64,000 nucleotides of DNA from Oscillospiraceae bacterium. GTDB lineage: Bacteria; Bacillota; Clostridia; Oscillospirales; Oscillospiraceae. Both the position numbers and the translations under genes were made by a program. Location: NCBI GenBank assembly GCA_910575265.1, contig CAJTEA010000012.1, forward strand, positions 1 to 64,000, read 5' to 3'. Numbering within the stretch: the stretch's first letter is position 1; each line of letters begins with the position of its first letter. Under the pieces are notes generated by a model. The model saw only the letters and a list, made by a program, of their open reading frames with translations. It ran no database searches and was not told the origin of the DNA. This document shows positions 1 through 64,000 of this stretch, in pieces.

Positions 1-1429
1 CCTCGTTGTGAAAGACCACTCCAGGTTGGGGCGCAACCGTCTTGTGGTGGGGCAGCTTCTGGAAGAAGATTTTGTCCGGCTGAACGTGCGGTACATCGCC
101 ATTATGGACAACATCGACACCGCTAATGGCGTGAGCGACATCGTTCCCATGTAGGATTTGTTTAATGAATGGCACGCAAAAAATACGAGCGATAAAGTAC
201 GACGTGTCATGCAAAGCCGTGGAAACGTTGGAATCTCATTGACCACCAATCCCCCATACGGCTACAAAAAAGACTCGGAGGACAAAAACAAGTGGGTGAT
301 CGACGAACCGGCGGCAGAGGTGGTCAGGCGTATCTTCCAGATGTGTGTCAGTGGTCTTGGCCCTACGCAGATTGCAAAACAATTAAAAGCGGATAAAATT
401 CCGACTCCTTCTGAGTATGGGAGCGCAAAGGGCCGAAATTACGGTGTAAAGACCGAACGGGCCTGTGATTGGGGCTGTGCGATAGTGGCAATCATTTTGG
501 ACAGGCAGGAATACGTTGGAGATACCATAAATTTCCGAACCTATAACAAGTCATTTAAGCAAAAGAAACGCTATAAACATTCAAAAGAAGAATGGAAAGT
601 GTTTCCTAACACCCACCCCGCCATCGTTGACCGGGAAACCTTTGCCCTCGTTCAGAATCTCCGCCAGCACCGCCGCAGACCCACAAAAAGGGGCGTTGTC
701 AGTATGTTCTCCGGATTGTTGTTCTGTGCCGACTGCGGAGAAAAATTATACTACAACACATTCAAAAGCGACGTCCGAAAGCGTCCGTACTTCTGCTGCT
801 CCACCTACCGTCTGCACTCGGATAAGTGTTCCGCACACTTCATTCAAGAGCCGACTGTTGAAAAGCTGGTGCTGGAGGGGTTGCAAAGGCTTTTGTGGTA
901 TGTCCAGGTCTTTGAACAGAAGTTTCCCCAGGAGCAGATGGAGCGGTTTGGCTTACAGGAGAAAAAGGCGTTGACCGCAAAACGCCGGGAGTTGGACAAG
1001 GCCAACCAACGGGTATTAGAGATCGACCAGCTTATCCAAAAGAGTTACAAGGATATGTCCAAGGGGCTGATTTCCGAGGGGCGATTCGCCACCTTTTCGG
1101 TATCCCTGGAGAATGAGCAGAAGCAGCTCAAAGAGACTATTCCCGCACTGGAAACCGAGCTGGAGACTACTACGGACAAAGACGCCGCTTTGCGGCACTT
1201 CATTGAGCAGGCAAGGAAAGTGACCCGATTGACGGAACTGACGCCTGAAATCGTCCATGAATTTATTGAAAGAATTGTGGTATCCAAGCCTGACAAGGTA
1301 GACGGCAAGCGGTATCAGCGAGTGGATATTCATTACAACACCATCGGCTTGTGGACAGCGCCGGAGCCGGACGAAATGGAGAAGCTGTTCCAGGAGCATC
1401 TTGCAGACCAGCGTAAAAAGACGGCGTAG
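1..1429 (+). pseudogene. Large serine recombinase, 5' end outside window, interrupted by amber codon
   Basis: Site-specific recombinase of the large serine (TnpX/TndX) type, which would excise and insert a mobile element. The reading frame is already open at position 2 with the end of the resolvase domain (KDHSRLGRNR, then YIAIMDNIDT). It meets TAG at 152-154 inside the conserved stretch IVPM-stop-DLFNEWHAKNTS, where relatives usually have a sense codon, and then stays open to 1429. The downstream part holds the recombinase domain, a zinc ribbon (CADCG, then CCST) and a long coiled coil at about residues 260-340. The catalytic serine lies upstream of the window. A TTG at 158 could restart translation but would give a protein with no catalytic domain. 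I read it as a broken gene, though amber readthrough cannot be excluded. Confidence 0.8.
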
Positions 1430-3189
1430 CTGTGGCTACGCCGTCTGAAAAGGGTTATCATTTTGGAATTTTTAGTTTGAACTTCTTTACGAAGAATGCC
1501 CCTCTCGATGATAGGTTCCGCCCATAAGCTCAAATAATGATATTTCCATGATATAGTCCTCCGATATGTTGAAAATTCCTGCAATTCAATCACATTCGGC
1601 TGATTCCACAAAAGTTTTGGGAGGAACTTCCTTACGAAGTTCCTCCCAAGTACGGGATTTTTGCCTGCATTTTTTTTGTCAATGCAAGTTGGTGGAGCGG
1701 CCGCAACCAACGGTGAACACTCCGCATGACTTGAAACCGCTACCTCAAAGTGTTCCTCTATCTCGTCCAGCAGAATATCGTCAATGGTGATCGGCCTGTC
1801 TCCGCCGTTGAGAATCAGCGTCATTCTGTCGTCGTAGAGGTAGATTGCCCGCAGGAAGATATTCACCATTCCCCGACGGTTGTTCTCGTCATTGACATTC
1901 CCTCGTTTCAGCAAATGGAGAAACGCCTTGATTTGCGGAACGGTGAATGTAACTTGCTTTCCCATCTCAATGGCAAGCTGGCCCTGCAATTCGTTCTTTT
2001 CCTGTTTGCGCTTCTCAATGCGCTCGGTAATCATATCCACCGCCTGCCCACGCTCCAAGGCTGTCCAAAGGTTTTCAATAGCGGCATCCGCCTCCTGTAT
2101 CGCCGCCTTAATGCGCTTAATGGCGGAGCTGTCATAGTCGGCCTCACAAGCGGCAGCAACCGCGAGGGCAATTTTCTCAATATTGCTGTCTGTCAACAGC
2201 TTGCGGCACTCCAAAACAACCCTGTCCTCGATTTTCTGCTTGTTGACAACTTTCTTCCGGCAGGTCTTTTTCTTGGCGCTCTTGCAGGCGTAGTAGCGGT
2301 AGGCCGTCCCGGATTTTCCCGTTCCACCGTAGCCGGTCATCATCTCCCGGCAGTAGCCGCAAAACAGCTTCGTCGTCAGCAGATATTCCTCTCGCCCCCT
2401 GGAACGGACGGGAGCTTTTTTGTTGCGGTCAAGGATATGCTGTACCCGCTGAAAAAGCTCGTCCTCAATGATGCGGGGCATCCCGCCCGGTGTTTCCGTG
2501 TCCTTGTAGATGTAATAGCCGATGTACCGCTTGTTCCGCAAAAGCCGGTGCAGACTGTTCTTGTTGAACTCCTTGCCCTGGGAGGTCTTGACCTGCTTCG
2601 AGTTGAGATATTTCGTGATTTCAGCGACGGTTTTTCCACTGGCGTACATCTCGAAAATCTCCCGAACAACAGCGGCCCCATCCGGGTCAACATGAAAACG
2701 GCGTTCCTCGTCCACATAGTAGCCAAGGCCCGGATTACTCCCGTTGCTCAAACACTTTTCAGCATTGATGTCCATACCCCGCCGTATCTTTTGGGACAGC
2801 TCCGCCGAATAATACTCGGCCATGCTCTCCAACACGCCCTCCACCAAAATACCGCTGGCGTCGTCGCTGATATTTTCCCTTGCGGAGATCACCCGGACGC
2901 CGTTCTTTTTCAGCTTGGCCTTGTTGATGGCGCTGTCATAGCGGTTCCGGGCAAAGCGATCAAGCTGATAAACAAGAACGCCCTCAAAAATGTGCTTGTC
3001 GCTGTCGGCAATCATGCGCTGGAACTCGGCCCGACTATCTGTTGTGCCGCTCTGCGCCCGGTCGATATATTCGCCAATCACGATATGTCCGTTGTTCTTG
3101 GCGAACTCGTAGCAGGTTTGAAGCTGGCCCTCGATGGACTGTTCTGTCTGGCTGTGGCTGGAATAGCGGGCGTAAATCACGATGTTCAC
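1333..3189 (-). CDS. Large serine recombinase with read-through C-terminal tail
   Basis: Serine recombinase, apparently intact through all conserved domains: an N-terminal resolvase domain with the catalytic serine in YARYSS (about residue 10), the arginine-rich LDRFARNRYD motif, a recombinase domain (about 160-260), a zinc ribbon with FCGYC and YYACK (about 275-310), and a coiled coil (about 370-410). Family-like sequence ends near residue 490. The remaining 120 or so residues are low-quality sequence that crosses an inverted repeat and then reads antisense into the neighbouring recombinase, so the natural stop has probably been lost. The ATG at 3189 overlaps the stop of the XRE gene upstream by 4 nt, so the two are co-transcribed. 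It would act on its own element's ends, which I cannot define here. Confidence 0.85.
   Translation of the reverse strand: MNIVIYARYSSHSQTEQSIEGQLQTCYEFAKNNGHIVIGEYIDRAQSGTTDSRAEFQRMIADSDKHIFEGVLVYQLDRFARNRYDSAINKAKLKKNGVRVISARENISDDASGILVEGVLESMAEYYSAELSQKIRRGMDINAEKCLSNGSNPGLGYYVDEERRFHVDPDGAAVVREIFEMYASGKTVAEITKYLNSKQVKTSQGKEFNKNSLHRLLRNKRYIGYYIYKDTETPGGMPRIIEDELFQRVQHILDRNKKAPVRSRGREEYLLTTKLFCGYCREMMTGYGGTGKSGTAYRYYACKSAKKKTCRKKVVNKQKIEDRVVLECRKLLTDSNIEKIALAVAAACEADYDSSAIKRIKAAIQEADAAIENLWTALERGQAVDMITERIEKRKQEKNELQGQLAIEMGKQVTFTVPQIKAFLHLLKRGNVNDENNRRGMVNIFLRAIYLYDDRMTLILNGGDRPITIDDILLDEIEEHFEVAVSSHAECSPLVAAAPPTCIDKKNAGKNPVLGRNFVRKFLPKLLWNQPNVIELQEFSTYRRTISWKYHYLSLWAEPIIERGILRKEVQTKNSKMITLFRRRSHSYAVFLRWSARCSWNSFSISSGSGAVHKPMVL
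1419..1446 (+). terminator. Hairpin terminator at the end of recombinase 1
   Basis: A 12-bp perfect stem (AGACGGCGTAGC with GCTACGCCGTCT) around a 4-nt loop overlaps the stop codon of the first recombinase. Only a weak A/T-rich tail follows, so it may act on either strand. Confidence 0.5.
1619..1647. repeat. 12-bp perfect inverted repeat between convergent recombinases
   Basis: GGGAGGAACTTC and GAAGTTCCTCCC flank a 5-nt spacer. The repeat lies inside the apparent 3' extension of the second recombinase frame. It could be a terminator or part of an old element end. Confidence 0.5.
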
Positions 3190-3542
3190 TCTTTCGCCCC
3201 CTCCAGCATTTCGACGATGGCCTTTTTCAAACGGTCATTCATAGGTGAGGCGGGGTCAAAGCACATCTCCACAAACCGCCTCATGTCCTTATCTTCTTCC
3301 AGAATTTTTGGCTTGTACTCGTTCAGCTTGCCCTGGGGTTTTTCAGTGCGGCAGCAGATATAATCCATCGACACATCGAAGTAATCCGCATACCAGATCA
3401 GCACTTTGATGGGAGCGGCGGAGTAGCCTGTTTCGTATCGATTGATGGTAGCCTGGGGGATGCCAGCGATTTTTCCGAACTTGGCTTGGGATAACCCGAT
3501 GCCCTCCCGGAGCGTTCTCATTCTTTTGCCTATATCGCTCAA
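3186..3542 (-). CDS. XRE-family helix-turn-helix regulator
   Basis: Small DNA-binding protein of about 118 residues. The helix-turn-helix is at residues 4-60 (RTLREGIGLSQAKFGKIAGI, then ATINRYETG), followed by a dimerisation-like region. I chose TTG at 3542 because AGGAGG sits 7 nt upstream and the Cro/CI-like domain starts right there; an upstream ATG at 3596 has no comparable site. The gene is directly followed by the serine recombinase with a 4-nt overlap, so it probably controls expression of that recombinase and its element. The repressor role is inferred from context. Confidence 0.75.
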   Translation of the reverse strand: MSDIGKRMRTLREGIGLSQAKFGKIAGIPQATINRYETGYSAAPIKVLIWYADYFDVSMDYICCRTEKPQGKLNEYKPKILEEDKDMRRFVEMCFDPASPMNDRLKKAIVEMLEGAKE

Positions 3543-3626
3543 ATTGCTCACCTCCTGTCGTACTAATAGTATAGCAGAAAGTGAGGTTTCTGTCAACCCA
3601 TATTATGAATTATCAAGAAAGGAAAT

Positions 3627-4280
3627 TTGAATGAAATGCCAGTATTTCATGTCAAGAAAACCACAGATTACACCGTCATGGCACACTACCATCTGCGTGA
3701 CAAGTCCCTGTCCCTGAAAGCCAAGGGCCTCCTATCGCAAATGTTGTCACTCCCGGAAGAATGGGACTACACCCTGCAAGGGCTGGCCTACATCAACCGG
3801 GAGCAGATCGACGCCATCCGTCAGGCCGTCCACGAGCTGGAGCTGGCCGGATATATTGTGCGGGTGAGGGAACGGGACAGCCGGGGACGGCTGCGGGGAG
3901 CAGAGTACACCATCTACGAACAGCCGCAATCGGTGTCTGCTTTACCGGCATTGGATTAACCTGCGTCGGGAAATCCAATATCGGAAAATCCTATGTAGGC
4001 AAATCCGACACAATAAAATAAAGATATAAAGTAAATACAGAAAAATCAATTAAAGATCTATCGATTACCTATTCCTTTCCTATCCTTTCCCCCGCCCCCT
4101 CCCTTGGAGATGGGCGGCAAAGCCGCCGGAAGGGAATGGAACGGAAGGGAGAAGCAGAGAGGCCAAATAGCAGCAGGGGGTATTATGGGCGTTATCTGAC
4201 CCGCAGAAATCGTACAGACGCGAAGCGGGTGTACGGTTTCTGCGGGTGCCACAAGAGGGCCGCAGGGCCTCTTGTGTGAC
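3627..4280 (+). pseudogene. Decayed replication-initiator-like helix-turn-helix gene
   Basis: The first 105 residues form a winged-helix domain of the type at the N-terminus of plasmid and element replication initiators (KAKGLLSQMLSLPEEWDYT, then QAVHELELAGYI). The frame stops at TAA 3957-3959, but the same frame then continues as the Asn-Pro linker typical of this family (GNPISENPM, TAG, ANPTQ, TAA), so several codons have become stops. A +1 shift near 4030 restores KSIKDLSITYSF, also typical of the linker. The C-terminal domain is absent. A ribosome site (GAAAGGA) precedes the ATG. This is a broken gene of an element; the short N-terminal product might still be made. Confidence 0.7.
4200..4276. 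other. Two strong consecutive hairpins
   Basis: The first is a 17-bp stem with one G-T pair (CCCGCAGAAATCGTACA, 4200-4216, with 4230-4246). The second has 9-bp arms (CACAAGAGG, 4250-4258, with CCTCTTGTG, 4268-4276). They lie at the end of the decayed initiator gene. Such structure suits an origin, a transfer site or a structured RNA; nothing here decides between them. Confidence 0.5.
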
Positions 4281-4305
4281 AGTACAGCTTCACAGTTCAG
4301 CATAG

Positions 4306-4351
4306 GCCAGGTCAGGAGCGCCGGAGTGTCGGCCTCCTGACCTGGCTTTTT
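4306..4351 (+). terminator. Rho-independent terminator
   Basis: GCCAGGTCAGGAG (4306-4318) pairs with CTCCTGACCTGGC (4334-4346), followed by five T. The loop itself contains GCCGGAGTGTCGGC. It would end transcription coming from the initiator remnant. Confidence 0.75.
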
Positions 4352-4354
4352 CAT

Positions 4355-4475
4355 GCCTATTTCTACGCATTTAGAACCTCGTTTTTGGGGGTACAAGTCA
4401 AATCGTATTACCCCCTGTACGACCGCCGCTTGGAGACCTTGAAAATAGGCCGGTGGATAGGCCCTAAATGCGTAG
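4355..4475. repeat. Nested inverted repeats (possible oriT or origin)
   Basis: GCCTATTT (about 4355) pairs with AAATAGGC (about 4443); CTACGCATTTAG (4363-4374) pairs with CTAAATGCGTAG (4464-4475); GGGGGTA pairs with TACCCCC between them. No gene is visible in this stretch. The nested arrangement suggests a nucleoprotein site such as an origin of transfer or replication, which is an inference. Confidence 0.4.
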
Positions 4476-4605
4476 GCTGATGGGGGACCATCCATCAATA
4501 TGTTGAGTAGCGGGTCTGTGTAGAGAAAGTTGCCCCTATTATGGAGAAAGCAGGTATAAACACCTTATTCCGCTTTGACATTCACGAAAAGCCTTGTATC
4601 CAATA

Positions 4606-5853
4606 TTACTGATATAATCCTTGAATATCCCATGGATTTAATATCCATTTTCCATCATTTCTCCATGGAAGTCCAATGCGGCCATCATTGCCTTGGTATA
4701 CACATCCAAATGTTAGGACAGCTTCTTTCTTTTCTTCAGCGACTGTCCAAAATACTTTAACAACTACTTTGGATAAGGCGCAGGCACGTTCTTCAACTTC
4801 AACGAGTTCGAAAGTATTGAACAACTTGCTTTCAAAAAATTTCCTGCACTCTCCTGCCCGTTTCTTTTCAGAAAGAGTTCCAGGAAACTTTTTTTGCAGG
4901 TAGCTGGACAGCTTCCCATAGTTTTTATTTTTCCAGGCAGATAACATTTCAACAACAGCTACAATGTATGGATATTCTTCATAGTTTTCTTGTGTACCAT
5001 TGACGGGAATATCTTTTCCAACCGTAACCACTTTCTTTTCCCATGATGCAATTTCTTTCTGTATCTGCTTGTTTTCTTCCGATTTTGCTAAGATTTCTTT
5101 TATGGGTACATGAGTAATCGACTTTTCATATTTGGCCTTTCGATCACTCTCACTGCTTTTCATTTTCATCCAGTCAGCAACAGCAAACATCAATGCAACG
5201 CACTTACAAGCAACATACTCGTTAGCATAGTTTAGATCGCGCCCATGAAGAATGCCATTTCGATATGGGAGTGTAATGGCTTCCGTATTCGTTTTTGTAC
5301 GGTTTTTGGTAAAAATACTTTTTAACTTCGTTAGGCCGTCGCTACATCCAACTAAACAATCCCATGCGTCAACAGTTGTGCCATCAGCAAAAAAGCCCTG
5401 TCTTTTTGTAAAATCATTCACAGCGCCGTCTATAATGATTAGCCCGAGTGGAATACTTGCGTGATAACGTTCTGCAAAATGATCTTCAAAAAATTTTTTC
5501 AGTAAATCGTATCGCACCGCAAAGGCTTCTGAACTATTCTTAATCCAATGCGTGATTTCACGGACATCAGATTTATAATAGTTAATCAAAACTTGTTCAG
5601 CTTCCGCTAATCCACCTTGTTCAAAAGCTGCATTTGCGTTTCTTATTAGCGAAGAACTCATACTGTCATATGCACACCAACCATGGGGCGAGAATCGATC
5701 ATTAAAAGATGTTACTTGTAAAATCGTATCTTTTACTTGATCTTCCGTCTTTTTTAGTTGATCTCGCTGTTCACGTTTTAGAAATGCCGAGAGGAACTTC
5801 ATGGATTGTATATCGCTTTGAAGTTTACTCAAAGATATAAGGTTATCATCCAT
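4606..5853 (-). CDS. Uncharacterised protein with HEPN-like R-N-x3-H motif
   Basis: I do not recognise a named family. The 415-residue protein has a helical N-terminal part (about 1-90, rich in Lys, Gln and Glu). A central region contains PLGLIIIDGAVNDFTKRQG and then TLPYRNGILHGRDLNY (about residues 190-205). RNGILH fits the R-x4-6-H pattern with Asn after Arg that marks HEPN ribonucleases, and the helices around it fit a HEPN fold. A C-terminal domain (about 290-415) ending in WILNPWDIQGLY looks separate. No signal peptide or membrane segment is seen. It stands alone on the minus strand, AT-richer than its neighbours, between decayed mobile genes, so a role in defence or element stability is plausible but unproven. 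Confidence 0.65.
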   Translation of the reverse strand: MDDNLISLSKLQSDIQSMKFLSAFLKREQRDQLKKTEDQVKDTILQVTSFNDRFSPHGWCAYDSMSSSLIRNANAAFEQGGLAEAEQVLINYYKSDVREITHWIKNSSEAFAVRYDLLKKFFEDHFAERYHASIPLGLIIIDGAVNDFTKRQGFFADGTTVDAWDCLVGCSDGLTKLKSIFTKNRTKTNTEAITLPYRNGILHGRDLNYANEYVACKCVALMFAVADWMKMKSSESDRKAKYEKSITHVPIKEILAKSEENKQIQKEIASWEKKVVTVGKDIPVNGTQENYEEYPYIVAVVEMLSAWKNKNYGKLSSYLQKKFPGTLSEKKRAGECRKFFESKLFNTFELVEVEERACALSKVVVKVFWTVAEEKKEAVLTFGCVYQGNDGRIGLPWRNDGKWILNPWDIQGLYQ

Positions 5854-5954
5854 TTTCTATCATACCTTTCGAGGCTGTATTTCTAAAGATATTGTCAAGG
5901 GGGAATGTAAGATTGAATTTTTACCTTTTTAGTTTTCTTTATTCTTTCAAAGGC

Positions 5955-5987
5955 AACCACCGCCACTCATACAGAGAGGCGGCGGTT
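5955..5987 (-). terminator. Hairpin after hcp
   Basis: Imperfect 14-bp stem (arms 5955-5968 and 5974-5987, two mismatches) directly downstream of the hcp stop on the minus strand. It lacks a strong T tract, so termination is likely but not certain. Confidence 0.5.
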
Positions 5988-5997
5988 ATAACCAGCA

Positions 5998-7599
5998 TTA
6001 TTTTAGCATTACCTCCAGGTCACTCTTCGGTGTTGTGATCGGCGCAATGTGATAATGCTCTACCAGATACTGTAACACATTGGACGACAGGAACGCCGGA
6101 AGTGTAGGCCCCAAGCGGATATTTTGGATTCCCAGGTGTAAAAGCGTCAGCAGGATGCACACAGCCTTCTGCTCATACCAGGAAAGAACCATTGACAGCG
6201 GCAGATCATTTACACCACATGAAAAAGTCTCTGCCAGGGCCACAGCCACTTGGATGGCACTGTATGCGTCATTGCATTGTCCCATATCCATCAGGCGGGG
6301 AAGTCCGGCAACGGTGCCAAGATCCAGGTCATTGAACCGGTACTTGCCACAGGCAAGAGTAAGTACGATACTGTCAGGAGGTGTCTGCTTTACAAACTCA
6401 GTATAGTAGCTGCGCCCTGGCTTTGCTCCATCGCAGCCGCCAACCAGGAAGAAATGTCTGACCGCTCCGCGCTTGACTGCTTCGACCACTTTGTCCGCAT
6501 TGGACAAGACCGCGTGGCGTCCAAAGCCGGTTGTGACGGTTCTTCCGCCATTGATACCAGTAAACTGCATGGCTGTGGGGTAGCCGCCCAGTTCCAAGGC
6601 TTTTTGGATTACCGGCGAGAAGTCCTTTTCCGGCCCAATGTGAACCAGCCCCGGATATGAGACGGCTTCCGTCGTAAACACCCGGTCCGCGTAGCTTGTT
6701 TTCGGTGGCATGAGGCAGTTTGTTGTAAAAAGGACCGGAGCGGGGATAGAAGCAAATTCCTTTTGCTGATTCTGCCAAGCAGTGCCGAAATTTCCTTTGA
6801 GATGGGGGTGCTTTTTCAGCTCGGGATAACCGTGAGCCGGGAGCATTTCACCGTGGGTATAAATATTGATGCCCTTGTCCTTGGTCTGCTCCAAGAGTTG
6901 TTTCAAATCAAAGAGATCATGTCCGGAAATGACAATAAACGGCCCTTTCTCCACAGTCAAACTCACTTCTGTTGGAACGGGATTACCATAGGTTTCCGTA
7001 TTAGCCTTATCCAGCAGCTCCATGCATTTCAGATTAACCGCTCCGACTTCCAGGACGATAGGGAGAAGTTCATCCATCCCCCAGTCCTCCATACCGACAG
7101 CAAAGAGGGCCTTATAAAAGAAGTGGTCTATTTCCGGGTCCGTATAGCCCAGGACAGCGGCGTGATACGCATAGGCGGCCATACCCCGGATGCCAAACAG
7201 AATCAGCGACTTCAGAGAGCGAATATCCTCCTCGGCAGTCCACAGATGCTCCATGCTATAATCATCGTTTTTCCCGCAGGCTGAGGTACACTTATAGCAG
7301 AGAGGAACAATCTGCCGCTTTACCTCATCCACACGCCGGAGCAGAGCAGAAAGGGCCTCCTTGTCAAAATTCACATTCGTAATTGTCGCAAACAACCCTT
7401 CCCGCACAACCTGATTGGCGGCATGGCTAATCAGATGCTCATTTCCGTCTATAGTCCTTGCGAGGCCAATCAATTTCCCAGTAAGCTGATCCTGCATTTC
7501 AGCAATACCGGCCTGCTTACCACATACGCCAGAATTTCCAGTACAGCCTTTGCATCCCGCTGTCTGTTCACACTGGAAGCAAAACATTTTCTGTTCCAT
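5998..7599 (-). CDS. hcp: Hydroxylamine reductase / hybrid-cluster protein
   Basis: Cytoplasmic hybrid-cluster protein of about 533 residues, a normal length. Family members reduce nitric oxide (and hydroxylamine in vitro) and protect against nitrosative stress. The N-terminal cysteine cluster is visible at residues 7-26 (FCFQCEQTAGC, KGC, VCGK). Later cluster ligands appear in TTNCLMPP, VGGCDGAKPGRSYYTE and LTLACGKYRFND. ATG at 7599 was chosen because AAGGTGG lies 8 nt upstream; a GTG 12 nt earlier has no spacing for it. The gene follows the ferredoxin-type gene by 19 nt and shares its promoter, which carries a palindrome placed like a Crp/Fnr activator site. Confidence 0.95.
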   Translation of the reverse strand: MEQKMFCFQCEQTAGCKGCTGNSGVCGKQAGIAEMQDQLTGKLIGLARTIDGNEHLISHAANQVVREGLFATITNVNFDKEALSALLRRVDEVKRQIVPLCYKCTSACGKNDDYSMEHLWTAEEDIRSLKSLILFGIRGMAAYAYHAAVLGYTDPEIDHFFYKALFAVGMEDWGMDELLPIVLEVGAVNLKCMELLDKANTETYGNPVPTEVSLTVEKGPFIVISGHDLFDLKQLLEQTKDKGINIYTHGEMLPAHGYPELKKHPHLKGNFGTAWQNQQKEFASIPAPVLFTTNCLMPPKTSYADRVFTTEAVSYPGLVHIGPEKDFSPVIQKALELGGYPTAMQFTGINGGRTVTTGFGRHAVLSNADKVVEAVKRGAVRHFFLVGGCDGAKPGRSYYTEFVKQTPPDSIVLTLACGKYRFNDLDLGTVAGLPRLMDMGQCNDAYSAIQVAVALAETFSCGVNDLPLSMVLSWYEQKAVCILLTLLHLGIQNIRLGPTLPAFLSSNVLQYLVEHYHIAPITTPKSDLEVMLK

Positions 7600-7618
7600 C
7601 ACAGTTTCCACCTTGTAA

Positions 7619-8311
7619 TTATTCTAAAATTTTTCCGTCCGTAGAAATAGTCACCACATTCCACGGAATAAACTTCCCGCTCTCCTGCAAGGCCTGTTTG
7701 ACCGCGTTTTCGATTCCGCCGCAACAGGGAACTTCCATTCGTACTATGGTTACGCTCTTGATGTCATTTCCAGAAATGATTTGCGTCAGCTTTTCAGCAT
7801 AGTCCCCCTCGTCCAGCTTGGGGCAGCCGATGAGCGTCACATGGCCGCGGATGAACACATCGTGGAAATTGCCATAGGCATAGGCGGTACAGTCTGCGGC
7901 AATGAGCAGCTTGGCACCGCTAAAGTATGGGGCGTTCACTGGCACCAGCTTAATCTGTACCGGCCATTGGATCAGCTGGCTGGCGGCAGGCGTCTGTGCG
8001 GCAGGGGCAACGTAAGGATCCCGGTGAATCGTCTTTGCGTTTGTTCCGGGACAACCGCAAGGCAGAGGCGCGCTCTTCTGTTTAGCGGCCATCACAGCCG
8101 CATGGTCATAGGCGGGCGCTTCTCGTGTCTCAAAGCTGATCGCCTCCGTGGGGCAGGCGGGCAGGCAGTCACCCAGACCATCGCAGTAGTCCTCACGAGT
8201 GAGCCTCGCCTTACCGTCTACCATCTCAATAGCTCCCTCATGACAGGCAGCGGCACAGGCTCCGCATCCGTTACACTTTTCTTCATCAATATGAATTATT
8301 TTGCGAACCAT
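7619..8311 (-). CDS. 4Fe-4S ferredoxin-type protein, electron partner of Hcp
   Basis: Iron-sulfur protein of about 230 residues. The N-terminal bacterial-ferredoxin domain has CNGCGACAAAC (residues 13-23) and a second ligand set DYCDGLGDCLPACP (about 45-57). Further cysteine motifs are PCGCPG (about 95) and VPCCGG (about 205), so it is longer than a plain ferredoxin. ATG 8311 is preceded by AAAGGA with 7-nt spacing. It is the first gene of the hcp operon and probably delivers electrons to Hcp, an arrangement known for frdX-hcp pairs in Clostridia. Regulation by the divergent Crp/Fnr protein is inferred from the shared intergenic region. Confidence 0.85.
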   Translation of the reverse strand: MVRKIIHIDEEKCNGCGACAAACHEGAIEMVDGKARLTREDYCDGLGDCLPACPTEAISFETREAPAYDHAAVMAAKQKSAPLPCGCPGTNAKTIHRDPYVAPAAQTPAASQLIQWPVQIKLVPVNAPYFSGAKLLIAADCTAYAYGNFHDVFIRGHVTLIGCPKLDEGDYAEKLTQIISGNDIKSVTIVRMEVPCCGGIENAVKQALQESGKFIPWNVVTISTDGKILE

Positions 8312-8351
8312 AAAATTGTCCTTTCCGGTCAACTATATTTTTGAATCCCTG

Positions 8352-8380
8352 TTGACATCTTGGGATCAGTATAGTATGAT
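8352..8380 (+). promoter_or_regulatory. Promoter of the Crp/Fnr regulator gene
   Basis: TTGACA (8352-8357), a 17-nt spacer and TATGAT (8375-8380), a near-consensus sigma-A promoter reading to the regulator. On the other strand TATACT (8373-8368) can serve as the -10 box of the ferredoxin-hcp operon. Confidence 0.75.
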
Positions 8381-8394
8381 TCACTTGTTTTGTA

Positions 8395-8410
8395 TGTTGA
8401 AATTTCAACA
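8395..8410. promoter_or_regulatory. 16-bp perfect palindrome, likely Crp/Fnr-family operator
   Basis: TGTTGAAATTTCAACA is perfectly symmetric. Its centre is about 41 bp upstream of the likely hcp start site, the classic class II activator position, but about 16 bp downstream of the likely regulator start site, where binding would repress. The half site TTGA resembles the family's binding sites. Confidence 0.7.
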
Positions 8411-8424
8411 GAGGGGACAAATCT

Positions 8425-9099
8425 GTGGAAAAATATTTTGAAGTATTGTGCATGTGTCCGCTGTTTCGGGATATTGCGCATTGGGAACTGACCAAGGCTC
8501 TACGTTGCCTCAACGCCAGGGTATTTTCCTTTGAAAAGGGAGAAGCCGTGATGAATGAAAGTGAACCAGCAAAATATGTGGGAATTGTCCTAACGGGCAG
8601 TTTCCAAATTGTTCGGACGGATTTCTTTGGTAATCGAAGCATGATTGCCAACCTTGTTCCTGGTGAATTATTTGGGGAATCCTTCGCTTGTGCAGGAGTA
8701 GAGGTAGTCCCGGTTTCTGTGCTGGCATCGGAGGCTGCGGAGGTTATGCTGATTGACTGTTTGAAAATTAGTCATTCATGCAGTAATGCTTGTCAATTCC
8801 ATCAACAGATGATTGACAATCTTCTTCAAATTGTTGCGGCAAAGAATTTGGTGCTTCACCAAAAAATCGAGGTCACATCCAAGCGCACGACACATGAAAA
8901 GCTGATGGCGTATCTGATGCTTCAAGCTAAACAATTTGGCAGTCTGGAATTTGAAATACCATATGATCGCCAGGAGTTGGCAGATTATCTGGAAGTAGAG
9001 CGCAGTGGGTTGTCGGCGGAAATCGGAAAACTGCGTCGGCAAGGGGTCATTGAAGCAGACCGCAACAGATTCAAGATATACAAACCGTTTGATGTTTGA
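8425..9099 (+). CDS. Crp/Fnr-family regulator, HcpR-like by context
   Basis: Transcription factor of 224 residues, normal for the family. A cyclic-nucleotide-binding-like beta-roll spans about residues 10-120 (FEKGEAVMNE, NLVPGELFGESFA), then the dimerisation helix, then a winged helix at about 145-220 (IPYDRQELADYLEVERSGLS, with IGKLRRQGVI). The N-terminus has CMCPLF and CLN but no clear four-cysteine Fnr cluster. GTG at 8425 follows GAGGGG with suitable spacing. It is divergent from ferredoxin-hcp and shares a perfect palindrome with it, so it probably activates hcp and represses itself. The ligand is unknown; HcpR relatives respond to nitrosative stress. Confidence 0.9.
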   Translation: MEKYFEVLCMCPLFRDIAHWELTKALRCLNARVFSFEKGEAVMNESEPAKYVGIVLTGSFQIVRTDFFGNRSMIANLVPGELFGESFACAGVEVVPVSVLASEAAEVMLIDCLKISHSCSNACQFHQQMIDNLLQIVAAKNLVLHQKIEVTSKRTTHEKLMAYLMLQAKQFGSLEFEIPYDRQELADYLEVERSGLSAEIGKLRRQGVIEADRNRFKIYKPFDV

Positions 9100-9195
9100 G
9101 GCATGGAAACATAGCGGTAGCAAGTAGCGGCAAGCAATGCGCCGGTATATACCCGGCGCGTGCTTGTTGGTGGCTGACCGCCCCCAAACCCCTGT

Positions 9196-9225
9196 AAAAC
9201 CGGGCGCAAGTGCGCCCGGTTTTTT
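9196..9225. terminator. Bidirectional terminator between regulator and relaxase genes
   Basis: AAAACCGGGCGCA pairs perfectly with TGCGCCCGGTTTT around a 2-nt loop, with T runs on both strands. It separates the convergent regulator and relaxase genes. A smaller hairpin (GCGCCGG, about 9140) lies just before it. Confidence 0.85.
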
Positions 9226-9271
9226 AAGCCGCCTCCGGCGTCTGCTGTTACCCGCAGGGAGAGAAAAATCT

Positions 9272-10675
9272 TCAATGCGCCTCCTGCTGGCGGTCACGAT
9301 TTTTCCCTTTTCCCGTCACGCCTAAAATCCGCTCCACGTTGTTTTTGGCGGTGAGCAGTTCTATCATTTTTGCCTTTGCCTGCTTGTACTCTGGATACCG
9401 TTGTTTGTTCTCGGCCTGCAACATGGCATACTCCTGTTTCAGCGATTGCATAGACGGCAGCTTTTTCAAACCGAGAGAATCAAAGTACCGCTTCGCCGCT
9501 TGACAGGCCGTGATTTCACTGCTATGCTGTTCATAAAAATTTTCTCTTTTCCTGCCCGTCAATTTCCGATACTGTGCGTAAATCTCCCGTGTCTTACCGT
9601 AGGTTCCGATCTGCTTTTGCAGTTCAGAAATATCTTTCATTCTTGCACTGGCGGCTTTCGACTGGTCAGCTAAATCGTTGAATTTCTGAACTGCCGCATC
9701 ACAGGCTTTTTCCAATTCTCCCAAGTCGGTCAGATGGTTCTCCTGCAAGTACATAACGGTCTTTGCCATCTCTTTGAGATTGAAAATCTTTGCCCAATGC
9801 TCAAACCCAGGAGAGTTGATTTTCTGCATCCTGGCTTGAATATCAATGAGCATATTCGGCTTGGAGGATGCTACCGCTCTTGCTTTGGGAGCGACAATTC
9901 GCTTGCCGGAAATTCGCTCTATAATCGCCGCTTCGGTGTAATCGTCACCAAGAGAATCACAGCGGACGAACCTCTTGCCATTTGGAGTTTTGAACGCAAG
10001 ATGTTTACCCTGTTTTACTTCCACGCCCGCCACTTTCATAGCGGCGAGGAAGCTGTCAAAATCCTTGCAGCCTTGACCGAGGGCGGTATCGATCAAGCCC
10101 TCCAACTGGCCCCGGACGGTAGGCGGCTTATCCTCCCCCAACCATGTGCCGTAGCTGCCCCGGCTGGGCTTCGGTTCAGCAATCACCGACAGCCCATTTT
10201 GCAGGCACAGCATATCGGAGATTTTACGAATTGCGAATGAGGACCGCCAGAAGTTTCGGAATTTCCGGGTGCAGTCTATGGCAGTCGAGTTAAACACAAT
10301 ATGCGAGTGAATGTGATGTTTGTCAATATGGGTGCAGACGATAAAAGCGTGTTTCCCCTTCGTCAGCGACATAGCGAGGTCATAACCGATCTTGTTCGCC
10401 AGTCCCGGTGTAATCTCTCCTGGCTTGAAGGACTGCCGCAGATGATAGGCGATCACATCATTGTCCTTCCGTTCCCTGCCAGTAATGGCGGCATACTGCC
10501 GCTTGGAAAAGAGAAACTCCTGGTCAGCGATAGACGGATTGCACTGATAGGCTGTGACCAAATCGCCGCCGTTGGTTTTCTCTGGATTCTCCACATAGTC
10601 TGTCACCCGGCCCAGGGCCTCCGCCACAGTCCGGCCTTTGCCGCTGTGTAAGGGCATCAGTCGTGTTGTTGCCAT
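9272..10675 (-). CDS. Relaxase (MOBP-type mobilization protein)
   Basis: DNA strand transferase that nicks oriT and leads the single strand during mobilization. The three-histidine metal motif is clear at about residues 116-125 (HIDKHHIHSH, with VFNS after it). The N-terminus (MATTRLMPLHSGKGRT) is typical of relaxases of Tn4451/Tn1549-like elements. A long helical C-terminal part (about 290-467) follows. ATG 10675 has AGGAGG 8 nt upstream; a GTG 6 nt earlier is too close to it. MobC and a small HTH protein lie upstream in the same direction, then the TnpW/recombinase pair, so this is a mobilizable-element core. At about 467 residues it appears complete. Confidence 0.9.
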   Translation of the reverse strand: MATTRLMPLHSGKGRTVAEALGRVTDYVENPEKTNGGDLVTAYQCNPSIADQEFLFSKRQYAAITGRERKDNDVIAYHLRQSFKPGEITPGLANKIGYDLAMSLTKGKHAFIVCTHIDKHHIHSHIVFNSTAIDCTRKFRNFWRSSFAIRKISDMLCLQNGLSVIAEPKPSRGSYGTWLGEDKPPTVRGQLEGLIDTALGQGCKDFDSFLAAMKVAGVEVKQGKHLAFKTPNGKRFVRCDSLGDDYTEAAIIERISGKRIVAPKARAVASSKPNMLIDIQARMQKINSPGFEHWAKIFNLKEMAKTVMYLQENHLTDLGELEKACDAAVQKFNDLADQSKAASARMKDISELQKQIGTYGKTREIYAQYRKLTGRKRENFYEQHSSEITACQAAKRYFDSLGLKKLPSMQSLKQEYAMLQAENKQRYPEYKQAKAKMIELLTAKNNVERILGVTGKGKNRDRQQEAH

Positions 10676-10738
10676 CTTCACATCCTCCTCTCAAATGAAA
10701 AAGTGGTGGGCCGTAAAATGCGGCCTACCACCAGATTG

Positions 10739-11074
10739 TTATTTGATTTTCGATAGCTGCTCCAAAATGTTTCCAAACAGCCCACTGGCCTCCGTCAGCT
10801 TGCCGCAGATTTCATCCACCTCGTCAGGATAGACACCGCCGCCGGAATTGACCCGGCGGGCGATCTGATTCATATTATTGGAGGTATACCGCAGGAGCTT
10901 TGCACACTCGTCCAGCTCTTTGATTTGCAGTTGGACAATGTAGCCATCAATACACATCTTCCGAATATAGGCACTCATATTGTGAACGCCCATCAGCGCC
11001 ATCCTCTGTTCGATTAAGCTCCGTTCCTCGTCTGTAACCTTGAAATAAATTCCGCTGGTCTTTTCTTTTGCCAT
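10739..11074 (-). CDS. MobC-type relaxosome accessory protein
   Basis: Small protein (about 111 residues) of the MobC family, which binds near oriT and helps the relaxase open the nick site. A ribbon-helix-helix-like start (IYFKVTDEERSLIEQRMALM) is followed by the family signature LLRYTSNNMNQIARRVNSGG at about 70-89. ATG 11074 has AGGGGG about 4 nt upstream; an upstream ATG at 11101 lies inside the preceding gene. It is 63 nt upstream of the relaxase and probably shares its transcript. Confidence 0.85.
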   Translation of the reverse strand: MAKEKTSGIYFKVTDEERSLIEQRMALMGVHNMSAYIRKMCIDGYIVQLQIKELDECAKLLRYTSNNMNQIARRVNSGGGVYPDEVDEICGKLTEASGLFGNILEQLSKIK

Positions 11075-11082
11075 AGTCCCCC

Positions 11083-11292
11083 TTATCTCCGCTTCTGCCA
11101 TACGAGGTCATAGCCGAGAGCATCGGCCAGCTCCACGGCTTCTTTATAGCGCAAAGATTCACGGCGCAGCTTGTCGGAGAGATTGGGGACGCTGGGGCTC
11201 CATCCGTACTGCTCCGCCAGTTTTTCCACTAATTCGCTCATGGTGAAGCCCTCCCGGACAATGTAGGCTTTGATTTCGTTCCTGATATTCAT
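11083..11292 (-). CDS. Small HTH-like protein of the mobilization module
   Basis: About 69 residues, starting MNIRNEIKAYIVREGFTM. Two helices with SELVEKLAEQYGWSPSVPNL and then LSDKLRRESLRYKEAVELAD look like a compact helix-turn-helix. Small proteins of this type often precede mobC in Clostridia elements; many database names for them are unreliable. ATG 11292 has AAGGAG 10 nt upstream. It ends just before the mobC start, so they are co-expressed. A role as regulator of the mob genes is inferred. Confidence 0.65.
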   Translation of the reverse strand: MNIRNEIKAYIVREGFTMSELVEKLAEQYGWSPSVPNLSDKLRRESLRYKEAVELADALGYDLVWQKRR

Positions 11293-11560
11293 AAAAATTG
11301 TACTCCTTTTCATAATCGTATTCGCCATCCGGCGCAAAATTAGGAAACGCCCCCAATGGCCTGGACAAGTTGGTCACAATGCCCAAGTCACAGGAGCGCA
11401 CATCAGATTTCAGTGTTTAGCGTGAAGCCATTTAGAACCGTGAAAATCAGCAGGGAACAACGTATTATATTCGCTGTCCGGCGTTGCGTGTTTTCACGAA
11501 AAAGTATCATGCTGACGCCGTTCTATTCGCTGATTTCACATGGATTGAAATTTAGGGCGC

Positions 11561-11593
11561 AAAAAGGGGCGGTCCGCAGACCGCCCCTTTTTT
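11561..11593. terminator. Bidirectional terminator after the recombinase
   Basis: AAAAAGGGGCGGT pairs with ACCGCCCCTTTTT around a 6-nt loop, with A and T runs at both edges. It lies just downstream of the recombinase stop. Between here and 11,292 is about 270 nt with an inverted repeat (GTGAAAATCAGC and GCTGATTTCAC, about 11,440-11,550) and no convincing gene. Confidence 0.85.
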
Positions 11594-11601
11594 CAGCATA
11601 T

Positions 11602-13616
<2,015 letters not shown>

Positions 13617-14159
13617 ATTAGCCTGCCTTTCTTGCGGTAGGACGCAACCCGTAGTATGATGTGGTAGATGTTCCAGGCAAACAGAAAGCCAGCTCCCGGC
13701 TGCGTAATGTCGTTTGCAACCGAAAGCTGGCTTGAGTGCCTATGTACTTTTGTCGTGAAAGGACGTTAGTTTTCACAGCATCCAAATCATCCTCTCACTT
13801 ATAGGAGAAAAACCGGGGGTATGGCGGAACCATTTTCAAAAAGGTTTAGAAAATTTCTTGGAGCGGCCCGGTTTATTCGCCCATCTCTATTATACGGTCA
13901 AATTGGCCATGACCGCAAAAATATGGCGATAATGCAAGATTAGGCCGTTCTGTTCTGAAAAATTGCAAAAATGCAAGATGAAATCAGAAGTGCAGAATGC
14001 ACACTTGATTTTGGTGTAACGTGACCGACATTTTGTCGCTCACGTTTCTGACAAACGAATACCATCGTTCTCCCAAGTATATTATGGGCGAAATCTAAAA
14101 AAACAGGCTAATGGCATGACAGTCCCATTTCAAAAAACATGACACCGCCCCTCGGATAT

Positions 14160-14188
14160 ACTTCGAGCGACAATTTGTCGCTCGAAGT
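14160..14188. repeat. 14-bp perfect inverted repeat ACTTCGAGCGACAA
   Basis: Arms ACTTCGAGCGACAA and TTGTCGCTCGAAGT are separated by one base. The core TGTCGCTC recurs 130 nt upstream in a second, imperfect inverted repeat, so it may be a protein-binding unit rather than an isolated hairpin. Confidence 0.6.
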
Positions 14189-14392
14189 TGTGCGGATATT
14201 GGTATCACCCCCTCCCATAGCACCGTCATTCACCACAAACGAGCAAGCCGCTATGTTGTATTAGGCGAAATCTCACATTCACCCTTTACAACATACATCT
14301 TTATAAAGCCGTTACACTTAATAAGGGTTTGGGACTATCCCAACAAGCAAAAACGGACACGGCCCGGCAGGGGCCGAATTAGGCCGTTTTTC

Positions 14393-14412
14393 GGGAGTGT
14401 GGCCACACTCCC
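14393..14412. repeat. 20-bp perfect palindrome
   Basis: GGGAGTGTGGCCACACTCCC reads identically on both strands with no loop. A loopless palindrome of this length favours dimer binding on double-stranded DNA over a terminator hairpin. Confidence 0.6.
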
Positions 14413-14463
14413 TATGCTTGCTCAGATAGTGTTCCCTCTGTTCCGCTTCTCCTGTTCTCCACG

Positions 14464-15399
14464 TTAATGCCCACTGTATATAGCAGCTATCTCGCAAATT
14501 CTGCGTTTCATTTCTGTGCGAATATGTGGAGGCTCAATGCACTCACATCTATTCCCAAATCCAAGGAGAATATCATAATAATACTCGTTTTCAATAAATG
14601 GAAAATTCACAAAGTAATGTTCCTCGCCATCTGGCACAAAGTGGTCTTGGGCACAATATTCAAGCACCCTATCCAGTATAGATTTATGAATACGAATTTT
14701 GACTTCCGTTTGCATCGCCACCAAAGTTTCCTCAAAATCCAAAATCGGTTTTTGATAATTTCGTGGAATAAAAGTGTCCTGCTCCATTTTCAGGTCTGAC
14801 ATACGGGACAGCCTAAATAGGCGATAGTCGTTCCTGTGATAGCAGTACCCATAAAAATACCAATGACTGCTTTTCAACACAAGCTGATACGGTTCAACCG
14901 TCCGAACAGTTTTATTCCCATGGTGAGCTGTATACTCAAAGGAAAGCAGTCTGCAATTTTGCAAAGCGGCTTTGATCGTTTCCAAATATGGCTGTATATT
15001 TTGGTTACCTATCCACGGACTTAAATCTATACAAATTTGATTTGTTTTTATCTCAATGTCTTTCGCCTTTTCAGCAGGAATAAAACTTTTAACTTTCGCA
15101 AGAGCGTTTACCAGTTCATCCCCTCGTATCATATTGGAAAGGTTGGAAAGCCCCATCAAGATTGCGGAAAGATCAGAAGTTGAGAAAATCTTTTTGTCAA
15201 TCTTATATTCCGGCATAATTTCAAAGCCGCCGCCAACTCCTGATGTGGAACGAATAGGAATACCTGCTAAATTGATTGCGTCTATGTCTCGGTAGATTGT
15301 GCGCGGGGAAACTTCAAACATATCTGCTAACTCCTGTGCGCCCATACGCTTTTTGTCAAGGAGCGTCATAATGATGCTGACAAGTCTATCAACTTTCAT
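14464..15399 (-). CDS. WYL-domain (YafY/DeoR-type) transcription regulator
   Basis: About 311 residues. An N-terminal HTH_11 domain (LVSIIMTLLDKKRMGAQELA, then FEVSPRTIYRDIDAINLAGI) leads to a WYL ligand-binding domain (about 140-220, with YEPYQLVLKSSHWYFYGY-like sequence and DYRLFRLSRM) and a WCX-like C-terminal extension. ATG 15399 has AAAGGTGG upstream; the in-frame ATG 18 nt earlier lacks one. It is divergent from a DJ-1/PfpI gene 120 nt away, a common pairing in which the regulator controls that gene. The ligand is unknown. Confidence 0.88.
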   Translation of the reverse strand: MKVDRLVSIIMTLLDKKRMGAQELADMFEVSPRTIYRDIDAINLAGIPIRSTSGVGGGFEIMPEYKIDKKIFSTSDLSAILMGLSNLSNMIRGDELVNALAKVKSFIPAEKAKDIEIKTNQICIDLSPWIGNQNIQPYLETIKAALQNCRLLSFEYTAHHGNKTVRTVEPYQLVLKSSHWYFYGYCYHRNDYRLFRLSRMSDLKMEQDTFIPRNYQKPILDFEETLVAMQTEVKIRIHKSILDRVLEYCAQDHFVPDGEEHYFVNFPFIENEYYYDILLGFGNRCECIEPPHIRTEMKRRICEIAAIYSGH

Positions 15400-15519
15400 C
15401 TGGCAGCCACCTTTCAAAGAGCCTTTATATCATTATAAATTGTTGCCATACTGATGTCAATAATTAAGTGGTAAGATTACGGTGTAAGTAAAACAAGACC
15501 AAAGAAAATGGAGGGTATT

Positions 15520-16143
15520 ATGTTCACAGTCTACATTTATGTCCTTGACACCTTGGCCGATTGGGAGTTGGGCTATGTTACAGCGGAATTGAACTCCGGG
15601 CGGTTTTTCAAAAAGGACGCGCCCGAAGTATCAGTCAAAACAGTTGCTATCTCAACGGAGCCGGTCAAAACAATGGGCGGTCTGACGATCGTTCCCGATT
15701 GCACGATCCGCGAAATTGCAGTAAGTGAAAAGAGTGTCCTGCTGCTGCCTGGAGCAAACACATGGGACGATCCTAGGTATAGCGTTATGATGAAAAAAGC
15801 CGGTGAGTTGCTTTCTGCGGGCGCTCTGGTATGCGCTATCTGTGGGGCCACTGTCGCACTGGCGAATGCTGGCCTGCTGGATCAGCGTCTGCACACCAGT
15901 AATGGAGCCGGATACCTTGAAATGGTTTCTCCCAGCTATAAAGGGCAGAAGTTCTTTGTTGACGTACCATCTGTGGTAGACCGTAACCTGATTACCGCAA
16001 GTTCCACTGGGGGCTTATTGTGGGCAAAGCAGATTATTGAACGGTTAGATGTTTTCCAGCACAACACACTGGAAGCGTGGTATGCGTATTTCAGCACTGG
16101 TGAGGCGCAACATTTCTTTACCCTTATGCAAACTTTGGCGTAG
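15520..16143 (+). CDS. DJ-1/PfpI-family protein
   Basis: About 207 residues with the class I glutamine-amidotransferase-like fold. The nucleophile-elbow cysteine is in AICGAT (about residue 108), and a glutamate near the N-terminus (DWELG, about 16) would pair with it as in DJ-1. Family members act on reactive carbonyls, as chaperones or as hydrolases; which applies here cannot be read from sequence. ATG 15520 follows GGAGGGTATT; an ATG 12 nt earlier overlaps that ribosome site. It is probably regulated by the divergent WYL protein. A terminator follows closely. Confidence 0.85.
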   Translation: MFTVYIYVLDTLADWELGYVTAELNSGRFFKKDAPEVSVKTVAISTEPVKTMGGLTIVPDCTIREIAVSEKSVLLLPGANTWDDPRYSVMMKKAGELLSAGALVCAICGATVALANAGLLDQRLHTSNGAGYLEMVSPSYKGQKFFVDVPSVVDRNLITASSTGGLLWAKQIIERLDVFQHNTLEAWYAYFSTGEAQHFFTLMQTLA

Positions 16144-16162
16144 ACACTAATACAGTTTTAAC

Positions 16163-16212
16163 CTGCCAGCAGTGGCAGCAAAGAAAAAAACCGCTGCTGG
16201 CAGAAAATTTTT
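16163..16212 (+). terminator. Terminator of the DJ-1-family gene
   Basis: CTGCCAGCAG (16163-16172) pairs with CTGCTGGCAG (16194-16203), followed by AAAATTTTT. The loop is A-rich. Confidence 0.75.
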
Positions 16213-16324
16213 CATGCCTTTTTGTACGGTGGTTTTCAAAAAATGAAAGCCGCCGTTCTTTTATCCTCAAAAGGAGCGACGCGGTAACACTGACAGATAC
16301 GGCGGCTGACAGGAGGCAGTCGCT

Positions 16325-16432
16325 ATGAAGTACACAGCCATTCGACACAATCTGACATTCTTTGGTGTATCAAAAAAAGCCCGGCCTCCACCGGGGACTA
16401 TTGCGGCCACGAGTATGTACTATACAGTGTAG
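16325..16432 (+). CDS. 35-codon small ORF, possible leader peptide
   Basis: ATG 16325 has AGGAGG with 8-nt spacing, a textbook ribosome site, and the 35-residue product (MKYTAIRHNLTFFGVSKK at its start) ends at TAG 16432. It is followed 26 nt later by a terminator-like hairpin and then by the sigma-factor gene. No family function is known to me. The layout resembles leader-peptide attenuation as described for Tn916, but that is inference. Confidence 0.5.
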   Translation: MKYTAIRHNLTFFGVSKKARPPPGTIAATSMYYTV

Positions 16433-16457
16433 GTTCTGCACAGTATTGTTTATCTTT

Positions 16458-16492
16458 CGCCCGGCGGGTCTGTGACCTGTCGGGCGGTTTTT
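16458..16492 (+). terminator. Intrinsic terminator or attenuator before the sigma-factor gene
   Basis: CGCCCGGCGGGT pairs, with two mismatches, with ACCTGTCGGGCG and ends in TTTTT. It lies between the small ORF and the sigma-like gene, so it could terminate or regulate downstream expression. Confidence 0.6.
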
Positions 16493-16634
16493 ATCGTTCC
16501 CAGCGGCCCGAAAATTTTTCTTCACTTTTTTCTCTGCGGAAAGCGGTTTTGCGCGCAAAACCTGTGCCGCTGAACGCTCTGTTAGCGAAAAGGGAAAGTA
16601 CCACCACCATCCCCCGACGAAAGGGGGTGAGAAG

Positions 16635-17060
16635 ATGGAAACCAACCCCCGCGACTATGGCGAACGGTGCAGATTTGATGCCTTTTGCAAGACCGTATTG
16701 AAGCATGAGGCAATCGACTACATCCGGGAAATGAAGCGGCGGGCCAGCCGGGAAATGTCCTTGGAGCGGTTGCCCCAAACGGCGATGGACAAGCTGTGTT
16801 CGGCGGACAGTTACCCCAGCGACAGCTATGTGTTTTCGTACTGCGGGTACAATCTGCCGATCAGAAGCCAACAGGTGGCCGACGCCTTTGCCGGTCTGCC
16901 GGAGCTGGAGCAAAGCATTTTGATTTTGCGCCTGGTGCTGGATTTGACAGACACCGAGATTGGCAAGGCTCTTGGTCTGTCTCGGAGTGCCGTCCAGCGG
17001 CGCAGAACAAAATCGCTGAATGTCCTGCGGACAAAGTTGACAGCGAGGAAAGGAGGTTAG
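16635..17060 (+). CDS. Element-encoded sigma-70-family RNA polymerase sigma factor
   Basis: About 141 residues. The C-terminal half is a clear sigma region 4: FAGLPELEQSILILRLVLDL, then DTEIGKALGLSRSAVQRRR with its helix-turn-helix. The N-terminal half (KTVLKHEAIDYIREMKRR) resembles a reduced region 2. Proteins of this size are standard in Firmicutes conjugative transposons (Tn916 Orf7-like), where they control excision or transfer genes. A GGGGG-GTGA ribosome site precedes the ATG. The next gene starts 6 nt after the stop. Confidence 0.85.
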   Translation: METNPRDYGERCRFDAFCKTVLKHEAIDYIREMKRRASREMSLERLPQTAMDKLCSADSYPSDSYVFSYCGYNLPIRSQQVADAFAGLPELEQSILILRLVLDLTDTEIGKALGLSRSAVQRRRTKSLNVLRTKLTARKGG

Positions 17061-17065
17061 CGCCC

Positions 17066-17302
17066 ATGAAGAGCCGGAAGTACAAGGGCCGTGAACTGCT
17101 GCCGCTGGCGGTGAGCGATGCGGCCCAAGCTGGGGATAGCGATGCTGTGGAGCAGGTCTTGCGGTACTACGAAGGCCACATAAACAAGCTCTGCACCCGG
17201 ACGGTCTACGACGAAAGCGGCTGTCCCCACGCCTGCCTGGACGAGTACATGAAAAGCCGCCTTGAAAACAAACTGATCCGCGCCATTCTCGGCGTGAATT
17301 GA
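17066..17302 (+). CDS. Tn916 Orf8-like helix-turn-helix protein
   Basis: 78 residues (LLPLAVSDAAQAGDSDAVEQ, VLRYYEGHINKLCTRTVYDE). Matches the helix-turn-helix proteins paired with the small sigma factor in conjugative transposons, which act together on element regulation. ATG 17066 has AGGAGG 9 nt upstream, inside the end of the sigma gene, so translation is coupled. The family assignment is by resemblance and synteny. Confidence 0.75.
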   Translation: MKSRKYKGRELLPLAVSDAAQAGDSDAVEQVLRYYEGHINKLCTRTVYDESGCPHACLDEYMKSRLENKLIRAILGVN

Positions 17303-17388
17303 TAACCGGCCCCGGCTGGAGGGGAACAGCTTACCCTTTCCCTGTTCCTCCCGCCTGCGGGCCTTGTCCTGCGTCTTGGAAAGGGGAA

Positions 17389-17571
17389 ATGTCTTTGACA
17401 AAAAATCAACCCAATAAAACTGATTGTGAAATTGAACTTCCACAAGCCATCATAGAAACCTTTGCCCGGTTCCTCGTCCCGGAGATACGGAAATATTACG
17501 ATAGTGAACAGGGCCAGCGAGAGTTTGCGGAGTGGCAGGCAACACACAGGGAGGGAATCAGCGAGAGTTAA
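17389..17571 (+). CDS. Small conserved conjugative-element protein
   Basis: 60 residues, acidic (ELPQAIIETFARFLVPEIRK, then YYDSEQGQREFAEWQ). Similar small proteins follow the sigma/Orf8 pair in Clostridia elements and often precede the integrase or recombinase gene. GGAAAGGGGAA precedes the ATG. No function is known. The element is interrupted soon after by an IS256-type insertion. Confidence 0.6.
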   Translation: MSLTKNQPNKTDCEIELPQAIIETFARFLVPEIRKYYDSEQGQREFAEWQATHREGISES

Positions 17572-17624
17572 AGCGATATACAAAAGCAGGGAACAAGTCA
17601 CAAATCGAGACCCCATAAAAATCC

Positions 17625-19050
17625 GTGTAAACGACAAACTCTGACAGAATAAAAAGGATCGACTCAGTCAAGAATGGAAATAACAACCAATTCAAGAAGG
17701 AGTCGAAGAAAATGAACGCAGCACCGCAGGAATTACTGAAAGAGTATGTCAAAAGTCAGCATTTCACCAGCACCACGGAGATCATGACGGCAATGAAGGA
17801 GATGTTCCGGGACGTGGTTCAGACAGCCATGGAGGTAGAGCTGGACGAGGAACTGGGGCGGGAGCGCTGCCAGCGAGCGGAGGCGTTGGAAACGGCGCCC
17901 AACTACCGCAATGGTTACTCCCGGAAGACGGTGAAGACACAGCTGGGGGAGATAGAGATCAAGGTTCCCCGGGACCGGAACAGCAGCTTCGAGCCAAAGA
18001 TTATCGGCAAGTACAGCCGGAACGCGGACGGGATGGAGGAGAAGGTCATCGGTCTCTACGCCAGCGGGATGAGCCAGCAGGACATCGCCGAACAAATCAA
18101 GGAACTGTACGGCGTGGAGATATCCCCGGAACTGGTGACGAAGATCACGGAGAAGATCATGCCGGAGGTAACGGCGTGGCAAAACCGGCCGCTGGAAGCG
18201 GTCTATCCCTTCGTCTTTATGGACGCCATCCACTACAAGGTGAAAGAGGAACGCCGCTATGTGACCAAGGCGGCATACGTGGTCTTGGGCATCACCATGG
18301 ACGGCAGAAAGGACATCCTTGGTGTGTGGATCGGGGAGCATGAGAGCAGCAAATTTTGGCTTTCTGTGCTGAATGACCTCAAATCCAGGGGAGTTTTGGA
18401 TGTATATCTGTTCTGCACTGACGGGCTGTGCGGCATGATGCAGGCCATCCAGGCGGTGTATCCGAACAGCCGTTTACAGCGCTGCATCGTCCACCAGATC
18501 CGTTCTTCCACTCGTTTCGTTAGCTGGAAGGACATCAAAAAAGTAGTGGCTATCTGAAGAAAATTTATACCGCTGTGACTCTGGAGGAGGCAGAATACGC
18601 CCTGCTCCAGTTCGGGGAAACATGGCGGAAACAGTACCCCTCCTGTGTGAAAAGCTGGGAGGAAAACTGGGAAGTTTTAAGCACCTTTTATGAATACCCG
18701 CCGGAGATTCGGAAAATCATATACACGACCAACATCATTGAAGGCCTGAACCGCCAGTTCCGGCAAATCACGAAAAACAAGCCCAGCTTCACCAGCGACG
18801 ATTCCCTGCGCCGGATGCTCTATCTGGCTGCTCAGCGCATCACGAAGCGCTGGCGGACCAGGTGCTCGAACTGGGACCTGGTCCTCAGCCAGCTCCAGCT
18901 CATGTTTGCGGACCGGGCTGTTGGCTGAGCCCTCCCTTTAGAATATCCCGGCGGGCCGGACGGCATTCACGCCTCCGGCGCACATACCGCCTGGCCCGCC
19001 GGGATGATGTGTCAGGAAGGGCTTCAGCCATCATTCTATTCTGTTTTCAC
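17625..19050 (+). mobile_element. IS256-family insertion sequence, ends approximate
   Basis: The transposase frame is flanked by weakly matching terminal sequences: GTGTAAACGACAAA at 17625 and, on the other strand, GTGAAAACAGAATA ending at about 19050. No matching 8-9-bp target duplication is seen, so the limits are uncertain. A shorter copy of the same right end occurs at about 22,170-22,427. Confidence 0.5.
17712..18928 (+). pseudogene. IS256-family transposase, broken by a 1-nt frameshift
   Basis: A mutator-type DDE transposase of about 405 residues across two frames. The first frame (17712-18557) has the N-terminal DNA-binding region, FMDAIHYKV (first Asp) and FCTDGLCGM (second Asp). It then ends at KKVVAI-stop. 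The second frame (from about 18555) resumes with LKKIYTAVTLEEAEYALLQF and carries NIIEGLNRQFR (catalytic Glu) to the normal end. Inserting one G at about 18555 would restore VVADLKKIY. IS256 elements are not known to use programmed frameshifting, so this copy is probably dead, or it is a sequencing error. Confidence 0.85.
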
Positions 19051-19130
19051 AGCTCTATACTTGACTTTGTCGAATATCGCTTACACAAGATTTTACGGAA
19101 GGCCCACAAATCTTGTCCCCTGCTTTTGCC

Positions 19131-19649
19131 TTAGTGTAATTTGAAACCTAATTCGCGTATCATGTGGTAAAGATTTGCAACTTCTACTTCAAATACTTTT
19201 GCTATATCAGGTATTTTTGCATTTTTACTTGGATACCTACTATTAAGCCCCTTGTTAGGAACTTCAAATGTAACTAAAGTATAGTTATGTGCGGATGCTG
19301 TTGCAATGAGCCATGGGTCAGCAACGCTTCCCTTTGACCACTCTGTCAATGCAGATGGCGTATAACATGGATTTCTTTGAATATATTGCAGGATAGCACT
19401 ATACTTTTCCAAAATATTTGGTTGCCTATGATCTACATAAAGACCGATTTCAAGGGCATTCATCCACTCTTTCAGACTATCGTTCCCCTGGAGGATTTCA
19501 CTCTTTACTATATCCAAAATAGCTATTTTTCCATTCTTAATGGCCTGTTCCATCTGATTCCAAAATCCTGGAGCAAAATCAAAGGGATAGTAAGTAAGAT
19601 GTGGAGTTATCAATGAGTTTGAGTCAATCAAGAAAATGGCTTCACTCAT
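19131..19649 (-). CDS. DUF4411 PIN-like protein, probable toxin
   Basis: 172 residues of the DUF4411 family, which has a PIN-like nuclease fold. Acidic residues expected in the active site are seen in FLIDSNSLI (Asp 9), near DIVKSEI, and in SVADPWLIATASAH (about 111). Its ATG overlaps the stop of the ImmA/IrrE-type gene by 4 nt, the usual layout of this pair, thought to be a toxin-antitoxin module in which the upstream protein controls the PIN protein. The gene is AT-rich compared with its neighbours, pointing to transfer with a mobile element. Confidence 0.85.
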   Translation of the reverse strand: MSEAIFLIDSNSLITPHLTYYPFDFAPGFWNQMEQAIKNGKIAILDIVKSEILQGNDSLKEWMNALEIGLYVDHRQPNILEKYSAILQYIQRNPCYTPSALTEWSKGSVADPWLIATASAHNYTLVTFEVPNKGLNSRYPSKNAKIPDIAKVFEVEVANLYHMIRELGFKLH

Positions 19650-20821
19650 TTTGTTCCGCCTCCTACACTACCAGCCAGATTAGCAAATGTAGAACGATTT
19701 GTATTTGTAAGCCGGTAAGCATCAGTATAGAGGGTTTTTCCTTCCTGTACGCTACCTACAAGCATGGAAAAAAAACGTTTGTCAATTCTACTTGCAGCAG
19801 TGCGATAAAAATCTCCACCACTTTCACCCTGTTCTTTCTTCCTTTTTCGGCTATCATTATAGAGCTTTACTGCCCGCTTTGCTATTTTTTGATAAAGCTG
19901 ATAATCAATAAACCCGCTGTCATATGCTTTCCTTGCGATCACAGTAATGCCACACTTAAATTCACGCACAAGTATTTCAATTGCCTGTTCAACATCATTT
20001 TCTTTGATTGTTAAATTCCAACTGTTTATAAATGCGGTTTGTGGCACCAATATTTCGGCTGCTACAGCATTACAAAGCGTTTCAGTTTTGTTAACCTTTT
20101 TCCCTGTGCTGTATCGATCATTAAATAAGCTATTCTCTCCTATACATATGTGAGAGAACTCATGCAACAAAGAGAAAAGCCTGCCATTTATAGAATCATT
20201 AGAATTAATAAAAATCAAGGGTGCATAAGCATCAATGACGGAAAAGGCCCTAAATTCTTCTACATCAAGTGGACGATGAGTATTATTACCTACGATTCCA
20301 CTCATCATCACAATAACTCCTGCATTACTGATTGCAGTTCTTATTAAGCTGAAAGATTCTTCGACAGTGCGGGTATCCTTATACCACTTGTAGCTAATGC
20401 CTAACAAACTACGCACTTTTTGTGCAAACGTTTCAAAAGAAGATGTGCTTTTTAGACCTCCAACAAAAACCAAAGGACTATTTGCTTCAGAAACTAAATA
20501 TTCATGCATCCACGTCTGCACTTGATCCATATCATGCAATATATCAATTAAGTTCCGACTTGGATTTTTAAGTTCTATGCTATCGATTGTGCGGTACTCA
20601 ACAATGGACAGCTCTTCTACTGGTGGAGTTTGCAAGAAAAAATACCCTAATGGTATGCCTGTTGCTTTGCTCACTTTCTCAACTTGATTAAACGTAGGTT
20701 CTTTTTCGCCGTTTACCCACAAATTCAAATATTCTCTTATTTGATTTGGAAGTGCGTCAATTTTGATATGTGCAATAACCCAATCCAGTATCTCCATAGA
20801 AACATTGACAGGTACTTGCAT
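19646..20821 (-). CDS. XRE/ImmA-IrrE metallopeptidase, partner of DUF4411
   Basis: 391 residues. The N-terminus has an XRE-like part (about 25-65, TFNQVEKVSKATGIPLGYFF). The middle holds the ImmA/IrrE zinc-peptidase domain with HEFSH at residues 220-224 and an ETLCNAVAAEILVP glutamate further on. A C-terminal extension follows. ATG 20821 has GGAGGTGAGA upstream. The product probably acts as the antitoxin or regulator of the adjacent PIN-like protein; ImmA relatives can also cleave phage-type repressors. The sequence is intact. Confidence 0.85.
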   Translation of the reverse strand: MQVPVNVSMEILDWVIAHIKIDALPNQIREYLNLWVNGEKEPTFNQVEKVSKATGIPLGYFFLQTPPVEELSIVEYRTIDSIELKNPSRNLIDILHDMDQVQTWMHEYLVSEANSPLVFVGGLKSTSSFETFAQKVRSLLGISYKWYKDTRTVEESFSLIRTAISNAGVIVMMSGIVGNNTHRPLDVEEFRAFSVIDAYAPLIFINSNDSINGRLFSLLHEFSHICIGENSLFNDRYSTGKKVNKTETLCNAVAAEILVPQTAFINSWNLTIKENDVEQAIEILVREFKCGITVIARKAYDSGFIDYQLYQKIAKRAVKLYNDSRKRKKEQGESGGDFYRTAASRIDKRFFSMLVGSVQEGKTLYTDAYRLTNTNRSTFANLAGSVGGGTK

Positions 20822-20892
20822 TATAGTCTCACCTCCAAATTTTTACTTCCCGGCATCATCTCTACAATGACAATATTTTAATATAATAATAG

Positions 20893-20926
20893 GCGGAGGT
20901 CAAGGCTTTTATACCTTGACCTCCGC
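20893..20926. terminator. 13-bp perfect hairpin between tRNA and ImmA gene
   Basis: GCGGAGGTCAAGG (20893-20905) pairs with CCTTGACCTCCGC (20914-20926). It is about 77 nt downstream of tRNA-Ala on the minus strand and followed there by an A/T-rich stretch, so it likely terminates the tRNA transcript. Confidence 0.65.
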
Positions 20927-21003
20927 TGTTCGTTTCGACATCAGAGCCACACCATGACGGCAAAGCCGCCCTTAAAATAATAGGTGTTCGTCCAATGTCC
21001 AGT

Positions 21004-21079
21004 TGGTGGACTCGAAGGGGATCGAACCCTCGACCTCTGCGATGCGAACGCAGCGCTCTCCCAGCTGAGCTACGAGCCC
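21004..21079 (-). tRNA. tRNA-Ala (anticodon CGC), CCA encoded
   Basis: A complete cloverleaf on the minus strand. The acceptor stem is GGGCTCG with CGAGTCC, D arm GCTC...GAGC, anticodon stem CTGCG/CGCAG with loop TTCGCAT (anticodon CGC, reads GCG), T arm GAGGG/CCCCT-type with TTCGATC, discriminator A, then an encoded CCA. The 3' end is the kind of site many integrases use, and mobile remnants lie on both sides. Confidence 0.93.
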
Positions 21080-21206
21080 AAATCAGCACTTTTCATGCGA
21101 AAAAAGTTGCGAATTTTGGATTTCTCAAATATTCGATTTTCAGGGGAAAGTCCAACAAATCGGACAGGAAAACGAGAAACGAAAAATCGGGTCGGATGTG
21201 TCTCAC

Positions 21207-21249
21207 TATGGATGCGAACCGTGCGCTCTCCCAGCTGAGCTACAGGCCC
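21207..21249 (-). pseudogene. Truncated 5' half of a tRNA gene
   Basis: On the minus strand GGGCCTGTAGCTCAGCTGGG and then AGAGCGC and GGTTCGCATCC repeat the acceptor, D arm and anticodon loop of the tRNA-Ala copy 130 nt away. The anticodon stem no longer pairs and the T arm and 3' half are missing. This looks like what is left of a tandem tRNA after recombination. Confidence 0.7.
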
Positions 21250-21250
21250 A

Positions 21251-21697
21251 TATGTAATTTTCGATAGCCGATTACCTAGACAGCTTCTTTATTATACCAG
21301 ATTTTTTGCAAATGTAAAGAGCCTTTTTTATTTTCCGGAAAATTTTCACGGCCCATAAATAGATTGCACATCACAAATGCGGACCAAGGGTTAAAAAGGG
21401 GTAGGAAAACAGCGAAAAAGAGCGGAGAATGTAAGAATGTGGCAAATAAATCTCATAAGGCTCTATTGCGCTGTATGCGACAATAGTAACACAATTGAAA
21501 CGGTAACGCAACGTCAAAGCAATAATTTCTGTCCCATCATTCTCGCAAAAGGCCCTCGTTCTGGGCACGCAAAAGTTGCCCGGGAATTGTGTGAAAAAAC
21601 TATAATTCCTCTCAAAAAAAGTGGTATTATGGCATAAAACTTCATGCGGTTGTGACCCGCAAGCTAATTTTTTTATGCCTTAAAGGAGGATTCCACC
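21251..21697 (+). promoter_or_regulatory. Intergenic leader with promoter-like and hairpin sequences
   Basis: No gene seen. TATAAT at about 21,600 with TTGCCC 19 nt upstream is a possible promoter. Arms GGCATAAAA (about 21,630) and TTTTATGCC (about 21,676) enclose TGCGG...CCGCA followed by seven T, a structure that could attenuate transcription of the downstream ORF. A strong AAAGGAGG follows. Confidence 0.4.
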
Positions 21698-22125
21698 ATG
21701 AAAAAGGAAGATTCCAACCACATTATAAACAAGATCAACAACAACTATGAACTGGATGTGATAAATGCGGCGCAGACGCAGGAGCGGGAAGCGGGAAGGA
21801 GCGGAAAGCGCATGAAGAACTTTGAGCAGATCACGGCAACGGCGGAAGCACTGGCAGCGTTCCTGACAGCGTTACCCATTGCAAGCGGGCTGTGGGATGT
21901 GGAATTTCACCGGACATTCTGCGACGATTGCATGGCGGCAACTGTGACGGGACAAACTGCTCGCACACCATACAGCGGAATAATCCGCTGTGGTGGTTGA
22001 TCCAGGACGGAGCAGGAGCACAAAACGGAACTGCTCCGGGCCAGGGTGGAAGCCGAATCGGGAATGATCGTGAAACTGGGGCCGGGTGCGTCCTTCCGGC
22101 TGGAAAATACACCTATTCACGGGTG
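21698..22125 (+). pseudogene. Frameshifted small phage/element protein
   Basis: ATG 21698 has an AAAGGAGG site and encodes a short start (MKKEDSNHIINKINNNYELD). A second start at 21812 leads into MKNFEQITATAEALAAFLTA and EFHRTFCDDC, typical of small cysteine-containing phage/element proteins. At about 21,930 the frame shifts; the other frame continues with GGNCDGTNCSHTIQRNNPLW as expected for the family. The intact protein would be a small zinc-ribbon-like protein of unknown role. Its 3' end runs into IS256-derived sequence. Confidence 0.55.
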
Positions 22126-22169
22126 GTACGGGCTTATGGCCGCGCCTGGGGAATTGATGTGGTAATGCT

Positions 22170-22427
22170 GGAATTCGCCAGTTCCGTCAGATCACGAAAA
22201 ACAAGCCCAACTTTACCAACGATGATTTTCCGTGCGGGATGCCCTATCTGGCGTCTCAGCGAATCGGAAAGCATTGGCGTACCAGGTGCCAGAACTGGAA
22301 TATGGTTCTCAGCCAGTTGGAGGTCATGTTCGCCGACCGGGCCGTTGGCTGACCCCTTCCCTTAGCGTATCCCGGCAACCGGGACCTTTGGTTAGGAAGG
22401 GCTTCAGTTCCCAGTCTACCCTGCCAT
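22170..22427 (+). mobile_element. IS256 right-end remnant
   Basis: Encodes only the last 55 or so residues of an IS256 transposase (FRQITKNKPNFTNDD, then SQLEVMFADRAVG and stop), close to but diverged from the copy ending at 18928. The noncoding right end (AGGAAGGGCTTCAG) is also shared. The rest of the element is missing. Confidence 0.75.
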
Positions 22428-22452
22428 AAGAATATATAAATGATATCATCTT

Positions 22453-23265
22453 TTGAAGGCATTTGAGATTTGTGCGGAAGTTCTGCCCCAAAGCATGTCT
22501 TATACAACTTGCCAATCAACTCAGAGCCAGGTGGACTTACTGGAGGCCGTCGCCGCCGTCAATCCCAACGTGGTGGCTGTGATGTCCGCCGGGTCCTCCG
22601 TAGAAATGCCCTGGCTGGACAAGTGCAAGGCGGTAATCCACGGCTACCTTTGCGGCCAGGCTGGGGCAGGCGCCATGCTCCAGGCCCTGCTGGGGGAGAT
22701 CAACCCCTCCGGCAAGCTGGCGGAGAGCTATCCGCTGAAATATGAGAACGTTTCCTCCGCCCCCTATTTCCCCGCCAAGCAGCGCACCGCCGAGTACCGG
22801 GAGGGCCTCTATGTGGGCTACCGTTACTATGAGACCGCCAATGTCCCTGTTTTATTCCCATTTGGCTTTGGCCTGAGCTACACCACCTTCCAATACAGTG
22901 ACCTGAAGGTCACCGACAGGGAGACCAGCTTCACGCTCAAGAACACCGGCAGCGTGGACGGCGCGGAGGTAGCTCAGCTGTACATCGGCAAGCTGTCCGG
23001 CAACGTGTCTGTGGCCGGAACAAACGCCCCGAATCCCTACGACAAAAAGATTCTGGCCGACTACTACACCGGAAATATCCAAACTGTCCCCGACGTGGAA
23101 TTCGAAAACCTGCTGGGTCACCCCATCCCGGACGGCAGCTGGAGCGGAACCCTCACCATAAACGACGCCCTGTGCCAGATGTACTACGCCAAAGGCGGCC
23201 AACTCTCCCAACTACCGGCTGGAGTACTCGGGCACAATCAAAGTCCAGTGTTACGCTCCCGCTGA
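22453..23265 (+). pseudogene. C-terminal remnant of a GH3 beta-glucosidase
   Basis: Homology to glycoside hydrolase family 3 begins at about residue 26 (VDLLEAVAAVNPNVVAVMSA) and runs through the C-terminal sandwich domain (GEINPSGKLAESYP, LFPFGFGLSYTTF). The N-terminal barrel with the nucleophile aspartate is absent. After EVAQLYIGK (about 22,993) the sequence jumps to SGNVSVAGTNAPNPYD, so part of the fibronectin-like domain is also deleted. IS256-derived sequence abuts the left edge, which may have caused the truncation. It cannot be an active glucosidase. Confidence 0.8.
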
Positions 23266-23484
23266 CCAGTCTCAAATATTTCAGCAGTATTTTGCAGTTG
23301 TAGTAAAATGGGCGGTCCCGCTCCGTTGAGCACCAGCGCCTTTACCGGTGCAGAGGCGGTGCCCGCTTTTGTCTCAGCGCTCACATGAATCTCATGCTCG
23401 CCGAAAGTGACCCTGATTCTGACGCCCTCCGCATCCATTACGGAGGCCACCGAAATCGCCGAAGCCAGTTCCTCCGCGGCCAGG

Positions 23485-23700
23485 ATCAGCCTGACCGCGC
23501 TGGTCAACATCGCCAATGTTCTGGGGGTCTCGGTAGACAGCCTGATCTACGACAGTGTCGTCCACGCCAGGCCGCAGCTTGAGCGGGAGATACAGCAGAT
23601 CGTGGATTCCCGCGACGATTATGAGCTTCGGGTGGTCAAAGAGGTCACCCATTCGGTAGTGGACGCTCTGCGGGCAACCAATAAATCGCGTCAGGATTAG
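23485..23700 (+). pseudogene. C-terminal remnant of an XRE regulator
   Basis: ISLTALVNIANVLGVSVDSL is the end of a Cro/CI-type helix-turn-helix, followed by a helical tail to TAG 23700. The first helices are missing and replaced by unrelated sequence. Between 23,266 and 23,480 I see no recognisable gene on either strand. Confidence 0.65.
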
Positions 23701-23748
23701 TCCATACACAAATACAAAATTCAGCAACCCCATATCTTAAAAATATGA

Positions 23749-23782
23749 AAAACAGCATTACACAAACGTGCAACGCTGTTTT
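23749..23782. terminator. Terminator between XRE remnant and amylase
   Basis: AAAACAGC pairs with GCTGTTTT across an 18-nt loop with A/T-rich edges, at the 3' ends of two convergent genes. Confidence 0.55.
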
Positions 23783-23785
23783 GCT

Positions 23786-25252
23786 TTAAATATTTAGATA
23801 AAGATATTCCAGGGCCGATTCTGTCAGCCAGACTGAAACCGAGCCGCCCTGAACCGAAAATGTGCCCCAGCCGTCCCCGTCGATCACCGCAGTCCCTGTG
23901 ACATGGCCCAGAGCATCCAACATGGTCTGGCCCGCCAGCCGCTGGCCCACATACATCCGCTTGCTGCCGCCAGCGCCGTCCGTCAGGAGGACCGCCGCTC
24001 CGGAGTCCGGACGTTCCCCGACCCCTTCCCGGGTAAAGCCCACCAGGGAACTGTCGTCAAAAAACAGGTGCTCCGGGCCGTAGGCATAGCGCTCCCGTAT
24101 TTTGATCAGCCTGTCCAGTTGGGGGACCGGAGGGACGCCGTCATGGGGAATCCCGTAATAGTCCCCATAAAACACGCAAGGGGTTCCCTGGTCCCGGAGC
24201 AAAATCAAAGCATAGGCGATGGGCTTGAACCATGCCGGGATGAAGGAGCACAGCGCCTGGCCCGGCTGGGTGTCGTGATTGTCCACGAAGGTGACGGAGC
24301 GGGCCGGGTCCGCCGCTGTCAGGGTATTCTCGAACAGCCGGGACAAATCAAAATTTCCGTTTGAGGTGGCCGCCTCCAAAAAACGGAAGTGCAGCGGCAC
24401 GTCAAACAGGGAGAGCGCCCGCCCGGTGGCCTCCAGATAGTGGGTCAGCTTTCCCACCTCATGTGACCAGTATTCCCCTACCACATAGAGGTCCTTTTTC
24501 TGTTCCCGCATAGCCGCCAACCAATCCCGGCAGAAGGCAAAGCTGATATGCTTCACTGCGTCCATGCGGAAACCGTCCATATGTACCGTCTCCTGATACC
24601 ATTTGCCCCAGTTTCGGGTCTCCTGGATCACCTCCGGGTTGTCGGTATCCAGGTCCACCCCCATCAGATAGTCATAGTTGCCCTTTTCCGAGTCGGTCTC
24701 CCGATTCCAGGACTTTCCCGCAAACCGAAAAATTCCGTTTTGTTTGGCCGCCGCATCCCAGTCTGTTCCACTAAAGTGGGAAGCGTTCCACTGAAAATCA
24801 GAATAAGCCCCCGCCCGGCCGGGAAAAATGAACTTGGTCCACGCCGTGATCTGGCGCTGCCCGCTGATGTCCTGGCCCCGGTCCCTGTCCAGTCCCTCAA
24901 TGACCGACACCTGTTCCGTGTCGTCGGCCCCCATGCGGTGGTTGAGCACCACGTCGCACAGCACCTGGATTCCCTCCCGCCGCAGGGTTTTCACCGCGGC
25001 GAGATAGTCCTCTTTTTTTCCGTATTTTGTGGCCGTGCCGCCCTTCTGGTCAAACTCCCCCAGGTCGTACATATCGTATACGTCATAGCCAACGCTGGCC
25101 CTTCCGGCGGCGCCCTTGTAAGCTGGGGGCAGCCAGACCATATTGATCCCGATTTTCCGAAGCTCAGCGGCTTGCGCCGCGGCACGTTTCCAGTGCAGCC
25201 CGTTCTCCGGCAGATACCACTCGAAGAACTGCATCATTGTTTGGTTTGTCAT
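23786..25252 (-). CDS. Cytoplasmic alpha-amylase (GH13)
   Basis: About 488 residues, normal for the AmyS-like intracellular alpha-amylases that cut alpha-1,4-glucans. The characteristic start is TMMQFFEWYLPENG. Conserved GH13 regions are visible: DVVLNHRMG (region I), GFRMDAVKHI with the nucleophile Asp, VVGEYW with the acid Glu, and FVDNHDTQPG with the third acid. No signal peptide. I chose ATG 25252 on family alignment; a GGAGG is 14 nt upstream, rather far. It is a single gene between terminators, so it has its own promoter, possibly in the 80 nt before it. Confidence 0.92.
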   Translation of the reverse strand: MTNQTMMQFFEWYLPENGLHWKRAAAQAAELRKIGINMVWLPPAYKGAAGRASVGYDVYDMYDLGEFDQKGGTATKYGKKEDYLAAVKTLRREGIQVLCDVVLNHRMGADDTEQVSVIEGLDRDRGQDISGQRQITAWTKFIFPGRAGAYSDFQWNASHFSGTDWDAAAKQNGIFRFAGKSWNRETDSEKGNYDYLMGVDLDTDNPEVIQETRNWGKWYQETVHMDGFRMDAVKHISFAFCRDWLAAMREQKKDLYVVGEYWSHEVGKLTHYLEATGRALSLFDVPLHFRFLEAATSNGNFDLSRLFENTLTAADPARSVTFVDNHDTQPGQALCSFIPAWFKPIAYALILLRDQGTPCVFYGDYYGIPHDGVPPVPQLDRLIKIRERYAYGPEHLFFDDSSLVGFTREGVGERPDSGAAVLLTDGAGGSKRMYVGQRLAGQTMLDALGHVTGTAVIDGDGWGTFSVQGGSVSVWLTESALEYLYLNI

Positions 25253-25334
25253 AGTATGCCATCGTTCCTCCCGCAAAATTCGACGTTCCAATAAGGACAG
25301 TATATGTAAAATCTTCACTCCTGTCAACCATAGC

Positions 25335-25368
25335 AAAAAGCCGGGAATCTAAAAATCCCCGGCTTTTT
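25335..25368. terminator. Bidirectional terminator
   Basis: AAAAAGCCGGG pairs with CCCGGCTTTTT across a 12-nt A/T-rich loop. It separates the decayed VirB4 gene from the amylase gene, both on the minus strand. Confidence 0.8.
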
Positions 25369-25382
25369 ATCAAAATATCCAA

Positions 25383-26281
25383 CTATACCCTATGTCCTGT
25401 CTGCAATTTCTTTACTTCATCTAAAGGAAGACCCGCAATCTCGGCGATTTCTTCTAACGGCAAGTTCCAGGCGTCGCTGTTCTCCATGTTCAGGAGGTCG
25501 AGGAAGGGGTTCACCCCCCAGATGGAGGCCACAGGCTCATCCGGCGATCCAAAGACAGCCCGGTTTCCCGGACGGATGGAGTTGATGAACATGCCATAGA
25601 AGTACCAGGCCGACAGCAGAATTGCCTTGCGGCCCTGCTGCCGAAGCCGCCCGCCCAAACACTGGAGTGTGAAGGTCTTGCCCGCTCCGGAGGAGCCGCC
25701 GATCCAGCTGTTGCTTGTAGTCGTCATAGGGGTCCAGGAACACCGGAGAGCGGTTGTAGAGGTCCAGCCCCAGGAATATCCCGTTCCGGTCGCTGAGCTC
25801 GTAGGAGGCAAAGGGGAAAGCCGCCGCTACCCCGCTTGTCAGGGCGTTGCGCCGGGATTTCCGTTCCACATACGGGTCCAGGACCAGCAGAGGGAGCATG
25901 GAGAGAAACGCCTGCTCGTTTTTGTAGTCGCACCGCCGGGGCAATCATGTTGATGGAGACGCACAGCTTTTCTACCGCCGTCACCCGCTGCTCCAGGGTC
26001 TCCGCATCCTCCGCTGTGACCTCGATGAGGGTGTGCATATAGTAGAAATCCTCTCCTTACCTGTTCATGGCGTCCACTACGATGTAGTCCCGGCTTTGGT
26101 GTCGATGGTGGTGGGAGAGAGAATGTCCAGAACGGTGGTGAACCCGGCCTCCAGCTCGGTGAGGCCCGGCTTTTCCTCACCCATAATCAGGCGTTTCAGG
26201 GAAAAGGGCTGGTCATTTTTCTTTTTACAGCCTGTAACTTTTTCTTTTGCTTCACTGGCGCTTTTTTGTTTTCTTCTGCAT
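25383..26281 (-). pseudogene. Decayed VirB4-like conjugation ATPase
   Basis: A minus-strand gene starting at ATG 26281 with AAGGAG upstream, broken by several frameshifts. Pieces in order: SLKRLIMGEEKPGLTELEAG, TIDTKAG then YIVVDAMNR, YYMHTLIEVTAEDAETLEQR, DYKNEQAFLSMLPLL, and the Walker A region GGSSGAGKTFTLQ. These belong to VirB4/TraE-type ATPases that energise conjugative secretion. The Walker B region is missing. The last 25 or so residues (PLEEIAEIAGLPLDEVKKLQ) look like the tail of a different family (Rpn/PD-(D/E)XK), so the 3' end is a fusion. Not functional. Confidence 0.75.
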
Positions 26282-26358
26282 TGTATCGCTCCTTACTTGA
26301 AATCCTATCAAAAAACGAGTATAATATCAGTGAAAAGAGATTGTAGGAGGTGGGTAAA

Positions 26359-26682
26359 ATGGTCTATACTTTGGATGAAATCGCACGGCGTATCCGGCCC
26401 GTCGCGGAAAAATACCATCTTCGCGCGGTATATATCTTTGGTTCCTATGCCCGAGGAGAGGCCCAGGAAGACAGTGACGTGGATCTGCTAATAGATGACA
26501 CAGATTCCGGTCTTCGTGGGTTTGCTTATGGCGGCCTCTACGGTGACTTAAGAGATGCGTTGGAAAAAGATATTGATATGGTGCCCGTGAGCGGCTTAGA
26601 CCTGCCCGCTCAGCGTAAGAGCGATGCTGATTTCAGAGAGGCCGTTCAAAAGGAAAGGCGGGAAATCTATGCTGTTGCGTGA
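26359..26682 (+). CDS. MNT-type nucleotidyltransferase (MntA-like antitoxin)
   Basis: About 107 residues, a minimal nucleotidyltransferase. The signature GS-x10-D-V-D is complete: IFGSYARGEAQEDSDVDLL, residues 27-44, with a further Asp in KDIDMVPV. In MNT/HEPN modules this enzyme AMPylates the HEPN toxin and neutralises it. ATG 26359 has GGAGG 8 nt upstream. The toxin gene overlaps its end by 14 nt. The antitoxin appears intact although the toxin is frameshifted. The module lies antisense within remnants of conjugation genes. Confidence 0.85.
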   Translation: MVYTLDEIARRIRPVAEKYHLRAVYIFGSYARGEAQEDSDVDLLIDDTDSGLRGFAYGGLYGDLRDALEKDIDMVPVSGLDLPAQRKSDADFREAVQKERREIYAVA

Positions 26683-27035
26683 TCTCCAGCGACTTAAACG
26701 GATTAAGCAATATTGTGAAGATATTCAAAGCTCTATTTGTCGCTATGTCTCATCCCTTGAGGATTTTCTGTCTGATTCCCATTATCAGCACGCTGTTGCC
26801 CTTCTGTATTTTGCAGATAGGTGAATTAGCCGTCAGTCTCACACAGGAATACCGCGACAGCACCAAAAATCGCATACAGTGGAAACAAATCAGAGAGACG
26901 CGGAATATCGTTGTTCATAATTATGGCAATGTCAATCTGAAAATTGTTTGGGCTGTAGCCACATACGATATCCCCGAGTTGAGGCGATTTTGTGATGAAC
27001 AGCTTGCCTCTGAGGAGCAAGCCAATGAGCTGTAG
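26669..27035 (+). pseudogene. HepT-like HEPN toxin, frameshifted
   Basis: The first frame (MLLRDLQRLKRIKQYCEDIQ to HAVA) ends in a premature TGA at 26822-26824. The second frame continues from about 26,801 with FCILQIGELAVSLTQEYRDS and the HEPN active-site motif RNIVVHNYG (R-x4-H-x-Y). Removing one C in CCC near 26,800 would restore a complete toxin of about 120 residues. HepT toxins are RNases or tRNA-targeting enzymes paired with MNT antitoxins. Inactivation of the toxin with a preserved antitoxin is a typical decay path, but a base-calling error in the C run is possible. Confidence 0.8.
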
Positions 27036-27048
27036 CCTGTGGGCTGCG

Positions 27049-27567
27049 GCTCATTCTTCATAAATCCCATGAATGGCAGTAGTCATGTCAAAGACACCCT
27101 CGGGCAGCTTGACCCGCTGGCTGGCGCGCTTGTTTATGATCTCATACAGCAGCTTCAGAATGAAGTCGTCGGAGAACGGGGCTCCAGCACCTCCAGCTCA
27201 CACAGGTCCAGGTAGCGCCGGGCGGTATCCGCTTCCTCGTTCAGACGCTGTGCCCCTTGGACTTCACGTTGGCCTCGTACTGAAAAATAAGAAAGAAGCG
27301 GTGCCGGATAGCGTCGCTGGCCACCCCCTCGCCGATTTGAGTGATGTTGTCCTCAATCATCTCCCGGCAGCACTCGTTGTCCTCCGCCTCCGCGTACTCC
27401 CGCATCCGATCCACATAGGCGGCGGTGCCGGCGGGGAGAGCGCGGGCCGTCTCCAGGCCGTCGGCGGGGACGCCGAAGGCGATGTACTTGGAGCGGACAA
27501 TGCCGTTGTCGCTCCGGGCGATCTGCCGTTTCAGCATATCCACATATTCCCCCCGGATACTGTCAAC
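27049..27567 (-). pseudogene. Conjugation-gene remnant fused behind a transposase fragment
   Basis: The first piece (SIRGEYVDMLKRQIARSDNG, SKYIAFGVPADGLETAR) resembles the N-terminal part of VirB4-like ATPases of Clostridia elements. It passes directly into sequence like EDNITQIGEGVASDAIRHRF and FLIFQYEA, also seen in such elements, with frameshifts near 27,240 and 27,185, then FDMTTAIHGIYEE and stop at 27049. I cannot tell whether these were one gene or two. It reads in the same direction as the VirB4 remnant beyond the MNT/HepT insertion. Confidence 0.5.
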
Positions 27568-28143
27568 GCCGTCGTGGGCCGGCTGGGGCCGGACAAAGAA
27601 CTCGATCCCCAGCTTCTCCAATTCCCGGTGGGCCAGAGGAAAATCGTAGGCCGAGTCCGCAGCGGCAGCCCGCGGTGGAATTACCCTTTGATGGACAACT
27701 TCCACCTGTTCCAGATAGGGCACCATATCATGGGCATCCCCCGGCGTCACGGTCAAGCCGATGATAATCCCATGATCGCTGTCCAGGGTCTGGTGGGAAA
27801 GGCAGTATTGGCCCCGCGGCTTCCCTGGCCGTTTCATATGCCCGGCCTCCGGGTCTGTCCGGCTGACCCGTTTCTTCGTTCGCCGGTTGTCTTTTTTGAT
27901 CTGCCGGGTACGCTTCTTCCGCCGCCGCAGCTGGCTGATTGCACTGCGGTCCGGCATCCGTTCATCCAGGTCAATACCTAGATACCAACGAAGTGCGTTG
28001 CTGTCCGCACACCTTTCCTCGATTTGACGCTCCGATGGGATGCCGTAGAGAAAGCCCACCAGCAGATATTTTACTATTACCACTGGGTCTATAGGCGGGC
28101 GCCCATATCTCCAGCTGTATAGATGGGAGGTCTCCTCATACAC
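27568..28143 (-). pseudogene. IS1182-like transposase fragment
   Basis: The N-terminal domain typical of IS1182/IS5-group transposases is clear (GRPPIDPVVIVKYLLVGFLY, RWYLGIDLDERMPDRSAIS). After about residue 75 the sequence jumps to IKKDNRRTKKRVSRTDPEAG, so a stretch containing the first catalytic Asp seems deleted. The part with SAYDFPLAHRELEKLGIEFF follows, and the frame then runs straight into conjugation-gene sequence at about 27,567. It is an internally deleted, C-terminally truncated copy. Confidence 0.7.
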
Positions 28144-28211
28144 AAACGATAAATCCAGTCGCAGCTGCGGTCAGGGCTTCCCGTTAGAGGGAGAGGGCTT
28201 TTTTTGAACTC

Positions 28212-28490
28212 ACTGTGTTCCCTCCGTATTTGCGATAGATTGATAGATCGTGTCAAAACCGTGTTGGAGAAATTCGTTTGGGGACAAGCCCATTGTCTTT
28301 TGGATGTAGTCCTTTTTATTCGCTGTCAAAAGAATCAGTCCCGATAGCATCCCCCAACATGAAAATGATGTTGAGTTGCCTTGCTATATCCAGCCGCCTT
28401 TGCTATGTCATCCATAGACGTTGACGAAATACCTCTTTCAGCAAATAATTGAGAGGCTACAGATGCAATGTTTTCCCGATGTACACTTCT
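28212..28490 (-). pseudogene. TetR-family regulator remnant
   Basis: ASVASQLFAERGISSTSMDD with IAKAAGYSKAT is a TetR N-terminal helix-turn-helix. The frame is then lost. A separate minus-strand stretch (TANKKDYIQKTMGLSPNEFL, to a stop at 28212) may be its C-terminal end. Most of the ligand domain is gone. Confidence 0.55.
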
Positions 28491-28754
28491 TGGCTCCTTT
28501 AGTGCCAAGGCGATGGGCCGCCAGTACATCCCTGTATGTTCCATGACGATGCGAATGTCCCCGCCGCCGCCCACCACCGATTCAGCTTGCTGTGTGACAC
28601 GAATGCACGGAGTGTTTCCGTTCTTCAACCTGCGCAAATCGAACGCCGCAATGGGAGGGCCGGCTGACAGTTTGCCAAAACGAGCGTGACAGCTCAGGCA
28701 GGGCATTGTCAGTCCGGTTCCCTCCCATTGTAGCTTGGGTGTGGGCCGCCGCAT
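28491..28754 (-). pseudogene. IS110-like transposase fragment fused to the TetR remnant
   Basis: GDIRIVMEHTGMYWRPIALA (about 28,500-28,570) matches the conserved segment of IS110-family transposases. The upstream part of the frame is not recognisable. It continues in frame into the TetR helix-turn-helix, which shows a deletion or insertion junction at about 28,490. Confidence 0.55.
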
Positions 28755-28805
28755 AGGGCGGTCATCTTCCCCCTCCTGGGGGGTGTCACCTCCTTTTGGA
28801 CGTAA

Positions 28806-28833
28806 AAAAGCACGATCCTACAATCGTGCTTTT
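28806..28833. terminator. Terminator before the glycerate kinase gene end
   Basis: AAAAGCACGAT pairs with ATCGTGCTTTT around a 6-nt loop. It marks the boundary between the remnant field and the catabolic operon and could stop transcription on both strands. Between 28,834 and 28,986 no gene is seen. Confidence 0.7.
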
Positions 28834-28986
28834 CAGGAGTATTGATTTTTGTCACAAGGTCTTTCTTTTTTGTAACTGCTCAACTTTTTTGGGGCAGTAT
28901 AAGGTTCTTTATCAGTACATTTCCAAAGCGGGACGTCTTCATACGCTTATTGGAAATTGTCGCGTTACGCCTATGCGGAATCAGCA

Positions 28987-30105
28987 CTAAGAGCGTGGAG
29001 CCAGCGCCTGGATCAACCGCAGAATATCCTCCAGGGTACGGCGGTAATACACCGCGGGAGATTCCGGATATGAACGGAAATCAACTGCCGGCCGGTCTGT
29101 GCCGAAGATAGCGGTTACGCCAAGCTTGTAGGCCTCCTCCGCGCCAGAGCCGATACCTCCCACAATGGCGATCAAGGGAATACCGTGGATCCGTCTGGCA
29201 ATACCGGAGATGACCTTTCCGTGAACGCTCTGGGAGTCAATGCGTCCCTCGCCGGTTATGGCCAGGTCCGCCCCCCGCAAACGGCGGTCAAAATCCACCA
29301 CATCCAGCACCGCCTCAATGCCCGGCTTTAGCTCCGCCCCTAAAAACGCGACGCAGCCCGCACCCATGCCTCCGGCGGCGCCTGCCCCCGGCATATCGCT
29401 CAAGCTGTGCCGGAACCGGCTGTCCAAATGATGCAGCCCAGCGTCCAGCCGCTCCGCCATAGCCCGATCCGCCCCCTTCTGAGGGCCGAAGACATGCGCC
29501 GCCCCTCTTGGGCCGCAGAGCGGGTTATCCACATCGCACATTACGGTGATTCGGACGCCCTCCAGCAGCCGCTTAGTTTGTGTGCCGTCGATACAGGCGA
29601 TTTGGCGCAGAGTTTCGCCGGTGGGGACAAACGCTTCCCCATTTTCGCGGAGGAATCTGGTCCCCAGCGCGGCGGCGCAGCCGCAGCCGCCATCGTTGGT
29701 GCAACTGCCGCCCAGACCCAGGAGAATTTCCCTGCAGCCGTTTATAACAGCGTGACGGATCAGCTCTCCCACCCCATAGGTGGTGGTTTTTTCCGGATTC
29801 AGCCGTCCCTCTGCCAGATTCAGGCCGGCGGCGGCAGCCATTTCAAGGATTGCCGTTTCCCCGCTGCGCCCGTAGACAGCCCGGACAGCCTCTCCATAGG
29901 GACCGGAGACGGAAACGGTAACCGGAACGGCCCCTATAGCCTCTATGAAGCAGGCCACCGTTCCTTCTCCCCCATCCGCCACCGGAATAGCTTCCACCTG
30001 GCAATCAGGAAAGAAGCGGCGAATGGACTCGCGGGCAATGCCGCAGATCTCCAGGCTGGACAGCGTACCCTTAAAGGAATCAGAAATAACGACACATTTT
30101 TTCAT
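28987..30105 (-). CDS. Glycerate kinase (GlxK/GarK family)
   Basis: 372 residues, normal length. Phosphorylates D-glycerate, in this family usually to 2-phosphoglycerate, which enters glycolysis. Family motifs: ISDSFKGTLSS at the N-terminus, PVADGGEGTV (about 42-51), LGLGGSCTNDGGCGCAAALG (about 126-145), VMCDVDNPLCGPRGAAHVFG and TGEGRIDSQS. It is the last gene of the minus-strand operon and overlaps the dehydrogenase gene by 4 nt, so it probably handles glycerate made by that enzyme. Confidence 0.93.
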   Translation of the reverse strand: MKKCVVISDSFKGTLSSLEICGIARESIRRFFPDCQVEAIPVADGGEGTVACFIEAIGAVPVTVSVSGPYGEAVRAVYGRSGETAILEMAAAAGLNLAEGRLNPEKTTTYGVGELIRHAVINGCREILLGLGGSCTNDGGCGCAAALGTRFLRENGEAFVPTGETLRQIACIDGTQTKRLLEGVRITVMCDVDNPLCGPRGAAHVFGPQKGADRAMAERLDAGLHHLDSRFRHSLSDMPGAGAAGGMGAGCVAFLGAELKPGIEAVLDVVDFDRRLRGADLAITGEGRIDSQSVHGKVISGIARRIHGIPLIAIVGGIGSGAEEAYKLGVTAIFGTDRPAVDFRSYPESPAVYYRRTLEDILRLIQALAPRS

Positions 30106-31076
30106 AGCTTTTGCTGATTGACTACATTGACAGGCCTTCCGGCCAGATACGCTTTCACGTTGGATACCGCGCAGTCCATGATCCGCTGGCGGCTCTCCCT
30201 GGGGGCCCAGGAGATGTGGGGGGTGATGATGCAGTTTTTGGCATTCAGCAGGGGGTTGTCCGCCCGGATGGGCTCAGTGTAGACCACATCCAGACCGGCG
30301 GCCCCTATTTTGCCGGAGTTCAGGGCGTCGGCCACATCCTGCTCGTTGATAAGCTGGCCCCGCGCGTTGTTAATGAGGATGACCCCGTCCTTCATCCTGG
30401 CAATGGAGTCCTTGTTGATAAACCCGGTGTTTTCCGGGGTCAGGTTGCAGTGGAGGGTGATGACATCGGACTGAGCCAGGAGGGTGTCCAGATCCACATA
30501 CTCGGCAATCTCCCGGCCACTGTCGTTGGGGTAGATGTCATAGGCCAGCACCTTCATGCCCAAGGCTCTGGCAACGCGCCCCTCGGCCTGACCGATCCGG
30601 CCAAAGCCCACAACGCCCATGGTTTTGCCCTCCAGCTCGATGAGAGGGTAGTCCCAGTAGCACCAGTCGATGCAGTTGGCCCAGTTGCCAGCGTGGACGG
30701 AGGCGTCGTGGTGGCCGATGTGGTGGCACACCTCCAGCAGCAGGGCGATGGAGAACTGGCTCACCGATGCGGTGCCGTAGGTGGGGACATTGGTGACGGG
30801 GATGCCCTTTTCCGCGGCGTAGGCAAAGTCCACCACGTTGTAGCCGGTAGCCAGCAGGGAGATGAACCTCATGCCAGGGCAGGAGTCAATCACCCTTTTG
30901 GTAATGGGGGTTTTGTTGGTGAATACCACCTCCGCGTCTCCGATGCGGGCGATGGCCTCCTCCTCATCGGTAAGGCTGGTTCGGTCATAGACTGTCAGCT
31001 CCCCCAGCCTGCCCAGCTCCTCCCAGCTCAGGTCGCCGGGATTCTCTGTATAACCGTCCAACACTACAATTTTCAT
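30102..31076 (-). CDS. D-2-hydroxyacid dehydrogenase (glycerate/hydroxypyruvate type)
   Basis: 324 residues. NAD-binding Rossmann motif [20 protein letters not shown] (about 150-170) followed by Asp (YDIYP). Catalytic Arg in NNARGQL (about 235), Glu in [10 protein letters not shown], and catalytic His in [11 protein letters not shown] (about 287). The family reduces 2-oxoacids to D-2-hydroxyacids; pairing with a glycerate kinase suggests hydroxypyruvate to D-glycerate, or glyoxylate to glycolate. It overlaps both neighbours by 4 nt. Substrate choice cannot be settled from sequence. Confidence 0.88.
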
Positions 31077-31570
31077 GGCAAGACCTCCTCCTTTTTCTTT
31101 GCCAGATAGGCCAAAAGGCCGCCAGCATCCATCATGTCCTGCAGGAAGGGAGGGAATCCTCCCGCCTGATACGTCCGACCCTGGGTTAGATTTCGGATTT
31201 TGCCGGAGGCCAGATTAATTTCCAGCTTGTCCCCCGCCCGTATTTCAGAGGCCGCCTCCTGACATTCTAAAATAGGCAATCCAATGTTGATGGCGTTCCG
31301 GTAAAAAATGCGGGCGAAGGATGCGGCTATCACGCAGCTTATGCCGCTGCTCAGGATTGCGATAGGAGCATGCTCCCGGGATGAGCCGCAGCCAAAATTT
31401 TCACCCGCCACAATGAAATCCCCGGGTTGAACCCGCGCGACAAACTCGCGGTCCAGGTCCTCCATGCAGTGCGCAGCCAAGTCCTCGCGTTTTGACAGAG
31501 ACAGATAACGGGCTGGGAGGATAACATCCGTATCCACATTATCCCGGTACTTAAATACAGTTCCACCCAT
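31073..31570 (-). CDS. LeuD/DmdB-like hydratase small subunit
   Basis: About 165 residues, the swivel domain of aconitase-superfamily enzymes. Motifs: [16 protein letters not shown] near the N-terminus and [14 protein letters not shown] (about 60-73). ATG 31570 has AGGAGG 9 nt upstream. It works with the large subunit encoded 4 nt upstream. Automatic pipelines will call it isopropylmalate isomerase, but no leuA or leuB is here. Next to a methylitaconate-isomerase-like and a dimethylmalate-lyase-like gene it is more likely a dimethylmaleate-type hydratase. Confidence 0.87.
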
Positions 31571-31574
31571 TGTA

Positions 31575-32834
31575 TCACACCTCCTCTGGAGAAACAACTG
31601 TGCCGGCTACAGCACAGGCGGCCGCCACCGCGGGACTTGCCAGATAGATTTCAGAATCCCTGGCCCCCATACGTCCCACAAAATTACGGTTGGTGGTGGA
31701 AACGCAGCGCTCATGGTCTGACAGAACGCCTACGTGTCCCCCGTTGCAGGGACCGCAGGTGGGCATACTGACTGTAGCACCCGCTTGGATAAATAGCTCC
31801 AGCAGCCCCTCGGCTATTGCCTGAAGATAGATTTCCTGGGTGGCGGGGATGATAACGCACCGCACATGCTCCGAAATTTTTCGGCCCTTCAAAATCCGGG
31901 CGGCCATGCGCAGGTCAGAGATGCGTCCGTTGGTGCAGCAGCCAATCACAACCTGATCCACCCGCAGCCCGCGGAAGTGCTCAACCGGTTTTACGTTGGA
32001 AGGAAGAAACGGCGCGGCCAGCACCGGACGCAGCTGAGAGAGGTTGATATCAATGGTGCATACATAGCTGGCGTCCGTGTCGGCCTCTACCGGGACAAAG
32101 GGGCGGCTGACCCGGCCGGACAAATAGTCCAGCGTGTTCTGATCTACTGGGAAGATCGCGTTTTTTGCCCCTGCTTCAATAGCCATGTTGCAGATGGTAA
32201 AGCGGTCATCCATGGGGATACCGGCAATGGCCTCTCCGGTAAACTCAATGCTTTTATAGCGGGCCCCATCCACCCCGATCATTCCGATCAGGGATAAAAT
32301 CAGGTCTTTTCCTCCAACATATTCCGAAAACCGGCCAGTCAGGTTAACCAGGATGGCCGCCGGAACCTTGAACCAGTTCTTGCCGGCGTACATACCGGCA
32401 GCCATATCTGTAGAGCCGACACCCGTAGAGAAGGCCCCCAGCGCGCCGTATGTACAGGTATGAGAATCGGCGCCGATAATCAGCTCACCCGGAGCCACAA
32501 AGCCCTGCTCCGGCAGCAGAGCATGCTCAATTCCCATGCGCCCGCCGTCATAAAAGTGGGAAATTCCCATTTGCTGGGCAAACTGCCGCGCCAGCGCGCA
32601 GTTTTGGGCCGACCGGATGTCCTTGTTCGGGGCAAAGTGGTCCATCACCAGAACAATTTTGTTCGGATCAAACACCCTCTTCAGCCCATATTTCTCCATC
32701 TCATGAATGGCAATGGGGGCAGTTACGTCGCTCCCCATCACCAGATCCAGCGCCCCATAGACCAGATCCCCGGCCTGTACCTCCTGCCTGCCGCAGTGCC
32801 GCGCAAAGATTTTCTGTGTCATTGTCATTCCCAC
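31575..32834 (-). CDS. LeuC/DmdA-like hydratase large subunit
   Basis: 419 residues, 4Fe-4S aconitase-superfamily large subunit, which adds water to a double bond of a di- or tricarboxylate. Cluster cysteines appear in [10 protein letters not shown] (about 300) and [13 protein letters not shown] (about 360). The N-terminal [14 protein letters not shown] and [20 protein letters not shown] motifs are typical. GTG 32834 has AGGAG 9 nt upstream; ATG 6 nt later is an alternative. The operon context (isomerase, lyase, TRAP transporter) argues for a catabolic role such as dimethylmaleate or methylaconitate hydration rather than leucine synthesis. Confidence 0.88.
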
Positions 32835-32859
32835 AGAAATTAACTCCTTTCCAGGAACC

Positions 32860-33765
32860 TCAGTTCTGCTTCATATTTTCCTTGTATTCATCCACGCGGT
32901 AGCTTGCCTCCATGGCGGTCAGCGCGTCCATGCCCACAATGGCGTTATACTCGCTGAAGGTGGTCATTATTCCGGTATCTTCCTTGGTCTTGCGGTTGGC
33001 CTTCAGCTCGGCCAACATGCTCCGCATCGCCCGGGCGGCGGTAAACACCGTGCCCACCGGGTAAATGACGACGCTGAATCCCAAAGCCTGAATTTCATCG
33101 GCGGACATCACAGGAGTTTTGCCGAACTCCACCTGATTGGCAAATTTATATACGCCGGGAATGGACCCTACAATCCTCATTTCATCCGCATTTCTCAACG
33201 CGTCCGCATAAATGATGTCGGCGCCCGCATCCCGGTAGGCCTCCAGGCGCCGGACTACCTCATCCATATTGTGGGTGGCCCGGCAATCTGTGCGGGCGAT
33301 AATCAGCATGTCATCCCTGGCCTCTACCGCGGCCCGGATTTTTTCTACGTGCTCTTCCATGGAAATTACCGCCTTCTTTTCCATGTGACCGCAGCGTTTT
33401 GGAAATACCTGGTCCTCCAGATGGACGGCGGCCATGCCAGCCCGCTCAAACTCCCGTACCGTCCGATAGACGTTCAGCGGGTTGCCGTATCCAGTGTCAA
33501 TGTCCCCCAGGAGCGGGATATTCAGTATACTGTTCATATTTGCGCATACGGACGCCATCTCGTTCATAGTCATCAGGCCATAGTCGGGCTGACCCAGGAT
33601 TGAGCCAGAGGCGCCAAAGCCTGTCATAAAGGCGGCTTCAAAGCCGGCCTGCTCAATCAGACGGGCGGACAGGCAGTCATAGCAGCCCGGCGCCATGATG
33701 ATTTCAGGATTTTTCAGCCGCTCTCTCAGCACCTGAGCGCCCGATTGCTGTTGTGTATTTCTCAT
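32860..33765 (-). CDS. PEP mutase/isocitrate-lyase family lyase (dimethylmalate- or methylisocitrate-lyase-like)
   Basis: 301 residues. Conserved motifs: GCYDCLSARLIEQAGFEA near the start, GDIDTGYGN (metal-binding Asp, about 87), HLEDQVFPKRCGHMEKK with the catalytic loop Cys (about 118-134), and IIARTDCRA. Members split 2-hydroxy-dicarboxylates to pyruvate, glyoxylate or succinate plus a second acid. Between the isomerase and hydratase genes, dimethylmalate to propionate plus pyruvate is the best analogy (Eubacterium barkeri), with methylisocitrate as another. Spaced 11 nt from the isomerase gene. Confidence 0.88.
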   Translation of the reverse strand: MRNTQQQSGAQVLRERLKNPEIIMAPGCYDCLSARLIEQAGFEAAFMTGFGASGSILGQPDYGLMTMNEMASVCANMNSILNIPLLGDIDTGYGNPLNVYRTVREFERAGMAAVHLEDQVFPKRCGHMEKKAVISMEEHVEKIRAAVEARDDMLIIARTDCRATHNMDEVVRRLEAYRDAGADIIYADALRNADEMRIVGSIPGVYKFANQVEFGKTPVMSADEIQALGFSVVIYPVGTVFTAARAMRSMLAELKANRKTKEDTGIMTTFSEYNAIVGMDALTAMEASYRVDEYKENMKQN

Positions 33766-33776
33766 ACAATCACTTC

Positions 33777-34931
33777 CTAAATATTTGATTTTAAAATGGC
33801 GCGGGGTACATATACATACCCCTCCATGATCCGGCGGGCAGTTCGCCCAAAGACGGCCCGGGTAATTTTTCCGTCCTGAACCGTGGTGTCACATTCGATT
33901 ATGCCCCCCGGATGCCCAATGCGTACCAGCCCGCTGTCCCGCCTGCCCCGCAGGTCATAGAGCAGGGTCCCAGGCGTAACGGCGGCGCATCCGGTACATA
34001 CCGTGGCGGTGCCTGAGTAAGTCTTATGCATGATCTGCATGAACATATCCCGGGCCACAAAGTCAATCTCCTCCGGGATCACTGGCGTGCCGTCGATATG
34101 GCTGCGGTATGGCTGAGGCGGCGCTACGAACGCTACCATGGGGACGGCGCGGACCCGTTCCCGGGCGGTTGCCCGGTCGGCAATCCCCATCCTTTCCGCC
34201 GCAATGCAGCGGATATTTTCCAGCAATTCCAGCAGCTCCGGCCTGGAATCCACCTGGGCGGGCGCCTCCGTTCCGGTAAGCCCCAGGTCAGCGGCCCGCA
34301 CAAAAACCATGGGGCTGGCCGCGTCTACCATGGACACGGTAAGCGGGCCGAATCCCTCCACGTGAATTGTATCAACCGGGTTTCCCGTAGGAAGCAGGGC
34401 GCCGGTTTTGGCCCCCACCGTCCCCGCCAGGTTTAAACCAATTCGGGCGCCAGTACCCGGCACGCCGTGAATTTTGTAATCTCCCAGCACTTTCGGCTTT
34501 CCGTCGATTACCGGGACCTCCGCTTGAAACACACTGTCCGTGTTGGTGTTGTAGATCCGCACCACGGTAACCGGCTCCTCTGCCCTCACAAGGCCCTGGG
34601 TGATGGCAAAGGGACCCACGGCGGAGGAAATATTGCCGCAGTTGCTGGAATAATCCACAAAGGGCGTGCGGATGTCCACCTGCCCAAAGGTGTAGTCCAC
34701 ATCGGCATCAGGACGGCTGGACCGGGCAATAATGGCCAGCTTGCTGGTCAGCGGATCAGCCCCACCCAGCCCGTCAATCTGCCGGTTATCCGGACTGCCG
34801 AATATGGACAGAATGACCCGGTCCCGCGCCTGAGGATCCGTCGGCAAATCGTTCTCCAGCAAAAAAACCGCCTTGCTGGTCCCGCCCCGCATAATAACAC
34901 AGGGGATGTGCTCCATTTCCGGGTTGTACAT
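33777..34931 (-). CDS. PrpF/3-methylitaconate-isomerase-family protein
   Basis: 384 residues with the diaminopimelate-epimerase-like double fold of the PrpF/Mii family: IPCVIMRGGTSKAVFLLEND at the N-terminus, IDGLGGADPLTSKLAII, YSSNCGNISSAVGPFAI (active-site Cys about 105) and the second half with VCTGCAAVTPGTLL. Known members shift a double bond in 3-methylitaconate, 2-methylaconitate or 4-oxalomesaconate. ATG 34931 follows GGAGGG. Its place between the TRAP genes and the lyase suggests it performs the first step on the imported acid. Confidence 0.9.
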   Translation of the reverse strand: MYNPEMEHIPCVIMRGGTSKAVFLLENDLPTDPQARDRVILSIFGSPDNRQIDGLGGADPLTSKLAIIARSSRPDADVDYTFGQVDIRTPFVDYSSNCGNISSAVGPFAITQGLVRAEEPVTVVRIYNTNTDSVFQAEVPVIDGKPKVLGDYKIHGVPGTGARIGLNLAGTVGAKTGALLPTGNPVDTIHVEGFGPLTVSMVDAASPMVFVRAADLGLTGTEAPAQVDSRPELLELLENIRCIAAERMGIADRATARERVRAVPMVAFVAPPQPYRSHIDGTPVIPEEIDFVARDMFMQIMHKTYSGTATVCTGCAAVTPGTLLYDLRGRRDSGLVRIGHPGGIIECDTTVQDGKITRAVFGRTARRIMEGYVYVPRAILKSNI

Positions 34932-34953
34932 TGATCCATCCCTCCAAATCCAT

Positions 34954-36255
34954 CTAATTTTTCACAATAGAAACCGCATGCTCAGGCAGGAACGTAACGA
35001 TCTGTGGGAAAGCCATGAATATAATCAGTATGGCAATCGCCAGCGCGAGATAGCTCCACAGATGGCGGTTGCATACGCTCTCTATTCCAACCTTGCGCAA
35101 TCCCGCAGCCACATAAAGATTGAGGCCGACTGGAGGGGTGCAAAGTCCGATTCCCAAATTAATAATCATAATGACGCCAAAGGCTACATTGCTGATCTGA
35201 TATGTGGCAAGGCAGGGCGCAAACAATGGGGCTAAAATCATAACGGCAGGAACCGTATCCATAATACAGCCTACAATCAGCAGAAGGATTGTGACCAGCA
35301 CCCAGAAAGCAACCTTATTACCCGCAACCGAAATAATAAATCGGGCCAGATTAGAGGTTACATTTTCACGCGTCAGCACATAGGCAAACGCAGTGGCGGC
35401 GCACACAATAAACATAATTTGGCAGCTGGTTTTCACGGAACCCTTTAGGATATCACGGATGGTGCTAAAATCCAGCTCATGGTAGATAAATTTCCCTACA
35501 ATCAGGCCATAAACAATAGCAACTGCCGCCGACTCTGTAGGAGTAAAAATCCCTCCATAGATACCGCCCAGAATAATGACCGGCATCAGCAGCGCCCATA
35601 TGGCATCCCAAAACGTCAGCCACAAATTCTTCAGGCTGAACTTGTGGATTACAATTTCACCGCGGTGCTTTGTGCCATAAATGACAGAGTAGACCGCCAT
35701 CCCCAGCGCCAGCATAATGCCGGGGATAATGCCTCCCAAAAATACGTCTGTAACAGAAATCCCAATTGCCATACCGTAGATCACCATGGGGATACTGGGG
35801 GGAATGATAATTCCCAAAAAGCCTGCCGCGGCAACCGTGGCCAGGGAAAACCGTTCGTCGTATCCTTCCTTAATCATAATCGGGACGATAATCGCCCCGA
35901 TTGCCGCAACTGTAGCGGCAGAGGACCCAGAGATAGCGCCAAAAAAAGCGGAGGCAATAAAGGCCGCAATGGCTAGGCCGCCGGGCAGCCAGCCTAAAAT
36001 CGCGTTAAACAAATTGACCAGCCGCTTTGCAACGCCGCCCTTTTCCAGCAAGCCGCCCGCAATCATAAAAAACGGAATTGCCATCAGGCTATAGGAGTCC
36101 GCTGCTGTAAAAAACTTTTGCGCTACCACCATCACAGGGATGTTGGTAAAACCGAATAAATAGATAAAAGAAGAAAAGGTGAGCGAAACCGCCACAGGGA
36201 CGCCCATCAGCAGCAGAAAGATAAAACTCGCAAATAGAACAAAATAGACGCTCAT
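34954..36255 (-). CDS. TRAP transporter large permease (DctM-like)
   Basis: 433 residues, highly hydrophobic, with about 12-13 membrane segments from the first residues (FVLFASFIFLLLMGVPVAVS) to the C-terminus. Conserved loops include FFMIAGGLLEKGGVAKRLVN and IPPSIPMVIYGMA. It forms the sodium-driven channel part of a tripartite transporter for carboxylic acids. Overlaps dctQ by 4 nt and lies 22 nt upstream of the isomerase gene, so the imported compound is likely the isomerase substrate. Confidence 0.93.
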   Translation of the reverse strand: MSVYFVLFASFIFLLLMGVPVAVSLTFSSFIYLFGFTNIPVMVVAQKFFTAADSYSLMAIPFFMIAGGLLEKGGVAKRLVNLFNAILGWLPGGLAIAAFIASAFFGAISGSSAATVAAIGAIIVPIMIKEGYDERFSLATVAAAGFLGIIIPPSIPMVIYGMAIGISVTDVFLGGIIPGIMLALGMAVYSVIYGTKHRGEIVIHKFSLKNLWLTFWDAIWALLMPVIILGGIYGGIFTPTESAAVAIVYGLIVGKFIYHELDFSTIRDILKGSVKTSCQIMFIVCAATAFAYVLTRENVTSNLARFIISVAGNKVAFWVLVTILLLIVGCIMDTVPAVMILAPLFAPCLATYQISNVAFGVIMIINLGIGLCTPPVGLNLYVAAGLRKVGIESVCNRHLWSYLALAIAILIIFMAFPQIVTFLPEHAVSIVKN

Positions 36256-36782
36256 TGCTCCACGCGCTCCTCTCCGTCCCAGCTCTGAATACCGGTATAT
36301 TCCGCAACCATGTTAGATATCTGCGCAACAGTCGCCAAAATAAACCCGATGAAAATAACGCTGTAAATGACAATCATCGGGATATGCATCGCCGGAGAAG
36401 ACTGATTGCCGTTCATAGTCTTGGCTACAAACAGGTAACAGGCATAATCAATAGCCAGATATGCGACCAACGTTATAACATCAGAGAAGATATGGGCCGC
36501 TTTTTGCAGACTTTTAGGAAGCATATTGATAAATAGATCTACCCCAAGATGCACATGGTCCCGTACCGCCACTGGCATCGCGATAAAGATTCCTGTAATC
36601 ATCAGATAGCGGGAGGCCTCCTCGCTCCAAAGAATCGGTTCGTGGAGAACGTAACGATAAACCACTGTAGTGAGCACAAAGATACACATAAAAACAAATG
36701 CAACGGAAGCAATTGCGGTTTCAACACGATCCGCATACTGGCCAATTTTTAAAATAACGTTTCCTTTGGGGGATTTATCCAT
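36252..36782 (-). CDS. TRAP transporter small permease (DctQ-like)
   Basis: 176 residues with four predicted membrane helices (about 20-40, 55-75, 95-115, 130-155). WSEEASRYLMITGIF and DHVHLGVDLF are typical of DctQ. It joins the large permease to the binding protein. ATG 36782 follows GGAGGTTGCT. The next gene upstream, dctP, ends 77 nt away. Confidence 0.9.
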   Translation of the reverse strand: MDKSPKGNVILKIGQYADRVETAIASVAFVFMCIFVLTTVVYRYVLHEPILWSEEASRYLMITGIFIAMPVAVRDHVHLGVDLFINMLPKSLQKAAHIFSDVITLVAYLAIDYACYLFVAKTMNGNQSSPAMHIPMIVIYSVIFIGFILATVAQISNMVAEYTGIQSWDGEERVEQ

Positions 36783-36859
36783 AGCAACCTCCTATTTTAA
36801 CGCGATTTGTATCAAAATGGCCTTGGGTGAGAATCCACCCAAAGCCATAAGCCATTGGG

Positions 36860-37828
36860 TTAGAGATTCGAAATTACATCATTGATCGCATCAATATCAG
36901 CCCGCGCTACCTTTCCCCCTACAAAAGCGGGCCAGACCTGCTCTTTCATGATCTTCTGGCACTCCGCAATCTGCTCGTCGGTAAAGTAGATTACTTCAGT
37001 ACCCTCCGCCTTAAACGCGTCCAAAGACTCGGCTTCCATCTGGTCAATCAGCTCATACTCCACGGACGAGGCCGCCTCAGCCGCCTCATACATCAGCTTT
37101 TGATAGTCCTCAGGGAGAGTATCGTAGGTGCTCTTGCTCATAATGACCGGAATAGGGCTATAAATCATGTTTGCAATTGTGAAATTCTTCGCAATGGTAT
37201 GGATACTTGCCGTATAAATGGTAACGGGGGGATTGGAAGTGCCATCTACCGTTCCGTTCTGGATGGACGTAAACACCTCGCTCCAAGCCATGGGTACAGG
37301 ATTGATTCCCAAGGCTGTCATAGTAGCCATAAAAATGTCGTTTTCCATCACGCGAATGGTCAGGCCGGAAAAATCAGAGATTTCTTTCACCGGGCGCTTG
37401 CTTTGGATAATGTCAAACATGCCGGCCTCCCAAAAGGTCAGGCCAACCATATCCAGCGACTCTAATTCGGAGAGCTTTTGTTTTGCCCAATCGCTGTGCA
37501 ATACCTGGCGAGCCTGCTCCTTACTGGTAAACAGATAGGGAAGGTCAAACAAGGCAAAATCGTTGGTAAAGTTTGAGAGTGTAGCGGTGGCGCCAATGCC
37601 GATATCAACTGTTCCCATAGAGCAGCCTTCTTGCAGATCCCGTTCATTGCCGAGCTGTGAGTTGGGATAAACTTCAATACGCAAATCCCCGCCAGTTGCT
37701 TGCGCAAGATACTTGTCCATATACAGAAGAGATTGGTGGTAGGGGTGATTTTCAGCCAGTACATGACCGGCCTTCAGAACATAGGTAGCGTCAACCAGCG
37801 GATGTCTACAATCTTTCAGTATTCCCAT
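36860..37828 (-). CDS. TRAP solute-binding protein (DctP-like), 5' end lost
   Basis: Homology to DctP receptors runs from YVLKAGHVLAENHPYHQ to the normal C-terminus, including NSQLGNERDLQEG, FDLPYLFTSKEQAR, GLTIRVMENDIF (the acid-binding Arg region) and WSEVFTSIQNGTVDG. The signal peptide and lipoprotein Cys that should precede residue 15 are missing; the first residues (MGILKDCRHPLVDAT) are not a secretion signal and lie at the junction with the sigma54 regulator gene. As it stands the protein would stay in the cytoplasm and the transporter would lack its receptor. Confidence 0.8.
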   Translation of the reverse strand: MGILKDCRHPLVDATYVLKAGHVLAENHPYHQSLLYMDKYLAQATGGDLRIEVYPNSQLGNERDLQEGCSMGTVDIGIGATATLSNFTNDFALFDLPYLFTSKEQARQVLHSDWAKQKLSELESLDMVGLTFWEAGMFDIIQSKRPVKEISDFSGLTIRVMENDIFMATMTALGINPVPMAWSEVFTSIQNGTVDGTSNPPVTIYTASIHTIAKNFTIANMIYSPIPVIMSKSTYDTLPEDYQKLMYEAAEAASSVEYELIDQMEAESLDAFKAEGTEVIYFTDEQIAECQKIMKEQVWPAFVGGKVARADIDAINDVISNL

Positions 37829-39127
37829 CAGGGAATTCTATTTACCGACGGACAGGGCTGTATCTCCATCTGCAATGATTCTGCCGGAAAAATGCTGAAA
37901 ATGAACTGTAATCAGGTGATAGGCCGGCATATTTCACAGTTTTTTTCTTCCGAGGCGCTCAATACGGTCTTCCAGAGCCACGAGATTATCAACCACCTGA
38001 TGTGCAGCTTCGGTGGCGAACAGTACATCGCGTCGATCATCCCGATCCTTTCCAAGGAGGAGCTCAGCAATGTTATGATCAGTCTGGACAATGTCCGGAC
38101 CATTCAAAAACAAGAGCAGCACATCCGCAGCGCTCTGGCCCAGAAGGGTTTTGTAGCCAAGCACCACTTTGAGGACTACGAGAGCCGGAATCTCGCCTTT
38201 CACACTCTGGTCTCCACCGCAAAAAAATTTGCCAAAAGTACAGACTGCGTTATCATCCTGGGGGAAACCGGCACCGGAAAGGAGGTCTTCGCCCAATCCA
38301 TTCACAACTACAGCGCCCGGGCCAACAATCCCTTTGTGGCGGTAAACTGTTCCGCCATCAGCGAAACACTGCTGGAAAGCGAGCTGTTCGGCTACGATGA
38401 GGGGGCCTTTACCGGCGCAAAGAAGGGTGGAAAGCAGGGATACTTTGAGGTGGCGCACAAGGGGACCATCTTTTTGGACGAAATTGGGGAACTGAGCCTC
38501 CCGCTGCAAAGCAAGCTGCTGCGCGTGATTCAGGAGCGGCAGCTTATCCACGTTGGAGGCAGCAAGGTGATTAACTTTGATGTGAGGATTATTGCCGCAA
38601 CCAACCGCAACCTTTGGGAATTAGTCCAGCAGCAGAAATTCCGGGAGGACCTCTACTACCGGCTGGCCGTACTGGAGCTGGAAATCCCCCCTCTTCGCCA
38701 GCGGCAGGAGGACATTCGCCCCCTTTTCCTCTCCTTTGTTACCCACCGGGACAGCCCCCTGTCCACGCAGCTGGAGACGCGAAAGAGCCAGCTCGCCGCT
38801 GTCTTACGCTCCTACCACTGGCCTGGCAATGTGCGGGAATTGGAGAACTTCGCAAAAACCGTCATGACAATGCGGGATCCCGCAGACTCAATTGATGCCT
38901 TTTTAGAATTGATTCAGGGTGAAATACAGCGCCGAAAAAAACGCAGCGGGCAACTGCGTCATGACCAACCATTTTCAGACGAGGAAACCGTTTCTATTCC
39001 GTCTGCTGAACGGATAAAAATTCAGGAAGCACTCATTCAGACAGGCGGAAATTACACCAAAGCAGCCGCCGTTTTGGGAATTAGCCGGGTGACTCTATGG
39101 CGAAAATTAAAAGCAATGAACAAATGA
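37802..39127 (+). CDS. Sigma54-dependent activator, N-terminally truncated
   Basis: About 441 residues from ATG 37802. PAS domain at once (FQYSHQGILFTDGQGCISIC), then an AAA+ domain with Walker A GETGTGKE, the sigma54-contact motif GAFTGAKKGG, Walker B region GTIFLDEIGELSLPL and arginine finger region, and a Fis-type HTH at the end (NYTKAAAVLGISRVTLWRKL). Regulators of this type usually carry a PrpR-like sensor domain before the PAS; here the sequence upstream of about 37,800 is antisense dctP. It would normally drive the divergent catabolic operon from a -24/-12 promoter, but I see none in the remaining sequence. Confidence 0.85.
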   Translation: MSTIFQYSHQGILFTDGQGCISICNDSAGKMLKMNCNQVIGRHISQFFSSEALNTVFQSHEIINHLMCSFGGEQYIASIIPILSKEELSNVMISLDNVRTIQKQEQHIRSALAQKGFVAKHHFEDYESRNLAFHTLVSTAKKFAKSTDCVIILGETGTGKEVFAQSIHNYSARANNPFVAVNCSAISETLLESELFGYDEGAFTGAKKGGKQGYFEVAHKGTIFLDEIGELSLPLQSKLLRVIQERQLIHVGGSKVINFDVRIIAATNRNLWELVQQQKFREDLYYRLAVLELEIPPLRQRQEDIRPLFLSFVTHRDSPLSTQLETRKSQLAAVLRSYHWPGNVRELENFAKTVMTMRDPADSIDAFLELIQGEIQRRKKRSGQLRHDQPFSDEETVSIPSAERIKIQEALIQTGGNYTKAAAVLGISRVTLWRKLKAMNK

Positions 39128-39168
39128 CCTCAGCGGGCTTTTGCCGCCGGTCTACCAAATGACTACCA

Positions 39169-39210
39169 AAACGCCTCCAATCCATTGCGAAGCAAGGAGT
39201 GGAGGCGTTT
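39169..39210 (+). terminator. Hairpin after the sigma54 activator gene
   Basis: AAACGCCTCCA pairs with TGGAGGCGTTT across a 20-nt loop, 40 nt after the stop codon. The T tail is short. Confidence 0.5.
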
Positions 39211-39264
39211 CCAGTTTTTGGGGCATCTACCAGATGCCCGCCAATTTAACTTTTTAATAGAGCC

Positions 39265-39400
39265 ATGCCCAAGCAGGGTGTGACCTCTATGTTTAGGTTT
39301 TGGGAAAACTTCGGCTTTATCCAAGGGTTGCTGACGGCCTACTCTATTCCCTATGAGTTGGTGACACCTGGTAAGTGGAAGAAAGCGTTCCAGTTTACGG
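39265..39400 (+). pseudogene. Phage RuvC-like resolvase fragment
   Basis: MPKQGVTSMFRFWENFGFIQ and TAYSIPYELVTPGKWKKAF match the middle of phage-type RuvC-like Holliday junction nucleases. Sequence before and after does not fit the family, so only about 45 residues survive. Between here and 39,584 I see only scraps of open frame. Confidence 0.6.
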
Positions 39401-39583
39401 CTGTTTTCTCTGTCTGTCAATCTGGGTATGGGGGCACGATTGAGAAGATTTTGAATCAGTGAGGCTCCCCCAAGGCGCTGATCGAAGCCAGCCAGGGCAA
39501 ACCTGTAATTAAACAAATCGAGCAGAAGCAGATTGCTGTATAAAGTAATAATGCACCTACACGGAGGTGTAGGTAGGCGACCG

Positions 39584-39627
39584 GAGGGTCAGTTATTGAG
39601 TATTCCTCGATAACTGACCCTCTTTTT
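39584..39627 (+). terminator. Rho-independent terminator
   Basis: GAGGGTCAGTTAT (39584-39596) pairs perfectly with ATAACTGACCCTC (39610-39622), followed by TTTTT. Confidence 0.8.
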
Positions 39628-39647
39628 ACTTTTCTGGAGGTGATGAC

Positions 39648-39925
39648 TTGACCGAACATGATACCATGATCTCACTATGGCCCGACGACGGGCTGCATGG
39701 GCGGCGCAAGTGCTTCACAGACAAAAAGAAAATCACCCCAGAGAACGTGGTCGATGTGGTCAGCGCGGCCTACTCCACCCACTTGAAGAACCGTGGAGAG
39801 ATTCAATACCTCTACGACTTTTTTCGGGGAAAGCAAGACATACGCCGCAAGGAAAAGCAGGTCCGGCCGGAGATCAGCAGCAAGGGCGTGGTCAATTGCG
39901 CTTCCGAGATTGTGACATTTGATTA
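39648..39925 (+). pseudogene. Phage portal protein N-terminal fragment
   Basis: After a GGAGGTGATGACT site the frame reads KKITPENVVDVVSAAYSTHL, RGEIQYLYDFFRGKQDI and VRPEISSKGVVNCASEIVTF, the N-terminal part of SPP1-type phage portal proteins. Homology stops at about 39,920 and the frame continues as unrelated sequence. A genuine portal would be about 450 residues. It is a prophage relic. Confidence 0.75.
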
Positions 39926-40020
39926 TAATTGTTTTGTAGGTGTGAGAATAGTTGTGGAGCCTTTAGTCGGCGCGCATCTGCTGAACACCAAATGTCCACT
40001 AAAAATAGGAGGAAATCAGG

Positions 40021-40262
40021 ATGCCAAGCATACAGAAAATTCAAGGGAAGTCGGGGACCTCCTACAAGATCACTGTTGCCACCGGCAGGGACAGCACCGG
40101 CAAGCAGATACGGCACACAAAAATCTGAAAACCGGACCGCCCCATGACAGCGAAGCAGGCCGAGAAGGAAGCCCGCATTGTGGCGGCGGAGTTTGAATGG
40201 CAGATAGAAACGGGATTTATCGCTGATGACCGGCAGACCTTCGAGAAATACGCCTTAGCAGA
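40021..40262 (+). pseudogene. Tyrosine integrase N-terminal fragment with opal codon
   Basis: ATG 40021 has AGGAGGAAATCAGG upstream. SIQKIQGKSGTSYKITVATG and RDSTGKQIRHTKI form the arm-binding domain of phage-type tyrosine integrases. TGA at about 40,126 replaces what is usually a Trp codon before KPDRPMTAKQAEKEARIVAA. Homology ends at FEKYA (about 40,262). Catalytic residues are absent. Confidence 0.7.
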
Positions 40263-40378
40263 AGTTACCCTTTTGCCGCTTTTGCTCCGCTATATAGAGA
40301 ACTCTTTTTTGTGTTTTCGGCTATTCGGAGCACTCACCAGCCCCTGGTTCCCCTCCACATATCCCTCGCAAAAGGGAA

Positions 40379-40398
40379 GCCGGGGAGTTACCCCCGGC
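40379..40398 (-). terminator. Terminator of the small minus-strand operon
   Basis: GCCGGGG pairs with CCCCGGC (6-nt loop), directly after the stop at 40410 on the minus strand and followed there by TTCCCTTTT. The 150 nt to its left hold nothing recognisable. Confidence 0.55.
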
Positions 40399-40409
40399 CT
40401 CCCGCGCTG

Positions 40410-40592
40410 TCACTCAATGACCAAATCCTCTACCACGACCCCAAGCGCCTCCAGCACAGCCTTTGCTTCACGGAGCTGGTTCTTGATCTCACGGTCGCGG
40501 TTCTCCGCCTTTTCAATACGAAGCAAATCCATATACTTCGCAATCATGTTTGTGGCCTGTTCTTTCTCTGTCATACCATTAATCTCCTGCAT
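40410..40592 (-). CDS. Small helical protein of unknown function
   Basis: 60 residues, charged and helical (QATNMIAKYMDLLRIEKAEN, then RDREIKNQLREAKAVLEALG). ATG 40592 has AGGGGG upstream and overlaps the end of the ribbon-helix-helix gene by 14 nt, so they form one unit. Similar small proteins occur with element repressors. Function unknown. Confidence 0.55.
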   Translation of the reverse strand: MQEINGMTEKEQATNMIAKYMDLLRIEKAENRDREIKNQLREAKAVLEALGVVVEDLVIE

Positions 40593-40794
40593 TTTGTTGA
40601 CCCCCTTGTGTGTCTTGCTCCCCAATACAGTCAAGAACGTAGTCCTTCAAAACTGTATTGGAGGTCTGGCCACGTTCCGCACAATAGGACTTGAATGCTT
40701 CGGCTTGCGCCCTTTTGACCTTGCAAGCAAGTGTTGCCATATTCTCGCTGTCCCACTTTGCGTTGGCCTTTTTCTTCGCCTCTGAAACGGCCAA
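40579..40794 (-). CDS. Ribbon-helix-helix-like DNA-binding protein
   Basis: 71 residues: AVSEAKKKANAKWDSENMAT followed by LACKVKRAQAEAFKSYCAER and GQTSNTVLKDYVLDCI, the strand-helix-helix layout of Arc/CopG-type repressors of plasmids and elements. TTG 40794 is the start, with GGAGGTGAGGAT just upstream. A near-consensus promoter and three copies of an ACGGTAAAC-type sequence lie right upstream, which suggests autorepression. Confidence 0.7.
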   Translation of the reverse strand: MAVSEAKKKANAKWDSENMATLACKVKRAQAEAFKSYCAERGQTSNTVLKDYVLDCIGEQDTQGGQQNAGD

Positions 40795-40819
40795 ATCCTC
40801 ACCTCCTCTACTATCTCAT

Positions 40820-40848
40820 AGTATAGCACAGGAGGGAAACACTGTCAA
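40820..40848 (-). promoter_or_regulatory. Sigma-A promoter of the ribbon-helix-helix operon
   Basis: On the minus strand TTGACA (40848-40843), a 17-nt spacer, and TATACT (40825-40820). Both boxes are close to consensus. Confidence 0.8.
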
Positions 40849-40922
40849 CCGTGTAAAATAGTCAAAACTACACGGTAAACACTGTATGCCTTGCCAACGG
40901 ACGCACACGGTAAACCGTGCCA
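40847..40922. repeat. Repeated CACGGTAAAC operator-like sites
   Basis: AACCGTG at 40847-40853, ACACGGTAAAC at about 40870-40880, and the palindrome CACGGTAAACCGTG at 40906-40919. Three sites in 75 nt, one touching the -35 box, suit a cooperative repressor such as the ribbon-helix-helix protein encoded next door. Confidence 0.6.
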
Positions 40923-40974
40923 TTATATCATTGTCAGGAGGGAATAGCCCCGACTAAGATAGGAGGTCTTGAAT

Positions 40975-41640
40975 ATGGCAGAAATCGCAATCTACATCCA
41001 AGCCCAGCCCTTGACGGAGAAGGAGTACCAGGGACAGCGGGTAGTCACCTTCAAGGACATTGACACCCCGCGCCAGCGGCCCGAGGGGACGGCCCGAAGA
41101 AACTTCAATACCAACAAGCGCCACTTCATCGAGGGGGAGGACTTTTACACCGTGGAATTATCCGCGGACGAAATTCGTACGCAGTTCGGAGCCGGGAAGA
41201 ATGCAGGCCGGTCCATGACAGTCCTGATCAAAATGGGCTACCTGATGTTGGTGAAATCGTTCACGGATGGTCTGGCCTGGATGGTCCAGCGGCAGTTGGT
41301 CAAGAGTTACTTTGAGAGCCACCCGGAACCGGAACCCGTGAGGGCGGCACTACCCCAGGGAGAGAGGCCCTTGCCAAAGATTGGAATCATCACCGGGACG
41401 ATAAAGGAGGGTAACACAATGAGCATCAACGAGATTGAAAGCAAGGTCCGGGAGTTGCGCCAACCGCAAGCCCTCATTGAGGAAGGCCAAGCCATGGAAC
41501 GGCCATCGCGGTTTGCGAGCGAAGGTTTTAGCAAAGGGGATCCCCACTCTGAACGGGATACTTGCCGCCAACGGCTGTATCCTGATTGTGGTAAGCCAAC
41601 TGCGGAATATCCCCGGGATTATGTGCGGTATGCCATATAA
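40975..41640 (+). CDS. ORF6N-domain protein with fused or shifted C-terminus
   Basis: From ATG 40975 (AGGAGG 8 nt upstream) the first 115 residues form an ORF6N domain (RVVTFKDIDTPRQRPEGTAR, RHFIEGEDFYTVEL, TVLIKMGYLMLVKSF), a DNA-binding domain common in phage antirepressors. At about residue 150 an internal ATG with its own GGAGGG site starts MSINEIESKVRELRQPQALI, normally a separate small gene, in the same frame. From about 41,540 the frame is out of register with a RecA-like remnant, so the last 30 or so residues are junk. The antirepressor role is inferred. Confidence 0.7.
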   Translation: MAEIAIYIQAQPLTEKEYQGQRVVTFKDIDTPRQRPEGTARRNFNTNKRHFIEGEDFYTVELSADEIRTQFGAGKNAGRSMTVLIKMGYLMLVKSFTDGLAWMVQRQLVKSYFESHPEPEPVRAALPQGERPLPKIGIITGTIKEGNTMSINEIESKVRELRQPQALIEEGQAMERPSRFASEGFSKGDPHSERDTCRQRLYPDCGKPTAEYPRDYVRYAI

Positions 41641-41828
41641 ACCGGCCAGCGGGAACACTATCAAATATTTTTCCGCTCCGCGGCTGGAGACAAAAAGAAT
41701 TGAGACTATGAAGGTCAAGGGAGAGCATATCGGACAAGTAACGCGGGTTGATGTACGCAAACGCAAATACAGTCCCCCCAGCGGGGAAACAAAAATTAAT
41801 CTGATTTATTGGGAAGGGGCTTACCGCA
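41543..41828 (+). pseudogene. RecA-like recombinase fragment
   Basis: In another frame than the ORF6N gene: NGCILIVVSQLRNIPGIMCG, SGNTIKYFSAPRLETKRIET, and RVDVRKRKYSPPSGETKINL, which aligns with the region of RecA after the Walker B strand (QLR, then the Gly-rich L2 loop and RxRR-type segment). The ATP-binding N-terminal half is missing. It is closer to plasmid/phage RecA relatives than to a housekeeping RecA. From 41,829 to 41,941 nothing else is recognisable. Confidence 0.65.
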
Positions 41829-41941
41829 TGAGACAGCATCCACGCCGCGCGTACATACCGTCTCCCTGCTTGGAATACAGGTGGGTAAGCCGAGTTAAGC
41901 CGGGGTGTGTCCAGCCCCAAAAATGCCCACCACCTTTTTCT

Positions 41942-43105
41942 TTAAGCCATAGCCGCCTTCAACGCCTGGAGCGCCTGCTCCAGCTGGGCTCGGGGACAGG
42001 CCACATTCATACGGAACCAGCCCTCCCCGTGATAATCCTTTCCAGGGCTGAGCACCAGACCCTGGTCCCCCAGACGGCGGATGTTTTCTGCCTGGGAGCG
42101 CCCGGTTCCGGTAAAATCCAGCCACATGGTATAGGTCCCCTCCGGCAGACCGCTCCGCACGCCGGGCACCTCCCGTTGGATGAACCCGCAGGCCAGCTCC
42201 ATGTTTTGACGTATGTAGGCCACCAGCTCATCCACATACCGGTGTCCCTCCGTGTAGGCCCCGATCAGAGCCGCGATGGAGAGGGTATTGGGGTCGTCGC
42301 AATAGCTCTCCGCCGACCATTTGTGGAAGCGCCTCCGCAGCTCGTCATTGTAAACCACGCTGTAGGAGGTGTGCAGTCCCGCCAGATTGAAGGTCTTGGA
42401 GGCCCCGCAGATGGTGATCGTGTTCTCATGGGCGTAATCGGATACCTGGGTAGGAGATACATGCCGGGCGGGCGCGAAAACAAAGTCGGCCCACACCTCG
42501 TCGGAGATGATGGACACCCCGTACTTCTCGCACAGCGCGCAGACCTGTTGGATCTCTTCCCGGGTCCACACCCGGCCGGTGGGGTTGTGAGGGGCGCAGA
42601 ACAGGAAGCACCTGATGTTCTCCTCCAAAATCCGTTTCTCCATATCCGCCAGATCAACGCGGAATACGCCCTCCCCGTCCTGAATCAGAGGGGAGCCCAC
42701 CAGACGGCGGCCCGCGTCGGAAATGGCGTGGGTGAAGCCGTTGTAGTTGGGGAACTGGATCAGCACCGGGTCCCCCGGCCGGGTGAGGGTTTTGAGCGCC
42801 GCCACCACTCCGCCCAGAGCGGAATTTTGATAACGGATCATCTCTGGGCGGATATCGGTCACGCCATGACGCTCCTTCATCCAGGCGATAATGGACTGGG
42901 CAAAGCGGGGGTCCGGGTCGCTGTAGCCGAACGCGGGGTGGTCCAGCCGGGCGCGGATGGCGTTGAGCACACAGTCCGGCACGGCAAAGTCCATATCGGC
43001 CACCCACATGGGGATCAGGGGCTTGTCTTCCGCCGTGGGATAGCGGGGAGCGTCCCACTTCTCGTCAAAGCCCCGCTGGTCCAGCTTCCGGTCAAAATCG
43101 TACAT
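41942..43105 (-). CDS. MalY/PatB-type aminotransferase (C-S lyase)
   Basis: 387 residues, fold type I PLP enzyme of the MalY/PatB group, which cleaves C-S bonds of cystathionine or cysteine conjugates. MWVADMDFAVPDCV is the family signature near residue 33. HNPTGRVWTREEI (about 180), ISDEVWADF (about 206) and the PLP lysine in ICGASKTFNLAGL (about 240) are present, with the phosphate-binding Arg in WFRMNVACPR near the end. It is the last gene of a seven-gene minus-strand operon, 12 nt after the DUF2971 gene. Confidence 0.92.
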   Translation of the reverse strand: MYDFDRKLDQRGFDEKWDAPRYPTAEDKPLIPMWVADMDFAVPDCVLNAIRARLDHPAFGYSDPDPRFAQSIIAWMKERHGVTDIRPEMIRYQNSALGGVVAALKTLTRPGDPVLIQFPNYNGFTHAISDAGRRLVGSPLIQDGEGVFRVDLADMEKRILEENIRCFLFCAPHNPTGRVWTREEIQQVCALCEKYGVSIISDEVWADFVFAPARHVSPTQVSDYAHENTITICGASKTFNLAGLHTSYSVVYNDELRRRFHKWSAESYCDDPNTLSIAALIGAYTEGHRYVDELVAYIRQNMELACGFIQREVPGVRSGLPEGTYTMWLDFTGTGRSQAENIRRLGDQGLVLSPGKDYHGEGWFRMNVACPRAQLEQALQALKAAMA

Positions 43106-43117
43106 CGAAATCTCTCC

Positions 43118-43954
43118 TTATGTGGTAAGTCCCCGCAGGGGGCAGTCGGACAGAGCCACCCGTTCCGCCAGGGCTTTCAGGCCGTTGTCCCGGAGGTAGT
43201 CCTGAAAAATCGCCGGGGACTGAGCGGAATCCGGCCCAATAATCAGCTCGGTTACCAAATCCTCCATACCGATGCCGATCTCCTTGCACATGGCGTTCAG
43301 GTTCAGCGGATAGTATTTCTTGATCCGCTCCTTGGACACATGGTAACAGGGGCGCACGTTCAGGTCCTCCTTCTCAAAAGGGGACACCACCAGCCGCATC
43401 TCATACTCTGAGCGGAAGGAGGGGTGCTTGAAGGACACCGAACAGGCCCAGGCCTCGCACATCATCCGCCTGAGCTCCGGGTTCTCTCCGGTCAGAGGCG
43501 TCCCCTCCTGAATCAGCCGCAGAAACTCCTCTACCATGGGGTGGCCGGCCATGCTGTTCTGATAAAAGACCGCCCGCAGGGACAGAGCACCCTTGGCCAT
43601 TTTTTCCAAATACTCCCGCCGAAAGGCGATGCATATCCCCCGGCCCCGGTTGCCATACCGCTCCCACTGGGCCGCGTCGTCCCGGTGGAAGGAGAAGCAG
43701 GCGGCAAAGGCGGAGTATTCCTTTTTCAGCTCCTCATGGAACAGGGCCCGAACCTGGTTGGCCTGATCCTGATTTCCGTCCCGCTCCAGCCGCTCGGCGA
43801 TGGCACTGCACAGCCGCTTCATAAAGTGGCGCATCTCCGCCGAGTCGTTCATCCTCAGAACGTTGTTCACCCGCAGCTGGGCGCAGCGGAGGATGCCGTC
43901 CACCGCCTGAAAATCAGTGTAGTGATACAGGATATCGCCGCCATATTGGTCCAT
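43118..43954 (-). CDS. DUF2971-domain protein
   Basis: 278 residues. The family pattern is visible: LYHYTDFQAVDGIL, NNVLRMNDSAEMR, AACFSFHRDDAAQWERYGNR and GRGICIAFRREYLEK. DUF2971 proteins are widespread, of unknown function, and often found near defence or mobile genes, though here the gene sits in a housekeeping operon. No membrane segments. The gap to the HAD gene is 20 nt. Confidence 0.8.
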   Translation of the reverse strand: MDQYGGDILYHYTDFQAVDGILRCAQLRVNNVLRMNDSAEMRHFMKRLCSAIAERLERDGNQDQANQVRALFHEELKKEYSAFAACFSFHRDDAAQWERYGNRGRGICIAFRREYLEKMAKGALSLRAVFYQNSMAGHPMVEEFLRLIQEGTPLTGENPELRRMMCEAWACSVSFKHPSFRSEYEMRLVVSPFEKEDLNVRPCYHVSKERIKKYYPLNLNAMCKEIGIGMEDLVTELIIGPDSAQSPAIFQDYLRDNGLKALAERVALSDCPLRGLTT

Positions 43955-43974
43955 GCCGCTCCTCCCTTTCCAGG

Positions 43975-44595
43975 CTACGCCTCCGCCTTCACCGGCACGC
44001 CCGCCTCTACGAGCGCCAAGCGCAGACCGGACACTCCGCGGAACACCGCGCCGGACATGCCCACCAAAAGCGCGGCCTCGATGTTGATGTTCAGATCATC
44101 GGTGAAAAAACACTCCTCCGGCTTCAGGCCGAACTCCCGGAACAGCACCTGATACAGCTCGGGCTGGGGCTTGAGCAGCTTCCAATCGGCGGATACGATC
44201 CGGCCGTCAAAGCACTCGCTGCCGGGGACGCGGTCAAAATACCGGGGCAGGTCCAGCTTGGCGTTGGACAGCAGATAGATGCCATACCCCAGCCCCTTCA
44301 GCTCCCGGACCAGCTCCGCCATGCCCTCCATGGGCAGAAGGCAGTCTCTCCACCAGTTCAGGGTCAGCTCCCGGGCCGGACTGTGGAGCCGCTCCGGCAG
44401 ACGGCGGCACATGGCGGCGATTCCCTCCTCAAAGGAGAGGGTTCCCCGGTCCATCTGAATCCACTCCACCGAACCGAACACCTGGGTCAGCAGGAGTTCC
44501 CGGTCCTCCTCCGGAACGCCCATCCGCTCCGCAAAGACCTCCGGACACCAGCGAATCAGGACGTTTCCCATATCAAATACGATATTTTGAATCAT
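43975..44595 (-). CDS. HAD-superfamily phosphatase
   Basis: About 206 residues. Motif I VFDMGNVLIRW (nucleophile Asp; the usual second Asp is Asn-flanked), motif II LLSNAK, motif III Lys in LLKPQPELY, and motif IV FFTDDLNINIEAA. This is the YihX/epoxide-hydrolase-like HAD subgroup, which dephosphorylates small sugars or nucleotides; the substrate is unknown. ATG 44595 has GGGAGGA upstream and overlaps the folD stop by 4 nt. A longer frame upstream is folD in another phase. Confidence 0.85.
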   Translation of the reverse strand: MIQNIVFDMGNVLIRWCPEVFAERMGVPEEDRELLLTQVFGSVEWIQMDRGTLSFEEGIAAMCRRLPERLHSPARELTLNWWRDCLLPMEGMAELVRELKGLGYGIYLLSNAKLDLPRYFDRVPGSECFDGRIVSADWKLLKPQPELYQVLFREFGLKPEECFFTDDLNINIEAALLVGMSGAVFRGVSGLRLALVEAGVPVKAEA

Positions 44596-45461
44596 ATTGG
44601 ATCGTCCTCCCCGGCAATTCCCTTTCCGTGGAGCCTGGCCGCGGTGAGGGTGTTTTCCATCAGCACCGCCCGGGTGACCGGGCCCACACCGCCGGGGACG
44701 GGGGTTATGTAGGAGGCCTTTTCCCGGATGGCCTCGTAGTCCACATCGCCGCACAGCTTGCCGGCGGCGTCCCGGTTGACGGCCACGTCGATGACCACCG
44801 CCCCCTCCTTCACCATACCCGCGGTGATGAGGCCAGGATGGCCGGCGGCGGAGATGAGAATATCCGCCCGGCGGCACTCGGCGGCCAGGTCTGGGGTCTT
44901 GGTGTGGCAGACGGTGACGGTACAGTCGCTTCGCAGCAGCAGCATGGCCTGGGGCTTGCCCACGATATTGGACCGGCCCACCATGGCGCAGTTTTTATAG
45001 GCTGGGTCGATGTTATACTCCGCCAGCAGCCGCATCACCCCCGCCGGGGTACAGGGCCAGAAGCAGTCCACCCCCAGGATCAGATCCCCCAGATTGGAGG
45101 GGTGGACGCAGTCCACATCCTTGTCCGGCCGGATGGCCAGCTGGATCTCCCGGTCGTCCAGGTGCCCAGGCAGAGGAAACTGAATCAGGATGCCGTCGAT
45201 CCCTTCCCGGTCATTTAAAAAGTGGATCACGTCCAGCAGCTCCGCCTGGGGGACATCCTCCGGCAGGCGGTAGGTCTCATAGTAGATGCCGCACTGCTGG
45301 CAGTCCTTCCGCTTGCCCGCCTCATAGACCTGGGCGGCGGGATTCTCCCCCACCAGCACCATGGCCATGCCCGGCTTGCGGTCCATCCGCTCCACCTGAA
45401 GCCGCACCTCTTCCTTGATCTTGGCCGCCAGGGCCTTTCCGTCCATGACAACAGCCGCCAT
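44592..45461 (-). CDS. folD: Methylenetetrahydrofolate dehydrogenase/cyclohydrolase
   Basis: 289 residues, standard length for the bifunctional one-carbon enzyme. Signatures: YETYRLPEDVPQ with the preceding catalytic-Lys region, GILIQFPLPGHLD, VDCVHPSNLG, PCTPAGVMRLL, the NADP motif MVGRSNIVGKPQAMLLL and PGGVGPVTRAVLMENT. It lies 3 nt after lgt in a tightly packed operon. Confidence 0.96.
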   Translation of the reverse strand: MAAVVMDGKALAAKIKEEVRLQVERMDRKPGMAMVLVGENPAAQVYEAGKRKDCQQCGIYYETYRLPEDVPQAELLDVIHFLNDREGIDGILIQFPLPGHLDDREIQLAIRPDKDVDCVHPSNLGDLILGVDCFWPCTPAGVMRLLAEYNIDPAYKNCAMVGRSNIVGKPQAMLLLRSDCTVTVCHTKTPDLAAECRRADILISAAGHPGLITAGMVKEGAVVIDVAVNRDAAGKLCGDVDYEAIREKASYITPVPGGVGPVTRAVLMENTLTAARLHGKGIAGEDDPI

Positions 45462-45464
45462 AGC

Positions 45465-46424
45465 TCATTCCTCCTTGTCCGGCTCCTCCGCCGGGGCCGC
45501 CTGGGCGGCCTGTCGGTCCACGAAGAGCGTTGGTTCTTTTCCCGCGTGCTTCCACAGCGCCCACAGCAGCACCGCCCCCGCGATCGCGCCGGTGAGCAGC
45601 GCGAACAGCTGAGACACCCGGATGGGCGCACCGAAGATCTCCCATCCGAAGAGGTACAGGCTGTCGGTGCGCAGACCCTCGATCCAGGTCCGGCCCATGC
45701 CGTACCAGAAGAAGTAAAACAGGAAGCACTCTCCGTCAAATTTCCGCCTCTTCCCCATGAGATACACAAGGATAAGGCCCACAAGGTTCCAGGCGGACTC
45801 GTAGAAAAAGGTGGGATGTACCCCCAGCGCGCCGCTGAGGATGGCTTCATAGCCAGCCTGGTCCACGAAACCCTTATCCGCCATCTCCACCGCAATGGAA
45901 GGCCCGCACATCCGCCAGGGCAGGGCGGTGGCAACGCCGTAGGCCTCCACGTTCATAAAGTTGCCCCACCGGCCAATCAGCTGGCCGATAAACAGGCCGT
46001 GGACTCCCAAATCGGCGTAGGCCAAAAAACTGAGCTTCTTTCTCCGGCAGAACACCAGCAGCACGATTACCGAGGAGATAATAGCTCCATAGATGGCCAG
46101 CCCCCCGTCGCCATAGTTGAAAATCCGCCCCCAGTTCAGCGAACCATCCGCCCGGCGGTACATGTCCAGGTTAAACACCACATAGTACACCCGAATGGCC
46201 ACCAGGGCGGCGGGGACGGCAAAGAACATCATATCGATGATGTTGTCCTCGCTGATACCGAAGCGCTTGCCCCAGCGGATACACAGATATACCGCCAGAA
46301 TGAGGCCGCCGGTGATAATGACCCCGTACCAGTAGACGGGCCGGTTGAAAAAGGGAATGGTGAAGGCCACCCGGTTCAGGGTAAACTCCAGCCCCAGACC
46401 GGGGAAGGACACGGTGTTGATCAC
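45465..46424 (-). CDS. lgt: Prolipoprotein diacylglyceryl transferase
   Basis: 319 residues, multi-pass membrane enzyme that attaches diacylglycerol to the lipobox cysteine of prelipoproteins. The Lgt signature GQLIGRWGNFMNVEAYG is at about residues 140-156 and HPTFFYESAWNL follows; about seven membrane helices. The start overlaps the preceding peptidase gene by 4 nt. The C-terminal tail (QAAQAAPAEEPDKEE) is a charged cytosolic extension. Confidence 0.95.
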   Translation of the reverse strand: MINTVSFPGLGLEFTLNRVAFTIPFFNRPVYWYGVIITGGLILAVYLCIRWGKRFGISEDNIIDMMFFAVPAALVAIRVYYVVFNLDMYRRADGSLNWGRIFNYGDGGLAIYGAIISSVIVLLVFCRRKKLSFLAYADLGVHGLFIGQLIGRWGNFMNVEAYGVATALPWRMCGPSIAVEMADKGFVDQAGYEAILSGALGVHPTFFYESAWNLVGLILVYLMGKRRKFDGECFLFYFFWYGMGRTWIEGLRTDSLYLFGWEIFGAPIRVSQLFALLTGAIAGAVLLWALWKHAGKEPTLFVDRQAAQAAPAEEPDKEE

Positions 46425-47701
46425 GTTCCTTCCTCCCTGGCCAGGACCACCGACAGGGCGGTGCGCTCCTCCGTCACCCAGTTGACGATGAGCTCCTCCG
46501 CCTCCTCCTTGGTGATGGAGGCGAACACTTCCGCAAAGCGCAGGAAATCATATCCGGCAAAGAAGGCTTGGGCCTGGCCCACGCACAGGTTCTCAAAGGA
46601 GTTCAGCCCCCGGACCCGGTTGCCGTATACCCCCTTCTTCACCCGCTCCCACAGGGCGGGGTCCACCCCCTCCCGGCCGATGCGGGCGGCCTCCTCCGCC
46701 ACCGCTGTCCGGACGGCCTCCGGGTCTCTGGACTCGCCGTCCGCCGCCAAAAAGGCGCAGCCGAAGCTGCTCTCATAGCTGTAGCCAAACTCCTGGTTAA
46801 TGAGGCCCTCCCGGTACAGCCTGGCGTACAGGGGGCTGGAGTTGCCCAGCAGCACCTCCAGGGCCAGGCCGCCCACCAGCTCCTGGCGCAGGCGGTCCTC
46901 CCCGTCCGTCTTGGGGTCCCCCTTCCAGCCCAGATGAAAGATGGGGGCGGACACCTCCATCCGCTCCTCAATACAGCTCTGGGCCGCCTGAGCGCTCTCC
47001 TGCTCCCCGTAATCCTTGGCGGCGATGGGGCCGGCCTGCTTGGGGAGGATTTCCCGGGCAATACCGCAGATATGCTCCGGGTCCACCGGGCCCGCCACGC
47101 ACAGGACCATATTGGCCGGGTCGTAGAAGGCCTTATGGCAGGCGTACAGCGTCTCCGGGGTGATCCGGGCGATGGACTCCACGCTCCCCGCCACGCTCAC
47201 CCGGATGGGATGGTGCCGGAACAGGGCCTTCATCAGGTTCATATAGCATTTCCAGTGGGGGTCGTCCTCGATCATGCCGATCTCCTGACCGATGATGCCC
47301 CGCTCCTTGTCCACGCTCTCCTGGGTGAACCAGGGCACCGAGACAAAGGACAGCAGAACGCGGAGATTTTCCTCAAACTTCTCGGTGGAGTCGAAGTAGT
47401 AGCCGGTGATGTCGTTGCTGGTGAAGGCGTTGGGGCTGGCCCCGTTGGCGGCCAGGTCCTGGAGGGCGTTGCCCTCCTGGGTGTCGAACATCTTGTGTTC
47501 CAGATAGTGGGCCACCCCGGCGGGGGTGTCGTGCCACTCCCCGTCCAGGCGGAAGCGCATATCCATGCCCCCGTAGTTGGTGGCGAAAAAGGCGTAGCCC
47601 TTTTGAAACTCGGGCTTGGGGAACACAAACACATTCAGGCCGTTTTCCAGCTTCTCATGGTACATGGCCTCCCCTACCTTGGCAAATTCCAGCTTTTCCA
47701 T
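46421..47701 (-). CDS. M16-family zinc peptidase (YmfH-like)
   Basis: 426 residues. The inverted zinc motif H-x-x-E-H is present at residues 65-69 (AHYLEHKMFDT) with the downstream Glu in the ERGIIGQEI segment, so this subunit should be catalytically active. It is paired with the inactive-looking M16 gene 3 nt upstream, as in the YmfF/YmfH pair of Bacillus, a two-subunit clamshell peptidase. The substrate is unknown. Confidence 0.9.
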   Translation of the reverse strand: MEKLEFAKVGEAMYHEKLENGLNVFVFPKPEFQKGYAFFATNYGGMDMRFRLDGEWHDTPAGVAHYLEHKMFDTQEGNALQDLAANGASPNAFTSNDITGYYFDSTEKFEENLRVLLSFVSVPWFTQESVDKERGIIGQEIGMIEDDPHWKCYMNLMKALFRHHPIRVSVAGSVESIARITPETLYACHKAFYDPANMVLCVAGPVDPEHICGIAREILPKQAGPIAAKDYGEQESAQAAQSCIEERMEVSAPIFHLGWKGDPKTDGEDRLRQELVGGLALEVLLGNSSPLYARLYREGLINQEFGYSYESSFGCAFLAADGESRDPEAVRTAVAEEAARIGREGVDPALWERVKKGVYGNRVRGLNSFENLCVGQAQAFFAGYDFLRFAEVFASITKEEAEELIVNWVTEERTALSVVLAREEGT

Positions 47702-47704
47702 GGC

Positions 47705-48988
47705 TCAGGCCTCCTTTCCTTTCAGGAAGTAGATGGTGTCCAGCTGGAACCGCCGCGCGGACCGCGCCACCTGCTCCAAAGTGACGTCCTCCAGCTGCCG
47801 GGCCAGCTCCTCCGGACCGTCCTCCAGGCCGGCCACCGACTGGCCCAGCCAGAACTCCTCCTGGCGGCCCTGGTCGTCCAGCGTGGCCCGGTAGGCCCCG
47901 ATGAGGGCGCGGCGGGAGCCCTCCAGCTCCCAGGACTCGATCTCGCCCCGGCGGATGGCCTCCAGCTGAGCCAGGATCTCGTCCCTGGCGGTCTGATACT
48001 TATCGAACTCGATGCCGGAGGACACCATCACGATTCCCTTCCGGGGCTCGGTGACCGAGCTGGCGTAATAGCAAAGGGACAGCTTCTCCCGCACGTTCAT
48101 AAACAGCTTGGACAGGGTAGTTCCGCCGAAAATGGCGTTGCACAGGGTAAAGGCGGGGTAGTCCTCCTCCCAGCAGGACTGTCCCCCGGCGCGGAAGCCC
48201 AGGGCCAGCTTGCCCTGGCTGACATCCATAACCTCCTCCGTCACAATGGGCTCGGGTCCGACGGTCACCCGAACGTCGCAGACGGGCTCCACGCGGTTCT
48301 CGTTTACCGGCAGCCTGTCCAGCGCCCGTTTCAGCGCCCCGGCCACCCGGTCAGGATCAGCGGAGCCACAGAAATAGACCTCCACGCGCGCCTCCCGCAG
48401 CAGCTTCTGATACTGCTCCCACAGGCTCTCGGGGGTGATGGCGGCCACACCGGCCTCGTCCCCCAGCTTGTCCACCCCGAAGGCCTCGTATTTACACATC
48501 TCCTGGGCGAGGCGCTGGGTGGCGTAGGTCCGTTTGTCGTTGATCTGGGCCCGAATGCGATCGATGAGGTTGGCCTTCTCCCCGGCGGTGTAGTCCGGGC
48601 AGAAATGGCCGTCCTGGGTGTAGGGCTTGAGGAGCAGCTCGCCCAGCAGATCGGCGGCGGGCTCCAGGACGCTTTCCCCCTTCAGGGCGTAGGAGTCGTC
48701 CAGGAAGCTGGCCACGAAGCCCACGCACTGGGTCTCCCCCTTCTTGCGGACGGCGGGCTCAATCGCTCCGCCATACAGCTCGTCCAGGGCGGCGGACAGG
48801 CTCTCCATGTCCGGATGGACCGCCGAGCCCCGGCGAAGGACGGAAGGAATCAGGGCGTTGGCCCCGGCGGTTTTTTTGTCCAGAGGAGTCAGCAGGGTGA
48901 CGGACAGATAGGAGCTCTTAAACTTGTTGGTATGCGCCGTACGCAGCCATACCCCGGGAAACAGCTCCCGGTGGGTCACTTGTGACAT
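47705..48988 (-). CDS. M16-family protein lacking the zinc motif (YmfF-like)
   Basis: 427 residues with the M16 double fold (NKFKSSYLSVTLLTP, SLSAALDELYGGAIEPAVRK, FGGTTLSKLFMNVREKLSLC) but no H-x-x-E-H at the expected place, where LDELYGG stands. It is therefore the non-catalytic partner of the neighbouring peptidase. It is the first gene of the seven-gene operon. ATG 48988 follows AAAGGAACC; the 90 nt upstream to the glucan synthase gene probably contain the promoter. Confidence 0.88.
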   Translation of the reverse strand: MSQVTHRELFPGVWLRTAHTNKFKSSYLSVTLLTPLDKKTAGANALIPSVLRRGSAVHPDMESLSAALDELYGGAIEPAVRKKGETQCVGFVASFLDDSYALKGESVLEPAADLLGELLLKPYTQDGHFCPDYTAGEKANLIDRIRAQINDKRTYATQRLAQEMCKYEAFGVDKLGDEAGVAAITPESLWEQYQKLLREARVEVYFCGSADPDRVAGALKRALDRLPVNENRVEPVCDVRVTVGPEPIVTEEVMDVSQGKLALGFRAGGQSCWEEDYPAFTLCNAIFGGTTLSKLFMNVREKLSLCYYASSVTEPRKGIVMVSSGIEFDKYQTARDEILAQLEAIRRGEIESWELEGSRRALIGAYRATLDDQGRQEEFWLGQSVAGLEDGPEELARQLEDVTLEQVARSARRFQLDTIYFLKGKEA

Positions 48989-49078
48989 ATTTTCGGTTCC
49001 TTTCTTTGAACGAAATGATTCCTTTTACAGCTGGATTATCATACCACGTCCCAGGGGGAAAAGTAAAGAGGGGAAACG

Positions 49079-52000
49079 TTAAATCGTCACCTCCAGCCGG
49101 TGGTTTCCCGCCAGGGCTCCCAGAGGTACGCCGCCTTCCACCGGCTTTCCATCCAGAGCGGCGGAATAGGTCCCGGCGCGCTTTACGCTGACGGCCAGCG
49201 TCCCCCCGGGCAGCTTCCAGTCCGCCTCATACCCCGGCCAGTCCGGGGGCAGGTTGGGCTCCACAGTCAGCGCGCCCTCCGTCACTTTCAGCCCCAGCAG
49301 CTCCCGCACCGCGATCTGCCAGTACCACCCGGCGGCCCCGGTGTACCAGGACCATCCCGCCCGGCCGATCCGGCCGGGGGCGTAGGACACGTCGGCGGCG
49401 ATGACATAGGGCTCCGCCCGGTAGAGGCCGGTGGGATGGTTTTCCGGCAGGAGGGCGTTCAGAACCGCCCAGCCGTCCCGGGGCCGGTCCAGACGGAAGC
49501 AGGCCATGGCCAGCCACACCGAGGCGTGGGTGTACTGTCCGCCGTTCTCCCGCACACCGGCGGGGTAACCCTTGATATAGCCGGGGTCCTTCTCCCCCTC
49601 GCTGTCAAAGGCCGGGTCGAACAGGCGCGCCACCCCTGCCTCCCGATCAAAGAGCCGGTCCAGGGCGGAAGAGACCGCCTCATCCGCCCGCTGGCGGTCT
49701 GTTCCCTTGGGGAACAGAGCAAAGGACTGGGCGATGGAGTCGATCTGGCACTGGTCGCTCTTCTTGGAGCCCAGCGGAGTACCGTCCCTATAATAGCCCC
49801 GGCGGTACCAGCCGCCGTCCCAGGCATTCCGCGCGGCCTGAATCAACGCGTCCGCCCGTTTCAGCAGCTCCTGGACGGTGTCCTCCTCCCCCTTTCGGCG
49901 GCACAGGGCGGAGTAGTCCTGCAAAACCGCCGCCAGAAACCAGGTCAGCCACACCGACTCGCCCTCCACCCGGTCCATGCCGTCGTTCCAGTCGCCGCTC
50001 CCCATTCCGGCCAGGCCGTGGGGGCCGGCGCCCCGGTTCAGAGCGCGTTGAATCGCGGCCAGGCCGTGGCGGTAGAGGCTGTCCCGTTTTTCGCTTGTCC
50101 GGGGGACCTCATAGCGGTCCCTCTCTCCCGGCTCCAGGGGTCTGGCGGACAGATAGGGGACCTCCTCCTCCAGCACGTCCCAGTCCCCGGTGAGGTTGCA
50201 GTACCGGCACAGCACCCAGGGCAGCCACAGCAGGTCGTCAGAGACGCGGGTGCGCACCCCGGCCCCCTGGGGCGGGTGCCACCAGTGCTGCACATCCCCC
50301 TCCTCAAACTGCCGGGAGGCGGCAAGCAGGAGCTGTTCCCGTGTCCGTCCGGGCCAGGTGTACACCAAAGCCGCCGCGTCCTGGAGCTGGTCCCGGAAGC
50401 CGAAAGCCCCGCCGTTCTGGTACTGGCTGGTCCGGGCCATGAGGCGGCAGGCGGTCACCTGATAGAGACACCAGCCGTTGAGATAGCGGTCCAGCGCCCC
50501 GCTGGGGGTTTTGACGGTGAGGGCGGACACCTTGTCCTTCCACCAAGCCAGGGTTCGGGCCTCCTCCTCCCAAAACGCCTCCCGGAACAAGCGGGAACAG
50601 GGCCGGCCCTCCCGCTCCTTGGTCACCAGGGCGACAGGCTGACCGTCCGGCAGGGCGGCGGAGATGGGTTCCCCCTCTCCCAGCCGGTAAGCGACCCGCC
50701 CGGAACCCCCCGCGAGGGTGAACCGGAGGATACGGCGGTTTTCCTCCAGGGGTACAAACCCCTCTGTTATCAGCTTCCCACCGGGCAGCTCCTTCTCCCA
50801 CCGGGCGAAGCCGGGGCCATAGGTGACGGTACAGGGCAGGCCGTCCCCGGAGGCAAACACGGAATGGCTCACCCCGTTCAAGCTGACCGTGACCGTCTCC
50901 TGGCCGCCCACCGCTAGCGGATCGTTGGCCCAGGGGGTCAGCCTGCCCTCCCGGGCGTTGCCGCCGGACCAGAGCAGGCCGGCCCCGGTCTCGTCGGTGA
51001 GCCAGCCGAACTCCGGATCGCACAGCACCTGTGACCACCCCACCGGCGGCAGCCGCTCCCCGGCGCGGATGGTGACGGTATCCCCCTCCATCTCCCAGGG
51101 AGCGGGGCCGGGGGACAGACGGACCGGGGGCGGCGGGTCGATGGTCTCCGCCGCGTCCCACTCCTCCAGGGGCAGAACCGCCTTCGCCCAGGCCAGCGCC
51201 GCCGGGGCGGCGGAGGGGTCGGCCAGGTGGACGCCCCCTTTGGCCCCCAGGGCGGATTCCGCCCCCAGCTTTTTCAACTCCTCCAGCAAAGCGGAGCGCA
51301 GGGGGCGGCGGTAGTCGCCCCCCTCCTCCAGAAGCAGCACCAGGTCGAAGGGATACCCCGCCCGGCTCAGCAGCTGGTGCCAGCGGCACCACAGGGCGGC
51401 CCGCTCCGTATCCTCCTCGCCGGACAGCGTTCCGGCGGCGATTGGGACATCGCCCGAAATTCCGTAGGGCCACAGGGCGCTCTGGGGCGGACGGTCCCCC
51501 GCCTCTCCGGCCGCCGCCAGTCGGGCCAGCAGGTCAAAGGCCGCCAGGGCGTCCCGCTCTGACAGGGCCAGCTTCCGCGCCACAGGGGCCAGGGAGGCCC
51601 CGCCCCCGTCTCTGCCCTCCAGCATGCGGCGGGTCCCCATTTGGGCGAACTGGGCGCTGTCCCCCAGCGCCAGAGCCAGCGAACAGGATACCCGTCCGCC
51701 CGGAGCCAGAGAGACCGGGATACGCACCATCAGGCAGGGGTCGGAGCCCGCGTCGGCCTGGAGCGGTCCCAGCCCCCGGTTGGGCAGGCCCCGCAGACCG
51801 CCCCGGCCCAGAGCGGCGGACCGGTCCAGGGCGGCGGAGGAGCCCTCCCCCGTCCAGGCGGCGGACAGGTACACGCTCTCCTCCTCCCCCCGGGGACGAC
51901 GGCGGAACAGGGCCCCATTCCCCTCCAGAGAACACTCCAGGAACAGCCGGGAGAAGGCGGGGTGGGCGTCAAAGTCCCGCTGGGGGCACAGGGCGGGCTC

Positions 52001-55000
52001 CAGATAAAACAGCAGCTCCCCCTCCAGCCGCTTTTTCCCCCTCCAGGTCAGCTCCACCCGCCGCAGCTCCCCGTTTTCCCGCCGGGGAATGGACAGGGTC
52101 ATCCGGGCGGACAGACCGGCCCGTTCAGAGGACCAGGCAGCCCCGCCCGCGTGGAACTCCCAGCGGTAAGAGCCTTCGCGTTGATACAGCGGCGCGGGGG
52201 TCAGCCCAAGCAGGCCGCCGGGACCGTTGAAAAAGGCGGACACACCGGCCGGAGCGTAATACTCCCCCGGCCGGGCCAGGACAACCGCCATCTCCCCCGC
52301 CCGGGAGCTGGTCAGGCCGTTGTCACAGGCCAGTACGCTGTAGCCGCCGTTGGTCACCAGGTGGCAGGCGGGGAAACGCCGTCCAAAGCGCTCTCCCGCC
52401 CGCTCCAGCGCGGGTCCAGAAGCGGGCCGGAGCTTTGTGGGAAAATCCCGCTCCTCCTGACGCATGATGGGCGCCCCCACCGGCACCCGCTCCTGGAGCA
52501 GCTCCCGGTAGGCGGACATGTCACAGTCCTTCATAAAGCGCTTCTGCATCACGTTGTTCCGCAGCACATTGTCGATGGCCACCAGGCTCATCCCCAGGTG
52601 GTGGGACATATAGGAGCGGACCACCTCGTAATCCTCATGTCCGGTGAGACGGGCGGGGGTGTAGTCCACCGCCTCGTACAGGCCGTAGCGGCCCTCCAGC
52701 CCCATGTCCCGCAGGCGGCGCAGGTTGCGCAGGGCGCTGCGGGGAGCCAGCAGAAGGGCCAGGAAGGAGGAGTAGGGGGACACCACCAGCTCGGTATCCA
52801 GCCCCCGCTTCAGCCCCAGCACCTGGACGCCGTGGGCCTTGTACTGGTAGCTCATGCCGGGGTCGAAGGCGTAGAACCCCGATTCCGAGATGCCCCAGGG
52901 CTTTTTCGTCTTGTCCCCCCGGCGCTTCTGGGCGTAGACGCAGAAAGCCAGCGTCTCATAAAGAAAGGAGTTGGGCTCGCAGGGCAGGAGGAGGTTGGGC
53001 ATAAAGTACTCGAACATGGTGCCCGTCCAGGAGGCCATACCGCAGTAGTCGTTGTCCCCCACCAGCATCCGGCCCAGCCGCCGCCAGTGGCGGGCGGGGA
53101 CCTCCCCTCGGGCCACCGAGATAAAGCTGGTCTGCCGGGCCTCGCTGGCCATCAGGTCGTAGACCCCATCGGTGAGCCTGTCCTGTTCCACCTCATAGCC
53201 GATGGAGAACAGCCGCCGCTCCCGGTCAAAGAGGGGGGCGCAGTCCATGGCGTTGGACAGCCTCTCCGCCCGCCGGGCCAGCACGTCCTCCCCCCACTGG
53301 TACAGCCCCTCCCGCAGGGCGATAAGACAGCCCCGCAGGTTGCCGCTGTCCACTGTGGACACATACCTGGGGTGGAGGGGTTTGGCCGAGGCGGTGTCAT
53401 ACCAGTTGTACAGGTGTCCCTTCCACTTGTCCAATCCTTCCACCGTATCCAGGATATGGGAAATCAGCTCCACCGCCCGCTTTCGGGGCGTCAGGTCCAG
53501 ATCCGCCGCCGCCAGGGCGGACAGTAGCGCCATGCCAATGTTGGTGGGAGAGGTCCGCCGGGCCAGGGCGGGTCCGGGCTGCTCCTGCCAGTTGTCCGGG
53601 GGAAGGTAATGGTCCTCCGGGCGGAGGAATTTGTCAAAATACCGCCAGATCAGGGCGGCCTCGTGGAGGAGGAACGCCCGGTCGGCGGGGGGCAGGGCCT
53701 TCTTCTGGCCTGATGGCCGGCTCACCGCCCAGGCCAGGACAGGGGCCAGCAGCCAGACGATCCCCACCGCCTTCCCGAACCGCAGCTGAGCGAAGAGGAG
53801 CACAAAAGCTCCCACCGCCGCCGAGAACCAGGCCTTTTCGCAGTAGAACCAGACGGTCCCCTTTCCCTTTTCCGTCTGAGCGGCGGTAACCCAGGCCAGA
53901 AGATTTTTGTGGGACACCGTCATCCGCCACAGGGCGGAGGAGATGGCGGTGAGGGAGATATAGGCCTGATAGGGCAGGAAAATCAATTGGATAGCGGTCT
54001 GCAAAATGGCCCCGGCCAGACCGGCGATGACGGTGGAGTGATACCGCCGCCGTTTTCCGCCGCGCCGCACAGCCAGCTCCGCCCCAGACAGCAGCAGGTT
54101 GGACGCCGCCGCTAGCACCGCCACACCCCCCGCCCAGGCGAATACCCGCCCGGAGAAGCACATGCCCAGTACCAGGGTCAGCAGCGTAAAAACAGGGGAC
54201 AGGGACCGGCGCAGATTGTCGAACATCTTCCACCGGGCCAGGGGCGGCAGGGGATTGGCCTCCTTCCCGCCGTGGCCGTCGGGGACCCGCCCGCCCAGCC
54301 AGGGCAGCAGCTGCCAGTCTCCCCGAATCCACCGGTGGAGGCGGGCGAAGTAGCTGTAGACCTGCCAGGGACAGCCGTCGGTGAGCTCCACCTCCCCCAG
54401 CAGGCCCGCCCGCAGGCAGCTGCCCTCCAGCAGGTCGTGGGATAAGATGGTGTTGTCCGGAAAGCGACTGTCCAGACAGGTGTAGAAGGCGTCCACCGAA
54501 AAGATGCCCTTGCCGGTGTAGGTGCCCTGGTCAAACAGGTCGTGGTATACATCGCTGGCGGTGGAGCCGTAGGGGTCCACGCCCCCCAGCCCGCCGAACA
54601 CCCGGGAAAAAAAGGATCGGTTGGCCGCCGCCAGCTCCACCGCCACCCGGGGCTGGAACAGGGCGTGTCCGGCGGTGACAACGCGGCTTCTGGGGTCGAT
54701 GACCGGCTGGTTCAGGGGGTGGAGCATGGCCCCGGTGAGCTCCCGGGCGGTGCCCACGTTCAGGCTGGTGTCCGAGTCCAGGGTAATCACATACTTTACC
54801 GACCGCAGCCAGCCCTTCTCCCCGGATTTCACCTCCAGGCCGGTATGCTTCCCCTTCAGCAGGCGGACCAGCTCGGTCAGCGCCCCCCGCTTCCGCTCCC
54901 AGCCCATATAGCGTTCGTCCCGTTCACTGAACGTGGGGGCCCGGAAGAACAGGTAAAAGCCGCCGCCGTATTTCTCGTTGAGGGCGTCCACCGCCCGGCG

Positions 55001-56230
55001 GGCGCTGTCCAGCCAGCCGGCCCCCTCCTCCCCCATGGGGGTCCCGCTGTCGGGGAGATCGGCCAGAATACCCAGACGCAGCTCCGGGCCGGCGTCCCGG
55101 TTGGCCAGGCGGTAGCGCTCCAGCAGCGCCGCCAGCCCGGGGCCGCTGTCCTCCCCGGTGAGGAGGGACACCACCACGCACAGAGCGCGCCCCGCCTTGG
55201 GAATACCTCCCTCCAGCTCCATCCTGGGCACCGGCCGGGGACGGACCAGATGAACCAGCAGAAAGTCCAGCCCGTTTTTCACAATATCGGACAGGGGCAG
55301 CAGGAGGAGCAGCGCCGCCGCTGGTGTCCCCGCCGCCCGCCACAGGGCCAGGGCGGCAAGCAGCGACAGCCCCAGCACCCCGGCGGCATAGCTCATTCCG
55401 GAGCGGATACGTTCCGGCTTCCCCAAAGGCTCCCGGTAGAGATACCAGCCCACATGGCGGCGGGGGCCTTTCCCCTTTTGAGCCAGATCCAGCGCCCCGC
55501 GGGCGGCTTCCCCCTCCCCCAGGCCATATTTTTTGGCCAGCTGGCACACCCGCTGCCGGTAGCGGCGGCGGGTATCCTCGTCCATGCCGGAGTAGCGGCG
55601 GGCGGGATCCTGGCTCAAAATCCGCTCCACCTGGCTGGCGCCCTCCAGCAGGGCGCTCCACTCCGCCCCGGACAGCGCCCGCAGAGCGGTGAAGATGGGG
55701 GCCATCTCCTCGGGGGGCACCCTGTCCTCCTTGAGGGCCTCCAGGTCGCCGCACCGCTCCGCCAGCCGCTCCACCAGCGCCCCGGCCAGCGCGGGAACCA
55801 GCAGGGACAGCTCCTGTTCCGTCAGCGGATGGACCGACTGAAACCCTTCCAGATAAAGAGCCAGCCGCCCCTGATCCAGGTCCGGCACCGCCCACAGAGC
55901 GCCCTTGGCGCAGTGCTGGAGCAGGGAGGCACCCCGTTTTGTCCCCCGCAGAGGCCTTCCGCCCCTCAGGGCATTCCGGGCCCGCTCCCCCTCGCGTATG
56001 GCCAGATAGTGGTTGTCCAGCAGCCACTCCGCCCCGCCGGGCAGGGCGGACTGTCCAGCGCTCCAGCCGTTCAGCGCCGTATGAGCCCGGTTTACTCGTT
56101 TCAGATCCGCCTTCAGCGCTCCGGCCAGACCGCGGCAGGACACGGTTCCGCTCACCTCAGCTTCCTTCGCGGCGTTGACGGCGTATTTTTTCAGATGGAC
56201 CTCATCCATGGGAACGTGGGGGGTATTCAT
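49079..56230 (-). CDS. Cyclic beta-glucan synthase-type giant membrane enzyme (GT84 and GH94 domains)
   Basis: About 2,383 residues. Order of domains: a helical N-terminal part; a membrane segment (about 290-330); a glycosyltransferase region with VITLDSDTSLN (about 484) and LHRWIRGDWQLLPWL (about 640); membrane segments at about 684, 741 and 814; a glycoamylase-like domain with GISESGFYAFDPGMSYQYKA (about 1118); and a C-terminal GH94 phosphorylase-like part with MGSGDWNDGMD (general acid, about 2080) and KKSDQCQIDSIAQ. This is the layout of NdvB/ChvB enzymes making cyclic beta-1,2-glucan. It is somewhat shorter than the 2,800-residue examples. ATG 56230 has AGGAGG 9 nt upstream. The product in this organism is not proven. 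Confidence 0.9.
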   Translation of the reverse strand: MNTPHVPMDEVHLKKYAVNAAKEAEVSGTVSCRGLAGALKADLKRVNRAHTALNGWSAGQSALPGGAEWLLDNHYLAIREGERARNALRGGRPLRGTKRGASLLQHCAKGALWAVPDLDQGRLALYLEGFQSVHPLTEQELSLLVPALAGALVERLAERCGDLEALKEDRVPPEEMAPIFTALRALSGAEWSALLEGASQVERILSQDPARRYSGMDEDTRRRYRQRVCQLAKKYGLGEGEAARGALDLAQKGKGPRRHVGWYLYREPLGKPERIRSGMSYAAGVLGLSLLAALALWRAAGTPAAALLLLLPLSDIVKNGLDFLLVHLVRPRPVPRMELEGGIPKAGRALCVVVSLLTGEDSGPGLAALLERYRLANRDAGPELRLGILADLPDSGTPMGEEGAGWLDSARRAVDALNEKYGGGFYLFFRAPTFSERDERYMGWERKRGALTELVRLLKGKHTGLEVKSGEKGWLRSVKYVITLDSDTSLNVGTARELTGAMLHPLNQPVIDPRSRVVTAGHALFQPRVAVELAAANRSFFSRVFGGLGGVDPYGSTASDVYHDLFDQGTYTGKGIFSVDAFYTCLDSRFPDNTILSHDLLEGSCLRAGLLGEVELTDGCPWQVYSYFARLHRWIRGDWQLLPWLGGRVPDGHGGKEANPLPPLARWKMFDNLRRSLSPVFTLLTLVLGMCFSGRVFAWAGGVAVLAAASNLLLSGAELAVRRGGKRRRYHSTVIAGLAGAILQTAIQLIFLPYQAYISLTAISSALWRMTVSHKNLLAWVTAAQTEKGKGTVWFYCEKAWFSAAVGAFVLLFAQLRFGKAVGIVWLLAPVLAWAVSRPSGQKKALPPADRAFLLHEAALIWRYFDKFLRPEDHYLPPDNWQEQPGPALARRTSPTNIGMALLSALAAADLDLTPRKRAVELISHILDTVEGLDKWKGHLYNWYDTASAKPLHPRYVSTVDSGNLRGCLIALREGLYQWGEDVLARRAERLSNAMDCAPLFDRERRLFSIGYEVEQDRLTDGVYDLMASEARQTSFISVARGEVPARHWRRLGRMLVGDNDYCGMASWTGTMFEYFMPNLLLPCEPNSFLYETLAFCVYAQKRRGDKTKKPWGISESGFYAFDPGMSYQYKAHGVQVLGLKRGLDTELVVSPYSSFLALLLAPRSALRNLRRLRDMGLEGRYGLYEAVDYTPARLTGHEDYEVVRSYMSHHLGMSLVAIDNVLRNNVMQKRFMKDCDMSAYRELLQERVPVGAPIMRQEERDFPTKLRPASGPALERAGERFGRRFPACHLVTNGGYSVLACDNGLTSSRAGEMAVVLARPGEYYAPAGVSAFFNGPGGLLGLTPAPLYQREGSYRWEFHAGGAAWSSERAGLSARMTLSIPRRENGELRRVELTWRGKKRLEGELLFYLEPALCPQRDFDAHPAFSRLFLECSLEGNGALFRRRPRGEEESVYLSAAWTGEGSSAALDRSAALGRGGLRGLPNRGLGPLQADAGSDPCLMVRIPVSLAPGGRVSCSLALALGDSAQFAQMGTRRMLEGRDGGGASLAPVARKLALSERDALAAFDLLARLAAAGEAGDRPPQSALWPYGISGDVPIAAGTLSGEEDTERAALWCRWHQLLSRAGYPFDLVLLLEEGGDYRRPLRSALLEELKKLGAESALGAKGGVHLADPSAAPAALAWAKAVLPLEEWDAAETIDPPPPVRLSPGPAPWEMEGDTVTIRAGERLPPVGWSQVLCDPEFGWLTDETGAGLLWSGGNAREGRLTPWANDPLAVGGQETVTVSLNGVSHSVFASGDGLPCTVTYGPGFARWEKELPGGKLITEGFVPLEENRRILRFTLAGGSGRVAYRLGEGEPISAALPDGQPVALVTKEREGRPCSRLFREAFWEEEARTLAWWKDKVSALTVKTPSGALDRYLNGWCLYQVTACRLMARTSQYQNGGAFGFRDQLQDAAALVYTWPGRTREQLLLAASRQFEEGDVQHWWHPPQGAGVRTRVSDDLLWLPWVLCRYCNLTGDWDVLEEEVPYLSARPLEPGERDRYEVPRTSEKRDSLYRHGLAAIQRALNRGAGPHGLAGMGSGDWNDGMDRVEGESVWLTWFLAAVLQDYSALCRRKGEEDTVQELLKRADALIQAARNAWDGGWYRRGYYRDGTPLGSKKSDQCQIDSIAQSFALFPKGTDRQRADEAVSSALDRLFDREAGVARLFDPAFDSEGEKDPGYIKGYPAGVRENGGQYTHASVWLAMACFRLDRPRDGWAVLNALLPENHPTGLYRAEPYVIAADVSYAPGRIGRAGWSWYTGAAGWYWQIAVRELLGLKVTEGALTVEPNLPPDWPGYEADWKLPGGTLAVSVKRAGTYSAALDGKPVEGGVPLGALAGNHRLEVTI

Positions 56231-56326
56231 CAAAAGCGACCTCCTGGCGGCATATTCTTTTTCAGTCTCCCCCGGCTATGGCGGAATATACCAAAAAGGA
56301 GGCAACCCTCACGCAAGGAATTTTAC

Positions 56327-56355
56327 TTGACAAACAGGGAAAACTGTGGTAGCAT
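56327..56355 (+). promoter_or_regulatory. Promoter of the ylxM-ffh-rpsP-khpA-rimM operon
   Basis: TTGACA (56327-56332), 17-nt spacer, TAGCAT (56350-56355), about 55 nt before ylxM and divergent from the glucan synthase gene. Confidence 0.65.
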
Positions 56356-56410
56356 TTCTATCGTAAAGCGATATGCCTTTACATTTTTGATGCAGAGGGG
56401 GTCGTGCTCC

Positions 56411-56776
56411 ATGAAAAATCAGGCCTACCGTATGACCATGCTCTTCGATTTCTACGGCGACGTCCTGACCGACCGCCAGAAGGAGTTTTACGACCTCTAC
56501 TACAACGAGGACCTGTCCCTTGGGGAGATCGCCGAGAACTATGGCATTACCCGTCAGGGCGTCCGGGACGTGATTGTCCGGGCGGAAGCTGTCCTCACCG
56601 AGCTGGAGGACAAAACCGGCCTGATCAAGCGCTTCCACACCATGCGCCGCCAGCTGGAGCAGCTCCACGGCGACGCCAAACGGATGGCGGAGCTCACCCT
56701 CCGGCTGGACAACGCCGAGCTGGAAACCCTCGCCCAGCGCGTCCGGGACACCGCCGAGACCCTTTTGAAGGAGTAA
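56411..56776 (+). CDS. ylxM: YlxM/p13-family DNA-binding protein
   Basis: 121 residues, UPF0122 family. MTMLFDFYGDVLTDRQKEFY and LSLGEIAENYGITRQGVRDV form a sigma-region-4-like helix-turn-helix. YlxM is always found before ffh in Firmicutes and is thought to modulate the signal recognition particle. ATG 56411 follows GAGGGGGT. It ends 3 nt before ffh. Confidence 0.93.
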   Translation: MKNQAYRMTMLFDFYGDVLTDRQKEFYDLYYNEDLSLGEIAENYGITRQGVRDVIVRAEAVLTELEDKTGLIKRFHTMRRQLEQLHGDAKRMAELTLRLDNAELETLAQRVRDTAETLLKE

Positions 56777-56779
56777 GCC

Positions 56780-58153
56780 ATGGCATTTGAAGGACTTTCT
56801 GAAAAGCTGTCCGCCGCCTTTAAAAAGCTGCGAGGCAAGGGCCGGCTCTCCGAAGCCGACGTGAAGGAGGCCATGCGGGAAATCCGCCTCGCCCTCCTGG
56901 AGGCCGATGTCAGCTTCAAGGTGGTCAAGCAGTTTGTGGCCCAGGTCACTGAGAAGGCGGTGGGGGCCGATGTGCTGGAGGCCCTGTCCCCCGCCCAGCA
57001 GATCATTAAAATTGTCAACCAGGAGCTCACCCAGCTGATGGGCGGCTCCGCCGCCAAGCTGGAGATTTCCTCCAAACCGCCCACGGTGGTCATGATGGTG
57101 GGCCTTCAGGGCGCGGGCAAGACCACCAACGGAGCCAAGCTGGCCGGCCTGATGAAAAAGCAGAACGGCAAGCGGCCCCTGCTGGCCGCCTGCGACATCT
57201 ACCGCCCCGCCGCCATTCAGCAGCTGGAGGTGGTGGGCGGTCAGCTGGGCATCCCCGTGTTCCAGATGGGCCAGACCAACCCGGTGGACATCGCCAGAGC
57301 CGCCGTGGAGCACGCCACAGCCCACGGCAACGACATGGTGTTTCTGGACACCGCCGGCCGGCTCCACGTGGACGAGGAGCTGATGGACGAGCTGCGCAAC
57401 ATCAAGGCCGCCGTGGAACCCACCGAGATTCTCCTGGTGGTAGACGCCATGATCGGCCAGGACGCGGTGAACGCCGCCAAGGCCTTTGACGACGCGCTGG
57501 ACATCGACGGCGTGGTTCTCACCAAGCTGGACGGCGACGCCCGGGGCGGCGCTGCCCTGTCCATTAAAGCGGTCACCGGCAAGCCCATCAAGTTTGTGGG
57601 TATGGGGGAAAAGCTGGACCAGATTGAGGTCTTTCATCCCGACCGGATGGCCAGCCGAATCCTGGGCATGGGGGACATGCTCTCCCTCATTGAGAAGGCG
57701 GAGCAGAATTTCGATCAGAAAAAGGCCCTGGAGCTCCAGGAGAAGCTGCGGAAAAACAAGTTTACCCTCACCGACTTCTACGACCAGATGAAGCAGCTGA
57801 AAAACATGGGTTCCCTCACCGAGATCGCCGGGATGCTCCCCGGGGTGAAAGCCAGCGACCTGGAGGGGGCCTCCATGGACGGAAAGCTCCTCCAGCGGAT
57901 GGAGGCCATTATACTGTCCATGACCCCCGCCGAGCGGGAGGACCCCAAGCTGCTCAACTCCAGCCGGAAAAAGCGGATCGCCGCCGGCTCCGGTACCCAG
58001 GTGGTGGACATCAACCGGCTGCTGAAGCAGTTCGACATGCTTCAGGCCATGACCAAGCAGTTTTCTGGCGGCAAGCTGCCCAAAAACCTGCGGAAGATGA
58101 TGGGCAAAAAGGGCCGGGGCATGCGGGGCGGAATGCCCGGTATGCCGTTTTAA
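56780..58153 (+). CDS. ffh: Signal recognition particle GTPase Ffh
   Basis: 457 residues. N domain (1-90), G domain with GLQGAGKTT (108-116), DTAGRLH (about 192) and TKLDGDARGGA (about 250), and a methionine-rich M domain ending in MMGKKGRGMRGGMPGMPF, which binds SRP RNA and signal sequences. Targets membrane and secreted proteins co-translationally. Complete. Confidence 0.98.
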   Translation: MAFEGLSEKLSAAFKKLRGKGRLSEADVKEAMREIRLALLEADVSFKVVKQFVAQVTEKAVGADVLEALSPAQQIIKIVNQELTQLMGGSAAKLEISSKPPTVVMMVGLQGAGKTTNGAKLAGLMKKQNGKRPLLAACDIYRPAAIQQLEVVGGQLGIPVFQMGQTNPVDIARAAVEHATAHGNDMVFLDTAGRLHVDEELMDELRNIKAAVEPTEILLVVDAMIGQDAVNAAKAFDDALDIDGVVLTKLDGDARGGAALSIKAVTGKPIKFVGMGEKLDQIEVFHPDRMASRILGMGDMLSLIEKAEQNFDQKKALELQEKLRKNKFTLTDFYDQMKQLKNMGSLTEIAGMLPGVKASDLEGASMDGKLLQRMEAIILSMTPAEREDPKLLNSSRKKRIAAGSGTQVVDINRLLKQFDMLQAMTKQFSGGKLPKNLRKMMGKKGRGMRGGMPGMPF

Positions 58154-58219
58154 ACCGTTGGCGAAGCGCCCCGCGCGCTTTCCATATAACCAAACAAATT
58201 CATTTGGAGGTGAAGATAC

Positions 58220-58459
58220 ATGGTTAAAATCAGACTGCGCCGCATGGGCGCCAAGAAGGCCCCCTTCTACCGCATCGTGGTAGCCGACTCCCGCTATCCC
58301 CGTGACGGTCGTTTCATCGAGGAAATCGGCTTCTACAATCCCACCACCGATCCCAGCGAGCTGAAGGTGGATGTGGACCGGGCCCAGGCCTGGATCAAGA
58401 CCGGCGCTCAGCCCACCGAGACCGTCCGCGACCTGCTGAAAAAAGCCGGCGCCCTGTAA
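58220..58459 (+). CDS. rpsP: Ribosomal protein S16
   Basis: 79 residues, normal length. [20 protein letters not shown] is the S16 signature, with [20 protein letters not shown] after it. GGAGGTGAAGATAC precedes ATG 58220. A 66-nt spacer from ffh. Component of the 30S subunit. Confidence 0.98.
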
Positions 58460-58474
58460 GGCTGGAGGTCATGC

Positions 58475-58705
58475 ATGAAAGAGCTTCTCACCTACGTGGC
58501 CCAGAACCTGGTGGAGCACCCCGAGCAGGTGTCTGTCACTGAGGTCGAGGGCGACGGCGAGACCGTCCTGGAGCTCCGGGTCGCTCCGGAGGACATGGGC
58601 AAGGTGATCGGCCGTCAGGGCCGTATCGCCAAGGAAATCCGTATTCTGATGCGCTCCGCCGCCCAGCGGGCCGGCAAGCGGATCAATGTGGAGATCGTCG
58701 ATTAA
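58475..58705 (+). CDS. khpA: KH-domain RNA-binding protein KhpA (YlqC)
   Basis: 76 residues with a single KH domain; the GxxG loop is in VIGRQGRIAKEIRIL (about 45-50). KhpA/KhpB complexes bind many RNAs and influence cell division and elongation in Firmicutes. GGAGGTCATGC precedes the start. 15 nt after rpsP. Confidence 0.94.
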   Translation: MKELLTYVAQNLVEHPEQVSVTEVEGDGETVLELRVAPEDMGKVIGRQGRIAKEIRILMRSAAQRAGKRINVEIVD

Positions 58706-58709
58706 GACA

Positions 58710-58736
58710 AAAGGCGCGGGAGTTTCCCGCGCCTTT
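58710..58736 (+). terminator. Strong hairpin between khpA and rimM
   Basis: AAAGGCGCGGGA pairs perfectly with TCCCGCGCCTTT around a 3-nt loop, starting 4 nt after the khpA stop and ending 19 nt before rimM. There is no T tract beyond TTT, so it may only partly terminate or may protect the upstream mRNA. Confidence 0.65.
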
Positions 58737-58755
58737 GCGCTATGGAGGATCACGT

Positions 58756-59253
58756 ATGTTACAGCAATATTTAGAGGTGGGCAAGGTCACCAATGTCCAC
58801 GGTTTGCGGGGCGAGGTGAGGGTACAGCCCTGGGCGGACTCGCCGGAGTTTCTGTGCCAGTTCAAGACCCTGTATGTGGACGAGGCCCACTTTCCCATGA
58901 CGGTGGAGCGTGCCCGGATCCACAAGAATATGGTTATCATCAAATTTGAGGGCCCCACCGACGTGCCCAGCGCCCTGTCTCTGCGCAACGCCATTTTGTA
59001 TATTGACCGGGCGGACGCCCCGCTGCCGGAGGGCGCCTTTTTCCTGGCCGACCTCTACGGCCTGGAGGCCCGGGACGCCGCCACCGGCGAGATTTTGGGC
59101 AAGATCGCCGATGTGCTCACCCTGCCCGCCAACAATGTCTATGTGGTCAGGGGCGGCGCACGGGAGCTGATGATCCCCGCCGTCCCCCAGTTCATCGCGG
59201 AGACCAACGTGGAGGAGGGCTTTGTCCGCGTCAATATGATAGAGGGCCTTTGA
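58756..59253 (+). CDS. rimM: Ribosome maturation factor RimM
   Basis: About 165 residues. N-terminal RimM domain begins LEVGKVTNVHGLRGEVRVQP; the PRC-barrel domain follows from about residue 95 (FFLADLYGLEARDAATGEIL) to the ANNVYVVRGG and MIPAVPQFI motifs. It helps assemble the 30S head with S19. ATG 58756 has GGAGGATCACGT upstream; the ATG 21 nt earlier lies inside the preceding hairpin. In most Firmicutes trmD and rplS follow, but here a terminator does. Confidence 0.94.
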   Translation: MLQQYLEVGKVTNVHGLRGEVRVQPWADSPEFLCQFKTLYVDEAHFPMTVERARIHKNMVIIKFEGPTDVPSALSLRNAILYIDRADAPLPEGAFFLADLYGLEARDAATGEILGKIADVLTLPANNVYVVRGGARELMIPAVPQFIAETNVEEGFVRVNMIEGL

Positions 59254-59259
59254 GCCGCG

Positions 59260-59291
59260 GCGGTATGGGATCGCTCCATACCGCTGTTTTT
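59260..59291 (+). terminator. Terminator after rimM
   Basis: GCGGTATGG pairs with CCATACCGC, 7-nt loop, followed by TGTTTTTT. It closes the ylxM-rimM operon. From 59,292 to 59,402 there is only the leader of the next gene. Confidence 0.85.
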
Positions 59292-59402
59292 TGAGGGTAA
59301 GCCCTTATATATATCCGACAAAGAGCCGATATACTGAATAGCAAAAGTTGGGAAAAGTCTACAGAGCGGTCCCCAAAATATGAAATGAGGAGTGTATGTT
59401 TT

Positions 59403-61544
59403 ATGTACCTATGGAAACGGGCCAGAAAGGTTCTGGCTGTGGTCAGCTGTCTGGCTATGCTGATGTCACTGATCCCGGCGGCCAGCGCGGCAAACCCTGT
59501 TACAGTTACCTTTGATCAGTACAGCGTCCTGTTCAGCGATGTGCTTTTTGAGGAGGATGTACCTCTTTGGGGCGCGGGCAATACCGCGCGGGCCACTGTA
59601 CGGCTCTATCATGTTCCTGCCAGCAGCACCGTTTCGATCCGTAACGACAGTGACGACCGTTCCGAAATGATCGAAGACGGGAACGCTGGTTTTGATACAC
59701 AGTTTGGCGCCTATGTCGGCCCCAACAGCATACATCGGTACAGTTTGCTGGAGGATGGAGGCATCCGGTTCGAGGGTCTCAGCAACGGCTCTCTTCCGGT
59801 AGAGTTGGGCAAGGTAATCAGCCAGACGGCCGAGGACTGGGTCCGGCAGGCGGGCCTGCGCACCGGAAAAGAGACGCTTGGAATTGTTTTCAGCGGCAAT
59901 ACACGTCAGGATGTGGCGGATATCTACTTTGTTGCGGATGATGGCAAATTCCCTTTGACCAGCTCCGGCAATCAGAACGAAACGCCCACCCGGACGGCGG
60001 CGATGAAGGACAGCGGCTCGGCTTCCATTTCCAAGCTGTCCAAGCAGGAGATTGTTGATCTGCTCAATTCCGCGCCCCTCACCATGCCGGACGCCCCCTT
60101 TGTCACCGCCCCCTCCTGTACGGCCCCCTACTCCCCGGGCAAGGTGAAAACCGAGGTGCTGGACGCCGCAGCGGCCCGGCTGAGCGCTCTGCGCCGCGTC
60201 GCCGGCCTGCCCGCCGTAACCGCGGACCCCGCTCTGTGTGAGGAGGCCCAGTACGGCGCGGTGCTCCTCGCCGCCTCGGAGTTCTCCCACTACCCCGCCC
60301 AGCCCTCCGATATGGATAACAGCTTCTATTCCAAGGGCAAGAGCGCGACCAGCTCCAGCAACATCTACGCCGGCCTTCCGCTTACTTACACACCGGACGG
60401 CTTTATGGATGACAGCGACGGCGGCAACATCGACCGTCTGGGCCACCGCCGCTGGCAGCTCAATCCTCAGCTGGGCAAGGTGGGCTTTGGCTACGCCGTT
60501 GTGAACACGGGCTATCGAAATTACACAGCGGAAAAGGTCTTTGACCGCAGTGGAACCACCTCGGATTACAATTTCATCGCCTGGCCCTCCTCCGGCAACT
60601 TCCCCAACGACCTGAGCGCCTTTGAGAAAAACACCGCCTGGAGCGTCACCCTGAACCCCTCCCGATACCAGACCCCCAGCGCCTCCTCGGTAAGCGTGAC
60701 TCTCACCCGGGAGTCGGACGGCAAAAGCTGGAGCTTTTCCGGACGGAACAGCTATCAGGCCAGCGGCTCCGGGCTCTACTTCAATGTGGAGACCAACGGC
60801 TACGGCGTCAATAACTGTATCATCTTCCGTCCCGACGGAATCGACAAGTATGAGGGCATATACACGGTAACCATCAGCGGCCTGAGCCCCAAAAGCGGCT
60901 CCGATTCCAGTCTGTCCTATCAGGTAGACTTTTTCAGCTCGAAGGACTACACCCCCACGCCTACAACGCCTACAACGCCTACAACGCCTACAACGCCTAC
61001 AACGCCCACCAATCCCACTACGGTCACCTTCTCTGATGTAAAATCCACCGACTGGTTCAAGACCTACGTGGAGAAGGCGGCCACCGCCGGGCTCATCAAC
61101 GGCACCGGTAACGGGAAATACGAGCCCCAGGCTAATCTGGAGCTCGCTCAGGCCATGGTCCTGGCCTACCAGATCGACAGCAAGGCCACCGGCCGGACCC
61201 TGCCCCAGGCCTCTGGTGCGTGGTACATGCCTTACTACCAGTACTGCCTGGACAACGGCATCATCACCGCCAGTCAGGTGAGCCAGTCCGACCTGACCCG
61301 GAAGGCCAGCCGCTTTGAGATGGTGGCTATCCTGGACAAGGCGGTGCCCGCTGACAATCTGAAGCCGGTCAAGACGGTAACCTCCATCCCCGACCTGACG
61401 GAGGGCGCCCCCTATGGCGCTACCGTCTACAAGTGGTACCGGGCGGGCATCCTGTCCGGCGACAGCGAGGGCCGGTTCAACGGCGGCAGCGACATCAGCC
61501 GGGCGGAGATGGCAGTGATTCTCTGCCAGCTCAACGGGCTGTAA
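59403..61544 (+). CDS. Secreted CAP-domain protein with C-terminal SLH repeats
   Basis: About 713 residues. A signal peptide (RARKVLAVVSCLAMLMSLI, cut after PAASA near residue 29) leads to an unassigned region (30-240). A CAP/SCP domain follows at about 250-400 (LSALRRVAGLPAV, ASEFSHYPAQP, DRLGHRRWQLNPQ), then a beta-rich part, a Thr-Pro linker (about 518-540) and two or three SLH motifs (FSDVKSTDWFKTYVEKAATA, YKWYRAGILSGDSEGRF). SLH repeats hold proteins on pyruvylated cell-wall polymer. ATG 59403 has GAGGAGT about 10 nt upstream. A surface role is likely; the CAP function is unknown. Confidence 0.88.
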   Translation: MYLWKRARKVLAVVSCLAMLMSLIPAASAANPVTVTFDQYSVLFSDVLFEEDVPLWGAGNTARATVRLYHVPASSTVSIRNDSDDRSEMIEDGNAGFDTQFGAYVGPNSIHRYSLLEDGGIRFEGLSNGSLPVELGKVISQTAEDWVRQAGLRTGKETLGIVFSGNTRQDVADIYFVADDGKFPLTSSGNQNETPTRTAAMKDSGSASISKLSKQEIVDLLNSAPLTMPDAPFVTAPSCTAPYSPGKVKTEVLDAAAARLSALRRVAGLPAVTADPALCEEAQYGAVLLAASEFSHYPAQPSDMDNSFYSKGKSATSSSNIYAGLPLTYTPDGFMDDSDGGNIDRLGHRRWQLNPQLGKVGFGYAVVNTGYRNYTAEKVFDRSGTTSDYNFIAWPSSGNFPNDLSAFEKNTAWSVTLNPSRYQTPSASSVSVTLTRESDGKSWSFSGRNSYQASGSGLYFNVETNGYGVNNCIIFRPDGIDKYEGIYTVTISGLSPKSGSDSSLSYQVDFFSSKDYTPTPTTPTTPTTPTTPTTPTNPTTVTFSDVKSTDWFKTYVEKAATAGLINGTGNGKYEPQANLELAQAMVLAYQIDSKATGRTLPQASGAWYMPYYQYCLDNGIITASQVSQSDLTRKASRFEMVAILDKAVPADNLKPVKTVTSIPDLTEGAPYGATVYKWYRAGILSGDSEGRFNGGSDISRAEMAVILCQLNGL
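60960..61004 (+). repeat. Five tandem copies of a 9-bp unit in the Thr-Pro linker
   Basis: CCTACAACG is repeated five times without change and encodes Pro-Thr-Thr units. Identical in-frame 9-bp units can expand or contract without shifting the frame. Confidence 0.9.
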
Positions 61545-61551
61545 ACACACC

Positions 61552-61587
61552 AACAGGGCCTCTCCCACCGGAGAGGCCCTGTTTTTT
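61552..61587. terminator. Bidirectional terminator between SLH gene and rnc
   Basis: AACAGGGCCTCTCC pairs with GGAGAGGCCCTGTT around a 4-nt loop, followed by TTTTTT on the plus strand. It serves two convergent genes. Confidence 0.88.
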
Positions 61588-61594
61588 GTCTCAA

Positions 61595-62269
61595 TTATTT
61601 CTTTTCCAGGGTGAGGATGGCGGCCTGGGCGGCCATCTGCTCCGCCTCCTTTTTGCTGCGCCCGGAGCCGGAGCCAATCGGCTCGCCGTTCAGATCCACC
61701 TCCACAAAAAATCGTTTGTTGTGGTCGGGACCCTCCTCCCCCACCAGGCGGTACCGGAGAACCTGTCCGCTCTCCCGCTGAACCAGCTCCTGGAGGGCGG
61801 TCTTGTGGTCCAGGGGCTTGGTCAGTCCGGCAACCTCCCGGGAGAGGATATACTTCTGGACAAACTTCCGGGCGGAACCGATGCCGCCGTCCAGATAGAT
61901 AGCGGCCAGAACGGCCTCCACCGCGTCAGCCTGAATGGAAGGCCGCTCCCGGCCTCCGCCGGAGCTCTCACCCTTGCCCAGGCGCAGATATTCCCCCAGG
62001 TCCAGCTCCCGGGCTACCTCCACCAGGCTCTCCTCACATACCAGCGCCGCCCGGGTGCGGGTCAGGTCCCCCTCGGGCAGATCCGGGTGGCCGCGGTACA
62101 GGTGGTCGGCCACCACCATACCCAGAATGGAATCTCCCAGAAACTCCAGCCGCTCGTTGCTTTGCAGCCTGCCCCGGCTCTCATTGGCCCGGGAGCTGTG
62201 GGTCAGCGCGTTCTCCAGCAGCGAGGCGTCCTGAAAGGTATAGCCCAGTTTTTCTTCCAATGTCTTCAT
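61595..62269 (-). CDS. rnc: Ribonuclease III
   Basis: 224 residues. Catalytic domain with NERLEFLGDSILGMVVADHL (about 40-60) and the second acidic motif ADAVEAVLAAIYLDGG (about 113-128). The double-stranded RNA-binding domain is at the C-terminus (KTALQELVQRESGQVLRYRL, then GSGRSKKEAEQMAA). Cleaves double-stranded RNA, including rRNA precursors. Follows acpP, as is common in Firmicutes (usually with smc and ftsY after it, absent here). Confidence 0.96.
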   Translation of the reverse strand: MKTLEEKLGYTFQDASLLENALTHSSRANESRGRLQSNERLEFLGDSILGMVVADHLYRGHPDLPEGDLTRTRAALVCEESLVEVARELDLGEYLRLGKGESSGGGRERPSIQADAVEAVLAAIYLDGGIGSARKFVQKYILSREVAGLTKPLDHKTALQELVQRESGQVLRYRLVGEEGPDHNKRFFVEVDLNGEPIGSGSGRSKKEAEQMAAQAAILTLEKK

Positions 62270-62327
62270 AACCGTTAACTCCTTGAAGCCCTCTCCCCGC
62301 TTTCACGCGCGGGCCCTCCTGAGAATG

Positions 62328-62355
62328 CGGAACTCCGCCTGAAGGCGGAGTTCCG
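62328..62355 (-). terminator. Strong hairpin between acpP and rnc
   Basis: CGGAACTCCGCC pairs perfectly with GGCGGAGTTCCG around 4 nt, 16 nt after the acpP stop on the minus strand. No T tract follows, so it may be a processing or stabilising structure rather than a full stop. Confidence 0.6.
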
Positions 62356-62370
62356 TCAGCGTTACATCTG

Positions 62371-62604
62371 TCAGTCGATTTTACTCTTTAGGAAACGGAC
62401 CAGATCCCCCACCGTAGAGATGGAGGCGGTCTCCTCCTCGCCCAGCTCCTCCAGGCCGAATTCCTCCTCCAGGGCCATGGAAAGGTCCACAATATCCACG
62501 GAATCGGCGTTCAGGTCGTCGGTAAAGGAAGTGTCCATTGTAATGCTGTCGGCGTCTACATTGAATTGCTCGGCAATCAGGGCAGCCAGCTTTTCAAAGA
62601 TCAT
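62371..62604 (-). CDS. acpP: Acyl carrier protein
   Basis: 77 residues, acidic. The phosphopantetheine serine is in LNADSVDIVDLSMALEEEFG (about Ser 38; Val replaces the more common Leu after it). It carries fatty-acid intermediates. AAAGGAGCGACAC precedes ATG 62604. Not next to other fab genes here, but just upstream of rnc, a frequent pairing. Confidence 0.95.
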   Translation of the reverse strand: MIFEKLAALIAEQFNVDADSITMDTSFTDDLNADSVDIVDLSMALEEEFGLEELGEEETASISTVGDLVRFLKSKID

Positions 62605-62734
62605 AATGTGTCGCTCCTTTTATTTCTGTGCCTGGGCACTTGTTTCTTCCCCCTTATGATAGGCATATTTGAGCAAACTGTCAATAGGGTTTTTCCATTT
62701 TTTTCGCTTTCTGTTTTCCAACGTTGTTTCGCTC

Positions 62735-64000
62735 TTAAACATGCCACTTTCTCAGGAGACGGAGCGCCTGGGGCGCGAGAAACAGCAGGGCCGCAAGGTT
62801 TGGCAGAGCCATCAGGGCGTTGCATAAATCCACCAGCTGCCAGACCTCCGTTCCCTCCCATACCGCTCCAAGCAGGATGCAGCCAAGAAAGGCAGTCCGG
62901 TATACAGACCGGGCAAAGGTCCCCATCTCCCTGCCGAGCAGGAAGGAGACGGCCTGCTGGCCGTAATAGCTCCACCCGAGGATGGAGGAGAAGGCGAACA
63001 GCAGCAGGGACAGTGCCACCATCCCCTCTCCCGTCCGACCCAGGACGGAACCGAAGGCGGCGGCGGTAAGGGGGGCGCCGGTCAAAGCGTTGGGCGCGGA
63101 GGGGTCCCACACTCCGCTGACCAGAATGGCCAGGGCGGTAACGGTACACACCAGCATCGTGGACAGAAATACCTCAAAGATGCCCCACATCCCCTGCCGG
63201 GCGGGGTGGTCGGTCCGGGCCGCGCCGTGGGCCATGGCGGAGGTGCCCAGCCCCGCCTCGTTGGTAAACACCCCCCGGGCCACCCCGCAGCGCAGGGCGG
63301 CGGAGACCGTCCAGCCCGCTCCACCCCCCACCGCCGCGGCGGGGGAAAGGGCGCAGGAGAGGATCAGCCCCAGCGCCTCGGGTATTTTCTCCCAGTCGCG
63401 CAGCAGCACCGCTCCGCCGCCCACCAGATAGAGCACCGCCATGGCGGGCACCAGAGCGGAGGACACCGCCGCGATCCGGCCCACGCCGCCCACCATAACC
63501 AGACCAGCCAGCAGAGCGGTCACAATGCCCACCGGCAGGCGGGGCAGGGCAAAGGCCGCCTCCAGACTGGCCGCGATGGAGGAGGACTGGACCAGATTTC
63601 CGCCCGCCAGCGTGGCGGGGACGCAGGCCAGACAGAAACAGCCCGCCAGCAGCGAGGAACCCACTCCATCCCTCAGATAGTACATGGGTCCGCCCTGAAG
63701 GCTTCCCCCCGGCCCCGGTCGCTGATATTTGACCGCCAGCAGCTTTTCCCCGCAGGAGGTCATCATCCCCAGAAATGCCGAAATCCACATCCAGAACACC
63801 GCCCCCGGCCCGCCCAGCGTGAGGGCGGCGGCCACTCCGGCGATGGAGCCGGTGCCCATGGTGGAGGCCAGCGCGGTAGCCAGCGCCTGAAGGGAGGACA
63901 GCCCGCCATCCTTTCTCTCCGGCTTTTGGAGCATCGACCCGACAGTGGCCCGCCACCACGTCCGAAACTCGAATATCTGAAAGAACCCCGAGCCGATGGA
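62735..64000 (-). CDS. Sodium:alanine/glycine symporter (AGCS family), 5' end outside window
   Basis: At least 421 residues; the frame is open to the right edge, with FFQIFEFRTWWRATVGSM before the internal ATG at 63934. AGCS signatures: ASTMGTGSIAGVAAALTLGG, GPGAVFWMWISAFLGM, and FTNEAGLGTSAMAHGAARTD. About 9-10 membrane helices are seen. The family imports alanine or glycine with Na+. The C-terminus (LAPQALRLLRKWHV) is complete. Confidence 0.92.
   Translation of the reverse strand, partial: SIGSGFFQIFEFRTWWRATVGSMLQKPERKDGGLSSLQALATALASTMGTGSIAGVAAALTLGGPGAVFWMWISAFLGMMTSCGEKLLAVKYQRPGPGGSLQGGPMYYLRDGVGSSLLAGCFCLACVPATLAGGNLVQSSSIAASLEAAFALPRLPVGIVTALLAGLVMVGGVGRIAAVSSALVPAMAVLYLVGGGAVLLRDWEKIPEALGLILSCALSPAAAVGGGAGWTVSAALRCGVARGVFTNEAGLGTSAMAHGAARTDHPARQGMWGIFEVFLSTMLVCTVTALAILVSGVWDPSAPNALTGAPLTAAAFGSVLGRTGEGMVALSLLLFAFSSILGWSYYGQQAVSFLLGREMGTFARSVYRTAFLGCILLGAVWEGTEVWQLVDLCNALMALPNLAALLFLAPQALRLLRKWHV

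Follow-up and report, generated by a model that had tools for sequence, protein, structure and literature searches.

Among the closest described systems, the terminal segment of nicotinate fermentation in Eubacterium barkeri (Mii/DmdAB/Dml) isomerises, hydrates and cleaves its substrate without CoA, and in our comparisons it is represented by locus L047, which was recognised by eye and which we take to be the nicotinate cluster. In Pseudomonas and Cupriavidus, the itaconate/methylsuccinate cluster comprises ich, ict, ccl, mcd and mmgE, to which P. aeruginosa adds the lactonase PA0880 and the putative transporter PA0884-0886; PMC9875883 describes a Pseudomonas itaconate cluster with an MmgE isomerase, a 2-hydroxyparaconate lactonase and a putative dicarboxylate transporter. 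The 2-methylcitrate cycle (PrpB, PrpD, AcnD, PrpF and PrpR) and the leucine enzyme LeuCD are the other systems with which the present locus has to be compared.

Here we analysed a window of 64,000 nucleotides from an Oscillospiraceae genome, in which nine genes lie on the minus strand between 28987 and 37828, and a divergent sigma-54 activator ends at 39127 (Table 1). Judged from gene families, gene order, trees and motifs, from which all reactions and the substrate are likewise inferred, this region is somewhat more likely than not a beheaded copy of a sporadic, sigma-54-controlled catabolic operon that would degrade a branched itaconate-type C4 dicarboxylate independently of CoA. Among the matches listed, from open-licence PubMed Central papers, there was no published description of this operon. 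Riboflavin degradation in gut Lachnospiraceae (PMC12934955) was set aside as an analogue; a term search of that paper for PrpF, lyase, dimethylmal or TRAP gave no match.

Table 1. Genes of the operon, the divergent regulator and the junction between them (window positions)
Feature	Position	Strand	Remarks
GlxK glycerate kinase (PF02595)	28987..30105	-	4-nt overlap with the dehydrogenase gene; no match in operons of close relatives
D-2-hydroxyacid dehydrogenase (HADH)	30102..31076	-	subfamily often near glycerate kinases
LeuD/DmdB-type small hydratase subunit	31073..31597	-	ARYLSL in the loop; start probably the ATG at 31570
LeuC/DmdA-type large hydratase subunit	31575..32834	-	second copy in the genome
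PEP-mutase/isocitrate-lyase family lyase	32860..33765	-	nearest to 2-alkylmalate/dimethylmalate lyases; motifs KRCGH and NQVEFGKTP
PrpF/Mii-type isomerase	33777..34931	-	nearest solved relative is Mii
DctM, TRAP transporter large permease	34954..36255	-	family match
DctQ, TRAP transporter small permease	36252..36782	-	family match
DctP, TRAP binding protein	36860..37828	-	clear homology starts at about 37789-37792; signal sequence of relatives missing
Junction	37789..37796	.	position accurate to a few bases; lacks about 3.4 kb that relatives have
Sigma-54 activator (PAS, AAA+, Fis-type HTH)	37793..39127	+	without PrpR_N; divergent from the operon

Open reading frames and family matches bear out the nine genes in the order given by an earlier note on this DNA, and the gene set for TRAP uptake (binding protein, small and large permease) is present. 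Within the transporter part the spacings are 77 nt (DctP-DctQ), -4 (DctQ-DctM) and 22 (DctM-PrpF), and within the enzyme part 11 (PrpF-lyase), 25 (lyase-LeuC), -4 (LeuD-HADH) and -4 (HADH-GlxK), while the LeuC-LeuD spacing is -23 from the listed TTG start and +4 from the ATG at 31570, which fits the relatives. G+C content steps from 44.8-48.5% in the transporter genes to 53.7-61.2% in the enzyme genes; since the same step occurs in the four relatives measured, it is not a sign of a recent join.

The check proposed with the earlier note, a search for the same order in other genomes, gave a positive outcome: eight of the nine genes stand in identical order in two loci, L014 and L015, out of 80 retained, a lower bound because loci were limited to 10 kb or by contig ends. 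Thus, the grouping of these genes is not due to chance, although DctP and DctQ of L014 are distant (40 and 32%). A search for the lyase across the order at E below 1e-100 matched only the genome itself (1 of 394 genomes), and plasmid searches gave no match at 60% identity or above. Near-duplicates of the own genome (L001, L002, L094, L105, L106, L107, L110 and L135) and matches covering too little of the query were removed before trees were built; L109 (Cupriavidus) carries no annotation, and its LeuC and lyase are in the trees.

Relatives carry more than the window does. In Clostridium sp. 1001271st1 H5 and Marasmitruncus massiliensis, the space between the regulator and dctP holds a sigma-54-type promoter and two further genes, one of the MmgE/PrpD family and one AiiA-like with a metallo-beta-lactamase (MBL) fold. 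The MBL gene is present in all seven close-relative loci, before dctP in L014, L015 and L017 (where it is cut by the contig end), and before prpF in L013, L016 and L019, while in L018 prpF is about 5.6 kb away. The 3.4-kb contig of L016 carries a clade-type PrpF and a 51% lyase that runs in the opposite direction, but lacks LeuCD; this locus was counted among the seven for the lactonase and not for LeuCD. MmgE occurs in four of the seven, the contigs of the other three ending first, and MmgE of all four clade members compared has the isomerase Tyr that is missing from cis-aconitate decarboxylase, residue roles being those given in PMC12290011. Solved relatives of the clade MmgE/PrpD include cis-aconitate decarboxylase, the best match being B. 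subtilis 'IRG1', which reportedly lacks evidence of that activity; on these two grounds, conversion of aconitate to itaconate by this enzyme was set aside as the less likely role. In all three close relatives examined (L014, L015 and L018), the first gene is preceded at a distance of 83-100 nt by a sigma-54-type site with no mismatch, where simple shuffles predict 0.01-0.10 by chance.

Near the window operon, there is no such site with one mismatch or fewer. A two-mismatch match at 37871-37886 on the minus strand, 43 nt before the dctP reading frame (expected number 0.05 in that 201-nt stretch and 0.39 in 901 nt), may be a weak substitute promoter, and the source genome encodes a sigma-54 factor. 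The points at which regulator and DctP start to match are 16 nt apart here versus 3447 in L014 and 3421 in L015, and the promoter-like site, the MmgE/PrpD gene, the MBL gene and the N-termini of both DctP and the regulator are absent. By eye, the DctP reading frame has no signal sequence, and an in-frame stop lies just upstream; its codons above about 37789-37792 are antisense of the regulator, whereas DctP of relatives has a longer N-terminus of lipoprotein type, so inspection of the sequence gives no exported binding protein. The regulator lacks the PrpR_N sensor domain found in that of L014, and its first ATG within the homologous part is at 37802. Hence the operon is not as complete as it had been described to be, and the window copy would work poorly or not at all.

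This loss could be an assembly error, with the living strain holding the full operon including MmgE/PrpD, lactonase and promoter. The draft genome consists of 111 contigs and is 96% complete, and both reading frames are truncated at a single site while the remaining genes are open and full-length. On the other hand, neither the MmgE/PrpD gene nor the N-terminal piece of the regulator had a match elsewhere in the assembly, and the sole lactonase-like match in the rest of the genome reaches 32% over part of the query, all in searches without a positive control in this genome; the data do not distinguish a true deletion from an assembly error, and an error has a fair, if less than even, probability. 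A different doubt concerns the downstream end, because the dehydrogenase and GlxK may be a separate glycerate module that merely follows the operon, the lyase yielding pyruvate or glyoxylate and neither enzyme taking part. None of the five close relatives that are long enough to show it (L013, L014, L015, L017 and L018) has GlxK, and two of them, L013 and L017, lack the dehydrogenase as well; the glycerate end may therefore be local. Against a separate module, 4-nt overlaps run along LeuD-HADH-GlxK and the dehydrogenase follows LeuD in L014, L015 and L018, which makes it rather unlikely. The suggestion that the 2-oxoacid ends as glycerate gains some support from kin of the dehydrogenase: of 29 other loci with such kin, 7 carry a glycerate kinase no more than 1.5 kb away, although the five close relatives have none in the operon.

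The earlier note had likened the enzymes to those ending nicotinate fermentation, and all four families do lie in this one operon. In the corresponding reading the region would be that terminal segment alone, imported 3-methylitaconate being isomerised to dimethylmaleate, hydrated and cleaved to propionate and pyruvate, with the dehydrogenase forming D-lactate. The best solved relative of PrpF is 3-methylitaconate isomerase (Mii), those of the lyase are petal death protein and then 2,3-dimethylmalate lyase (the oxaloacetate decarboxylase 3b8i being a weaker match by search), and E. barkeri L047 holds homologues of all four proteins (PrpF 54, lyase 44, LeuC 59 and LeuD 60% identity). However, in quick trees, not free of weak forks and long branches, PrpF, lyase and LeuC fall outside the clades of nicotinate-type loci, a label assigned from gene order, and form lineages of their own; the LeuD loop is unlike those of L047 and other nicotinate-type loci, and kin of the dehydrogenase lie near glycerate kinases. 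Moreover, we know of no role for a lactonase or MmgE in the nicotinate pathway. The likeness thus stands for families and solved relatives and fails for tree positions, and we hold this reading to be improbable. The least probable reading considered here is breakdown of a tricarboxylate of the trans-aconitate, citrate or 2-methylcitrate type, in which PrpF would isomerise, LeuCD would serve as aconitase and the lyase would release succinate with glyoxylate or pyruvate; the PrpF superfamily does include the aconitate isomerases TarA/TbrA (PMC11495376). The enzyme logic would be that of the AcnD/PrpF methylcitrate cycle, and the lyase carries the KRCGH motif. Yet at the N-x-T position, in a motif with presumed residue roles, the lyase has Val where both PrpB-type sequences compared have Thr (the lyase of L016 has Thr, though its PrpF is in the clade), and in the trees, which include one methylcitrate-cycle PrpF, the nearer neighbours of PrpF and the lyase are methylitaconate isomerase and dimethylmalate lyase, not PrpF and PrpB of that cycle. 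Neither protein reaches the NCBIfam prpF or prpB cut-off, and LeuC derives from the leucine enzyme; a PrpB/methylcitrate role was set aside on the lyase motif and the trees.

The two hydratase subunits behave differently. LeuC is 62% identical to the genome's own leucine-type LeuC, which adjoins its LeuD on contig C4, exceeds the TIGR02083 cut-off (653.6 bits versus 610.65) and falls inside the leucine-enzyme clade as an offshoot of clostridial leucine enzymes. Such a grouping had been named in the earlier note as one half of an outcome that would tell against its reading; LeuC of L047 sits there too, so this position does not decide function. LeuD stays under the TIGR02084 cut-off (237.2 bits versus 245.85), does not lie among leucine genes, and has the loop ARYLSL where nearly all leucine-type sequences compared have ARYLN or ARHLN, the exception being the leucine-clade neighbour L133 with ARYLAL.

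Under the preferred reading of a beheaded itaconate-type operon, the fuller form in relatives would work as follows. A PrpR-type activator would act with sigma-54 at a -24/-12 promoter to start transcription. The acid or its lactone would enter through a transporter, in many cases of the TRAP type, and the AiiA-like lactonase would open the lactone; the MmgE/PrpD enzyme would isomerise (or dehydrate) a branched succinate, PrpF/Mii would shift the exo-methylene double bond, yielding a maleate that LeuCD would hydrate to a 2-alkylmalate, and the lyase would cleave the latter without CoA to a carboxylic acid and a 2-oxoacid, which the dehydrogenase would reduce. We came across no enzyme of this clade with an assayed function. 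Since a glycerate kinase follows in the window, the 2-oxoacid would plausibly be hydroxypyruvate there, ending as 2-phosphoglycerate. A more specific version, which we consider decidedly improbable, makes the fuller operon a CoA-independent route of gut Clostridia for itaconate-type acids and the lactone 2-hydroxyparaconate: the lactonase would give itatartarate, the lyase acetate and hydroxypyruvate, and dehydrogenase and glycerate kinase 2-phosphoglycerate, with itaconate fed in by PrpF and LeuCD via citraconate and citramalate. Transporters say little about the substrate, because the only TRAP of L013 is a distant one (DctM 33%) and L018 has an SSF symporter; among solved binding proteins the best match of DctP is a DctP whose name carries no ligand.

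If the preferred reading is true, some gut Clostridia degrade itaconate-like branched dicarboxylates, compounds with antimicrobial and immune activity, without CoA, and this is directly testable because the fuller operon is present in sequenced, named strains. Since the window copy is without its switch, two of the enzymes and DctP's export signal, the relatives are the better place to study the pathway; the window itself exemplifies an operon that seems intact gene by gene yet has no promoter, entry enzymes or export signal.

Compared with the nicotinate end of E. barkeri, the four enzyme families and the order of isomerisation, hydration and CoA-free cleavage are common, whereas the window operon has no mutase or nicotinate genes and has a transporter and a dehydrogenase, to which the relatives add lactonase and MmgE; its LeuC is a separate leucine-enzyme offshoot, with a different LeuD loop and its own tree lineages. 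With the 2-methylcitrate cycle it shares PrpF and a PEP-mutase/isocitrate-lyase family lyase, and the relatives share MmgE/PrpD and a regulator with PrpR_N as well, but it has neither citrate synthase nor AcnD, its lyase and PrpF stand apart, and the lyase motif is of dicarboxylate type. Relative to leucine LeuCD, LeuC is inside the leucine clade but is a second copy in a catabolic-looking operon, with the small-subunit loop ARYL[SA]L. The core of the Pseudomonas/Cupriavidus cluster is CoA-dependent, and none of its CoA transferase, itaconyl-CoA hydratase and citramalyl-CoA lyase is among the genes of the window operon; its lactonase is a 127-aa dioxygenase-like protein, versus an MBL fold in the relatives. 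Like that cluster, the relatives' operon combines a lactonase-type gene with a transporter for dicarboxylates and an MmgE/PrpD protein that carries the isomerase Tyr, and thus resembles the Pseudomonas itaconate cluster in its accessory genes, not in its core chemistry.

Family names from Pfam and NCBIfam bore out the gene list of the earlier note (see table). The nine genes are closely spaced, with 4-nt overlaps at DctQ–DctM, LeuD–D-2-hydroxyacid dehydrogenase (HADH) and HADH–glycerate kinase (GlxK), and gaps of 4–25 nt elsewhere, with the exception of 77 nt downstream of DctP (LeuC–LeuD spacing was measured from the ATG at 31570). On its left side (window 1–28754), the operon is bordered by a crowd of recombinase- and transposase-like ORFs and fragments.

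Positions of the operon genes, flanking elements and TIM-barrel loci
Feature	Position or loci	Strand	Named by
Glycerate kinase, D-2-hydroxyacid dehydrogenase, LeuD, LeuC, lyase, PrpF, DctM, DctQ, DctP	within 28987–39127	−	Pfam, NCBIfam
Sigma-54 activator, divergent from the nine-gene run	within 28987–39127		Pfam, NCBIfam
Recombinase-/transposase-like ORFs and fragments	about 158–3189, 11602–13398, 17712–18557, 27241–28143, 28335–28754		by eye
TIM-barrel loci	L145, L147, L148, L149, L152, L153, L156, L159, L164, L167		

PrpF was used as query in one genome-collection scan, and the best 80 of 577 loci encoding a relative were kept, each ending at 10 kb or at contig ends. PrpF identity was 71–85% in seven of these 80 (L013–L019, the close relatives) and 64% in the next best. 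The nine-gene order that the earlier note wished to see elsewhere occurred exactly in none of the 80, while eight of the nine genes, from DctP-DctQ-DctM-PrpF-lyase through LeuC-LeuD-HADH, keep their order in at least two, L014 (Clostridium sp. 1001271st1 H5) and L015 (Marasmitruncus massiliensis); no GlxK match was found in any of the seven. PrpF through HADH is present in L018, and PrpF through LeuD without HADH in L013 and L017; the contig of L019 stops within LeuD, and L016 is an odd 3.4-kb contig. A metallo-beta-lactamase-fold (MBL) gene is found in all seven, upstream of dctP in L014, L015 and L017 (the last truncated by the contig end), upstream of prpF in L013, L016 and L019, and ∼5.6 kb away from prpF in L018. 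An MmgE/PrpD gene is also present in L013, L014, L015 and L018 (with proteins 74–90% identical to that of L014 in the other three), and its place lies beyond the contig end in L016, L017 and L019. L018 carries, next to the operon (2300–5871), an SSF-type sodium symporter, an MBL gene and a second MmgE/PrpD gene, and no TRAP genes beside prpF.

The regulators of L014 and L015 are 637–639 aa long, that of L014 with a PrpR_N domain, and their DctP proteins have a lipoprotein-type N-terminus by eye. The window regulator aligns only from residue 192 of these regulators, at nt 37793 (nt 37796 against L018), and the DctP alignment starts at window residue 14, 11 or 6 against L014, L015 and L017, with a clear match from residue 14, at nt 37789. 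Because both alignments start there, the junction lies within a few bases of 37790–37796, with little or nothing inserted. Between the matching points there are 16 nt in the window versus 3447 in L014 and 3421 in L015, where the stretch holds the regulator N-terminus, the intergenic region, the MmgE/PrpD and MBL genes and the DctP N-terminus. Moreover, an in-frame stop lies just upstream of the window DctP ATG at 37828, so no signal peptide is readable. Searches of the window's own genome, run without a positive control in the same genome, gave no match to the MmgE/PrpD protein or the regulator N-terminus, and only a 32% partial match to the MBL protein. Unless the assembly is wrong at the junction, the promoter site of the relatives (below), the sensor, two genes and the export signal are thus lost from the window copy, and the operon is not complete, contrary to the earlier note.

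In L014, L015 and L018 alike, the intergenic region contains one perfect TGGCAYRN4TTGCW site, 83–100 nt upstream of the first gene, with 0.01–0.10 expected in simple shuffles. The 64-kb window has a single site with at most one mismatch, at 20651 (2.26 expected). However, a two-mismatch match on the − strand at 37871–37886 speaks against loss of the promoter; it falls within the regulator gene, 43 nt ahead of the dctP ORF, and 0.05 such matches are expected in 201 nt and 0.39 in 901 nt. Sigma-54 is present in the genome.

The earlier note likened the enzymes to the set ending nicotinate fermentation, which holds for the closest solved structures: PrpF is nearest to Eubacterium barkeri methylitaconate isomerase (E 5.7e-124, versus 7.9e-79 for methylcitrate-cycle PrpF 2pvz), and the lyase to petal death protein and dimethylmalate lyase, with methylisocitrate lyases ranking later. 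It does not hold in the trees, where the window clade stands apart from nicotinate-type loci for both PrpF (95 rows; 8 clade rows, support 99; apart also from 2pvz) and lyase (61 rows; seven members, support 100); deep branching order is unsure, with long branches and weak forks, and 'nicotinate-type' is a label from gene order (PrpF, 1.4-kb gene, lyase), with neighbours read for L020, L028 and L047 (the E. barkeri nicotinate locus) only. For LeuC (80 rows), the clade forms an offshoot (7 rows, support 99) within clostridial isopropylmalate isomerases; L047 and L044 form another offshoot and 20 of 24 nicotinate-type rows a third group. The LeuD loop reads ARYL[SA]L in the window and five relatives, ARYLN or ARHLN in the leucine-type LeuD listed (exception L133, ARYLAL), ARFLNT in L047 and PG[YF]AM in most other nicotinate-type LeuD. 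Contig C4 of the same genome carries a second, leucine-type LeuC with LeuD, adjoined by a LeuB-like ORF (named by eye).

All seven clade lyases carry NQVE[FYG]GK[TS]P, versus NMVEGG[RK]TP at nicotinate-type loci, NITEFG in 1o5q (PrpB) and NMTEFG in 4iqd; in 4 of 58 matches (L066, L072, L055, L046) the motif was not found, and the 58 include 4 copies of the window's own. The Thr of the PrpB motif helps hold the third carboxylate, and because Val replaces it, the clade motif suggests a dicarboxylate substrate, although the Thr in the odd lyase of L016 counts against this.

Of the relatives' two putative entry enzymes, the MmgE/PrpD protein is nearest to the solved B. subtilis 'IRG1', iminodisuccinate epimerase and cis-aconitate decarboxylase. 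Work on methylsuccinate isomerase describes a catalytic Tyr in the two isomerases and, for the decarboxylase, a one-base mechanism without it (PMC12290011); Tyr occupies that column in 4/4 clade members and Met in decarboxylase 12vw. The L014 MBL protein has AiiA lactonase and 4-pyridoxolactonase as its closest relatives, and the MBL proteins of L014 and L013 fall below every curated cut-off.

Within the class, 58 of 291 genomes, own included, encode HADH kin (E < 1e-90). Among the 29 best-scoring other loci, a glycerate kinase lies within 1.5 kb in seven (6 GlxK-type, 1 MOFRL-type; five on the same strand). In 10 of the 29, the neighbour is a xylose-isomerase-like TIM-barrel gene, itself conserved. 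Outside the clade, the L092 locus (Leptotrichiaceae MAG) carries LeuCD, PrpF, a 60% HADH relative and a GlxK of 43% identity, separated by some kb. By gene neighbourhood, these kinases and L092 point to possible hydroxypyruvate/glycerate chemistry. L092 (8000–21158) also holds two transketolase-half-like ORFs (transketolase and regulator names by eye).

Lyase matches (E < 1e-70) occur in 11 of 400 genomes of the window's family, own included, with none besides own above 47% identity, and PrpF matches in 8 of 64 genomes of the genus, own included (best 53% besides own). This sporadic distribution would fit horizontal spread. The closest counterparts of the window TRAP genes are in L017 (81/69/82%), those of PrpF and lyase in L013 (85/87%) and that of the regulator in L014 (65%), which gives the operon the look of something assembled from parts. 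Related sets are PrpF-LeuC-LeuD-lyase-flavin oxidoreductase-MBL-MmgE at about 10000–18200 in L066 and L072, and, in the window's family, a set of LeuCD, lyase and PrpF that continues with MmgE (L136) or a 295-aa ORF (L137). L066 and L072 are a betaproteobacterial and an acidobacterial MAG; a 384-aa ORF without Pfam match lies further upstream of the set in L066, and a similar ORF directly before prpF in L072. The L137 ORF (6902–7789) has no Pfam match, and L136 has a ∼1 kb gap between PrpF and MmgE and a one-mismatch TGGCAYRN4TTGCW site, against 0.30 expected.

Chemically, the sequence of lactonase, MmgE, PrpF, LeuCD, lyase and dehydrogenase is a sensible one for an acid of the itaconate type. 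A 2-alkylmalate lyase could cleave itatartarate, which is 2-(hydroxymethyl)malate, to hydroxypyruvate and acetate. The fuller operon in relatives, rather than the window copy, is the one worth testing. The nearest described cluster with accessory genes like those of the relatives' operon is the Pseudomonas itaconate cluster, whose MmgE protein acts as a methylsuccinate isomerase; itatartarate, which PA0880 forms by opening 2-hydroxyparaconate, is proposed to be a dead end in that cluster (PMC9875883).
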